From a virus, in the IMG/VR virus record IMGVR_UViG_3300028194_000509, positions 1-43,311 of that record: a stretch of DNA of 43,311 bases. One strand, 5' to 3'. This document shows, piece by piece, positions 1 to 43,311 of this stretch (its first letter is position 1; each line of letters starts with the position of its first letter). The translations under genes and the position numbers were made by a program. The notes under the pieces were generated by a model. The model did no database searches. It was not told the DNA's origin and saw nothing but the letters and a program-made list of their open reading frames with translations.

Positions 1-177
1 ACTTGGGAAATGAGATTTTCTGATATGAATCTTGGTGGTGTTAAACTATCTAAGAAGAATGTATATAGAGTGAAAGCAAGAAATACAGTTGAAGCTATTA
101 AGAAAGCAGCTAAGATGGCTGGTGTTGAAAAAAATTGGATTGCAACCGAAACACATTCACTAAAGAAACTAGGATAA
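1..177 (+). CDS. C-terminal end of an unknown phage protein (partial)
   Basis: An open frame enters from the left edge and ends at TAA 175-177, giving the last 58 residues of a protein. The visible part is basic (many Lys) and ends in ETHSLKKLG. I do not recognise the family. In T4-like genomes the position just left of the scaffold and capsid genes is held by portal, protease and prohead-core genes, so a head-morphogenesis role is possible but only by context. The next gene starts 5 bases after the stop, which suggests they share a transcript. Confidence 0.6.
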   Translation, partial: TWEMRFSDMNLGGVKLSKKNVYRVKARNTVEAIKKAAKMAGVEKNWIATETHSLKKLG

Positions 178-182
178 CCACA

Positions 183-578
183 ATGGATTACTCAGATATA
201 TTACAAGATATTTCAGTTGATTTATCTTTTATGGTAAAGAAACATCTAAAGAATATTAAAAAATTAGATTCCAAACAACAAAAACAATTTGGAAAACTAT
301 TTGGAGATATGAAGCAGGGTATTGATGATTTATCTGAAGGAGTTAATGAAGGTACTATCAATGAAGTTCCTGAGCCGGATGTAATCAGAAAACATGCATC
401 AGGTTATGTTGGAACTAAGTTTGCTAAGAAAGCTGATGACCACGATATAATTCAAATGGTTCAATTGAAAGACCAATCAGCTAAAGTTTACAATCAACAA
501 ATGTTACCATTTCATAAAGAGATAGGTGCACTTTACAAAAAATATAAAATTAAATCATTCAGAGGAATGGAAAAGTAA
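183..578 (+). CDS. Small prohead/structural-region protein, unknown function
   Basis: Encodes 131 residues. I chose the ATG at 183 because it follows the previous stop by 5 bases; the same frame is open upstream to a TTG at 135, but that start would overlap the preceding gene. The protein is charged and helical-looking, with a Lys-rich first third. Around residues 47-62 it has a Glu-rich stretch holding LSEG, VNEG and INEV, which resemble the (L/I)xE sites cut by T4 prohead protease gp21. Size and place to the left of the scaffold gene recall T4 core genes 67/68, but I see no clear homology. A strong terminator follows at 607-644. Confidence 0.65.
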   Translation: MDYSDILQDISVDLSFMVKKHLKNIKKLDSKQQKQFGKLFGDMKQGIDDLSEGVNEGTINEVPEPDVIRKHASGYVGTKFAKKADDHDIIQMVQLKDQSAKVYNQQMLPFHKEIGALYKKYKIKSFRGMEK

Positions 579-597
579 TTTTACTAAATTTATTTAG

Positions 598-606
598 ATA
601 TTTATA
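598..606 (+). promoter_or_regulatory. Late-promoter-like motif ATATTTATA (copy 1)
   Basis: Exact copy of the nonamer found before most structural transcription units in this window. This copy is unusual because it abuts the terminator hairpin at 607-644, so a transcript starting a few bases downstream would begin inside the terminator stem. Confidence 0.45.
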
Positions 607-644
607 TACACCTATCAACAACAATGTGGTAGGTGTATTTTTTT
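607..644 (+). terminator. Rho-independent terminator upstream of the bS21 gene
   Basis: An 11-bp stem (arms 607-617 and 627-637, one G-T pair, 9-base loop) is followed at once by seven T residues. It would end transcription of the small structural gene to its left and separate it from the bS21 gene. Confidence 0.8.
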
Positions 645-648
645 ACAA

Positions 649-661
649 ACATTTATATTAT
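649..661 (+). promoter_or_regulatory. Probable promoter directly in front of the bS21 start codon
   Basis: Contains ATTTATA (651-657), a shortened form of the late motif, overlapping TATATTAT (654-661), which resembles the second box of the host-like promoters. The box ends 3 bases before the ATG, as at the DNA polymerase gene (38805-38816), implying a leaderless mRNA. No matching upstream TTTG box was found, so the promoter class is uncertain. Confidence 0.5.
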
Positions 662-664
662 AAT

Positions 665-931
665 ATGCAAGAAAACGAAAAGAAGTTTAAAAAACCCTAC
701 AAAAAAATTAGACGTGAAGATATGGAGATTCCAGGTTGTTATACTGGAGTAAGGGTAGTTAACGGAAATATCGAACTAGCCCTAAAGACATTTAAAAGAA
801 AAATGAAAGATAGTGGAAAGCTTGAAGAATTAAAAGACCGTAAGGAATTCCTTAAACCATCAGCTATCAAAAGAAAGAAAATGCAACAAGCGGTAAGAGC
901 CGAATGGCGAAGAAATCAGCTTGAAAATTAA
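665..931 (+). CDS. rpsU: Phage-encoded ribosomal protein bS21
   Basis: Encodes 88 residues: about 28 extra basic N-terminal residues, then a bS21-like body. Residues 31-88 align by eye with Bacteroidota bS21: a VNGNIELALKTFKRK helix, then FLKPSAIKRKKMQQA at 62-76, matching the host pattern FxKPSxxKRxxxQxA. bS21 sits on the 30S platform near the 3' end of 16S rRNA and takes part in initiation. In Flavobacteriia it helps hold the anti-Shine-Dalgarno; the Tyr implicated there (Tyr54 in my recollection of Flavobacterium bS21) aligns with Arg78 here. The ATG at 665 is preferred over an in-frame start at 626, which lies within the terminator. No Shine-Dalgarno is visible. The gene forms its own unit between a terminator and the scaffold promoter. 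The family call is confident; the effect on the ribosome is inferred. Confidence 0.85.
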   Translation: MQENEKKFKKPYKKIRREDMEIPGCYTGVRVVNGNIELALKTFKRKMKDSGKLEELKDRKEFLKPSAIKRKKMQQAVRAEWRRNQLEN

Positions 932-944
932 ATAGTTAACACTT

Positions 945-963
945 TTTAATGGTTTCCATTAAA
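945..963 (+). other. 8-bp hairpin after the bS21 gene
   Basis: Perfect inverted repeat TTTAATGG / CCATTAAA with a TTT loop, 14 bases after the bS21 stop. No T-run follows, so it is not a classical terminator; it may stabilise the 3' end or mark a processing site. Confidence 0.5.
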
Positions 964-968
964 CTACA

Positions 969-977
969 CTATTTATA
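969..977 (+). promoter_or_regulatory. Late-promoter-like motif before the scaffold-capsid operon
   Basis: CTATTTATA, one mismatch from ATATTTATA, set within the palindrome ACTATTTATAGT. It lies 108 bases before the scaffold ATG, giving the longest leader of any late unit here. No separate motif precedes the capsid gene, so both genes probably share this promoter. Confidence 0.55.
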
Positions 978-989
978 GTAGATAAAAAT

Positions 990-1056
990 ATCACTTTCCA
1001 ATAAGTGATTAAATATATTAGTAAATAATATTCTATTAAGATTTCTAATAATCTTA
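990..1056 (+). promoter_or_regulatory. Twin hairpins in the leader of the scaffold-capsid operon
   Basis: Two 7-bp hairpins lie in the predicted 5' leader: arms 990-996 and 1003-1009 with loop TCCAAT, and arms 1037-1043 and 1050-1056 with loop TCTAAT. The two six-base loops differ at one position, which hints at a repeated RNA element, perhaps for mRNA stability or protein binding. A strong Shine-Dalgarno (AAGGAG, about 1073) follows. Confidence 0.5.
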
Positions 1057-1085
1057 TTTCCAAAAACAATTTAAGGAGAACAATT

Positions 1086-2129
1086 ATGGCAAATAGAAAA
1101 GATTTGTTATCTGAAGCTATCGCTGATGCAAAAGCCGTTAAAGAAACTGCTCTAGCAAATGCTAAGTTAGCTCTAGAAGAAGCGTTCACTCCAAAGTTAC
1201 AATCAATGATTTCTGCGAAATTAGCTGAAGAAGCTGATGAAGATGAAATGGAAGATGAAATGGAAGCGGATGCAGCAGTAGCTGTTGAAGATGAAATTGA
1301 ATCTGACGAAGAATCTAACGAAGAAGAAGTGGTGGTAGCTGAAGAGGAAGCTGAAGAAGAAGTACCTACTGAAGAAGAAGTAACCGAAGAAGATAAAGAA
1401 TCAACTGAAGAAACTTACGAATCAGAAGATGAAGTACCAGTAGAAGAAGAATCTGAAGAAGATTCAGAAGTATCTAATGAAGATATGGATGAAGATGATT
1501 TAGATTTAGAATCTGTAATCGCTGAATTAGAAGCTGAAATGGCTGATGATGATGTATCTGAAGAAGATAAAGAATCAACTGAAGAAACTTACGAATCAGA
1601 AGATGCTAATGAAGATGAAGATGCAGAAGCTGTTACTGAAGAAGAAGAAGAAGATGATATGGATGATGAAGAAGAAATCGATTTAGACGAAGTTATTAGA
1701 ACTTTGAAAGAAATGGAAGATGATTCAGAAAAAGTATCAGAAGAAGAATCTGAAGAAGAAGATAGTAAAAAAGATGATGAATTAGAAGAAGCATACCTTA
1801 CTATTGAAAGTTTACAAAAAACTATCAATGAAGTAAATCTGTTGAACGCTAAGTTACTTTTCACTAACAAACTATTCAGAACTTTTGATTTAAACGAAGG
1901 ACAAAAAGTAAAAGTACTTGAAAACTTCGATAGAACTTCATCAGTAAGAGAAGTGAAATTGGTATTCTCAACTTTAGCAGAAAATTTGAACGTTGCTAAA
2001 AAGAAAAGAACAGTTGTTAAAGAAGGTTATGCTTCTAAAGCAACAAAAAGTTCAGCACCAAAGAAAGAAATAATTTCTGAGGGCAATGAATTATCAGCTA
2101 GATGGAAAAAACTAGCAGGTTTAAAATAA
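1086..2129 (+). CDS. Prohead core scaffold protein, gp22-like
   Basis: Encodes 347 residues. The first 50 are an Ala/Lys/Glu-rich helix, residues about 51-235 are extremely acidic, and about 237-310 are a helical coiled-coil-like part. This architecture and the position directly before the major capsid gene fit the T4 gp22 family, which forms the core around which the prohead assembles and is then degraded by the prohead protease. The acidic part holds a perfect in-frame 46-base direct repeat (1386-1431 and 1560-1605). The C-terminus reads ISEGNELSARWKKLAGLK; it contains a possible protease site (ISE) and resembles a stretch near the capsid protein N-terminus. AAGGAG about 7 bases upstream fixes the start. 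Confidence 0.75.
   Translation: MANRKDLLSEAIADAKAVKETALANAKLALEEAFTPKLQSMISAKLAEEADEDEMEDEMEADAAVAVEDEIESDEESNEEEVVVAEEEAEEEVPTEEEVTEEDKESTEETYESEDEVPVEEESEEDSEVSNEDMDEDDLDLESVIAELEAEMADDDVSEEDKESTEETYESEDANEDEDAEAVTEEEEEDDMDDEEEIDLDEVIRTLKEMEDDSEKVSEEESEEEDSKKDDELEEAYLTIESLQKTINEVNLLNAKLLFTNKLFRTFDLNEGQKVKVLENFDRTSSVREVKLVFSTLAENLNVAKKKRTVVKEGYASKATKSSAPKKEIISEGNELSARWKKLAGLK
1386..1605 (+). repeat. 46-bp direct repeat within the scaffold gene
   Basis: Bases 1386-1431 recur exactly at 1560-1605, an offset of 174 bases (58 codons), so both copies read EEDKESTEETYESED. Identity at the DNA level suggests recent duplication or recombination within the acidic linker. Confidence 0.85.
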
Positions 2130-2157
2130 TTAATAAGATTAATAACGGAGAAAAAAA

Positions 2158-3783
2158 ATGGATTTAAAAAACATTTTAAATGAAGGTTCTTCTCACACCG
2201 CAAGACTATCTGAAGCAACAAGAGCTTTAGCTGGTAAGTGGGAAAAAACCGGTCTTTTAGAAGGAATCGCAAACGAAGTTGAAAAAGCTGGCGTTGCAAC
2301 ACTTTTAGAAAACCAAGCTAAGCAATTAGTAAAAGAAGCTTCTTCTACTGGAACTACAGCAAACTCAGAAGAGTGGGCAGGTGTAGCTTTACCATTAGTA
2401 AGAAGAATATTTAGTGAAATCGTAGCAAAAGATTTCGTATCAGTACAACCAATGAACTTACCATCAGGTCTAGTATTTTATCTAGATTTTAAATATGGTA
2501 CGGCTCAACCAGGTTTCGCAACTGGAACACCAAAAGAACAGACTGATTCTGTATTCGGTGTAACTGAAACTGAAAACGACCCATCAGGTGGTTTATATGG
2601 TGCAGGTAGATTTGGATACTCAATTAACGATTCTGATTCTGCAGAACAAACTTTAGGTGCGGTTGGTGCAAATCAATTCCAAACTGGTTCAGCAGTAGCT
2701 CCAGCAGTTTATAACTATGATACAGCGTTTTCAGCATCTCATGGTGATGCTTTAAAAGCAGCTGGTGCAGTATTTACAATGACTATTCCTACAGCATCTT
2801 TGACTGGATTTGATGAAAAAGGTATCAGAGGATTTAGAGTAGTTGGAACGGGTATTAGTGATAACTTCCCACAATTTACTAAGTTAAGTGGTGGTAATAT
2901 TGTATTTGTACTTAAAGGTGCAATCGTTGCAGCTAACAAAATGAAAGTACAGTATCAATCACAACCAGATGATATCTCAAGAGGTGATTTTGAGAATAAA
3001 GATTCTGATGCTACTGATTTAGGTATTCCAGAACTAAACGTAGAGATGAAATCTCTTCCTATAGTTGCTAAGACTAGAAAGTTGAAAGCACAATGGACTC
3101 CTGAATTCGCACAGGATTTAAACGCTTATCATTCAATTGATGCAGAAGCTGAATTAACTTCTATGTTATCAGAATACATTTCGCAAGAAATCGATTTTGA
3201 AATATTAGACATGTTAATGCAAGATGCTAAATCAACAGGATACTGGTCAGCTAAAGCTGGTAGAGTATGGAATGGTACTGCATTTGCAGCAATGGATAAC
3301 GCTGAATATGGCGCATCTGCTTACAATCAGGGAGCTTGGTTTCAAACTCTTGGTACTGTAATCGCTGGTGTATCTAACTCTATTCACCAAAAAACATTAA
3401 GAGGTGGAGCTAATTTCTTAGTTGTATCTCCAGATGTTGCTACAATAATTGAATCTATCCCAGGTTATGCTAGTTCAGCTGACAATGGTGATGCTCAATT
3501 TGCGTTTGGTGTATCAAAAGTTGGTTCATTAAATAGTAGATTCCAAGTATATAAGAATCCTTACATGAAAGAGAACGTAATATTAATGGGTTACAGAGGA
3601 ACACAATTCCTTGAAACTGGAGCGGTTTACGCACCATACATTCCGTTAATTATGACTCCTTTAGTATATGACCCTAAAAACTTCACTCCACGTAAAGGTG
3701 TTATGACACGTTACGCGAAGAAGATGTTAAGAGGTGAGTTCTATGGTAAAGTATATGTAGATTCATTAAACAGAATTCAGTAA
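2158..3783 (+). CDS. Major capsid protein, gp23-like
   Basis: Encodes 541 residues, near T4 gp23 (521). Hallmarks of the T4-type HK97-fold capsid protein are visible, notably PLVRRIFSEIVAKDF then VQPMNLPSGLVFYLDFKYGT at about residues 81-118. The end, with PLVYDPKNFTPRKGVMTRYAKKMLRGEFYGKVYV, is also typical. The N-terminal propeptide holds candidate (L/I)xE cleavage sites after Glu9, Glu19, Glu35 and Glu51; the T4 protein loses its first 65 residues this way. CGGAG lies about 8 bases before the ATG. It is co-transcribed with the scaffold and closed by a terminator at 3813-3840. Confidence 0.93.
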   Translation: MDLKNILNEGSSHTARLSEATRALAGKWEKTGLLEGIANEVEKAGVATLLENQAKQLVKEASSTGTTANSEEWAGVALPLVRRIFSEIVAKDFVSVQPMNLPSGLVFYLDFKYGTAQPGFATGTPKEQTDSVFGVTETENDPSGGLYGAGRFGYSINDSDSAEQTLGAVGANQFQTGSAVAPAVYNYDTAFSASHGDALKAAGAVFTMTIPTASLTGFDEKGIRGFRVVGTGISDNFPQFTKLSGGNIVFVLKGAIVAANKMKVQYQSQPDDISRGDFENKDSDATDLGIPELNVEMKSLPIVAKTRKLKAQWTPEFAQDLNAYHSIDAEAELTSMLSEYISQEIDFEILDMLMQDAKSTGYWSAKAGRVWNGTAFAAMDNAEYGASAYNQGAWFQTLGTVIAGVSNSIHQKTLRGGANFLVVSPDVATIIESIPGYASSADNGDAQFAFGVSKVGSLNSRFQVYKNPYMKENVILMGYRGTQFLETGAVYAPYIPLIMTPLVYDPKNFTPRKGVMTRYAKKMLRGEFYGKVYVDSLNRIQ

Positions 3784-3812
3784 TCATTTGATTATTGATT
3801 AGTTTTTAAATT

Positions 3813-3840
3813 AAGGGGAAAGAAATTTCCCCTTTTTTTA
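3813..3840 (+). terminator. Terminator after the major capsid gene
   Basis: 9-bp stem AAGGGGAAA / TTTCCCCTT (3813-3821 and 3826-3834) with a GAAA loop, running into seven T residues. Confidence 0.9.
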
Positions 3841-3850
3841 TGCTTAATTC

Positions 3851-3859
3851 ATATTTATA
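3851..3859 (+). promoter_or_regulatory. Late-promoter-like motif before phoH
   Basis: Exact ATATTTATA, 35 bases before the phoH ATG and just after the capsid terminator, so it would restart transcription for this single gene. AATAAAG follows the motif, as at several other copies. Confidence 0.65.
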
Positions 3860-3894
3860 ATAAAGAGTTATTTAATCATTGGAAAAAGGAAAGT

Positions 3895-4554
3895 ATGGCT
3901 GAAAACAAAGACAAAACTCCACCAAAAGGTAATGTGAGATTTTCGATATCTTTATCGGAAGAACAGAAAAGAGCAAAAGCTCAAATTTTAAATCATCCTT
4001 TCAATTTTGTGATAGGTAAAGCAGGTAGTGGTAAAACTCTATTAGCATGCCAAATAGGATTGGATATGTTTTTTAAAAGGAATGTAAATAAAATTGTAAT
4101 AACAAGACCAACGGTATCAAATGAGGATAATGGGTTCTTACCAGGTTCATTAGAAGAAAAAATGGAACCTTGGTTAGTTCCAATTAGAGCTAATATGAGA
4201 AAAGTTTATAACAAACCAAACGTATTACAGAAAATGGAAAGTGATGAATCAATAGAATTAGTATCTTTATCACATTTTAGAGGAAGAACTTTTGATAACT
4301 CCATAGTTATAGTAGATGAGTTTCAAAACTTAACTAAGCAACAACTATTAATGGTGTTGGGTAGGGTTGGAAAAGGTTCTACTATGATATTATGTGGTGA
4401 TAAACAACAATGTGATTTGAAATTTAATAATGATTCGGCAATACATGAAATTCCTAAATTAAAAGGTTCAAAATATGTGTATGATATAATGTTAAAAGAT
4501 AACCATAGACATGAATCTTTGGATGAAATTTTAACATTACTAACCGATTACTAA
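3895..4554 (+). CDS. phoH: PhoH-like P-loop ATPase
   Basis: Encodes 219 residues. The Walker A motif GKAGSGKT is at 41-48 and Walker B IVIVDEFQN has Asp141/Glu142. ITRPTV and a GDKQQCD motif are also typical of PhoH/RecD-like nucleotide hydrolases. PhoH-like genes are common in marine phages; proposed roles include RNA metabolism and the phosphate-starvation response, but the true phage function is not settled. AAAGGAAAG precedes the ATG. Lying alone between the capsid and fibre genes under a late-type motif, it is probably expressed late. Confidence 0.88.
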   Translation: MAENKDKTPPKGNVRFSISLSEEQKRAKAQILNHPFNFVIGKAGSGKTLLACQIGLDMFFKRNVNKIVITRPTVSNEDNGFLPGSLEEKMEPWLVPIRANMRKVYNKPNVLQKMESDESIELVSLSHFRGRTFDNSIVIVDEFQNLTKQQLLMVLGRVGKGSTMILCGDKQQCDLKFNNDSAIHEIPKLKGSKYVYDIMLKDNHRHESLDEILTLLTDY

Positions 4555-4562
4555 TAAATATT

Positions 4563-4571
4563 ATATTTATA
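4563..4571 (+). promoter_or_regulatory. Late-promoter-like motif before the first fibre gene
   Basis: Exact ATATTTATA, 31 bases before the GTG start at 4603. No terminator is visible after phoH, so read-through may add to expression. Confidence 0.6.
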
Positions 4572-4602
4572 GTTAAGTAACAAAAATAATTAAGGGAAAA
4601 GC

Positions 4603-5751
4603 GTGCCAGATTATACAGGTTCATTTAGTGGAAGTTTTGAAGGTAATGGTAGTAAGTTGACTAATATTGATTATTATTCACTTGGTAATATACCTGCGAC
4701 TATAACCCCATTTCAAAAAAATTCAATACTAGCTAACAATTCTGTTAGAGATAATTTTGTATCTAATGTTAAAACAAGATTAAATGCAGAAACTGTTATT
4801 AGTTCATCTGCTCAATTAACAACGGAATTTGATATTAGGTATGGTAATGAAACAGGTGATGATTTAGTAAGTGGTTCAGCACAGGTAATCAGTTTATTAC
4901 CTAGTGGAACGGTGAGTGGTTCAGCACAGATAATATCTAAGCTACCATCAGGAACAATAAGTGGTTCATCGCAAGTAAATTATGATGCTATATTAAACAA
5001 ACCAACTACAATCACAGTTAATCAGAAAAATGCCATCGTTGCAAACACTGCTAAAGTTGGATATACTGATTCCGCAGTTAAAAGTAAATTAAATACTGAA
5101 AATGTATTAAGTGGTTCTGCGCAAGTAAAGAGTTTACTACCATCAGGTGTTATTAGTGGTTCAGGTCAATTACCAACTGGCTTGGTGAGTGGTTCATCTC
5201 AAATAGATTATGATGCTATATTAAACAAACCAACTACAATCACAGTTAATCAGAAAAATGCTATTATTGCAAATACTGCTAAAGTTGGATATACAGCAGC
5301 AGCTCTTCCAACAGGTACTATATCATCATCAGCACAAATTACATCGCTGGGTTATTCAACAACAGATAGAACAGGTTCAGAACAAACATTAACATTGGCT
5401 GGAAACAATTTAAGTATATCAAATGGTAACACAGTTTCATTAGCAGGTTTAGGTGGTGGGGGTGCCGGTGGTACATCGATATGGAATACTGGTTCTCAAA
5501 GCCCAAGTTCATATACACATTTGATGACATCAAATAATTTAAAAGTAACTGGTAGTGTGGATATCAAAGGTGATTTCACTGTAAACGGACAATCCGTATT
5601 TACACAAACATCAGCATCTGATGCAGGAAACGCATTGGTTGTAAAGGGTAGATTAAAAGTTTTAGAAGAACAAATAGGAAGTTATATAGCATCAGCATCT
5701 ATTCAAGTAGGAAATACGCTAGATACTATAGATGGTGGTGGGTTTTTCTAA
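4603..5751 (+). CDS. Repeat-rich virion fibre/adhesin protein
   Basis: Encodes 382 residues from a GTG start with AAGGGA upstream. The composition is rich in Ser, Thr, Gly and Asn, with almost no Cys. The N-terminus (YTGSFSGSFEGNGSKLTNI) and the many SGSAQ / SGSSQ units at about 85-250 are typical of beta-structured phage fibre proteins. Two segments starting NYDAILNKPTTITVNQK recur 76 residues apart. The C-terminus ends in DGGGFF, close to the DGGNF end of the gene at 8318-9958. The likely role is part of a tail fibre or head decoration that contacts the host; the exact part is not identifiable. Confidence 0.7.
   Translation: MPDYTGSFSGSFEGNGSKLTNIDYYSLGNIPATITPFQKNSILANNSVRDNFVSNVKTRLNAETVISSSAQLTTEFDIRYGNETGDDLVSGSAQVISLLPSGTVSGSAQIISKLPSGTISGSSQVNYDAILNKPTTITVNQKNAIVANTAKVGYTDSAVKSKLNTENVLSGSAQVKSLLPSGVISGSGQLPTGLVSGSSQIDYDAILNKPTTITVNQKNAIIANTAKVGYTAAALPTGTISSSAQITSLGYSTTDRTGSEQTLTLAGNNLSISNGNTVSLAGLGGGGAGGTSIWNTGSQSPSSYTHLMTSNNLKVTGSVDIKGDFTVNGQSVFTQTSASDAGNALVVKGRLKVLEEQIGSYIASASIQVGNTLDTIDGGGFF
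4981..5261 (+). repeat. 53-bp direct repeat within the first fibre gene
   Basis: Bases 4981-5033 recur exactly at 5209-5261, an in-frame spacing of 228 bases. The flanks continue at high similarity, so the whole 76-codon block looks duplicated. Confidence 0.85.
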
Positions 5752-5759
5752 AATGGTTA

Positions 5760-5768
5760 ATATTTATA
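5760..5768 (+). promoter_or_regulatory. Late-promoter-like motif before a three-gene fibre unit
   Basis: Exact ATATTTATA, followed by AAAAGAATTA, a downstream context shared with the copy at 21323. It is 50 bases before the next start and probably serves the genes from 5819 to 10370. Confidence 0.6.
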
Positions 5769-5818
5769 AAAAGAATTAAGGTAATAGTACAACTATATAC
5801 AAGTAATGGGATAAAAAT

Positions 5819-8302
5819 ATGGCTCAAACAATAAAACATAGAAGAGGTTCGGTAGCATCCGTAAGGAACATCACCTCATTTGGAGAAGCAGAGATTGTAA
5901 TCGGTAGTGGTTCGGTTGATGGTAAGGTAGATGGACCGATAGTTTATATCGGTAAGCCGGGTGGTTCAACAGCGGCTAATGATTACGCACCTATATCAAA
6001 ATTATACACTGGAGCCGGACTTCCAGAGGTAAAACCTGCTAATTATGGTACTACATTAGATGGATTACCATACTATGATTCAACAAATAAAAAATTATAC
6101 ATTCTAAATGCACATTCTGATGGAACATCAGGTCACTCTGAAATAATTTTAACAAAAAATTCACTTCACAACTTTGCAACTGAAGTTTCAGCATCAGCTG
6201 TAGCTGCAGGGTTTGGTGGTGGTGGTATTTTTACACCAATAACAGCAGCATTAGAAAGAACTACAAAAAATATTCAAATAACAGGTTCATTAGAAGTTTC
6301 ATCAAAAATTGAAGCTTTAAACACAAATGTTGGAACACCAACATCAAATGATTGGGGAGCTAATTTAGATGGTTCATATTTTAATAACTTCACAAAAGAT
6401 ACAGATGTATCTGAAGTTTTAAGATTTGTTGCAGGATTATTATCCTCATCAGCAGCTAATCCAACAGCAAACTCAAAAACATTAGGTTCGGTATCCGAAA
6501 CTAAAACAAATACTGGAACTGTTTCAGCGATAGGTGGACATATTCCAACTGATAATATTAAAGATGATACAAACTACTTAATAAGTAAAGGATTCGCAAC
6601 AATTGGGGGAACACTCTTTCCAGGAAAAACAATTTATAATAATACTGGATATAATGTATCATATAATTCGGTAGCAGGTGGTTCTACATCAGTACAATCA
6701 TCAGCAGATGCACAATTATTTGGATTAGGTGGATTAAATAGTGGTAATGCTAGTGCATTTCAAGTAAAAGGAACTCATGCATTCAGATTCAACAATAATA
6801 ATACTGGAACTCAAACAGAAACATCAGCATCGACAGTAACATTAAGCAATTCATCATTCTCAACTTCAAATGGTGTAACAATAGCTAAAATTAACACTGT
6901 AAATCCTGCAGTTATACCTGCGGCATTTCAAGATGGTAAATTTGTTGGAGTTCATGGACAGAACATTATGGGATGGACAACTGAAGCAAACACATCAGTA
7001 TCAGCATCAGGAACTTATATATTAAATACAACAATTGGAATCAAAACTGGTTCTCAAGCATCATTTGTAGATAAAACAGCAAGTGAAGAAATATTTTGGG
7101 CACCAATGTCATCTATTCAAACAAACATTGGTAACCATACAGGTGGAGCTATAGGTTCTCAAGCAGTTGTACAACAAACAGCAACATCATCCTCATTATC
7201 AGGCGCACCTTATTTAAACGGTGGAACTTGGTTATTAACGGGAGTGATAAGTGAGTTGTTCGAACCATTATATGTAGCATCAACAACGGCAGTAGATGTA
7301 GCAATTGGTAGTACAAGTGGATATACAATTACAAAAACAGCTGGTAACGATACATTATCAACAAATGGTGGCACAGTTCAAACAGCAGGTATGGTAAAAG
7401 ATATTACTGGAAGTCCTGTTAGAAGTGTTGGAACTATTCCAACTTGGAATGATAAAGTACATATTAGTGCAACTTATTCAATTAGTGGTACTGGTAACAC
7501 AATAACTGAAAATGGATTTAGTGATACTTCATTTACATTAGGTATAAGAGCTAGAAACAACGAAGGTGTACAAAGTACATTAAATACTCAAACCCCAACA
7601 CTACATACAGCAGGTACATTCGGGCAAGCAGGTGCTAGAGGTTCAATGGGATACTTTGGTGGTGGAACTGCATCAACTACGTTAGTAGAAAGATTTACTA
7701 ATGAAACTTATAGAAGAATAATCAGTACATCAACTGCATTATCAAACGCCTGGAATAGTGCAACTGCATTATCTAATGGTGATGGAAAAGGTTTGCAAGT
7801 TAAGCCAGGGTACTTAGTTAATCATGAATCGGCAAATGGGTATTGGTATGATGATTCGGCATATAACGCAGGACATTACAAATGGTATGTAAGAGAATTT
7901 GATACAAACGCTACAAACAACAAAGGTACATTAACAATTGATATGAACCCAAACTCATCAGCTGATTTTGTAAACTTTGATAGTACAGTTGCTAATAAAA
8001 TAGCAGTAGGTGTTATGTTTGGTTCATCTGCATCAACTATATTCGATGCAGTTAAAGGTAATCAATCATATGGTGGTAGTTTGAACACAACGGCAAATGG
8101 GGCAATGAATCCATTTTCTGATAATGTAGCTATTAAAGGTGATTTCTCATCAATAACAAATTCAAACGGAACATTAACATTAGGTTTAAATAACGCAGGT
8201 GGACAAACAATTAACTCTTCAAATGATAAAATTTGGTTAGTTATTAGATATAAAGGAACACCATCACAAACATTGGAACAAATAACGGTTTCAGTATCGT
8301 AA
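5819..8302 (+). CDS. Large virion fibre/structural protein
   Basis: Encodes 827 residues, rich in Thr, Ser, Asn and Gly. The N-terminus IKHRRGSVASVRNITSFGEAEIVIG resembles the short N-terminal module of many phage fibre proteins (IKxRRSS...LxxGElavN), seen more clearly in the gene at 9978. No enzymatic motif is visible. An Ig-like or beta-sandwich fold is likely for much of the length, judging from alternating hydrophobic/Thr strands, but I cannot name one. The probable role is an adhesin or fibre subunit. The Shine-Dalgarno is weak (GGGAT). The next gene starts 15 bases after the stop. Confidence 0.65.
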   Translation: MAQTIKHRRGSVASVRNITSFGEAEIVIGSGSVDGKVDGPIVYIGKPGGSTAANDYAPISKLYTGAGLPEVKPANYGTTLDGLPYYDSTNKKLYILNAHSDGTSGHSEIILTKNSLHNFATEVSASAVAAGFGGGGIFTPITAALERTTKNIQITGSLEVSSKIEALNTNVGTPTSNDWGANLDGSYFNNFTKDTDVSEVLRFVAGLLSSSAANPTANSKTLGSVSETKTNTGTVSAIGGHIPTDNIKDDTNYLISKGFATIGGTLFPGKTIYNNTGYNVSYNSVAGGSTSVQSSADAQLFGLGGLNSGNASAFQVKGTHAFRFNNNNTGTQTETSASTVTLSNSSFSTSNGVTIAKINTVNPAVIPAAFQDGKFVGVHGQNIMGWTTEANTSVSASGTYILNTTIGIKTGSQASFVDKTASEEIFWAPMSSIQTNIGNHTGGAIGSQAVVQQTATSSSLSGAPYLNGGTWLLTGVISELFEPLYVASTTAVDVAIGSTSGYTITKTAGNDTLSTNGGTVQTAGMVKDITGSPVRSVGTIPTWNDKVHISATYSISGTGNTITENGFSDTSFTLGIRARNNEGVQSTLNTQTPTLHTAGTFGQAGARGSMGYFGGGTASTTLVERFTNETYRRIISTSTALSNAWNSATALSNGDGKGLQVKPGYLVNHESANGYWYDDSAYNAGHYKWYVREFDTNATNNKGTLTIDMNPNSSADFVNFDSTVANKIAVGVMFGSSASTIFDAVKGNQSYGGSLNTTANGAMNPFSDNVAIKGDFSSITNSNGTLTLGLNNAGGQTINSSNDKIWLVIRYKGTPSQTLEQITVSVS

Positions 8303-8317
8303 TAAAGAGGAATAAAA

Positions 8318-9958
8318 ATGGCATATAATTCAGATAATAGGTCGGAGAGATTATTACAAGGTAGAAGATTCACAACGGATAATCTATCTCTTGGACAAGA
8401 AGCATTTACAGATGTATTTGATTTGGGAGCAGGTGAAATATTAACAGATGATGGTCTTATTCCAACAGGTAGTGCACAATTAGCATATAGTGGTTCATCA
8501 CAAAATGGTGGAGTTGTATCTGGTAGTGTTGTTAATCCTTCTATAAATCCCAATGTATCCGTTGCAAAATACCACTATAGAAAGAAACTAAAACAAGCAG
8601 CTGATGGGCAAAGAGAAGTATATTACTTCACAACTTCAGACCCTTCATCTGTATCTGATACGGTAACTTCAGACCAATTAATTGAAACTGACCAACAAAC
8701 AAACTTTATATCACCAAAATATATAATTGCTAGTGATTCACCAAATAATACTGAGAGTTCAACTCCAGGTTATAAAGTTGTTGTATATAAAGATACATCA
8801 GCAACAGCTGCTGGGATTAGCGCATCACCTTCAGACCCTGCACATTATGTATTTGATTTTAAAACTGGTGTTTTAACTTGGGTTGGTAGTAATCAACCAG
8901 CATCAAATCAATTTGTTTACATAACGGCTTATCAATATATTGGTAGAACACTTCGTTCACAAATCGATGATGGTTCAATCGGTGGTGGTGGTAGTGATAT
9001 CACAATAAAAGACGAAGGTTCAGCATTATCAACGGCAGCTACAACACTTAACTTCGTAGGTAACGCAGTTACAGCTACTGGAACTGGTGCAACTAAAACA
9101 ATTACAATTAATACTGCTGGTAGTTCATTAGATATAGATTCCCAAACAGATGGGACAGGAATAACTGTAGAAGCTACTGATAAATTAATATTATCAGATG
9201 CTGGAACAGAGAAAAAGATTAATGTATCTCAATTATTTGATTCAGCAGATTTTGATACTGAAGTAGCGGCTAATTCAGCAGTAACTGCTAATACGGCTAA
9301 AGTTACTTATCCAACGGCTGATAAAAATAAAGTAGGTTTTATATCCGTAACTCAAGCAGTTGATTTAGATAGTATAGAAGCAGAAGCAACTAGAACATCA
9401 ATTTGGAATGTAGCAGCAGCAGGTGGAAAATATACTTTCTCAGGTCCTGGTTTGAGTGGAACAGAAAACAATCCAGCTATATACTTAATGAGAGGTGAAA
9501 AATACAGATTCGCAGTAAACGCATCAGGTCATCCTTTCCGTATTCAAACAACAACTGGAGCTTATGATTCAGGAAATCAATATACAGATGGATTAACTAA
9601 CTTAGGTACTCAAAGTGGTAATGTAGAATTCAATGTTCAATTCGATGCACCTGATACTTTATATTATGTTTGTCAATCTCATTCAAATATGGGTAATGTT
9701 ATTCACATCTTAAATAAAAAAGTAGATAATTTAGTTAGTGGTTCAGCACAAATAGTAGCTGGATTAGTAGGACAGAACTTAAACATTGGTGAATTAACAG
9801 CAACTAAGGTAGTTACAAATATAGTATCACAATCTATATCATTAGCAACAGGTTCTAATATATTTGGAGATGAGCAAACCGATGTACATGAAATAACAGG
9901 TTCACTAAATATAACGGGAAGTATTAATTTCGTTAGTTTAGATGGTGGTAACTTTTAA
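8318..9958 (+). CDS. Virion structural protein with a cupredoxin-like domain
   Basis: Encodes 546 residues. The first two thirds are fibre-like with Gly/Ser/Thr-rich strands. Residues about 365-470 form a plastocyanin-like domain: TFSGPGLSG, then a GHPF loop with His405, then LYYVCQSHSNMGNVIHIL with Cys452, His455 and Met458. These are the four ligand types of a type 1 copper site, and C-x2-H-x2-M matches the short loop of amicyanin. The tail has SGSAQ and ITGSLNITGS motifs and ends in DGGNF like the gene at 4603. Such domains recur in marine phage structural proteins; whether they bind copper is unproven. AGAGGAA precedes the ATG. Confidence 0.72.
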   Translation: MAYNSDNRSERLLQGRRFTTDNLSLGQEAFTDVFDLGAGEILTDDGLIPTGSAQLAYSGSSQNGGVVSGSVVNPSINPNVSVAKYHYRKKLKQAADGQREVYYFTTSDPSSVSDTVTSDQLIETDQQTNFISPKYIIASDSPNNTESSTPGYKVVVYKDTSATAAGISASPSDPAHYVFDFKTGVLTWVGSNQPASNQFVYITAYQYIGRTLRSQIDDGSIGGGGSDITIKDEGSALSTAATTLNFVGNAVTATGTGATKTITINTAGSSLDIDSQTDGTGITVEATDKLILSDAGTEKKINVSQLFDSADFDTEVAANSAVTANTAKVTYPTADKNKVGFISVTQAVDLDSIEAEATRTSIWNVAAAGGKYTFSGPGLSGTENNPAIYLMRGEKYRFAVNASGHPFRIQTTTGAYDSGNQYTDGLTNLGTQSGNVEFNVQFDAPDTLYYVCQSHSNMGNVIHILNKKVDNLVSGSAQIVAGLVGQNLNIGELTATKVVTNIVSQSISLATGSNIFGDEQTDVHEITGSLNITGSINFVSLDGGNF

Positions 9959-9977
9959 TCAATAATTAGGGTATAAA

Positions 9978-10370
9978 TTGGCTGCAAACGAAATAAAACT
10001 AAAAAGAAGTAGTGTTGAATCAAAAGTACCATCGGTATCAGATTTAACACTAGGTGAACTTGCTGTCAATACTTTTGATGGTAAGTTATTTTTTAAAAAA
10101 AATAATGGTTCTGATTCATTAGAATCTATAGTAACAACAAACGCACAAATAACAGGTTCAGTTGAATTAACTGGAGCAGTAACATCATCATTAACTTTAA
10201 TAAAAAACCAATCACCTTCTGAAAATGTATTTACAATTAGTGTGGGTGGGCAAGATAAAATAGTAGTTAATTCAGATGGTACGTTAATAGTTAAAGAAGT
10301 TTCAGCATTACCAACAGGAACAAAAGGAGCTCTATCAGTTAGTGGAAGCAACTTTTTCGTATATTTATAA
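9978..10370 (+). CDS. Small fibre-associated structural protein
   Basis: Encodes 130 residues from a TTG start with TAGGGT upstream. The N-terminal part, IKLKRSSVESKVPS then LTLGELAVNTFDGKLFFKK, is a clear example of the short module found at the head of many phage tail-fibre proteins, thought to act in virion attachment or folding. The rest is a brief beta-rich part (QITGSVELTGAVTSS) that ends without a large adhesin domain, so this may be a stand-alone adaptor. It is the last gene of its unit; the stop is followed by a new late motif at 10391. Confidence 0.7.
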   Translation: MAANEIKLKRSSVESKVPSVSDLTLGELAVNTFDGKLFFKKNNGSDSLESIVTTNAQITGSVELTGAVTSSLTLIKNQSPSENVFTISVGGQDKIVVNSDGTLIVKEVSALPTGTKGALSVSGSNFFVYL

Positions 10371-10390
10371 TAGTAATAATTTTAAAAACT

Positions 10391-10399
10391 ATATTTATT
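10391..10399 (+). promoter_or_regulatory. Late-promoter-like motif, variant ATATTTATT
   Basis: One mismatch at the last base from ATATTTATA, 43 bases before the ATG at 10443, at the boundary between two fibre units. Confidence 0.5.
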
Positions 10400-10442
10400 A
10401 TAGTAAAGGCATTTTAACAAACAAATAAAAAGAGGAAAAAAA

Positions 10443-11972
10443 ATGGCAGAATGGAAAAAAGTACTCGTATCAGGTTCGGCAGCCGATGTAACTTCATTGA
10501 AGTTAGCATCTGTTGTAAACGCTAGTACGGATACAGACAAATTTCTTGTTCTAGATAGTAGCGGAAACGTTGACTTCAGAACAGGTACAGAAGTAAGAGC
10601 TGATATTGGAGCCGGAGCCGGTTCAGGTGATATCGCAGCAGTTAATATTACTGCAGGTTCTGGTTTAGATGGTTCTGTGAACACATCAACAGGAACTCAC
10701 ACACAAACACTTAACTTAGATATTGATGGACTTACTGATGTAGGAACAGATTTAGCAGATGCAGGTTTATTAGCAGTAGATATTGATGGAACTGGGAAGA
10801 ATAGAAAAGCTTCTATGGTGAGAATGGCGAAGTATATGCAAGATAATCTTACATTTACAACGAACACAAACACTCAAAATAGTGCAGCAACTATTAGAAC
10901 TTTAATAGGTAGTGGTAACAACGGTCATGTACCAACAGCAGGTTCGGCAGGAGAATTCTTAAAACATGATGGTACATTTGGTACTCCTTCATATACTACA
11001 AATACTAACACACAATTAACAGCAGGACAAGTTAGAGCAAATATTTCTGGTACTGGATTGATTTCATATAATAATTCAACGGGTGTTATTAGTACGACAG
11101 CTAACAATTACGTTTTACCAGAAGCAACAGCAACTGCAAAAGGTGGTATCGAATTATTTAGTAACACAGACCAATCAGTAGCAGCTAACTCAGTATCAAG
11201 TACTGCTAGTAGAACTTATGGTTTACAATTAAACTCAGCTGGACAAGCGGTAGTTAACGTTCCGTGGACTAATACACAAACAGCAGTTAGAGGTATAAGA
11301 GTATCAGATGGTGAAACTACAAACTCATTAGCTTCAGGTGAAACACTAACCCTTACACAAGGAAGTAATATTACTCTTAGTGAAGATGGTGGTGCAGTAA
11401 CAATTGCAGGTACAGCAAATACACAATTATCAGCAGCACAAGTTAGAGCAAATCTTTCTGGTACTGGTTTGATTGGATATAATTCATCTACAGGTGTTAT
11501 TTCAACAACAGCAAATAACTACTCACTTTCAGCAGCTGATGTTAAGAGTGTTCTTGGTGGCGGGATGCCATCTAACGCATTAACAATTGGTGATTCTAAT
11601 GATACAATTACTATTGCTGGTAATTTAGATGTAAATGGTACAACTACTACTATTGATACAACTAACTTAGCAGTTGCAGATAAATTCATTGAATTAAACA
11701 GAGGCGCATCAACAAATGGAGATGGTGGTTTTGTAGTTAATGGTGCAGATAACAGAGCATTCGGTTGGGATGATTCCAACGATAGATGGGCATTTGATTT
11801 TAGTGGAGCAACCGCAGGACAAACTACAATTGCAGCTGATGCATTCGCTGCAGCAGTTATTGTAGGTTCAGGTACTGGTGTTGAAGAAGCAAGTTCTAAT
11901 TACGCTAAAAATGGTAACATATTTATCAATGAAGATGAAGGTGAAATATATATTTACGCTGTAAACAACTAA
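10443..11972 (+). CDS. Fibre protein sharing the WKKV-SGS N-terminus
   Basis: Encodes 509 residues. The N-terminus MAEWKKVLVSGSA is nearly the same as that of the 1636-residue fibre at 16066 (MPNWKKVITSGSD), so the two probably dock to the virion in the same way. Residues about 135-365 carry repeats of the type TNTQLTAGQVRANISGTGLISY that also occur in the large fibre. The C-terminal region (VNGTTTTIDTTNLAVADKFIELNRG) is a beta-rich module common in marine phage fibres. No S74 chaperone domain is present. AGAGGAA lies upstream, and the stop overlaps the next ATG (TAATG), indicating translational coupling. Confidence 0.7.
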   Translation: MAEWKKVLVSGSAADVTSLKLASVVNASTDTDKFLVLDSSGNVDFRTGTEVRADIGAGAGSGDIAAVNITAGSGLDGSVNTSTGTHTQTLNLDIDGLTDVGTDLADAGLLAVDIDGTGKNRKASMVRMAKYMQDNLTFTTNTNTQNSAATIRTLIGSGNNGHVPTAGSAGEFLKHDGTFGTPSYTTNTNTQLTAGQVRANISGTGLISYNNSTGVISTTANNYVLPEATATAKGGIELFSNTDQSVAANSVSSTASRTYGLQLNSAGQAVVNVPWTNTQTAVRGIRVSDGETTNSLASGETLTLTQGSNITLSEDGGAVTIAGTANTQLSAAQVRANLSGTGLIGYNSSTGVISTTANNYSLSAADVKSVLGGGMPSNALTIGDSNDTITIAGNLDVNGTTTTIDTTNLAVADKFIELNRGASTNGDGGFVVNGADNRAFGWDDSNDRWAFDFSGATAGQTTIAADAFAAAVIVGSGTGVEEASSNYAKNGNIFINEDEGEIYIYAVNN

Positions 11973-12184
11973 TGAAACTAAAAAAAGTTATAAAAAAAAT
12001 TATGGAAGATTTTAAAAGTTTAAGAAGTAAAGCTGAAAGTAAGAATACTAAAAAAATATCTCTATCTAAAACAGAATTAGAGTTCCTCTTAGAATTGATT
12101 GCCAAATCTAATTTTGAAGGAAGAGATGTTCAAATAGTTTACGAAACTGCAGTAAAACTTCAAACATTAATTCAATCGGATTAA
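11972..12184 (+). CDS. Small basic protein coupled to the fibre gene
   Basis: Encodes 70 residues, Lys-rich and predicted helical; the start ATG overlaps the upstream stop. The second half (SKTELEFLLELIAKSNFEGRD) looks like a short amphipathic helical domain. Function is not recognised. Coupling to a fibre gene suggests an assembly chaperone or accessory role, which is inference. It closes the unit and is followed by a strong terminator. Confidence 0.65.
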   Translation: MKLKKVIKKIMEDFKSLRSKAESKNTKKISLSKTELEFLLELIAKSNFEGRDVQIVYETAVKLQTLIQSD

Positions 12185-12194
12185 ATTAATAAAG

Positions 12195-12224
12195 ACCCCT
12201 TACAGAAATGTAGGGGGTTTTTTT
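12195..12224 (+). terminator. Strong terminator with GAAA tetraloop
   Basis: 10-bp stem ACCCCTTACA / TGTAGGGGGT (12195-12204 and 12209-12218, one T-G pair) closed by a GAAA tetraloop and running into seven T residues. Confidence 0.92.
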
Positions 12225-12244
12225 ATTTAATAATAAATTATTCT

Positions 12245-12253
12245 ATATTTATT
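12245..12253 (+). promoter_or_regulatory. Late-promoter-like motif, variant ATATTTATT, before the LamG genes
   Basis: Last-base variant of the nonamer, 32 bases before the ATG at 12286 and just after the terminator. It probably serves the four genes to 15934, among which no other motif or terminator is seen. Confidence 0.5.
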
Positions 12254-12285
12254 GATACAATCATTTAATAGATAAGATATACACT

Positions 12286-12984
12286 ATGGGAATATTCAGA
12301 GGGCCAAATATAGTAAGAGATGGGTTAACTGTTTTGTTAGATTCAAGAAGCAGTAGGTCATATCCTGGTACTGGAACTACTTGGTATGATTTAAGTGGTA
12401 ATGGTAATAATGGTACTTTAGTTAATTTCACAGGCCCATCTGCAGGAAGTACTAGTGGATTCGATACTACTACTAAATTAATGATGTATGATAGACACGT
12501 TGGAACTTCTGATAGTACAGCTAACAATTATGTAACTATTCCTAATAGTGATTCTTTAGATAAGTGTTTAATAACAAATGGAATGTCTATATCATTTTGG
12601 TTTAGACAAGATACATACCGATGTACTGCTATGACTAAATGGAGTTCTTCTTGGGAAGTTTATTATTGTTCATCCTTAGTATTTAGAACTCAAGGAACTG
12701 GGGGTAGTGATTTAAGCACAGGTGATACTGCACTTTCAGGATTCCATAACATATGTGTTACTTCTACATCAATGGGTAGAAAAGTTTATGTAAACGGTGT
12801 TGTACAGGCAACTGGAACTAATACAGTATCATCACAAAATACATCTGAACCTGTAAGTATTGGGGCATATTATAATGGTAATTATGCGATGGAAGGTTCG
12901 TTACCATATTATGCGTTATATAATAGAGCATTAACATCCGATGAAGTAAACCAAAATTACAATGTTCTAAAAGATGGATTTTAA
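12286..12984 (+). CDS. LamG/concanavalin-like lectin protein 1
   Basis: Encodes 232 residues. The N-terminus GPNIVRDGLTVLLD followed by WYDLSGNGNNGTLVNF is diagnostic of the Laminin_G_3-type phage lectins. NGMSISFWFRQ, KVYVNGVVQATG and the closing YYALYNRALTSDEVNQNYN also fit. These beta-sandwich domains usually bind carbohydrate, so a receptor-binding or decoration role is likely. No Shine-Dalgarno is visible, unlike most structural genes here. It is the smallest of three related proteins in this unit. Confidence 0.78.
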   Translation: MGIFRGPNIVRDGLTVLLDSRSSRSYPGTGTTWYDLSGNGNNGTLVNFTGPSAGSTSGFDTTTKLMMYDRHVGTSDSTANNYVTIPNSDSLDKCLITNGMSISFWFRQDTYRCTAMTKWSSSWEVYYCSSLVFRTQGTGGSDLSTGDTALSGFHNICVTSTSMGRKVYVNGVVQATGTNTVSSQNTSEPVSIGAYYNGNYAMEGSLPYYALYNRALTSDEVNQNYNVLKDGF

Positions 12985-13001
12985 TTATAAAAGGGAAAAT
13001 T

Positions 13002-13331
13002 ATGTTTGAAAACAGAAGATGGTTAGTAATACCAACAAATTTAACAGAATCTATCAACTTTAATCAAGTACATCAACCATCAATTGATAAATTGAGAGTA
13101 TCTAATGATGGAACACTAACATTTGTAAAATACGAAGTAAATGTAGTAACTTCTTCCTTTGATACCACATATCTTAATCCAGAAACAGATAAAGATGAAA
13201 CATATACTACTGCAGCCGGTGTATATGGTAGACCTGATATCTATAGTTCAGATTATACAGAATATAATCATACAGAGATACGAAATGTACTCACAGGAAG
13301 TAATTGGATATCTGAAGTAGAAGGAGAATAA
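13002..13331 (+). CDS. Unknown protein between lectin genes
   Basis: Encodes 109 residues starting MFENRRWLVIPTNLTES, with AAGGGA upstream. It is rich in Thr, Asn, Asp and Tyr, has no Cys and no membrane segment, and is probably beta-rich. I do not recognise a family. Its location between two lectin genes, 17 bases after one and 1 base before the next, suggests a structural partner or chaperone of these adhesins. Confidence 0.65.
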   Translation: MFENRRWLVIPTNLTESINFNQVHQPSIDKLRVSNDGTLTFVKYEVNVVTSSFDTTYLNPETDKDETYTTAAGVYGRPDIYSSDYTEYNHTEIRNVLTGSNWISEVEGE

Positions 13332-13332
13332 T

Positions 13333-14547
13333 ATGGGAACATTCGGAGGACCAAACATATCATTAGATGGAATGGTATTCGGGTATGATACTGGATATCC
13401 TATGGTAAATAATGATAATTCATATAGATTTAATAAAGGCCAAACCACAGAAAACTTAATATACGATATGAGTGGTACTGTTACATCATCATATCCTGAA
13501 GTTGTATATAGATGTACTGCCAACGAAACAAATGTAGTAGATACATCAGTACCTGGTGGAAAATACTCTCGATTTACTGGAATAGATGGTAGTTCTAATA
13601 ACCAACTTTACAGTCGATTTAGTTCTTACTCGATAGATGTTAGAGGGGATTCGGTTAATTATAGTGTTTATTTAAAAGGTTCTGGAACTTGCCATCTTAC
13701 TATTTATGATAACCAAAGTGGGTATGGTACATCCAGTACTATTACATTAACTGAGGAATGGGTTAGGTATAATTATACAAGAACTGTAAACGCTTCAGCT
13801 ACATCATATTGGGTAGCGGTTAGAGGGGTACTTAATACTACAGATGTATATGTAGCAGGTCAACAAGCTATGAGGGGTACACATTCAACACCATATGTTG
13901 AAGATAATCGTTCATCAACACAATCTCTGATAGATTTAAAAGAAACAACAGAAATCGATTTAACTAATGTATCGTTTGATAGTAATGCTCAACTAACATT
14001 TGATGGAACTGATGATTATATTGATATAGGAAGTGATGATGTGTTAGATGTAGGTAGTATGACACAAGAAGTTATATACCAACCATTAGGTATTAATAGA
14101 AGAAACCCAATTATAGCAGACAATAACCCCACAGGAAGTGATTACGCACATGCGATGTGGTTAGAACATTATAATGACAATAAACTAATATTAATATTTG
14201 GTGATGGGTCTACACATGGAGATGTATCAAGTACAGCAACGATTACAGATACTACAAAGTACCACCATATAGTTTGTGTACGAGATGCTGGAGCAAAAAC
14301 AGTAGAGTACTTTATTAACGGAGTTAGTGATGGAGTAAAAGATTGGGCTAATAAAGCAAGTATAGGTAATCCAGTTGTATATGATGGCAGCACTAATCCT
14401 CTTAGCTACGACCACTACATAGGTGGTCATGGCAGTTTCAGTAAAAGCTATGCAAATATACCAGTAGTCAAAATATACAACCGTACACTATCAACAACTG
14501 AAATAGCACTAAACTTCAACGCATACAAAAAAAGATTCGGATTATAA
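13333..14547 (+). CDS. LamG/concanavalin-like lectin protein 2
   Basis: Encodes 404 residues with a strong Shine-Dalgarno (AAGGAGA). The N-terminus GPNISLDGMVFGYDTGYP is shared with its neighbours. Residues about 60-185 look like a first beta-sandwich, perhaps carbohydrate-binding. Residues about 210-400 are a LamG domain (LTFDGTDDYIDIGSDDVLD, MWLEHYNDNKLILIF, VEYFINGVSDG) that ends VKIYNRTLSTTEIALNFNAYKKRFGL. The extra middle domain compared with the first lectin suggests a different ligand. Probably a receptor-binding or decorating protein. Confidence 0.75.
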   Translation: MGTFGGPNISLDGMVFGYDTGYPMVNNDNSYRFNKGQTTENLIYDMSGTVTSSYPEVVYRCTANETNVVDTSVPGGKYSRFTGIDGSSNNQLYSRFSSYSIDVRGDSVNYSVYLKGSGTCHLTIYDNQSGYGTSSTITLTEEWVRYNYTRTVNASATSYWVAVRGVLNTTDVYVAGQQAMRGTHSTPYVEDNRSSTQSLIDLKETTEIDLTNVSFDSNAQLTFDGTDDYIDIGSDDVLDVGSMTQEVIYQPLGINRRNPIIADNNPTGSDYAHAMWLEHYNDNKLILIFGDGSTHGDVSSTATITDTTKYHHIVCVRDAGAKTVEYFINGVSDGVKDWANKASIGNPVVYDGSTNPLSYDHYIGGHGSFSKSYANIPVVKIYNRTLSTTEIALNFNAYKKRFGL

Positions 14548-14548
14548 T

Positions 14549-15934
14549 ATGAAAACAGGACCAAATATAGTAACAACTGGATTGGTATTCGGATATGATA
14601 CAGGTGAATTTCCATCTGGTAGTTTAGCTTTTGAAACTTTCAAACCATTTAGTGGTAATAATAGATTCTATAAAGGAAGAAGTGCTAGAAATTATATTGC
14701 AAATCAAAACGCAGTTAGAAAATTTCCATTAGAAGCTGCTAATTACTCATCGGAAGGTACGTTTGCAGAAAAACACCCCAATGATATAAAAGCATATGAT
14801 ATAAACGGAAATAGATTACAAACTTATGTTAACACAGGCGTTACTGATTATACAAATACTTATCACGCACATTGGCAACATGACCCAATTTTGAATAAAC
14901 CAGTCGTAGTAATGGAAGATTTGGTATCAGGCCAATGGAAAGCTAAAAGTTTTGGAACTGGTTTACCATCTTGGAACACATTAGGATTAACACATGGAAG
15001 TAAGTACACAATTTCTTGGTTACAATGGGTAGATAATCTTAGTAAACACGCAAAGGCAGGTTTATATAGGAGAAGAGCTTCTGATAATTCAAATAACTTT
15101 TGGGATGGGCAGGCGAGTAGTGCAACTTCATACAATACTAAACTAAGGACATGGCAGAGAGTTTATCATACATTTACTACAAATAGTGTTGTTGATTTGG
15201 ATAGTACTTATTTATCAATATATATGTACGGACATTATAGCCCAAGAGCTACAGTTAAAATTGCAGATGTTCAAATTGATTTGCATGACCACCCAACAGC
15301 ATACCAAGAATATAATGGTTCAACAACTGAAAGAAGTAGTACTGATGGGTTGGTAGATGTAAAAGGTAATACTACTATCAATACATCCACAGTTTCTTTT
15401 GATTCTAATGGGTTTCCAACATTCGATGGTACTGATGATTATTTAACAATAACAGGTTCTACAGGTATTACTTCAGATACTAAAACAATTGAAATTGCAT
15501 TTAAAATGAATGGTTCGTATTCTAACTTTTCACCATTGGCAGTTTATGCAAATGGTTCATCTTCTACTAATAGAATTTGGTTAGGATTACAAAATAATAA
15601 ATTTAGAATGCATGGTTGGGGAACTGATGACCCAGATGGTACAACAACAATTTCAGCTGATGAGTGGTATATTTGTACTTTTAGTTACAACAAATCAACT
15701 CAAGCTATGAAAATATACACCAATGGGGTTTTAGAATCATCTACCACAAATTCTCAAGGTGGAGTTACAGCCGCATCTAATATGAATTGGTCCATAGGTA
15801 CAGTTCCAGGTGGATGGCAAAGTGTAACATATAGTAATGTGGATGTTTCTATATTTAAAATATATAATAGAATACTATCGGATTCAGAGGTAAAACAAAA
15901 CTTTAATGCATATAGAAAAAGATTCGGAATATAA
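14549..15934 (+). CDS. LamG/concanavalin-like lectin protein 3
   Basis: Encodes 461 residues. The N-terminus GPNIVTTGLVFGYDTGEFPSG matches the preceding gene. The middle (about 90-250) is a distinct beta-rich domain with many aromatic residues. The LamG domain at about 285-460 holds FPTFDGTDDYLTITGS, TIEIAFKMNG and MKIYTNGVLESS and ends FKIYNRILSDSEVKQNFNAYRKRFGI. The conserved N- and C-termini with differing middles show that these genes arose by duplication. No clear Shine-Dalgarno precedes the ATG, which lies 1 base after the upstream stop, so coupling is likely. Confidence 0.75.
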   Translation: MKTGPNIVTTGLVFGYDTGEFPSGSLAFETFKPFSGNNRFYKGRSARNYIANQNAVRKFPLEAANYSSEGTFAEKHPNDIKAYDINGNRLQTYVNTGVTDYTNTYHAHWQHDPILNKPVVVMEDLVSGQWKAKSFGTGLPSWNTLGLTHGSKYTISWLQWVDNLSKHAKAGLYRRRASDNSNNFWDGQASSATSYNTKLRTWQRVYHTFTTNSVVDLDSTYLSIYMYGHYSPRATVKIADVQIDLHDHPTAYQEYNGSTTERSSTDGLVDVKGNTTINTSTVSFDSNGFPTFDGTDDYLTITGSTGITSDTKTIEIAFKMNGSYSNFSPLAVYANGSSSTNRIWLGLQNNKFRMHGWGTDDPDGTTTISADEWYICTFSYNKSTQAMKIYTNGVLESSTTNSQGGVTAASNMNWSIGTVPGGWQSVTYSNVDVSIFKIYNRILSDSEVKQNFNAYRKRFGI

Positions 15935-15970
15935 TTCCCATCAATTTTTTATTTAATAAAAATTAATTAC

Positions 15971-15979
15971 ATATTTATA
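15971..15979 (+). promoter_or_regulatory. Late-promoter-like motif before the largest fibre gene
   Basis: Exact ATATTTATA, 86 bases before the ATG at 16066. The intervening leader is unusually structured and richer in G+C than its surroundings. Confidence 0.6.
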
Positions 15980-15983
15980 ACTA

Positions 15984-16034
15984 AATATCCGTAAGATATT
16001 GGCCCGAAGGGGAAGTGGGCTTGCATTTTGTAAG
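15984..16034 (+). promoter_or_regulatory. Structured 5' leader RNA of the large fibre gene
   Basis: Three possible hairpins stand in a row: AATATC / GATATT (15984-15989, 15995-16000), GCCC / GGGC (16002-16005, 16017-16020) and CTTGCA / TGTAAG (16020-16025, 16029-16034, one G-T pair). The second and third share base 16020, so they may compete or stack. The GGCCCGAAGGGGAAGTGGGC core stands out in this AT-rich sequence. I do not recognise it as a known riboswitch. Confidence 0.4.
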
Positions 16035-16065
16035 TTACCAACCATAACTAAAAGGAAAAGAAATT

Positions 16066-19000
16066 ATGCCAAATTGGAAAAAAGTAATCACTTCAGGTAG
16101 TGATGGAATTTTAAACTCATTAAACCTAACAAGTACTGGAAGTGGACAAACTGTATTAGATATACAGGGCTCTCAAGGACAATTATTCTCAATCACCGAT
16201 GATTTAACAGGAGATATATTCTCAATATCAGATATATCAGGTGCACCCATATTTAACATAAACGCATCTGGAGCTACAACTTTTGATGGTTATGTTCCTG
16301 ATAATAGTAAATTAAAGTTCGGAAATTCAGAAGATTTAGAAATTTATCACGATGGTACTCATAGTTGGATAAGTGACCAAGGTACTGGTAATTTAACTGT
16401 GTTAGCTAGTGCATTTGTAGTAAACAATGCTGCAGATAGTGAAAATATGATTATTGCTAGCTCAGATGGTTCAGTAAATCTTTACTATAATGGTGCACAA
16501 AAATTTAGAACTATAAGTTCAGGAGTTGAAGTAACTGGTGGATGGGTTACAAATGGTGTTTCAGTAGCTCAAGCAAACGTAGAACATACGGATAATACAA
16601 AATCTTTGTTTGGTAATGGCAACGACCTACAAATATACCACGATGGTAGTAATAGTTATATAGATGAAACAGGTACAGGAGGCTTATATCTTAAAAGTAG
16701 CGCTATAAGATTGCAAAGCGCAGGTGGTGAAAATATGATTTATGGTGTAGCCGATAGTGCGGTATATATTTATCACAACAACGCTAAAAAGTTTGAAACA
16801 ACAGCTACAGGTATTACTGTAACTGGTGGAGCAGCTTTCTCAGGAGATGTACAATTACTTACTTCAACTGGAGAATACTCATTATATGGACAGGCCAATG
16901 CGCAAACTGCCTTATATCATAATGGTGTTAAAAAGTTTGAAACAAATAGTGGGGGTATAACTGTAACAGGTAATACTACTTTTAGTGGATTTGTTTTAGA
17001 TGGAAACACTATTACAGGTATTGATGATTCAGGAGAATTTACAAATAATGATAGTCATATAATGACATCAGCTGCAGTAGAAGATAAAATATTAGGTTAT
17101 AATTATAATAATTATTCATTACCATTGGGAACTTCATCTGCTAGAGGTGGATTTAAGATTGGTTATGCAGAGAGTGGTAAAAACTACCCAGTAGAACTTT
17201 CTGCAGAAAAGATGTATGTAAATGTACCTTGGACTGATACCAATACAAATACTCAGCGAAGTGATGAGGAAATTACGAAAGTAATTTCAGATGCTGGGTT
17301 TATAACTACAGATACAAACACATTTAGAAACGTAACTGCAGGTGGTAATACTTTAGGTAGTTCTGAATCTTTAGATTTTGTCGCTGGTTCAAACGTATCG
17401 ATTTCAGAAACTGGTGGTAATATAACAATATCCTCAACTGATACTAACACAGATACAAATACACAATTATCAACTGCAGAAGTAAGAGGTAAATTTAGTG
17501 GAACAGGTATCAACACCTCAACTGGTGTAATCACCAATACAAACACCCAACTATCAACTGCAGATGTAAGAGGTAAGATTTCGGGTACTGGGTTAATATC
17601 TTATAATAATAGCACAGGTGTTATTTCAACAACTGCAAATAACATAACCAACACCAACCAATTAACTAACGGAGCCGGATTTATAACATCATTCACCAAT
17701 ACAGTTGATATGGGTGATGGGTTTAAAATCGCTAACTCTGGTGGAACAGACCAATTTACAGTAACAGAAAATGAAGAAATTAGATTCGCTGGTAGTGGAG
17801 CGACATCAGTATCATTTGATTCATCTACTCAAAAAGTAACAATTTCATCAACCGATACAAATACCGATACAAACACACAACTATCTACGGCAGATGTAAG
17901 AGGTAAGATTTCAGGTACTGGGCTAATATCTTATAATAATAGCACAGGTGTTATTTCAACAACTGCAAATAACATAACCAATAACAATCAATTAACGAAT
18001 GGAGCAGGATACCGAACATCAGCTCAAGTAGATGCAGCTATTGCAACTGTAGTTGATTCGGCACCAGCCGCTCTGAATACATTGAATGAATTAGCCGCAT
18101 CTTTAGGTGATGATTCTGATTTTGCTGGAAGTGTTACAACTTCATTAGCTGGAAAATTAAGTACATCAGGTAAAGCAGCAGATTCAAATTTATTAGATGG
18201 ATTAGATTTACATACAGCTAGAAATAATGAAGCAAATAAAGTTGTAAGAACAGATAGTAACGGATATGCAAATTTTGGTTGGATAAACACAACATCAGGT
18301 GCTACATCTGGTACAATAAATAGAATCTATTGTTCTGCAGATAGTTATATTAGGTATATGACACCAGCTAATTTTAGAACTTCACTAATAAGTGGTGGTT
18401 CTAATGTATCAATCTCTTCAGCTGGTGTAATTAGTTCAACCGATACCAATACTCAGCGAAGTGATGAGGAAATTACGAAAGTAATTTCAGATGCTGGGTT
18501 TGTAACTACAGATACAAATACACAATTATCAACTGCACAAGTAAGAAGTAAAATATCAGCAAGTGGTAATTCATCATACAATAGTTCAACAGGTGTTATT
18601 ACTTCAACAGATACAAATACTCAACTAAGTGATGCACAAGTAAGAAGCAAGTTTACAGGCGGTACTAACGTATCAATAAGCAGTGGTGGTGTAATCAGTT
18701 CAACAGATACTAACACCACTTATTCAGTTGGTGCTGGTGGATTGACTCAACAAAACTTTACAACCACATTAAAAAACAAATTAGATGCACTTGATTCATC
18801 CACATACTTAAAATCAAACGCTGATGATTCATTCTCAGGTGGATTAGTATCTACTGCTAGAGATGAAGGAATCTTTGGTACATACGATTCTTATAAAACA
18901 GACCATATATGGTCAATGGGTACATCATATAAAAACCACGCATCTGGAACTAACTTTGGAAGTTTATATGGATTAGCATACAAACATACAAATAACTCCA

Positions 19001-20976
19001 CAGGTGGTACAATGGCGGGTGGACACCAAATGGTATGGTGTACTAATGGTAACCCAAAAGCAGCACTCGGAGAATCAGGAATATGGACTAGTGGTACAGT
19101 AAGTGCTACTGGTGGTAGTTCAACAAATTGGAATACTGCATATGGGTGGGGAAATCACGCATCTGCTGGGTACAAAACTACGGATAATAATACTCAACTA
19201 TCAACTGCAGATGTAAGAAGTAAGATTTCAGCAAGTGGTAACTCACAATATAATGCATCAACAGGTGTTATTACTTCAACAAATACAAACACCCAATTAT
19301 CTACGGCAGATGTTAGAGCTAAATTCTCAGCTGGTACTAATGTAGCAATAAGCAGTGGTGGTGTAATCAGTTCAACCGATACCAATACAAACACCCAACT
19401 AAGTGATGAAGATGTAACGAAAATTGTAACGGATGCTGGGTTTATAACTACAGATACAAATACTCAATTATCAGATGCACAAGTTAGAAGTAAGATTTCG
19501 GGTACTGGGTTAATATCTTATAATAATAGCACAGGTGTTATTTCAACAACTGCAAACAACTATAGTTTCCCTTACACAGTTTCAGCAGGTGCTAGTAATA
19601 GTACGGTAGTTCAACGAAATGGTAATGGTTACATATTTGCTAGTTATTTCAATGGTACGGGAACATTTAGTACTTCTGGAGCAGGTTCAGGAATGGGATT
19701 ATTTACTGGAACAAACGGAAGTGATAATTATGGTCGTTCTTTTACAGCCGCTGCAGCAAGAGCATTATTAAATGTAGCAGATGGAGCAACTAATGTAACT
19801 AATAACTCTCAAATTTCTAACGGAAGAGGGTATATAACATCATATACAGATACAAATACACAAAGAGCTGCAGGTAGTGGATTAACTCTTAGTGGAAATA
19901 CATTATCTCATACAGATACTTCATCACAAGGTTCAGTAAATGGAAGTGGTAGAACATATATTCAAGATATTACTTTAGATACCTATGGACACGTTACGGG
20001 ATTGGCTACGGCAACTGAAACTGTAGTTAATACGGATACAAATACTCAATTATCAGATGCACAAGTTAGAAGTAAATTCTCAGCTGGTTCAAACGTATCA
20101 ATAAGCAGTGGTGGTGTAATCAGTTCAACCGATACCAATACAAACACCCAACTAAGTGATTCAGATGTACTGAAAATTGTAGGGGATGGTGGGTATATAA
20201 CTACAGATACAAACACAACTTATTCAGCTGGAAGTGGATTATCTCTAAGTGGTACTACATTCTCTCATACAGATACTTCATCACAAGGTTCATCAAACAA
20301 TAGTGGTAGAACTTACATACAAGATATTACTTTAGATACTTACGGACACGTTACTGGGTTATCTACAGCAACTGAAACAGTAGAAAATACAGATACTAAT
20401 ACAACCTATTCAGCAGATGGTAATTACGGATTAACATTAAGTGGAACTACATTCCGTTTGGAAGATGATAGAAGAAGAAACTCAACAGCTGTTGATATCT
20501 ACACTGGTAATACGCATGATTATGTTTTCTTTGATGCATCACATGGTATGAGATTCTATACTGCAGGTGCAGAAGATATGAGATTAGATAATTCTGGTAA
20601 TCTTCACGTTGATAACGATGTAGTGGCAGCTTCAACAACAATATCAGATGAAAGACTTAAAGATAATGTAACTACAATCGAAAATCCATTAGATAAAATC
20701 AAAGCACTTAGAGGTGTTGAGTATGATTGGAATGCTGGTAGCAGAAAAGGTAAGCATGATTTAGGGCTAATAGCACAAGAAGTAGAAAAGGTTATACCTA
20801 CTATTGTACATGAGCATGAACAACCATTCTTAAATGATGATGAAGATGATAACACATTATATAAGACTATAGATTATGAAAAAATGGTAGCAGTACTAAT
20901 TGAAGGTATGAAAGAACAACAAACTCAGATTGATTCACTAAAATCAGAATTAACTGAAATTAAAGGGAAACTATAA
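16066..20976 (+). CDS. Large tail fibre with C-terminal S74 self-cleaving chaperone
   Basis: Encodes 1636 residues, the largest protein here. MPNWKKVITSGSD at the N-terminus matches the 10443 fibre. Residues about 70-320 hold IYHDG/LYYNG/IYHNN-type fibre repeats. Residues about 385-1480 are many TDTNTQLSxADVRxKISGTG units forming a long repetitive shaft. The end (1527-1636) is a peptidase S74 intramolecular chaperone: SDERLKD with candidate nucleophile Ser1527 and Lys1532, then LRGVEYDW, then GLIAQEVEK at 1567-1575, and a final coiled coil (IEGMKEQQTQIDSLKSE). In this family the chaperone trimerises the fibre and cleaves itself off just before the Ser. AAGGAA precedes the ATG. Confidence 0.88.
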   Translation: MPNWKKVITSGSDGILNSLNLTSTGSGQTVLDIQGSQGQLFSITDDLTGDIFSISDISGAPIFNINASGATTFDGYVPDNSKLKFGNSEDLEIYHDGTHSWISDQGTGNLTVLASAFVVNNAADSENMIIASSDGSVNLYYNGAQKFRTISSGVEVTGGWVTNGVSVAQANVEHTDNTKSLFGNGNDLQIYHDGSNSYIDETGTGGLYLKSSAIRLQSAGGENMIYGVADSAVYIYHNNAKKFETTATGITVTGGAAFSGDVQLLTSTGEYSLYGQANAQTALYHNGVKKFETNSGGITVTGNTTFSGFVLDGNTITGIDDSGEFTNNDSHIMTSAAVEDKILGYNYNNYSLPLGTSSARGGFKIGYAESGKNYPVELSAEKMYVNVPWTDTNTNTQRSDEEITKVISDAGFITTDTNTFRNVTAGGNTLGSSESLDFVAGSNVSISETGGNITISSTDTNTDTNTQLSTAEVRGKFSGTGINTSTGVITNTNTQLSTADVRGKISGTGLISYNNSTGVISTTANNITNTNQLTNGAGFITSFTNTVDMGDGFKIANSGGTDQFTVTENEEIRFAGSGATSVSFDSSTQKVTISSTDTNTDTNTQLSTADVRGKISGTGLISYNNSTGVISTTANNITNNNQLTNGAGYRTSAQVDAAIATVVDSAPAALNTLNELAASLGDDSDFAGSVTTSLAGKLSTSGKAADSNLLDGLDLHTARNNEANKVVRTDSNGYANFGWINTTSGATSGTINRIYCSADSYIRYMTPANFRTSLISGGSNVSISSAGVISSTDTNTQRSDEEITKVISDAGFVTTDTNTQLSTAQVRSKISASGNSSYNSSTGVITSTDTNTQLSDAQVRSKFTGGTNVSISSGGVISSTDTNTTYSVGAGGLTQQNFTTTLKNKLDALDSSTYLKSNADDSFSGGLVSTARDEGIFGTYDSYKTDHIWSMGTSYKNHASGTNFGSLYGLAYKHTNNSTGGTMAGGHQMVWCTNGNPKAALGESGIWTSGTVSATGGSSTNWNTAYGWGNHASAGYKTTDNNTQLSTADVRSKISASGNSQYNASTGVITSTNTNTQLSTADVRAKFSAGTNVAISSGGVISSTDTNTNTQLSDEDVTKIVTDAGFITTDTNTQLSDAQVRSKISGTGLISYNNSTGVISTTANNYSFPYTVSAGASNSTVVQRNGNGYIFASYFNGTGTFSTSGAGSGMGLFTGTNGSDNYGRSFTAAAARALLNVADGATNVTNNSQISNGRGYITSYTDTNTQRAAGSGLTLSGNTLSHTDTSSQGSVNGSGRTYIQDITLDTYGHVTGLATATETVVNTDTNTQLSDAQVRSKFSAGSNVSISSGGVISSTDTNTNTQLSDSDVLKIVGDGGYITTDTNTTYSAGSGLSLSGTTFSHTDTSSQGSSNNSGRTYIQDITLDTYGHVTGLSTATETVENTDTNTTYSADGNYGLTLSGTTFRLEDDRRRNSTAVDIYTGNTHDYVFFDASHGMRFYTAGAEDMRLDNSGNLHVDNDVVAASTTISDERLKDNVTTIENPLDKIKALRGVEYDWNAGSRKGKHDLGLIAQEVEKVIPTIVHEHEQPFLNDDEDDNTLYKTIDYEKMVAVLIEGMKEQQTQIDSLKSELTEIKGKL
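17236..20160 (+). repeat. DNA-level repeats within the shaft of the large fibre
   Basis: Several blocks recur nearly identically. A block of about 80 bases at 17236-17315 recurs around 18440-18519. A block of about 85 bases at 17566-17650 recurs around 17891-17975 and in part at 19490-19558. A block of about 60 bases at 19349-19410 recurs near 20098-20159. Identity reaches synonymous positions, so copying or recombination is recent. Confidence 0.8.
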
Positions 20977-21233
20977 TGGCAGTTCCAGCATCAGGAATGT
21001 TATCCTTAATAAGTATAAGGAAAGAGTTTGGGGTAAATAATTACAACGGATATATCGGTAGTATATCTAATGTTGGTTTAACTTCATTGAGTACTGGTGG
21101 ATTTGGTACTATTAACGCAGTAAACGCATCTTCTAATAGACCTAACCAATCGGCACCACATCATATGACTGAGTTTTATTCATATGACCACGATGCTGCA
21201 AATGAAGAAGAAGAAAAAGAAAAGGGAAGATAA
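20976..21233 (+). CDS. Small tail/fibre-associated structural protein
   Basis: Encodes 85 residues; its ATG overlaps the fibre stop (TAATG), with AAAGGGAAA upstream. The pattern PASGMLSLISIRKEFGVNN near the start and a later SAPHHMTEFYSYD matches a widespread family of short phage structural proteins (PxSGxISLxxIRxEFG...FYgY) found next to tail fibres. Their role is unproven; they may be adaptors or decoration. The last ten residues are Glu/Lys-rich and look unstructured. Confidence 0.7.
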   Translation: MAVPASGMLSLISIRKEFGVNNYNGYIGSISNVGLTSLSTGGFGTINAVNASSNRPNQSAPHHMTEFYSYDHDAANEEEEKEKGR

Positions 21234-21322
21234 CTTCCTCAAAACCAATGAGTTATGATAGTGATAGTGAAAAGCACTGAGTATCAATGAGTTACAGAGT
21301 ATAGTGATTCTTTTAGATTCTC

Positions 21323-21331
21323 ATATTTATA
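21323..21331 (+). promoter_or_regulatory. Late-promoter-like motif before the neck genes
   Basis: Exact ATATTTATA followed by TAAAAGAATTAGGAG, so the motif merges into the Shine-Dalgarno (TAGGAGA); only 22 bases separate it from the ATG at 21354, giving a very short leader. Confidence 0.6.
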
Positions 21332-21353
21332 TAAAAGAATTAGGAGATTATAA

Positions 21354-22514
21354 ATGGCAGTAAATATTCCAATATGGCCGGGCTCATCATCATTTTCAGC
21401 TGGTAATACACCATTTGGACATTATGATTCCGATACAGAGTTCAAATCATCAGTTGATAAGACAGCTGGATGGTGCGCAAAGAGACTAGGTTATCCTATA
21501 GTTGATATAGAACTACAAGATATAAACTTTTATGCGTGTTTTGAAGAAGCGGTTACAGAATACTCAACACAAGTTAATCAATTTAATATTAGAGAAAACT
21601 TACTTTCGATAAAAGGACAACCAACTGGTTCTAATTTATCTCAATCCCAACTTAACGCAAATTTAGGTGGATTAGTAACTTTAGCAAAAGATTATGGAAG
21701 TGAAGTTGGTAGTGGTGGTTCTATAACATATTATACAGGTTCATTCCAAGTAAAAAATGGACAACAAGTATATGATTTGACTGATGTAACTGATTCAAGC
21801 GCATCTTTAGAAAGTGGAACTGCTGGTATAGATAAATTTGAAATCAAAAAAATGATGCACGATGCACCACCTGCGATGGTAAGATACTTTGACCCATTCG
21901 TAGGAACTGGTTTAGGTTCACAACAAATGATGGATACATTTGGTTGGGGTAATTACTCACCAGGTGTTTCATTTATGATGCAACCACTTTATGATGATTT
22001 ATTAAGAGTTCAAGCGATTGAGTTTAACGATAAGGTTCGTAAATCTCAATATGGGTTCGATATTCAAAATAATAGAATTAGAATATTTCCAAAACCAGAA
22101 CGAAATTATAAGGTGCACTTCCACTATGTTTTAGAATCAGAAAGAAATAATCCAATAGTAGCTAATTCAGTAGTATCTGATTATTCAAATGCTAAATATG
22201 ATAGAATTGGATATACACATATAAACCATGTGGGTAGAAGATGGATTGAAAAATATACATTAGCATTAGCTAAAGAAATGTTAGGTGCAGTGAGAGCTAA
22301 GTTTAGTTCAGTACCAATTCCTAACTCAGAAATAACATTAGATGGTGCAGATTTAAGAAGTGAAGCATCTTCTGAAAAAGAAATCTTAATCTCAGAATTA
22401 AGAGAAAACTTAGAAGCTACTTCTAGAAAAGCATTACTTCAAGCACAACAAGAAGAATCAGAAGCGATGGAACTAACTCTTAATAGAGTTCCTCGTGCAA
22501 TTTATATAGGGTAA
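21354..22514 (+). CDS. Neck protein, gp13-like
   Basis: Encodes 386 residues. The early stretch WCAKRLGYPIVDIELQDINFYACFEEAVTEYS followed by VNQFNIRENLL is typical of the T4-type neck protein gp13 of marine phages. Later segments (MMDTFGWGNYSPGVSFMMQPLYDDLLRVQ, IRIFPKPERNYKVHFHY) fit too. The family forms the head completion collar through which DNA leaves the capsid. At 386 residues it is longer than T4 gp13 (309). The call is by recollection of family features, and gp14 is the main alternative. It is followed within 3 bases by the next neck gene. Confidence 0.55.
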   Translation: MAVNIPIWPGSSSFSAGNTPFGHYDSDTEFKSSVDKTAGWCAKRLGYPIVDIELQDINFYACFEEAVTEYSTQVNQFNIRENLLSIKGQPTGSNLSQSQLNANLGGLVTLAKDYGSEVGSGGSITYYTGSFQVKNGQQVYDLTDVTDSSASLESGTAGIDKFEIKKMMHDAPPAMVRYFDPFVGTGLGSQQMMDTFGWGNYSPGVSFMMQPLYDDLLRVQAIEFNDKVRKSQYGFDIQNNRIRIFPKPERNYKVHFHYVLESERNNPIVANSVVSDYSNAKYDRIGYTHINHVGRRWIEKYTLALAKEMLGAVRAKFSSVPIPNSEITLDGADLRSEASSEKEILISELRENLEATSRKALLQAQQEESEAMELTLNRVPRAIYIG

Positions 22515-22517
22515 CAA

Positions 22518-23045
22518 ATGGCACTATTCGGTGGACAAAGAGATATGGCATTGTTTAGTAAAATAAACAAAGAGTTGATAACGGATATCATAGATACCGA
22601 AGTGTATTACTATAAGGTCATTATAGAAGATACAAAACAAAACTTATATGGTGAAGGTAAAAACAAAGTTTATTATAATCCTGTAAAAATACCAACATTA
22701 GTTGATAGAACAAACGCAGAAGCAGTATTTGATGAATTTGGTGCATCTTACACTAGAAATGTAAACTTTTACTTTCTAAGAGATATTTTAGTAGAAAAAA
22801 ACATATTTCCTGAATTAGGTGATGTGATTGAATGGAATGATGAACAACACATAGTAGATGTAACATTCCAAAATCAATTCATAGCAGGTAAAAACCCAGC
22901 TAATTGGGATGGTGGTGATGAGCATGGGTATAGTGTATCTATTATATGTGAAACGCATGTAGCTAAAAGAAGTCAACTAAAATTAAGAGATGATTTTAGA
23001 GTAGGTGTTAATAAAGATAATAATGATTTACCAGTAGGAATCTAA
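22518..23045 (+). CDS. Head-tail connector/neck protein, gp14-like
   Basis: Encodes 175 residues with TAGGGT upstream. NVNFYFLRDILVEKNIFPELGDVIEWNDEQHIVDVTF (about 75-111) is the kind of beta-barrel segment seen in phage head-tail adaptors and gp14-like neck proteins, where a pattern of the form FPExGDxIEWN is common. It is shorter than T4 gp14 (256), so the match is tentative. Position between the gp13-like and gp15-like genes supports a neck role. Confidence 0.5.
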   Translation: MALFGGQRDMALFSKINKELITDIIDTEVYYYKVIIEDTKQNLYGEGKNKVYYNPVKIPTLVDRTNAEAVFDEFGASYTRNVNFYFLRDILVEKNIFPELGDVIEWNDEQHIVDVTFQNQFIAGKNPANWDGGDEHGYSVSIICETHVAKRSQLKLRDDFRVGVNKDNNDLPVGI

Positions 23046-23046
23046 T

Positions 23047-23853
23047 ATGGCTCAACGATATAGAATAAAAAGAGATGATAAGATTGATTTGAAAAGAACT
23101 CAAAGTTCCTTTTCAGATGACCCTATATTGAATAAATCTAAACAAATCTCTCGTAGAAAAGATGATGTTAAAAATGTAAATGTAGGTATTTACGATATTG
23201 ATTTAGCATTTAAAAGCTTTTTAGAAAACGATGTTAAACCACTTATTGAAGAAAATGATAAGTTTATCCCTGTACCAGTAATGTATGCATCTCCAGAAAA
23301 TTGGGCATCCGCTCAAAGAGAAGGATTTTTAAGAGATAATAATGGTAAAGTACAAACACCTCTTATTTCGTTTAAAAGAAATTCATTAGATATTAACACC
23401 GAAATATCTAAACTTAAAGTTCGTACAGATGCAGATAGTTCACAATCATTCGTTAAAAAATATTCAAAAGAAAATCAATATGACCAATTTTCTATTTTAC
23501 AAGACCAAAAACCTGTTTTAGAGAAGTATATAGTAGATAGACCTGATTATGTGAATATTGCGTATGATGTAATTGTGTGGTGTGATTTTATGGAAGATTT
23601 GAATAAGGTAGTAGAGCAAATTATATACTTTCAAGGTGGTACATTTGGAGAACGATATAAATTCCAAATTAAAGGTGAATCTTATTCATTTGATACAACC
23701 AATGGGGTGGGTGAAGAACGAATAGTTAGAAGTAATGTAACACTAACCGCTAAAGCATATTTAGTACCAGAAGATATAGGTAAAAATACGATAAATACAC
23801 AAAAAGCATTTGGTGCATCAAAGATAGTTTGGAAAACAAATCCCAAAATTTAA
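23047..23853 (+). CDS. Tail completion/sheath stabiliser, gp15-like
   Basis: Encodes 268 residues, almost the length of T4 gp15 (272). Recognisable parts are FIPVPVMYASPENWASAQREGFLRDNNGK (about 75-103), a PLISFKRNSLDI stretch, and VNIAYDVIVWCDFMEDLNKVVEQI (about 173-196). gp15 caps the tail tube and sheath and joins the tail to the head. TAGGAA precedes the ATG, which lies one base after the previous stop. The next late motif follows at 23873. Confidence 0.6.
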   Translation: MAQRYRIKRDDKIDLKRTQSSFSDDPILNKSKQISRRKDDVKNVNVGIYDIDLAFKSFLENDVKPLIEENDKFIPVPVMYASPENWASAQREGFLRDNNGKVQTPLISFKRNSLDINTEISKLKVRTDADSSQSFVKKYSKENQYDQFSILQDQKPVLEKYIVDRPDYVNIAYDVIVWCDFMEDLNKVVEQIIYFQGGTFGERYKFQIKGESYSFDTTNGVGEERIVRSNVTLTAKAYLVPEDIGKNTINTQKAFGASKIVWKTNPKI

Positions 23854-23872
23854 TCTTTAGAAAAATATTATC

Positions 23873-23881
23873 ATATTTATA
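23873..23881 (+). promoter_or_regulatory. Late-promoter-like motif
   Basis: Exact ATATTTATA 43 bases before the ATG at 23925. No terminator hairpin separates it from the gp15-like gene. Confidence 0.55.
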
Positions 23882-23924
23882 TACACATAAAGTATAACAA
23901 ACAAATTAAAAAAAACATTAAGTT

Positions 23925-24224
23925 ATGGCAGAAGTAGAAAAAATAACCGAAAAAGAAGTTATCAATATCGATGAAAAAGATATTGAAAGAGTTAATAAAT
24001 TCAGAAGCGACTTTGCTGAGGTTACAGCAAGGATAGGTGAGATAGAGGTAGAACGTTTAAATGCACAAATGATATTGAAAAATATTGAAGAAGCAAAAGA
24101 AAATCTATCCGAACAGTTTAAGTCTATGAGAAATGATGAAGTTCAAATTACTAGCGATTTCAAAGAGAAATATGGTAATGGGGAATTTGACATAGAAAAT
24201 GGAACTTTTACTCCTATCGCATAA
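23925..24224 (+). CDS. Small coiled-coil protein before the sheath gene
   Basis: Encodes 99 residues, very rich in Glu and Lys and predicted as one long helix or coiled coil from about residue 15 to 75, then a short end (DFKEKYGNGEFDIENGTFTPIA). Similar small proteins with a KYGxG ending occur in marine T4-like phages, but I know of no assigned function. It has no visible Shine-Dalgarno. Standing alone between two late motifs, it may be a tail-assembly factor. Confidence 0.65.
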   Translation: MAEVEKITEKEVINIDEKDIERVNKFRSDFAEVTARIGEIEVERLNAQMILKNIEEAKENLSEQFKSMRNDEVQITSDFKEKYGNGEFDIENGTFTPIA

Positions 24225-24250
24225 ATATAATCGTTTTGAGTTTTTTGATG

Positions 24251-24258
24251 TATTTATA
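24251..24258 (+). promoter_or_regulatory. Late-promoter-like motif before the tail sheath gene
   Basis: TATTTATA preceded by G rather than A, followed by TATATAATAAAAACC. It lies 39 bases before the sheath ATG, which has the strong Shine-Dalgarno TAGGAGA. Confidence 0.55.
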
Positions 24259-24297
24259 TATATAATAAAAACCAAAAGAAATTAATAGGAGAATCAA

Positions 24298-26697
24298 ATG
24301 GCAGAAAGAATAGTAAGTCCCGGAGTATTTACAAGAGAAAAGGACTTGTCGTTTCTACCTCAAGGGATTGGCGAAATTGGAGCAGCATTAGTAGGTTCAG
24401 CAGTAAAAGGACCAGCATTCGTTCCAACAACAGTATCATCTTTTCAAGAGTTTCAACAAGTATTCGGTGGATTGACAGAAGATTCATACCTACCATATAC
24501 TGCACAAGCTTATTTAGAAGATGCTGGAACAGCAACAATCGTTAGAGTATTAGGAAAAGACGGGTACAAACTTGAAAACCCAATAGCATTATCAGTATCA
24601 TCATCTAATGGTGTTAAGGTAGTAGCAGTATTACACCCAACACATGAAATCGTATCAGATACAGATGTATTTGATGATTCATTAATAGTAGACCATAAAG
24701 CATCACCAAAAGTATCAGCTTCGTTGTTTACATTAACAGTAGATGGTTCTGAAGCAGCAACAAAATCGTATTCAGCATCATTAAACCCAACAAACGATAA
24801 CTACTTTACAAAATCATTTGGATTTTCTCCAAGAGGTTCTGAAGAAGCTTACGTTTATTCAAACTTTAAAACATTCCAATCAGCATCATTTGCTAAAGCT
24901 GGTGAAATTCCAGTAGTAACATTGGATAAAGCTAAAGATATTGATTATGGAAAAGCATATACTGAAGCATCAACACCATTTATTACATCACAAAAAGTTG
25001 GTGGTAACACTACTAACTTATTTAAGTTCCATACATTATCACATGGTACAGCAACTAACTACGAATTTAAAGTTGGTATTCAAGATGTGAAACCAGCTGG
25101 TTCAGTACCAGGTTCTGAGTATGGTTCATTTACTGTAGTAGTAAGAAGAGTTGACCAAGATAAGATTGCTGGTTCACCATTTGTAGGAGTAGTTGATTCT
25201 GATATCAGACCTAATTTAGTTGAAACCTTCCAAGGTGTTAACTTAGACCCTGATTCACCAAACTACATCGTAAGAGTAATTGGTGATAAGTACATTACTG
25301 TAGATGATGATGGTAAATTATCAACTAATGGTGATTACGCTAACAATTCAGAAAATATTAGAGTTGAAGCTTCAAATGCAGTTAAGAACAAAGCAATTGA
25401 TGAATCATTAGTACCTTTCGGATTCGGAGCAATACAAAATCCATTTGGTTCAGCATTCGCATTACCTAATCCATCGTTTGTAGCATCACAACAAATCAAC
25501 TCATCTTATAACCCTAAGAAATTTTGGGGATATGATTTTGATTTCGCTGGAACAGATAATAGAAACTTCCTAGCACCAACACCTAAAACAGGAGCAGTTG
25601 TAGGAACGGCATTTTATTTAGGTGATTACAATCAAGACGCTGGGGCTAACTACCCATCATCAGCATCACCTAATTCAGCAGCAATATCATTAAATGATAC
25701 TATTACTTCGATTAACTCTCGTAAGTTCTTAGTACCTTTCCAAGGCGGTTTTGATGGATTTAAACCATCGAGAGTTGTTTCATTAGCAAATGATATCTCA
25801 GCAGGAAATTCGCAAGGATATGATTTATCATCTAACACAGCAGCAGGTACATTAGCATACAGAAAAGCAATTAACGCTGTATCTAATCCTGATGAATTTG
25901 ATATCAATATGTTAGTATTACCGGGTGTTATCCACAGATTACATTCTTCAGTAAGTACTTTCGCTAAAGATATGTGTGAAGATAGACAAGATACATTCTT
26001 TATTATGGATGCATCTGCATGGAGTGATTCAATATCTACGGCAGTTAACGCTGTTCAAGCATTTGATTCAAACTATGTAGCATCTTACTACCCTTGGGTT
26101 AAGATATTGAATACTGATAAAAACAAACCTGTTTGGGTTCCGCCATCTGTAGTACTTCCGGGTGTTATAGCATTTAATGACCAAGTTGCAGCCGAATGGT
26201 TCGCACCTGCTGGTTTAAATAGAGGTGGATTAACTTCAGTAATTGAAGCTAAGACAAGATTGACTAGAGTTGAGAGAGATGCACTTTACGAAGGTAGATT
26301 GAATCCTATCGCAACATTCCCTGGTCAGGGTGTAACTGTATTTGGACAGAAAACATTACAAGCTAAACCATCGGCATTGGATAGAATCAATGTAAGAAGA
26401 TTGTTAATTGCAGTGAAGAAATTCATCGCATCATCTACTCGTTACTTAGTGTTTGAAAACAACACAGCAGCTACGAGAAATAGATTCTTATCAATCGTTA
26501 ATCCTTACTTAGAATCAATTCAACAAAGACAAGGTTTATACGCATTTAAAGTGAAGATGGATGAAACCAACAACACACCAGATGTAATTGATAGAAATAT
26601 AATGGTTGGTGAGATATTCTTACAACCGGCTAAAACAGCAGAATTTATAGTTCTTGATTTCAATGTATTACCAACTGGAGCAGCATTTCCAGAATAG
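24298..26697 (+). CDS. Tail sheath protein, gp18-like
   Basis: Encodes 799 residues (T4 gp18 has 659). The N-terminus SPGVFTREKDLSFLPQGIGEIGAALVGSAVKGPAFVPTTV is a textbook sheath start. It is followed by YLEDAGTATIVRVLG. The C-terminal core holds INVRRLLIAVKKFIASSTRYLVFE NNTAATRNRF and a final VLDFNVLPTGAAFPE. The contractile sheath drives tail contraction. The extra length probably lies in the variable middle domains exposed on the tail surface. It is a one-gene unit with its own motif and terminator. Confidence 0.93.
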   Translation: MAERIVSPGVFTREKDLSFLPQGIGEIGAALVGSAVKGPAFVPTTVSSFQEFQQVFGGLTEDSYLPYTAQAYLEDAGTATIVRVLGKDGYKLENPIALSVSSSNGVKVVAVLHPTHEIVSDTDVFDDSLIVDHKASPKVSASLFTLTVDGSEAATKSYSASLNPTNDNYFTKSFGFSPRGSEEAYVYSNFKTFQSASFAKAGEIPVVTLDKAKDIDYGKAYTEASTPFITSQKVGGNTTNLFKFHTLSHGTATNYEFKVGIQDVKPAGSVPGSEYGSFTVVVRRVDQDKIAGSPFVGVVDSDIRPNLVETFQGVNLDPDSPNYIVRVIGDKYITVDDDGKLSTNGDYANNSENIRVEASNAVKNKAIDESLVPFGFGAIQNPFGSAFALPNPSFVASQQINSSYNPKKFWGYDFDFAGTDNRNFLAPTPKTGAVVGTAFYLGDYNQDAGANYPSSASPNSAAISLNDTITSINSRKFLVPFQGGFDGFKPSRVVSLANDISAGNSQGYDLSSNTAAGTLAYRKAINAVSNPDEFDINMLVLPGVIHRLHSSVSTFAKDMCEDRQDTFFIMDASAWSDSISTAVNAVQAFDSNYVASYYPWVKILNTDKNKPVWVPPSVVLPGVIAFNDQVAAEWFAPAGLNRGGLTSVIEAKTRLTRVERDALYEGRLNPIATFPGQGVTVFGQKTLQAKPSALDRINVRRLLIAVKKFIASSTRYLVFENNTAATRNRFLSIVNPYLESIQQRQGLYAFKVKMDETNNTPDVIDRNIMVGEIFLQPAKTAEFIVLDFNVLPTGAAFPE

Positions 26698-26714
26698 TAT
26701 ATAAATAATGGTTC

Positions 26715-26752
26715 AGTTCCCCTAATATTTTTGGGGGAACTAACTATTTTTT
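26715..26752 (+). terminator. Terminator after the tail sheath gene
   Basis: 8-bp stem AGTTCCCC / GGGGAACT (26715-26722 and 26734-26741). The six-T run lies 5 bases beyond the stem, so it may be weaker than the other terminators here. Confidence 0.75.
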
Positions 26753-26762
26753 GAAATAAACT

Positions 26763-26771
26763 ATATTTATA
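26763..26771 (+). promoter_or_regulatory. Late-promoter-like motif before the tail tube gene
   Basis: Exact ATATTTATA followed by TTAAAGAATTAG, 30 bases before the ATG at 26802. It sits directly after the sheath terminator. Confidence 0.65.
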
Positions 26772-26801
26772 TTAAAGAATTAGAAACAGAGGAAAACAAA
26801 A

Positions 26802-27290
26802 ATGGCACAATTATTAGACCCAACAGAAGTAATGTTTACATCATTCGAACCGAAGATGTCGAACAGATTCATTATGTACATTGAGGGAATCCCAGCGTAC
26901 TTAGTGAAAGCAGCCAACAGACCTGAAATAGCAAATGGTAAGGTTACAATAGACCATATCAATGTTAGAAGATATGTAAAAGGAAGAAGTGAGTGGAGTA
27001 GTTTAACTATATCATTATACGACCCGGTAGTTCCATCAGCAGCACAAGCAGCAATGGAATGGGTAAGATTACACCATGAATCAGTAACAGGTAGAGATGG
27101 TTACTCTGACTTCTACAAAAAAGATATCACATTTAACAGTTTGGGTCCTGTAGGTGATAAAGTAGAAGAGTGGACATTAAAAGGAGCATTTATCGAAACA
27201 GCAAAGTTCTCAGATATGGACTATACTGGTGAAGATATCGCAACTGTAGATTTAACACTAGCATACGATTACGCAATATTACAATACTAA
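26802..27290 (+). CDS. Tail tube protein, gp19-like
   Basis: Encodes 162 residues, nearly the same as T4 gp19 (163). FEPKMSNRFIMYIEGIPAYLVKAANRP at the start is typical of the tube family. INVRRYVKGRSEWSSLTISLYDPVVPSAAQAAMEWV in the middle and an acidic GEDIATVDLTLAYDYAILQY end also fit. The tube passes DNA and is surrounded by the sheath. It has its own late motif, AGAGGAA and terminator, as expected for a protein made in large amounts. Confidence 0.93.
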   Translation: MAQLLDPTEVMFTSFEPKMSNRFIMYIEGIPAYLVKAANRPEIANGKVTIDHINVRRYVKGRSEWSSLTISLYDPVVPSAAQAAMEWVRLHHESVTGRDGYSDFYKKDITFNSLGPVGDKVEEWTLKGAFIETAKFSDMDYTGEDIATVDLTLAYDYAILQY

Positions 27291-27323
27291 TTATCAAATT
27301 ATACTAAGTATTACAAATTTAGA

Positions 27324-27355
27324 AACCCTTACTATTAAGTTAGTAGGGGTTTTTT
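27324..27355 (+). terminator. Terminator after the tail tube gene
   Basis: 11-bp stem AACCCTTACTA / TAGTAGGGGTT (27324-27334 and 27341-27351, one T-G pair), with a TTAAGT loop and a T-run 27350-27355. Confidence 0.9.
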
Positions 27356-27385
27356 CGTTTAATTGGTTTAATTAATATTATTTGT

Positions 27386-27394
27386 ATATTTATA
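27386..27394 (+). promoter_or_regulatory. Late-promoter-like motif before the tail-assembly pair
   Basis: Exact ATATTTATA, 43 bases before the ATG at 27438 and downstream of the tube terminator. Confidence 0.65.
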
Positions 27395-27437
27395 TATGGT
27401 TAACCAACATTAAATAAGTTTTAAAACGAGAAACGTT

Positions 27438-28322
27438 ATGAGTAAAGAAAAATTACAAGATGAATACAAAAACCCAGTATCTTCCGAAGATATGGTTGAG
27501 CTCGCTAAACAACAGTATGAGCAAAAAAAGGTTTCTGATTACAAATTTCCAACAGAAATCGTAGATTTACCATCAAAAGGATTAGTTTATCCAAAAGATA
27601 ATCCTCTATCAAGTGGTAAAGTGGAAATGAAGTATATGACAGCTAAAGAAGAGGATATACTTACTACACAATCTTACATAAAAGATGGTTCAGTATTAGA
27701 TAGGTTGTTTCAATCATTGATTATATCAAATGGTGATGGAGCTCCAATTAAATATATAGATATTACATTGGGTGATAAGAACGCAATAATGATAGCAGCT
27801 AGAATCTTAGGATATGGTAAAGATTATGAGGTAGAGATTGATGACCCAACACAACCAGGTACGATGCAGAAAGAAGTTATTGATTTAACTCAATTTGAAT
27901 CTACAGATTATGATGGTTCAGGTCAAACAGAATTACATAAAAATGAATTCGAATTCGATTTACCACAATCTAAAAGAAAAGTTACTTTTCAAGCATTAAC
28001 TGAAAGTAAGGAAAGAAAAATCAAACATCAATTAGAAGCACAAAAGAAAGCATCTAGAAAGATGAATGATAAAACTGATAAACAACTTACTATCAGATTA
28101 AAAAATACAATAGTATCAGTAGATGGTGATACAGACCAAAATACAATTAATCACTTCGTAGAAAACGAATTATTTGCGGCCGATTCCAGGGCTCTCAGAA
28201 CGCATATAAACAAATCCGTACCTGATGTTGATTTAACTTATGAATTTATTTCTGAAGAGACCGGGGAAGGGAGAGAAATGCTACTGCCTATGGGGCTTGG
28301 GTTTTTTTGGCCTCAATCTTAG
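27438..28322 (+). CDS. T4 baseplate/tail-assembly protein, gp26-like
   Basis: Encodes 294 residues. VDLPSKGLVYPKDNPLSSGKVEMKYMTAKEEDILT (about 43-77) is characteristic of the T4 gp26-type baseplate family. The C-terminus LLPMGLGFFWPQS also fits, as family members often end FFxP. It is probably a baseplate hub or tail-assembly factor. The last 83 bases overlap the next frame, and a run of seven T residues (28302-28308) lies in the overlap, so a fraction of ribosomes may shift frame to add the downstream domain. Codons 28255-28301 are unusually G-rich for this genome. There is no clear Shine-Dalgarno. Confidence 0.72.
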   Translation: MSKEKLQDEYKNPVSSEDMVELAKQQYEQKKVSDYKFPTEIVDLPSKGLVYPKDNPLSSGKVEMKYMTAKEEDILTTQSYIKDGSVLDRLFQSLIISNGDGAPIKYIDITLGDKNAIMIAARILGYGKDYEVEIDDPTQPGTMQKEVIDLTQFESTDYDGSGQTELHKNEFEFDLPQSKRKVTFQALTESKERKIKHQLEAQKKASRKMNDKTDKQLTIRLKNTIVSVDGDTDQNTINHFVENELFAADSRALRTHINKSVPDVDLTYEFISEETGEGREMLLPMGLGFFWPQS

Positions 28323-28515
28323 TTATAGGAAGCATTTACACTCTCACATTTTTGATTTGATATTCCACGGAAATGGTGGATTCAACTTTACTGATGTTTA
28401 TAATATGCCGGTTTGGGCTAGAAAGTTCTACATAGGTAAAATTGTAGAATTTAAGCAAGAAGAAAAGAAAGCATACGATAAACAATCAGCTAAAGCTAAA
28501 TCAAAAATAAGATAA
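28240..28515 (+). CDS. Tail-assembly domain in the overlapping frame (possible frameshift extension)
   Basis: Open from 28240; the domain-like part starts about 28318 (LSYRKHLHSHIFDLIFHGNGGFNFTDVYNMPVWARKFY) and runs to TAA at 28515. This kind of sequence follows gp26-like proteins in related phages and recalls gp51 or the T part of tail-assembly chaperones. Upstream of about 28300 the translation in this frame looks unnatural (MNLFLKRPGKGEKCYCLW). Either it is joined to the gp26-like protein by +1 or -2 slippage at the seven-T run, or it starts at an internal codon such as TTG 28297. It is in the +1 frame relative to its partner and lies directly before the tape-measure region, as chaperone genes usually do. 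Confidence 0.6.
   Translation: MNLFLKRPGKGEKCYCLWGLGFFGLNLSYRKHLHSHIFDLIFHGNGGFNFTDVYNMPVWARKFYIGKIVEFKQEEKKAYDKQSAKAKSKIR
28299..28310 (+). other. Candidate frameshift site (seven-T run)
   Basis: The upstream frame reads GGG TTT TTT TGG with seven T residues at 28302-28308, 12 bases before its stop. A +1 slip of tRNA-Phe on TTT T keeps pairing and leads into the downstream frame. G-rich segments just upstream (AGGGAG about 28268, GGGG 28292) could stimulate it. Confidence 0.45.
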
Positions 28516-28520
28516 GATTA

Positions 28521-28557
28521 ATACCCAACAGATTTTTTGATGATTTGTTGGGTATTT
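28521..28557 (+). terminator. Hairpin terminator after the tail-assembly pair
   Basis: Perfect 10-bp stem ATACCCAACA / TGTTGGGTAT (28521-28530 and 28546-28555) with a T-rich loop. Only three T residues follow, so termination may be partial. Confidence 0.65.
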
Positions 28558-28559
28558 CT

Positions 28560-28568
28560 ATATTTATA
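28560..28568 (+). promoter_or_regulatory. Late-promoter-like motif before the tape-measure/baseplate operon
   Basis: Exact ATATTTATA, 29 bases before the ATG at 28598. No further copy occurs until 42722, so it probably drives the whole 9-kb operon to about 37.9 kb. Confidence 0.65.
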
Positions 28569-28597
28569 TACAACTAACAATTTAGGGATACAATATT

Positions 28598-28828
28598 ATG
28601 GCAAAAATAAAAATAAAAGAACTTAAACAATTGTTTACAGAACGTGGACTTGGTGAAGGTATCTTTGATATATTCAAAAAAAAGAAAAAAAAGTTAAATG
28701 CTAAATTAGCTGTTATCAATAAAGATTTAGATAATATAATTGATGATGCACCAACCGAAGCAGGAAAACAAGCATTGAAAGATTTGAGAGCACATTTGGA
28801 AAAGATGCAATCCAGAGGTACTTACTAA
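28598..28828 (+). CDS. Small basic protein before the tape measure
   Basis: Encodes 76 residues with TAGGGA upstream. The first third is basic, containing a run of six Lys at about 28-33 after LFTERGLGEGIFDIF; the rest is an amphipathic helix. LGEG resembles the (L/I)xE prohead-protease sites and similar LxEG motifs in the capsid protein and the 746-residue protein at 40072, so it may be packaged and processed in heads. Its place in a tail operon argues the other way. I do not recognise the family. Confidence 0.65.
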   Translation: MAKIKIKELKQLFTERGLGEGIFDIFKKKKKKLNAKLAVINKDLDNIIDDAPTEAGKQALKDLRAHLEKMQSRGTY

Positions 28829-28849
28829 TAAACCTTTATAGGGATTTGA

Positions 28850-31762
28850 ATGGCAAGTAAGCAAGACATACAAGCAGCTAAAGAACTCGCTAAATATCAA
28901 GAAGAGCGACAAAAAGCACTTAATAAAGAAAAAGACTTAATTAAGGACCAAACTGATTTGTCTAAGATGCTGTTGGCTTCTGTTAAAAGTGTTAATATTG
29001 AAGGGGCTGGTGGTTTAAAAGTACAAGAAGATTTAGCTGCAGCTCTAGCGGATAGAGTTTCCGCAGCTGATGCTTTAAAAGTAGTAGATGCAGGTATTAC
29101 CGAACTTTTAGAAAAACAAGCTAAATTTGGCTTTGATATTGATAAAGATTTATTATCACAATTAGAAAGTACTCGTGCAACACTTGTGCAAATGGATGAA
29201 ATAGCCAAAGCAGAAGGATACCGTAAAGAACTACTTGATGACAGAAAGAAAACACTCCATAATATATTAGGATTAGATGATGATATAGCTAAAGCAGTAG
29301 CTTCAGGTGCTGTAGCCGCTCTTGCTATGAATAAAGCATTTGAAAATGTTGGAGCATCACTAACCGCTCATGTAGATACAATGAGAGATATGGTTACTCA
29401 ACAGGGGCTTAGTGTAGGAGAATCCGTAATACTTAAAGGTAATATCGATGCAGCATCATTTAGTTTAACTGGAATGTTGTATGGTTCAGATGCATTAGCA
29501 TCATCTGCATCAGCAATCGCTGAAAAGTTTGGTAATGTAAACGCAGCAACATCAGATATGATAAAAGGTGTTACTGAAGTAGCATCACTTACAGGAGATG
29601 CAGCATCTGCAACTGATTTAGTAACTACCTTCCAAAATGCAGGAATGGAAGCTGGTGAAGTTGGTGACCATATAAAAGAATTAGCAGAAAAGCATGGTGT
29701 AAACGCCAAAAAGATGATGGAAGGTATGGGTTCTCAGATGTCTAAGCTGAGAGGTAAAACTCAAGAACAACTGGATGTTATATTAGAAGGTAACGCAGCT
29801 TTAATTAAGCAGGGTACTAATATGGAAGAAATTCAAAACATAGCAAATAATGTTTTGGATATCGAAGGTAATATGAAAGCAGCTGCTAAAGCTAGGGTAA
29901 TGCTAGGTAGAGATGTTAATTCTAACGCTGTAAGAAGTGCAGCATTATCTCTGGAATCTGCTCGTACTGATAAAGAAAGAGCTATAGCTCAAGAAAGATT
30001 ATCTGCAGAAATATTAAAAGGTGTGGGTGGACAAGAAGAGTTCGCTCAAATGACTGAAAAAGAAAAAGCAGCAACCGCAGCCGCAATGGGAATGGATAAA
30101 GAACAATTATCCGTTATGATGGACAAAAAAAGAGTTCAAGACGAACTTACAGCAAAATATGGAGAAGCAGCACCATACATTGAAATGGCATCAGGCGCAT
30201 TCTTCTCAGCTGCTAAAGGAGCTGGTGGTTTACTTTTGGAGATGGGTAAGGTTATAGCGAAAACAGCTATAATGAACCTAATGATGAATGGAAAGACTGG
30301 TATCGGTGGTATGTTCACAGGAGCAGCTAAATCAGCAAAAGATTTAGCTAGTAAAATAAAAGGTGGCAAACCTGATTTGCCAGGTTTAGATAAAACAAAG
30401 GATATAGGACCTAAAGTAGATAAAGGTGGTTCTAAAAGTGGTGGTGGGTTAAAATCATTAGCCGATGGTTTAAAAGAGATGGGTGATGGTAAAGTATTCG
30501 CAGGTATAGGTGCAGTTGCATTGGCAGGACCTGCATTTATAATAGCACTTCCATCAATTCCATTCTTATTATTTATGGGATTAACTCCATTAAAACAATT
30601 AGAAACTAACTTTAGTGGATTAGCAACAGGTCTTAATAGTATGGCATCCACATTTATGGGTTCATTGGCTGTTGCCGCATTTGGAATTGCAGCAATTCCA
30701 TCTATAGCATCAATTCCATTCTTATTATTTATGGGATTAACACCATTAGCACAATTAGGACCTAATTTCACATCATTATCAGTAGGATTAACCGCTATGG
30801 CATCCTCATTTATGGGTTCACTCGCATTAGGAGCATTCGCAGTAGCAGCTGGGTTAGCAATAGCATCCATTCCATTCTTAATCGCTATATCGTTATTAGG
30901 AATACCAGCATCAGCTGGATTAGGTGCATTAGGTGTTGGATTAACTGCGTTAGGAACGGCAGCCGCTAGTGGATTACCATTCTTAGGAATAGCATTAATA
31001 GGAGCATTAGGATTAGCTATGATTCCATTCGCAATCGCATTAAATATAGCAACACCAGCAATTGAAGCATTCGGTGGTGTAATAGTTGGAGTGATGGGAG
31101 CAATTCCACCAATTATTGGAGCAATAGCAGATGGGTTCGTAACTATGATGGGAGCATTATCTTTAGAGAATATTGGAGCATTAATGTTATTAGGGCCAGC
31201 ATTGATGTTAGCATCAGTTGGTATGGTTGCATTTGGAATTTCAATGGCAGTTGCATCAGCAGCATCATTCTTTGGTGGTGGTATTATAGATGATATAACT
31301 GAATTAGCTATGATAGGACCTCAATTAGCTACGGCGGGTGATGGGTTAGCATCAATCACAACAAACTTAGGTGCAACGGGCGCAGTAATAGAAACTTTAG
31401 CAGAATCATTAAGTACAATGGGTTCAGTTACAGCACCATTATATGGAGTTGCAGGTGGGCTATTTAGTATAGCGGGTGGTTTAGTATCTATGGCTGGAGC
31501 TGGTTTATTAGCACTACCAATATTTGCAGCAATAGGTGGTTTAGCCGCTATCGCTCCCGTATTGGATGGGTTAGGTTCATTATTCGGTGGTGGTGGTGAT
31601 GAAGAATCATCAGATAGTGGTGATTCTGATATGATAGATTATGAAAGATTGGCATCGGTTTTACAATCACAACCAATAGTATTATCAATAGATGGTAAAG
31701 CTGTACAAAAGATAACGGCTGTCCAAAGAAGGCAAGGTAAAAACGCAAGGGGATTTAGTTAA
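28850..31762 (+). CDS. Tail tape measure protein
   Basis: Encodes 970 residues. The N-terminal 130 are charged coiled coil (AKELAKYQEERQKALNKEKDL). The middle (about 150-480) is Ala-rich helix. Residues about 555-890 are a long hydrophobic region with many membrane-like helices, including two copies of IPFLLFMGLTPLxQL. A short polar C-terminus holds a Gly/Asp/Ser-rich linker and PIVLSIDGKAVQKITAVQRRQGKNARGFS. This layout and the location after the tail-assembly pair fit a tape measure, which sets tail length and may enter the host membrane at infection. T4 gp29 has 590 residues, so this tail should be longer. TAGGGA lies upstream. Confidence 0.82.
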   Translation: MASKQDIQAAKELAKYQEERQKALNKEKDLIKDQTDLSKMLLASVKSVNIEGAGGLKVQEDLAAALADRVSAADALKVVDAGITELLEKQAKFGFDIDKDLLSQLESTRATLVQMDEIAKAEGYRKELLDDRKKTLHNILGLDDDIAKAVASGAVAALAMNKAFENVGASLTAHVDTMRDMVTQQGLSVGESVILKGNIDAASFSLTGMLYGSDALASSASAIAEKFGNVNAATSDMIKGVTEVASLTGDAASATDLVTTFQNAGMEAGEVGDHIKELAEKHGVNAKKMMEGMGSQMSKLRGKTQEQLDVILEGNAALIKQGTNMEEIQNIANNVLDIEGNMKAAAKARVMLGRDVNSNAVRSAALSLESARTDKERAIAQERLSAEILKGVGGQEEFAQMTEKEKAATAAAMGMDKEQLSVMMDKKRVQDELTAKYGEAAPYIEMASGAFFSAAKGAGGLLLEMGKVIAKTAIMNLMMNGKTGIGGMFTGAAKSAKDLASKIKGGKPDLPGLDKTKDIGPKVDKGGSKSGGGLKSLADGLKEMGDGKVFAGIGAVALAGPAFIIALPSIPFLLFMGLTPLKQLETNFSGLATGLNSMASTFMGSLAVAAFGIAAIPSIASIPFLLFMGLTPLAQLGPNFTSLSVGLTAMASSFMGSLALGAFAVAAGLAIASIPFLIAISLLGIPASAGLGALGVGLTALGTAAASGLPFLGIALIGALGLAMIPFAIALNIATPAIEAFGGVIVGVMGAIPPIIGAIADGFVTMMGALSLENIGALMLLGPALMLASVGMVAFGISMAVASAASFFGGGIIDDITELAMIGPQLATAGDGLASITTNLGATGAVIETLAESLSTMGSVTAPLYGVAGGLFSIAGGLVSMAGAGLLALPIFAAIGGLAAIAPVLDGLGSLFGGGGDEESSDSGDSDMIDYERLASVLQSQPIVLSIDGKAVQKITAVQRRQGKNARGFS

Positions 31763-34700
31763 TGGCACTTAAAGATATGAAATCAGATTTATCGAAGTTT
31801 AGAGTTCCAAAAGTAACACCTTTAGATTCTAAACCAACAGTTCAAGTTAATAAAAACTTAAACAAAACACCTCTTAGTGGGTTGGTAAAGGATGCCCCTA
31901 TAAAAACATCGATATCACCAACAACTCCAAATAAAAATGGTGTGAATCCTCAAAAGGTAAACCAAACTGAAAAGTTTAAAGGTGAAACAACACCTCAACC
32001 TATGGATAACTCAGAAAAGTTCAAAGGTGAAACAACTACTAAACCAATGAGTTTAGAAGAAAGATATTTAGGGCAAACAGACCCAAAGTTGGTAAACCAA
32101 ACTGAAAAGTTTAAAGGTGAAACAACTCCATCTGAAGTAAATCAATCAGAAAAGTTCAAAGGTGAAACAACACCTAAAGAAGCTGATATGAGTTCTAAGT
32201 TCTTAGGAGAAACAACACCTAAAGAAGCAAACAACTCAGAACAATTCTTAGGTGAAACAACACCTAAAGAAGCTAACAACCAATCTCAGTTCTTAGGTGA
32301 AACTACTCCTAAAGAGGCAAATAACTCAGAACAATTCTTAGGTGAAACAACACCTAAAGAAGCAAATAACAAAGTTCAGTTCTTAGGTGAAACTACTCCA
32401 AACGAATCAGATAGGAACTCTAAGTTCTTAGGAGAAACAACACCTAAAGAAGCTAACAACCAATCTCAGTTCTTAGGAGAAACAACACCTAACGAATCAG
32501 ATAGGAGTTCTAAGTTCTTAGGAGAAACAACACCTAACCCAATGAGTTTAGAAGAAAGATTCTTAGGTGAAACTACTCCAAACGAATCAGATAAGAGCTC
32601 TAAGTTTTTAGGTGAAACAACACCTAACGAATCAAATAAGAGCTCTAAGTTTTTAGGTGAAACTAGTCCACTATCATCAGATAGGAGTTCTAAGTTCTTA
32701 GGTGAAACAACTCCAATTCCAATGAATATTCCAAATGGTGAAAAAGGGTTGGGTGAAACAACTCCAATTCAAATGAATATTCCAAATGGAGAAAACGGAT
32801 TGGGAGAGACAACACCAAATGCTTTTGGATTCAAAAAGAAATTAGAAAACGAAGGTAAAGATTTTAAAGAAGTAAATAATCTTTTAGATATTCATGCTAC
32901 TGGATTTAACTCTAAATTTGGTGGTGTTGAAGCAACTAAGTTTATTGGTGTAAATCCTAACAATACTGTATTCGATGGTGCAACTTCATTATTTTCAAAT
33001 ATAAATGATAATACATTTACTTTAAGTAAAACATATGGTACATCATTCAATGATGCAGGTGGTATGAATTCAGGAGAAGAAGGATTTGGAATTGGTAAAG
33101 GCCAAGCCAAACGACAATCTCCATCATTTTTAGATGAACAATATAATAAATTTAATCTAAGAGATGATTCATTTAACTTAGGCACGGCTGCATTTGCACA
33201 TCCATTAATCCTAAGAGGTATTCAAAGAAAAGGTTTAACTAAAGGTGAACCACAACGCTGGGGATTTGGAATACCATTTGATGATGGATTGATTAGAGGT
33301 GGTATTGTAACAGCAACAGAACGTTCTCTGATAGATGCTCTTAGACTTGGTAAGTGGATGATTTCAGTAAAAGGGTTAATGTGGGGTGTAAAGAACTTAG
33401 GTTTACAAGCATCTAACTCTAATGTTGAAACTGTAACTGGAAAACGATTAACTAAAGTATGGACACCTGTTAATACAATCGCATCAGCAGTTGGTAGTTT
33501 CATAGGATTACATCCACGTAGACATGGTATATTACCATTACCAGAAGCTGCTGGACCTGAGAAATACGAAGTTGTACAAAAAGCTAAAAAAGTATCACAA
33601 GTAGATGATGTTTCATTGGGTGTTCCAATTTTAGGAAATAGATTAGTAGGATTATACAATGAATCATTCCTTACTGCGGGTAGTTTCAGTACATCCTCTA
33701 CTTTTAAAGGTGCACCATTTTTAAGATTACAAGCTCCTGGCGGACCAAACTCTGTTTATGGTTTAATTCCTGGTGGTAAATTCCCACATAGAGATGAAGA
33801 TACTAGATTTAACATATTTGATGGGTTCACAGTTCAAAATCAATATAACCCACTTGGTACAGACCCTTCTACAGGCCCAACCGCAGGTACGTTTACATCT
33901 ATCCCATTTGATAGAGATACAACACCATTAGGTAAAGAAATAAAAGATTCTACTGATGAGTATAAACCATTATTTTCTCCTGATGGACCTAATAAAGGTA
34001 ATGATGATACTACGGCAAATGGAAAAGCTGGTAGAATATACAATGATGAAGAACCATACCCTATTTCAGATGCAGATAGAGAAGAAATTAGTGGTATTGG
34101 ATTAGATAAAGTTTACACATCCGTAAAAGATGGTAACCCATTGGATGAAAGTAATGAGGTACATAAGAAATATGATACTCCATTCGAAAAGTTAAAAACT
34201 ACAGATGGTGAATCTCACAATATAGAAGTATTAACTTCATCAGAACTAATTAAAGGATACGAAACTATTGCATATGGTAATATACCAGATAGAGTTTCAG
34301 GTGATACTGAGATTAATGATTTTAGAAGTTTATTAACTGGTGATGAAAAGAAAAGAGCTGATAAAGCTGGATATGTATCTAACTCACTACAATCTAAATT
34401 TGGATTTACCAATCCTGGTAAAGTTGGAGCAGATAGAACAGATTATACTACATCTCATGCCGCTGACCCAATTCAAACATCGGGTATAAATGCAGCAGAG
34501 CAGGATGATTTAGTTAAACTAATATTTGATAAACATGGTGGTGGTTCTAAATTACAATTTAGAGCAACTGTTAGTGGTATAACCGAAACATTCTCACCAT
34601 CTTGGGATGGTATGAAATATAATGGTAGAGCTGATTCAGCATTTAAGTATGGAACATTTGAAAGAAGTTTAGCTTTTAATTTTAAAGTATATCCAACATC

Positions 34701-34995
34701 TAAAGCCGAATTAATACCATTGTATAAAAAATTAGAAAGATTATCCACAATGACAATGCCTAATTATAGTGCATCGGATGGATATGAGGGTATTCTTTTA
34801 GATTTCACTTTAGGTAAATTATGGGTTAGTCAATTATCATTTATTGATTCATTATCATATAGTTTCTCAGATGATGTACCTTGGGATATTGATGAGGGAG
34901 CATCTATGGGTATTGATGTATCCATTGGATTAAAATTGTTAATGAACGAATTACCTAAATATCAATCAAACGTTTATAATCTAAATGGGATGTAA
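31762..34995 (+). CDS. Baseplate protein, gp48/gp54-like C-terminus with an N-terminal 15-residue repeat array
   Basis: Encodes 1077 residues; the ATG overlaps the tape-measure stop (TAATG), with AAGGGGA before it. Residues 1-70 are Pro/Lys-rich. Residues 71-353 carry about 19 tandem repeats of the type KFLGETTPKEANNSE, sixteen of exactly 15 residues and then longer ones. The C-terminus (about 920-1065) reads LQFRATVSGITETFSPSWDGMKYNGRADSAF KYGTFERSLAFNFKVYP then YKKLERLSTMTMPNY, a signature I associate with gp48/gp54-type baseplate tube-cap proteins of marine T4-like phages. It probably joins tube and baseplate. T4 gp48 and gp54 are about 320-365 residues and have no such repeats, so the N-terminal two thirds are lineage-specific. 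Confidence 0.65.
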   Translation: MALKDMKSDLSKFRVPKVTPLDSKPTVQVNKNLNKTPLSGLVKDAPIKTSISPTTPNKNGVNPQKVNQTEKFKGETTPQPMDNSEKFKGETTTKPMSLEERYLGQTDPKLVNQTEKFKGETTPSEVNQSEKFKGETTPKEADMSSKFLGETTPKEANNSEQFLGETTPKEANNQSQFLGETTPKEANNSEQFLGETTPKEANNKVQFLGETTPNESDRNSKFLGETTPKEANNQSQFLGETTPNESDRSSKFLGETTPNPMSLEERFLGETTPNESDKSSKFLGETTPNESNKSSKFLGETSPLSSDRSSKFLGETTPIPMNIPNGEKGLGETTPIQMNIPNGENGLGETTPNAFGFKKKLENEGKDFKEVNNLLDIHATGFNSKFGGVEATKFIGVNPNNTVFDGATSLFSNINDNTFTLSKTYGTSFNDAGGMNSGEEGFGIGKGQAKRQSPSFLDEQYNKFNLRDDSFNLGTAAFAHPLILRGIQRKGLTKGEPQRWGFGIPFDDGLIRGGIVTATERSLIDALRLGKWMISVKGLMWGVKNLGLQASNSNVETVTGKRLTKVWTPVNTIASAVGSFIGLHPRRHGILPLPEAAGPEKYEVVQKAKKVSQVDDVSLGVPILGNRLVGLYNESFLTAGSFSTSSTFKGAPFLRLQAPGGPNSVYGLIPGGKFPHRDEDTRFNIFDGFTVQNQYNPLGTDPSTGPTAGTFTSIPFDRDTTPLGKEIKDSTDEYKPLFSPDGPNKGNDDTTANGKAGRIYNDEEPYPISDADREEISGIGLDKVYTSVKDGNPLDESNEVHKKYDTPFEKLKTTDGESHNIEVLTSSELIKGYETIAYGNIPDRVSGDTEINDFRSLLTGDEKKRADKAGYVSNSLQSKFGFTNPGKVGADRTDYTTSHAADPIQTSGINAAEQDDLVKLIFDKHGGGSKLQFRATVSGITETFSPSWDGMKYNGRADSAFKYGTFERSLAFNFKVYPTSKAELIPLYKKLERLSTMTMPNYSASDGYEGILLDFTLGKLWVSQLSFIDSLSYSFSDDVPWDIDEGASMGIDVSIGLKLLMNELPKYQSNVYNLNGM
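31972..32844 (+). repeat. 45-bp coding minisatellite (GETTP repeats)
   Basis: Units start every 45 bases from 31972 to 32692 without a break, then at 51-base spacing (32743, 32794). The core F(L/K)GETTP is nearly invariant while the following seven residues alternate among a few types (KEANNSE, KEANNQS, NESDRSS, PMSLEE). The pattern suggests expansion by unequal crossing-over with higher-order units. Confidence 0.9.
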
Positions 34996-34998
34996 AAT

Positions 34999-35298
34999 AT
35001 GGCAAATAGATACGAAAATATAGAAATACTAAGAACTGAAATGGGTAAACGTTTCAAAAAAACAATCAGATACCCAAAGATGGAAAAAAGCCAAAATGAT
35101 ACATACATCATATCAATACAAGGTGATAGGTTAGATAATCTTGCTTTTAAATATTATGAAGATGCACGATTGTGGTGGATACTAGCTAGAGCTAATTATT
35201 TAGGTAAGGGTGATTTAGAAATACCAATTGGAACGCAATTGAGAATACCATATGATTATTTAGGAATTTATAAAGAATATATTCAATTAAATAAATAA
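34999..35298 (+). CDS. Baseplate wedge protein, gp53-like (LysM-like)
   Basis: Encodes 99 residues, starting MANRYENIEILRTEMGKRF. YIISIQGDRLDNLAFKYYEDARLWWILARANYLGKGDLEIPIGTQLRIP (about 37-85) is the LysM-like core of gp53-type wedge proteins. T4 gp53 is longer (196), so this is a compact version common in marine phages. It would link the wedges into a ring around the hub. GGGA precedes the ATG, 3 bases after the upstream stop. Confidence 0.72.
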   Translation: MANRYENIEILRTEMGKRFKKTIRYPKMEKSQNDTYIISIQGDRLDNLAFKYYEDARLWWILARANYLGKGDLEIPIGTQLRIPYDYLGIYKEYIQLNK

Positions 35299-35310
35299 AA
35301 AAGTAAAGTT

Positions 35311-37212
35311 ATGAGTGGATTTGACCAACAATTTGATGGAGATGTAGCAGCTGAGTTAAATAGACGTGGAGATGCGTTACTAGCTCATGGTAAAGCATGG
35401 AATTACGATAAATACGCATACATTACTGTAAAATCAACAGGTAACTCAGAAACTGTTATAAAATCCGAAGGTGGATTTACAATCGGTGATGGGGCATCAC
35501 ATAATCAAGGACCCCACATTGGATTATACACATCGGAAGGTGGTATTCGTAAATTTAAACCTCTACTAAAATCATGTAAAATAACAAATGAAGGTGGTGG
35601 TGATTATACTGATTCATATCTATATAATATAGAATTCTCCTTTACAGTATTTACAATGGCTGACTTAAACAAAGCTGAAGCATCTGTTATGAGGGTCGGT
35701 GGAGAAATTCAATTAGATTTTGGTTGGAAAGGGTACGCTAGTGGTGTTAATACTGGAACAGTAACTGCTAATGTTTTCAATTATGATTTTAGTATGAACG
35801 AAGATGGTTCATTTGATTGTAGTGTAAAAGCAATGTCAGCAGCCGGATTATGGGGTGGAGATGATTTAGCAGCAACTGCAGTTACCAAAGATGGAGCTGA
35901 AGAAAAAGAAGGAAATTTTCTATTCGATTTAGAATGTGCTTGTAGAACTGCGTTTGGATTAGATAGTGATGATGGACCCGATTCTGTTTCAGATTTAGGT
36001 GATAACAAACTTAGAGTAGAAACTGGTAATGTAGATGGTGTTGGAATAGATGGAACATTTGGTGCAGCTGAGTTAATTGTTGAGCCAGGGTTCTTTAACG
36101 ATGAAGAAACTTACTTATTTTTTACTACTATAGGAACACTTATTAGATATATAAACAAAATTGGTGATACTGAAGGTAACCAATATAAAATATCTACAGA
36201 TGGTGCACTTAACACTTGGCCAAAAATTACAGAAATAGGTTCTTCAGACCCTAAAGATTGTTTTTTACCTGGAGACCAAGGAAGTTATGGAGACCCTTCA
36301 GATGGTGGTAATGCCGCAAACTTTTCCAAGTGGGGTAGTACACTTCTTTCAAACGCATCTGGTGATGATGTAACTGATATAGATAAAATAGCTATATCAT
36401 TTGAGTATTTAACAAAAACATATACGAGTATGGCTGATGCAACCAAAAGTGTTGGTGGGTTTAAAAATCCTGTAAAAATAGCAGAATTTCTAAAAACTAT
36501 ATTTGCGAGAATAGATGTTTTAACGGGTGGGTTAATCACATTAGCAGCAATACCAATGAAAGGTAATCAACCATTACAACCTGATAATCAGAAACCACCA
36601 TTTGATATTAACATAGTAAATAAAAAATTAGCTAGTGATGGAGCGGCAATAGAACCATATACATTTGAAACATTATCAAAAAGGTCGATAACTAAAGCAG
36701 TATCGTTAAGTAGTGAGTTTGATTCTGATTATGTTTTAATGGCAACTAAATCTAATATAGAAAAGGGTACATCAAATGGGCAGTTTTTATTATCTGAAAA
36801 TGGTGGACCATTTCCAAAAAATCCTAATAGTGGAGCTATAACCCCATCTAAAAAATCAGCAGGTAAAGGTCTTTCCGATTTATTAAAGTTAAGAAATGAA
36901 ATAGGTGATGAAGGGGCATCTCCACAAAAACTTACGGCATACGGAGATGCGTGTAGAGGGTTTATACAAAGAGATGCTAGAAAGAACGAAAAATTAGCAA
37001 AAGGTAGATATAGTGAGATTCAATATACATTAAATCTAAGTGTTACAATAGATGGTGTATGGGGAATTAAGTTTTTATCACCAATTAAGATAGATAGATT
37101 ACCAGCAGTATTTCAAGGACCTGAAGTAATGTTTAGTGTAACCGCAGTAAACCACGAATTTGATGGACAGGGTGGTTGGGATACATCATTAGAAACTGTA
37201 ATGAGGATATAA
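35311..37212 (+). CDS. Baseplate hub-type structural protein (tentative)
   Basis: Encodes 633 residues. RVGGEIQLDFGWKGYASG followed by VNTGTVTANVFNYDFSMNEDGSFDCSVKAMSAAGLW (about 127-188) recalls the hub domains (gp27/gpD type), where a GW motif and DGSFxxxVKA stretch are common. The C-terminus (RYSEIQYTLNLSVTIDGVWGIKFLSPIKIDRLPAVF) is also hub-like. I cannot exclude another baseplate protein. It has no clear Shine-Dalgarno (AAAG). The stop is 2 bases before the next gene. Confidence 0.55.
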   Translation: MSGFDQQFDGDVAAELNRRGDALLAHGKAWNYDKYAYITVKSTGNSETVIKSEGGFTIGDGASHNQGPHIGLYTSEGGIRKFKPLLKSCKITNEGGGDYTDSYLYNIEFSFTVFTMADLNKAEASVMRVGGEIQLDFGWKGYASGVNTGTVTANVFNYDFSMNEDGSFDCSVKAMSAAGLWGGDDLAATAVTKDGAEEKEGNFLFDLECACRTAFGLDSDDGPDSVSDLGDNKLRVETGNVDGVGIDGTFGAAELIVEPGFFNDEETYLFFTTIGTLIRYINKIGDTEGNQYKISTDGALNTWPKITEIGSSDPKDCFLPGDQGSYGDPSDGGNAANFSKWGSTLLSNASGDDVTDIDKIAISFEYLTKTYTSMADATKSVGGFKNPVKIAEFLKTIFARIDVLTGGLITLAAIPMKGNQPLQPDNQKPPFDINIVNKKLASDGAAIEPYTFETLSKRSITKAVSLSSEFDSDYVLMATKSNIEKGTSNGQFLLSENGGPFPKNPNSGAITPSKKSAGKGLSDLLKLRNEIGDEGASPQKLTAYGDACRGFIQRDARKNEKLAKGRYSEIQYTLNLSVTIDGVWGIKFLSPIKIDRLPAVFQGPEVMFSVTAVNHEFDGQGGWDTSLETVMRI

Positions 37213-37214
37213 CT

Positions 37215-37856
37215 ATGGCAGCTAATGAATTTAAAAGAAATAGAATATACTATACAAAAGCTCAAATAACTAATGGATTAATAACCAAAGGTGGGGAGTG
37301 GATGTTTATAGATAATATTGAGTATATAGGACAATATCACAAATATACTACAGGTGAAGTATTTTCAGAAATTTCGTTTGTAGATGGTAAATCAAAAAAG
37401 TTAATACCATATGTTGATGTTACTGCGTTGGGGTTAAAAAATGTAGTTGGTATGGATTTATCTAAAAACTTTCTTTATGATAATATAAAAAAATTGGATA
37501 TTGTAAAATCAAAATCACCCAATAGTGATATAGAAGCTATAACAGATGAAGATTTAAAAAATGGTTATATGGAACGATATTTTGGATATAGGTTTGATGG
37601 GGAGTGTATGGAACTAAATAAAGAAAAATATAATCAAATTGGAACAGAGGATGGGTTATCGAATGTAACTTATACTAAAGTAAAATTAAAATGGAAAATA
37701 TCAGGCCCAATGCATGATATTAAAGATATGCGTGGAAATATATTAGAAGCAGGTATATTTGATACTAATAAAAGAACAACAGCACTAATATCAGAAAAAT
37801 ATCCAAACTTAAAGTTTAAGCTATTAGATTTTACAGAGTTTAACCAATCATACTAA
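37215..37856 (+). CDS. Baseplate-operon protein, unknown function
   Basis: Encodes 213 residues from the ATG at 37215, with GAGGAT upstream; an in-frame ATG at 37176 would overlap the previous gene and is less likely. The protein starts MAANEFKRNRIYYTKAQITNGL and reads as a mixed alpha/beta domain with many Lys and Asp. Segments such as EWMFIDNIEYIGQYHKYTTGEVFSE suggest a virion component with a small beta domain. I do not recognise a family. Being last in the baseplate operon supports a structural role. Confidence 0.65.
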   Translation: MAANEFKRNRIYYTKAQITNGLITKGGEWMFIDNIEYIGQYHKYTTGEVFSEISFVDGKSKKLIPYVDVTALGLKNVVGMDLSKNFLYDNIKKLDIVKSKSPNSDIEAITDEDLKNGYMERYFGYRFDGECMELNKEKYNQIGTEDGLSNVTYTKVKLKWKISGPMHDIKDMRGNILEAGIFDTNKRTTALISEKYPNLKFKLLDFTEFNQSY

Positions 37857-37860
37857 ACAC

Positions 37861-37938
37861 ATGAATCGAAAAAAAGATATAAGTACACTCATATACCTTA
37901 TATTAATGATAGTAGCATTTGCCTATGGTATTTGTTAA
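37861..37938 (+). CDS. Possible 25-residue membrane microprotein
   Basis: ATG 37861 to TAA 37938. It has a charged N-terminus (MNRKKD), then about 18 hydrophobic residues (STLIYLILMIVAFAYGIC) that would span a membrane, and a final Cys. It starts 4 bases after the preceding stop, so it could be coupled to the baseplate operon. No Shine-Dalgarno is seen. Such microproteins can act in lysis, superinfection exclusion or host-protein inhibition, but none can be assigned here. Confidence 0.4.
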   Translation: MNRKKDISTLIYLILMIVAFAYGIC

Positions 37939-37967
37939 TAACTTTAACAAAACTTTAACACTTTTTA

Positions 37968-37999
37968 TTAGGAATTATGGTTTTCTTTCCGTATCTTTA
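37968..37999 (+). promoter_or_regulatory. Host-like (Bacteroidota) promoter 1
   Basis: TTAG (37968-37971), 20 bases, then TATCTTTA (37992-37999), preceded by CCG. This resembles the Bacteroidota -33 TTTG / -7 TAnnTTTG consensus. Predicted start about 38003. Confidence 0.7.
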
Positions 38000-38014
38000 C
38001 TATGTAGTAAAGAG

Positions 38015-38031
38015 GGAGTGATAAACACTCC
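38015..38031 (+). promoter_or_regulatory. 5' leader hairpin behind host-like promoter 1
   Basis: 6-bp stem GGAGTG / CACTCC with loop ATAAA, about 12 bases after the predicted start. It may protect the mRNA 5' end. The ATG at 38060 has no Shine-Dalgarno. Confidence 0.5.
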
Positions 38032-38059
38032 AGCAGTAATAATAGTAAAAATATAAAAT

Positions 38060-38311
38060 ATGAGTGATTTAAGAAATTTTGATTTAAGAGAAGCAGTTGA
38101 GGATTACAATCACTTCGAAATGTTGGTAAATACTAAAGAGTATGTTACCAAAGATGAATACAACTTCATCACTAATTGGGATACAACCGAAAAGAGTAAC
38201 TTCACATATGTTGACAGTTACTTAGGTGATTATCTAAACCTAAACCTCTATTCAGAGCATGACCATGAAAAGTACGATGGGGATGATGTTAATAACTTAA
38301 CAATTTGTTAA
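38060..38311 (+). CDS. Small acidic early protein, unknown function
   Basis: Encodes 83 residues, rich in Asp, Glu, Asn and Tyr. It starts MSDLRNFDLREAVEDYNHFE and ends DDVNNLTIC with a lone Cys. No domain is recognised. It sits alone under a strong host-like promoter with a hairpin leader, the arrangement expected of an early protein acting on host functions or of a DNA mimic given its acidity, but that is speculation. Confidence 0.65.
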   Translation: MSDLRNFDLREAVEDYNHFEMLVNTKEYVTKDEYNFITNWDTTEKSNFTYVDSYLGDYLNLNLYSEHDHEKYDGDDVNNLTIC

Positions 38312-38320
38312 CATTAAAAG

Positions 38321-38352
38321 TTTGGTAAATACGGATATTATTCGTATATTAG
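38321..38352 (+). promoter_or_regulatory. Host-like (Bacteroidota) promoter 2
   Basis: TTTG (38321-38324), 20 bases ending in TTCG, then TATATTAG (38345-38352). Predicted start about 38356. The spacing and CG are the same as in the other four copies. Confidence 0.75.
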
Positions 38353-38363
38353 TAGTGTAATAA

Positions 38364-38381
38364 GGGTTGAGAATTAAACCC
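38364..38381 (+). promoter_or_regulatory. 5' leader hairpin behind host-like promoter 2
   Basis: GGGTT / AACCC stem (38364-38368, 38377-38381) with an 8-base loop, about 8 bases after the predicted start. The flanks ATTAGTAGTG and CACTAATAAT could extend pairing if transcription started slightly earlier. Confidence 0.4.
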
Positions 38382-38397
38382 CACTAATAATTAAAAA

Positions 38398-38664
38398 ATG
38401 ACAAAAATAGAAAAGTTCCAAAAATCAATTGAGGGTGTTAAGTTCACTCCAGCTCAAAAAAAGATTGTTGATTACATCCTTAGAGGTTGGGAAATCAAAG
38501 TTGTTAATAAACACCGAATGAATGGTGGTGAAATGATGTGGAAAACTCCAAATTCCGATTACTTAGAGCATGCTGGTAAAGTTTACAAAGCATTTTTCAA
38601 TGTGTTCTATCAGATAAAAAAACAAAAAGGAATCGAAGTTCCTACTAACCTATTTTGTAGTTAA
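38398..38664 (+). CDS. Small basic early protein, unknown function
   Basis: Encodes 88 residues, basic and probably helical: MTKIEKFQKSIEGVKFTPAQKKIVDYILRGWEIKVV, then KHRMNGGEMMWKTPNSDYLEHAGKVYKAFFNVFYQIKKQKG. The first half might form a helix-turn-helix, and the middle could be a beta-hairpin wing, so a small winged DNA-binding protein is conceivable. I do not recognise a family. It has its own host-like promoter and no Shine-Dalgarno. Confidence 0.65.
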   Translation: MTKIEKFQKSIEGVKFTPAQKKIVDYILRGWEIKVVNKHRMNGGEMMWKTPNSDYLEHAGKVYKAFFNVFYQIKKQKGIEVPTNLFCS

Positions 38665-38667
38665 GAT

Positions 38668-38769
38668 ATGAGTTACGATAAATATCAATCATGGGAGTGG
38701 GTTAATATTCAAAAAGAAATGGAAGAGGATGAAAATTCACCTTCTATAATGGATGATTTTAAAAAATAA
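38668..38769 (+). CDS. 33-residue microprotein
   Basis: ATG 38668 to TAA 38769, 3 bases after the previous stop. It starts MSYDKYQSWEWVNIQKEM and is acidic, with two Trp near the N-terminus and a DDFKK end. The start context (AGATATGAG) is repeated at 38769-38777 and close to that of 38060. It is likely co-transcribed with the preceding gene. Function unknown; coding status is moderately supported by position and codon use. Confidence 0.4.
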   Translation: MSYDKYQSWEWVNIQKEMEEDENSPSIMDDFKK

Positions 38770-38780
38770 GATATGAGTAG

Positions 38781-38812
38781 TTTGGATAATTCAAAATAAA
38801 TTCGTATATTTA
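38781..38812 (+). promoter_or_regulatory. Host-like (Bacteroidota) promoter 3, in front of the DNA polymerase
   Basis: TTTG (38781-38784), 20 bases ending in TTCG, then TATATTTA (38805-38812). Only 3 bases separate the box from the ATG at 38816, so the mRNA is predicted to be leaderless. Confidence 0.72.
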
Positions 38813-38815
38813 CAT

Positions 38816-40075
38816 ATGGTTAAATTTCTAAGTAGTGGTAATATCACAATGGATAAGGTCTACATTCACCCAATATGGGAGAGTGAGGCTATACACCCTT
38901 GTATAGATGGATTATCTATGTTATACATATACGATATAACCAACGATACAGAGTTTGTAATCAACTTAAAAAATATAGACAACCATACAACCACATTAGA
39001 TGAGTTTACCTTTAAATTCAACGAATCTTACGTTTACGATAATAAATCATTTCTAAACATTCTTCAGATAGATAACTCAGTTGATGCAGGATTAATAAAA
39101 TATTTACAATCGAATTCCCAACTCAAATCTTCCCCAACACCAACACATACATTCTACCATCGTAGATTCGGTGAGTTCAAAGGAGTTAACAATCTTATTC
39201 CAATATCTAAACATATAGAAATGGTAAGAGATGTGAGAAATGAGTTCCTACAATATTACGATTTGGGTTGGGATTCGGATTGTGTGAAGAAATTTTCAAA
39301 TTTCTATATAAAGCCGCTAAACTTAGTAGAACGAAATGGGATACATACTACAAATGGATTAGAGTGGACTCAATATCATCCATTCACAACAACATCTCGA
39401 CCTTCAAACAATTATGGGGGAGTTAATTATGCTGCACTTAATAAAGATGATGGTAGTAGGGATAGATTTGTTAGTAGGTTTGAAGGGGGCAAATTAATAC
39501 AATTTGATTATGATGCTTATCACCCACGTATTATTGGTAAGATGGTAGGTGAACCAATTCCATTGGATGTGAGTGGACACCAAACCTTAGCAGATATGTA
39601 TGGAGTTCCTTATAATGATTCTAAACCAATTACATTTAGACAATTATATGGGGGAGTGCAAGAGGAATATCTACATATTCCTTTATTCTCAAAAGTTTCA
39701 CACAAAATAGATAAAATGTGGATGGAATTTAATCGTAGGGGTTATGTAGAAACTCCATTAGGTAGAAAACTCTCTAAAGAGAACCTAAATGATATGAACG
39801 CTAACAAACTATTTAATTATATGTTACAGGCAACTGAAACAGAGTTAAATATGAAGATTTTAAGTAAGGTAATGGGGTTTTTAGAAGAAAAACAATCAAA
39901 AATGGTTTTATATACTTATGATTCATATTTATTAGATATACACTCTGATGATTTTAACAGTTTACAAAATTTAAAGATACTTATAGAGGGGAATGGATTT
40001 CCTACAAAAATAGAAATCGGAGATAGATATTCTGAGATGAAATCTATTGATTTAGAAATAACGGAACAAATATGA
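38816..40075 (+). CDS. Divergent family A DNA polymerase domain protein without exonuclease
   Basis: Encodes 419 residues. The C-terminal half matches the Pol I palm and fingers: TTTSRPSNNYGGVNYAALNKDDGSRDRF (like the TGRLSS..LQNIP..R region), motif A FDYDAYHPRI with Asp231, motif B KPITFRQLYGG with Lys270, Phe274 and Tyr278, then GYVETPLGRKL, and motif C YTYDSYLLDI with Asp369. Both catalytic Asp are kept. The motif A Glu (Glu710 in E. coli Pol I, the sugar gate) is His236, and the motif C HDE is YDS. Residues 1-190 do not resemble a 3'-5' exonuclease. T4 itself uses a family B polymerase. It could be replicative or auxiliary. The gene overlaps the next one (ATGA). An alternative start is Met12 at 38849. 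Confidence 0.75.
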   Translation: MVKFLSSGNITMDKVYIHPIWESEAIHPCIDGLSMLYIYDITNDTEFVINLKNIDNHTTTLDEFTFKFNESYVYDNKSFLNILQIDNSVDAGLIKYLQSNSQLKSSPTPTHTFYHRRFGEFKGVNNLIPISKHIEMVRDVRNEFLQYYDLGWDSDCVKKFSNFYIKPLNLVERNGIHTTNGLEWTQYHPFTTTSRPSNNYGGVNYAALNKDDGSRDRFVSRFEGGKLIQFDYDAYHPRIIGKMVGEPIPLDVSGHQTLADMYGVPYNDSKPITFRQLYGGVQEEYLHIPLFSKVSHKIDKMWMEFNRRGYVETPLGRKLSKENLNDMNANKLFNYMLQATETELNMKILSKVMGFLEEKQSKMVLYTYDSYLLDIHSDDFNSLQNLKILIEGNGFPTKIEIGDRYSEMKSIDLEITEQI

Positions 40076-42312
40076 AAGAATTTCTTAACGAAGTAGCTAG
40101 GTTATGGTGGATAGAAGTGGGTAATAAATTAACAAACCCATTATCCGAAGAATCATTAAATGGCTTACGAAAAATATTAAAGGAAGAATATGATTTCGAT
40201 TCAGAAGTAATCGAATACATCGTAGAATCTGCAGTAAAAACTCCTACTAATTTTCATTTAGGTGGAAATAGAGAATCAGGTATGCAGGTGGGTTCAAATG
40301 ATACTGCTGTATCAGCACATTTACATAGTGATGAAGATGATGATTTAGATGGGGCAATAGCTTACGATGAACCAATAGAAGAGGATGAAGAAGATGAAAA
40401 AACAGATTCAGAAGATGAAAATGGAGATAGTGAAGAAGATGCTGAAGAAAAAGATATCGATGCTATCAGAAAAGGTTCGCTCACTGCTTACGAAAAAGAA
40501 AAACTAAAAGAAAACTTATTAATTGAATTAGGTCAAATCCTTAGTGAAGCTTCAATATACGATAACAAATATTCAGTAGGTGATAAATTTTTACCACTTA
40601 AGAATACTACAGATTTGTTCAAAATGGGGTTACCACCATCTACAAGAGTACCTAAAGGCCCATTTAATAAAATATCACCAACAGATGATGGTATCGAGGT
40701 AAAAATTAATAGTGGTAGAACGGTATATGTATCAGCTGATGATACTGGTAAAAACTATATTATTACGGCAAGTGATAAAAACATACAATCTTTATTTGGT
40801 AAAATGAAAAAAGGTGCATCGGCAACTGATGTAAACTTTGATACAGATACAATGGAAACTGCGGCATGTATGGGATTATATGTAAATGGTGTTGGTATTC
40901 TTAAGGAGTTAGATAGTGCTAAAACTGAAGAGGATTTAGCAAAAGTAACTAAATCAGTAAAAAATAGATTTATTAAAGCATTAGGGAGTAGTGGAGACTA
41001 CGCTAAGCCAGATGCTATTTTAAGTAAATTAGATTCAATGCCGTTGGGTGATTATTTTATGATAGCTCAGTTAATGGCAGGTATGACTAAATTTACACAA
41101 GGAATTCTACCATTTAAAACTCCATACCTAATTCATAAAAATATTAAAGGATACTATTCAGCAACAGAACGTTCTGAGTTAGTAGATGGTGTAAAAGATA
41201 ATACAGCCGATTGTGTTGTATGTAATGTGCCAGGTTCTGAACTTATATCTAAACTAAATGAGGGGTTACCTGTTGAATACGATAAAAAAGGCGTTTGTAC
41301 TATAAAAGGAACAAATATTAAGTTTTTACAAGTATCTCTTAAAAAAGGTAAAGGTGCAGCTCAATTAGGTAAGATATATGGTTTCTTAAAAGATAAGTAT
41401 GGTTTATTAGATTCAGCTGATGTTAAGAAGTTAGCATTAGAGTCCGTTCAATTAGATGAAGGTTTAAGAGATTTTCTAAATAAAGGAGTTACCTTCATAA
41501 AAAGTTTAGGTTCTAAATTATTAGAAAAAATATCTAAATTAGGTTCGTTCTTAAGTGGATTCTTAAAAAAGATGGAAAATGGATTCAAAAAATCTCCAAA
41601 ATCTGATGTTAAGAGATTAGAGAAGGAATTATTTAAAGCAGGATTACATGAAGGTATTTTAAATGAAGCTAAGAAGCCAAAAATATGGGATTCTTTTGAT
41701 ACAATTGCAAAAAACCAAAATGTATTAAATAAATTAGTAGATAATGTTAATAAAGAAATGGGTTCATTGGTAAAAGCTTCAATGGCTAACCCAGCATTCT
41801 ATTTTAAAGGATATTCAAAACTTGCATTAACTGCGCCCGTAACTAAAGATGATGTAGCTAAACTACTAACAAACTTCCAATCAGCAATTGTACTGAAAAG
41901 TATATTGGGTGATTTAACTGGTGATGCTAAAACACTATATTCACAATTAGTAGAGTTGGAAAAAGAAATGGTGTATGGTAAAACAACATTACCTTTATAC
42001 AAAGTATTCGGTTTAGATAAAGATGGTAAAGGAACGGCATTTACCGCATATCCAGGTTCAGAAACATTTATTCAAAATAAATTAGCTAAAGATTTATCAG
42101 ATACAGTTGTATTTTACTTAAGAGCAAATTCTAAATCAGGTCCATATTTTACTATAGCTGGATATGGGTTAAGTGGTATAAACGAAACTACGGGTGATTT
42201 AAAATATTCACAATTTAGAATGGGAACGAATTCAACTGGTAGATATAGTTACAACTTTGAAGGTACACAAGAACTTTCGTTAGGTAAAGTAAAATCTGCT
42301 TTAAAGATATAG
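40072..42312 (+). CDS. 746-residue protein, possible head-packaged and processed, possible nuclease fold
   Basis: The start overlaps the polymerase stop. MKEFLNEVARLWW resembles the T4 capsid-targeting sequence of internal proteins (MKTYQEFIAEAR), including an LxE site. Residues about 95-145 are highly acidic, as in propeptides. Further LxE sites are LSE159, LDE463 and LHE527, the last two followed by Gly. In the middle, Glu262 (METAACMGLY), Asp380 (TADCVVC) and QVSLKKG (420-426) follow the order of E...D...(E/Q)xK in restriction-like nucleases, but the last motif is not canonical. Residues 463-515 form a basic amphipathic helix. It could instead be a replication protein given its neighbours. 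Family not recognised. Confidence 0.6.
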   Translation: MKEFLNEVARLWWIEVGNKLTNPLSEESLNGLRKILKEEYDFDSEVIEYIVESAVKTPTNFHLGGNRESGMQVGSNDTAVSAHLHSDEDDDLDGAIAYDEPIEEDEEDEKTDSEDENGDSEEDAEEKDIDAIRKGSLTAYEKEKLKENLLIELGQILSEASIYDNKYSVGDKFLPLKNTTDLFKMGLPPSTRVPKGPFNKISPTDDGIEVKINSGRTVYVSADDTGKNYIITASDKNIQSLFGKMKKGASATDVNFDTDTMETAACMGLYVNGVGILKELDSAKTEEDLAKVTKSVKNRFIKALGSSGDYAKPDAILSKLDSMPLGDYFMIAQLMAGMTKFTQGILPFKTPYLIHKNIKGYYSATERSELVDGVKDNTADCVVCNVPGSELISKLNEGLPVEYDKKGVCTIKGTNIKFLQVSLKKGKGAAQLGKIYGFLKDKYGLLDSADVKKLALESVQLDEGLRDFLNKGVTFIKSLGSKLLEKISKLGSFLSGFLKKMENGFKKSPKSDVKRLEKELFKAGLHEGILNEAKKPKIWDSFDTIAKNQNVLNKLVDNVNKEMGSLVKASMANPAFYFKGYSKLALTAPVTKDDVAKLLTNFQSAIVLKSILGDLTGDAKTLYSQLVELEKEMVYGKTTLPLYKVFGLDKDGKGTAFTAYPGSETFIQNKLAKDLSDTVVFYLRANSKSGPYFTIAGYGLSGINETTGDLKYSQFRMGTNSTGRYSYNFEGTQELSLGKVKSALKI

Positions 42313-42322
42313 GGAGAGATGA

Positions 42323-42712
42323 GTGAGAACGCAATTATTATGTACTTTTACAACAGAATCTTCGTTTGAAGATTTATTAACTAAGATATTCGATGGATAT
42401 CAACTATTCAGTAGAAAGATATTCGTTCTTAAATTAGAACCATCTAAAGAATTGGTGATTAGTTACAATATCATACCAAACAGAGAAATTAAATTTCTAC
42501 CCAATAGTATAATGGTACATAGAAAAAAAGAATCTAATACAATCTATACAATCAATGCATTAAATCGTTTGATTAAAGATTTGAATGGTGGGGTTGAAGA
42601 TAAAAAGTATCAGGTTAACTGGAATGATTTTCGTAATTCAATCATCTTAACAGATGGTGATGGATACAAAACAATGGCAACAAAATTGTTCCGAATAGTT
42701 GACGTTAAGTAA
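42323..42712 (+). CDS. Conserved phage protein of unknown function
   Basis: Encodes 129 residues from GTG 42323, with GGGAGAG upstream. The protein starts (M)RTQLLCTFTTESSFEDLL. It contains KIFVLKLEPSKELVISYNIIP, then SIMVHRKKESNTIYTINALNRLIKDLNGG and VNWNDFRNSIILTD. I recall similar proteins in several marine T4-like phages, with the HRKKxxNTxYTINALN stretch best conserved, but no assigned function. The pattern looks like a compact alpha/beta protein. It is co-transcribed with the 746-residue gene and 10 bases after it. Confidence 0.68.
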   Translation: MRTQLLCTFTTESSFEDLLTKIFDGYQLFSRKIFVLKLEPSKELVISYNIIPNREIKFLPNSIMVHRKKESNTIYTINALNRLIKDLNGGVEDKKYQVNWNDFRNSIILTDGDGYKTMATKLFRIVDVK

Positions 42713-42721
42713 AAAATTTTA

Positions 42722-42730
42722 ATATTTATA
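42722..42730 (+). promoter_or_regulatory. Late-promoter-like motif in front of the Cys-rich microprotein
   Basis: Exact ATATTTATA ending only 4 bases before the ATG at 42735. It is the only copy in the replication region and again implies a leaderless message. Confidence 0.55.
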
Positions 42731-42734
42731 GTAT

Positions 42735-42830
42735 ATGAAAGAATGTAACTGCAACCAATGTTTATGTGAATCAAAAGAAGAGTGTAGCTCATCTTGTGGT
42801 TCGAACAATCAATGTACTTGTTGTAAATAA
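42735..42830 (+). CDS. Cysteine-rich (metallothionein-like) microprotein
   Basis: Encodes 31 residues of which nine are Cys (4, 6, 9, 11, 17, 21, 27, 29, 30), arranged as CxC-xx-CxC, then two single Cys, then CxCC; there are no aromatic residues. Glu, Ser, Asn and Lys make up most of the rest. This resembles metallothioneins or a small metal-binding knuckle. The Cys would suit Zn, Cu or Cd binding in the cytosol. Too short for family assignment. Placed between the 42323 gene and gp32, it has its own late-type motif and no Shine-Dalgarno. Confidence 0.6.
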   Translation: MKECNCNQCLCESKEECSSSCGSNNQCTCCK

Positions 42831-42841
42831 ACAACAAAACA

Positions 42842-42873
42842 TTTGGTAGTATGGAATTTATTTCGTATATTAG
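42842..42873 (+). promoter_or_regulatory. Host-like (Bacteroidota) promoter 4, distal promoter of gene 32
   Basis: TTTG (42842-42845), 20 bases ending in TTCG, then TATATTAG (42866-42873). Predicted start about 42877, giving a leader of about 120 bases before the gp32 ATG. Confidence 0.72.
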
Positions 42874-42880
42874 TACCATA

Positions 42881-42908
42881 TCAACGCATGGGATTAAATC
42901 AGCGTTGA
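42881..42908 (+). promoter_or_regulatory. Leader hairpin with a six-codon reading frame before gene 32
   Basis: Perfect 7-bp stem TCAACGC / GCGTTGA (42881-42887, 42902-42908) with a 14-base loop that starts with ATG. That ATG (42889) opens a six-codon frame MGLNQR stopping at 42909. T4 gene 32 is autoregulated through a structured leader, so this may be an analogous element. Confidence 0.45.
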
Positions 42909-42928
42909 AAATAAAAAGTGAAATATAA

Positions 42929-42960
42929 TTAGGAAGTTAGAAATAATTTTCGTATATTTA
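42929..42960 (+). promoter_or_regulatory. Host-like (Bacteroidota) promoter 5, proximal promoter of gene 32
   Basis: TTAG (42929-42932), 20 bases ending in TTCG, then TATATTTA (42953-42960). The resulting leader is AT-rich and unstructured, as suits autoregulation by an ssDNA/RNA-binding protein. Confidence 0.7.
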
Positions 42961-42999
42961 CATAAGTAATAATTAATAATAACTAAAAAAAGGTAAATT

Positions 43000-43311
43000 A
43001 TGGCAATTGACTTAAATGCAATCCGAAACCGTCTGGACAGTTTACAGACGAAAACTACAAAAACTGACAACCTATGGAAGCCAAAACCTGGCAAGCAACA
43101 AGTAAGAATCGTTCCTTACGTTCACAATCCATCAAATCCATTTATCGAATTATTTTTCCACTACAACTTTGGTGGTAAGAATATTCTATCACCTCAAACG
43201 CATGGTGAAGCAGACCCATTAGTGGAGTTCGCTGACCAATTGAAATCGACTGGTGATAGAAACGATTGGAATCTTTCAAAACAACTTACTCCGAAAATGA
43301 GAACTTATGTT
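43000..43311 (+). CDS. Single-stranded DNA-binding protein, gp32-like (partial)
   Basis: Start ATG 43000 with AAAGG upstream; runs off the window after 104 codons. The basic N-terminus (LNAIRNRLDSLQTKTTKTDN) may be the cooperativity arm. LWKPKPGKQQVRIVPYVHNPSNPFIELFFHYNFGGKNIL (about 25-63) is the start of the gp32 OB-fold. T4 gp32 coordinates zinc through His64, Cys77, Cys87 and Cys90; here a THG motif remains (about 67-69) but the visible region has no Cys, so the zinc site is probably lost. gp32 coats ssDNA in replication, recombination and repair. Two tandem host-like promoters fit early expression. Confidence 0.8.
   Translation, partial: MAIDLNAIRNRLDSLQTKTTKTDNLWKPKPGKQQVRIVPYVHNPSNPFIELFFHYNFGGKNILSPQTHGEADPLVEFADQLKSTGDRNDWNLSKQLTPKMRTYV

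Follow-up and report, generated by a model that had tools for sequence, protein, structure and literature searches.

A phage-encoded bS21 and Shine-Dalgarno sequences on late genes have been gained and lost together in a lineage of T4-like phages

Introduction

What use could a phage make of its own ribosomal protein bS21, encoded just ahead of its capsid gene, and why should its late genes carry Shine-Dalgarno (SD) sequences if its host belongs to a group whose ribosomes do not expose the anti-Shine-Dalgarno (ASD)? In the ribosomes of Bacteroidia, the ASD is hidden by bS21, bS18 and bS6 (PMC9976891), and in Flavobacterium johnsoniae the loss of bS21 or its Y54A substitution favours the translation of strong-SD mRNAs and reporters (McNutt et al. 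2023, PMC9976891). An earlier note on the locus studied here had proposed that the phage protein carries arginine where the host has this tyrosine, and that the phage may swap bS21 to free the ASD and direct ribosomes to its late mRNAs. It had also been proposed before that bS21 from phages is built into ribosomes and gives phage mRNAs an advantage (PMC9723584, PMC9976891).

The locus and its bS21 gene

The window, i.e., the whole stretch of DNA that was analysed, is a 43.3 kb viral contig and a fragment of a T4-like myovirus, with a gp23-like capsid, a contractile sheath and tube, and a baseplate recognised by PHROG matches. Between 1086 and about 37856 lie the genes for the capsid, PhoH, baseplate, tail fibre, sheath and tube; a short segment of early type begins at 38060. 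Genes were called as the longest ATG open reading frames, with one rule across all genomes and controls. The features referred to below are as follows (energies in kcal/mol).

599..606, + strand: putative late-promoter element TATTTATA in front of bS21, an enriched upstream motif
607..637, + strand: conserved hairpin followed by a U run in the bS21 leader (-14.8 kcal/mol, z=-3.75)
665..931, + strand: phage bS21, 88 aa (PF01165, E=5.5e-12; aligned to 7jil_z), with an N-terminal extension and an SD-less start
1086..2129, + strand: late gene that follows bS21, as it also does in relatives with bS21 (synteny; SD AAGGAG, energy -10.7, spacing 7)
2158..3783, + strand: major capsid protein, gp23-like (phrog_138, 3e-74; SD CGGAG, energy -7.7)
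3895..37856, + strand: late block of PhoH-like, baseplate, tail fibre, head-tail adaptor, tail sheath and tail tube genes (PHROGs), with an SD on most
38060..42312, + strand: early-type genes 38060, 38398, 38816 and 40072, SD-less (energies -2.2 to -5.6)
38782..38812, + strand: Bacteroidota-type promoter TTG-N20-TATATTTA before 38816, by sequence match and the spacer-20 peak of the family

The match of the window protein to PF01165 scores 45.6 bits against a cut-off of 27 and covers positions 2-53 of the 55 in the profile. The stretch FLKPSAIKRKKMQQA fits the Bacteroidota signature FxKPSxxKRxxxQxA that the earlier note had read in it, and the placing of Arg78 opposite Tyr54 holds as well, since the HMMER alignment to F. 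johnsoniae bS21 (7jil_z) is ungapped and the tyrosine is replaced. This register at site 54 is fixed without gaps by relatives that keep the tyrosine and have a similar tail (KNAKYSEWMRRQT vs QQAVRAEWRRNQL, L026-L029). A shifted register, which would bring Trp81 of the stretch AVRAEW to site 54, was rejected because the Tyr54 relatives carry both Tyr54 and the same tryptophan. The window protein is therefore without the Tyr at site 54 that is a feature of ASD-occluding Bacteroidia bS21, and Arg is found at this site in 25 of the 29 bS21 family members. It also has Met47 at site 23, where the host has Phe, and MKDSG in place of the Phe23-x-Lys-Thr-Gly turn present in both Bacteroidota-type bS21 structures. 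Phe23 is among the positions that Chen et al. (PMC9723584) found to differ between phage and bacterial bS21, and it may be a defining residue of the ASD-occluding Bacteroidia class. An AlphaFold model predicts a C-terminal helix (65-87) bearing Arg78, but its pTM is just 0.42 and we read no contacts from it. A search of bacterial genomes with a bS21 profile, made to find the host, matched only two distant Spirochaetota bS21 genes.

The bS21 start itself is SD-less in the window (upstream energy -2.4), as the earlier note had stated, and so it is in 29/29 family members (an SD in 0/29) and in 101/101 members of group B. The element TATTTATA ahead of it occurs 61 times in 125 regions upstream of family genes against about 6 expected, with a peak 20-40 nt before the starts. 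Directly after it, and ahead of bS21, lies the hairpin UACACCUAUC...GGUAGGUGUA with its U run, which is found once per contig and solely before bS21 in 7/7 contigs (the window and G001-G006). Its stem is kept in 13 relatives, with an apparent compensatory change in one (L031), and it may be a terminator, an attenuator or an autoregulatory leader element. An SD-less start behind a late-type promoter would suit a protein needed ahead of the proposed switch. As a side observation, NATATTTATA is strongly enriched 20-40 nt before late-gene starts in groups A and B (in the window, e.g., 21354, 24298 and 26802); it is probably the late promoter, and is unlike that of T4, TATAAATA.

Shine-Dalgarno sequences mark late genes and not early ones

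SD strength was taken from the strongest uninterrupted helix that the upstream sequence can form with the 3' tail of 16S rRNA, by a simple nearest-neighbour sum in which some G-U terms are approximate, and an SD was called at a threshold of -7 kcal/mol with a spacing of 3-11; dinucleotide shuffles of the upstream region served as the control and yield about 20% SD. The individual genes cited in the earlier note behave as it described: its five examples (1086, 13333, 21354, 24298 and 26802) reach -9.5 to -12.0 at spacings of 6-8, and its five exceptions (12286, 14549, 23925, 27438 and 35311) lie between -3.0 and -5.6. Of the late genes in the window, 22/28 carry an SD and 6/28 do not, vs an SD in 0/4 early genes (Fisher p=0.006).

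The same division is seen in family A, which comprises the window and six long relatives (G001-G006, 36-169 kb). In the six relatives, 91/127 structural genes have an SD vs 143/467 other genes (p=1.4e-16), more than chance would give. SD use comes in blocks: structural blocks mostly have 60-80% and long stretches elsewhere about 13% (e.g., in G004), and the 71% reached by structural genes is the level of T4. Under the same treatment, T4 itself has an SD on 77% of its late and 62% of its early/middle genes; the split is therefore not general to T4-like phages. In Arg54 contigs, first genes behind TTTG/TTG-N19-21-TAnnTTT have an SD in 3/42 cases, which is background, vs 46/75 behind TATTTATA (p=4e-9), and over whole operons the counts are 123/214 for late genes vs 24/127 behind Bacteroidota promoters. 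SD status is kept between orthologues at 20-60% protein identity, where upstream identity is near 0.5.

Promoters point to Bacteroidota hosts

Host-like promoters had been noted before 38060, 38398 and 38816. The last of these, a DNA polymerase family gene (phrog_17, 1e-11), does have an exact TTG-N20-TATATTTA, whereas the sequences before 38398 and 38060 match it nearly but not exactly. The start codon of this gene (38816-40075) lies just 3 nt past the -7 box, so its mRNA may be nearly leaderless.

Across the family, whose Tyr54 contig G006 has too few early genes to bear on the point, the spacing between TTG and TAnnTTT peaks sharply at 20 (38 vs a background of 2.5; P about 4e-31). The peak recurs in isolated Bacteroidota phages, in the Flavobacterium phage immuto described below, in G008 and in phage Mel-JY01, and is absent from T4 and G019; classical sigma-70 promoters showed no enrichment. 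A spacer of 20 points indirectly to Bacteroidota RNA polymerase, and hence to Bacteroidota hosts for the window family.

Two relatives deserve separate mention. G008 has, at 96-109 kb (L216-L217), repeated early promoters GCTTGACACGC-N-TAnnTTTA before consecutive small SD-less genes. Mel-JY01 (L342/L343, PP395634), which belongs to the capsid lineage and encodes a Lys54 bS21, has Microcystis elabens as its host on record and carries Bacteroidota-type promoters (spacer 20, 8 vs a background of 0.13); the recorded host may be wrong, or the true host may be a co-cultured Bacteroidota.

Shine-Dalgarno use follows bS21 across relatives

Searching by capsid yielded 80 loci that belong to the same capsid lineage, plus isolates, and bS21-less loci were counted where the sequence spans the place in which bS21 would lie. 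Mean SD use is 0.61 in 51 loci with bS21 vs 0.10 in 14 loci without it (p=2.6e-8), an association of which part could reflect host differences, since the hosts of several relatives are unassigned. The value of 0.10 is the shuffle level. No bS21 was found elsewhere in the records of these 14 loci, most of which are fragments, that of immuto being complete.

Parsimony on the capsid tree counts five changes in the presence of bS21, of which well-supported branches force three, and SD use shifts with bS21 each time; all branches of the lineage without bS21 are SD-poor. Pooled sister contrasts between bS21-less and bS21-bearing branches gave an SD in 1/54 vs 30/58 genes (p=4e-10), and others, in which hosts are not matched, gave 17/75 vs 37/57 (p=1e-6) and 5/51 vs 9/22 (p=0.004). 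There have thus been at least three joint gains or losses of bS21 and late-gene SDs.

The isolate Flavobacterium phage vB_FspM_immuto_2-6A (MW353175, complete genome) shares with the window the T4-like lineage, the gene order and a capsid 56% identical, but it has no bS21 and its late genes are SD-less (SD 1/46, 2%). SD use is at or near background also in isolated Bacteroidota phages without bS21, and in group C phages, which have a short, host-like bS21.

Which part of bS21 matters, and alternative explanations

A lone change from Tyr to Arg at site 54 might free the ASD and so create SD use. Tyr54 stacks on A1534, and Y54A gives a threefold output of an rpsU reporter (PMC9976891); Arg predominates in the family, and SD-using Staphylococcus aureus carries it too. 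As the determinant, however, Arg is neither necessary nor sufficient. Tyr54 family members and related Phe/Tyr54 phages are SD-rich, with paired orthologues of Tyr54 and Arg54 family members at mean energies of -7.06 vs -7.30 (p=0.52), and L300 (IMGVR 3300009537_000008), a bS21-bearing member of the capsid lineage with Arg54 and a host-like Phe23, is SD-poor. Among 142 distinct bS21 contigs, SD-rich and SD-poor phages cannot be told apart by whether site 54 is aromatic (p=0.10). The Arg54 explanation is therefore largely refuted as a sole cause and we consider it quite improbable; given the effect of Y54A in F. johnsoniae (PMC9976891), Arg54 may still contribute, but is at most a contributor. 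The bS21 tree gives Arg54 a single origin with the Tyr54 group beside it; the capsid tree nests the Tyr54 contig L261 within the Arg54 family, at odds with it on the direction of change. Phe23 does separate the same 142 contigs, being present in 0/131 SD-rich vs 9/11 SD-poor ones, although lineage and the N-terminal extension are confounders here, which makes it a lead and not a cause. What sets SD-rich bS21 phages apart from SD-poor ones is the phage-type protein, with its N-terminal extension and no Phe23. L300 offers a natural test case.

It could also be that bS21-bearing phages simply infect SD-using hosts, the protein being incidental. Most of the metagenomic contigs are without an assigned host, Mel-JY01 is on record from Microcystis, and G019, with a different bS21, has uniform SD use. 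We nevertheless think this unlikely, as Bacteroidota-type promoters occur in the family, immuto, isolated Bacteroidota phages, G008 and Mel-JY01 alike, and the early genes of the family are SD-poor, unlike those of T4. An improbable alternative is that the phage removes host bS21, that the bare ribosomes read SDs, and that phage bS21 restores only an essential N-terminal role. Depletion or C-terminal truncation of bS21 does raise SD translation in F. johnsoniae, and a phage protease has been suggested (PMC9976891), but the predicted phage bS21 retains a long C-terminal helix. Least credible, and in our view very improbable, is that the late module descends from a phage whose host did use SDs, its own SDs being relics: the module is T4-like and SD use is common to sister group B, yet SD status persists between orthologues whose upstream regions have diverged, and the bS21-less branches are all SD-poor.

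Proposed mechanism

Our favoured reading, which we consider fairly probable, is that the phage-type bS21 as a whole would yield SD-reading ribosomes that favour the SD-marked late genes. It starts from the observed split between late and early genes, the promoter types that go with it, their conservation, and the coupling to bS21 gain and loss. Host ribosomes of Bacteroidota would keep the ASD hidden; the early genes, with host-type promoters and SD-less starts, would be translatable by these unmodified ribosomes, and so would the first copies of bS21, made from a late-type leader with a likewise SD-less start. Phage bS21 would then displace host bS21, or occupy ribosomes without it; as it would leave the 16S tail unheld by the host pocket, the ASD would be free and the SD-marked late structural genes favoured. 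The determinant would be the entire phage-type protein, with its N-terminal extension and helix-1 changes that include the loss of Phe23. The fuller claim, that swapping one protein turns SD-blind ribosomes into SD-reading ones mid-infection and so opens a private late translation channel, bS21 and late SDs having been gained and lost together repeatedly, we place just on the probable side.

Relation to known systems and significance

Autoregulation of bS21 in F. johnsoniae likewise has the state of bS21 set whether Bacteroidia ribosomes read SDs, but it concerns one host gene, rpsU, with an extended SD (PMC9976891), whereas here the protein is of the phage, dozens of late genes carry ordinary SDs and the bS21 start is SD-less. 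None of these late SDs is at or below -13 kcal/mol by stacking sum, and since bS21-depleted F. johnsoniae ribosomes required an extended SD (PMC9976891), this counts against the proposed mechanism, as do the six SD-less late genes of the window and the SD-poor L300, host-like though its bS21 is. The freshwater Bacteroidetes phages of Chen et al. 2022 (PMC9723584) also have bS21 near the capsid gene, and there the terminase gene too, with entry into host ribosomes and favouring of late phage mRNAs proposed; all their bS21 proteins are aromatic at site 54, and the bS21 genes run against the direction of the structural genes. The window differs in its Arg54, its late SDs and a bS21 on the same strand (as in all A and B contigs), and we found no SD analysis in the text of Chen et al. 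2022. Mizuno et al. 2019 (PMC6375957) give bS21 as the commonest virus-encoded ribosomal protein, and a Pelagibacter phage bS21 enters E. coli ribosomes (Mizuno et al. 2019, as cited in PMC9976891).

In an open-access library of papers we found no earlier report of SD use in Bacteroidota phages or of a coupling between bS21 and SDs; new here are the late SDs, the SD-less early genes, and SD use that tracks phage-type bS21. We know of no tie between the viral bS21 proteins in the Mizuno survey and SD usage or hosts blind to the SD. If the mechanism is true, it would give, for one lineage, a concrete and testable answer to why bS21 outnumbers other ribosomal proteins in phages: beyond adding a ribosomal protein, the phage would alter the start signal to which ribosomes respond. 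Nature would then have produced a specialised ribosome of viral making, and with it a natural experiment on ASD hiding in Bacteroidota.
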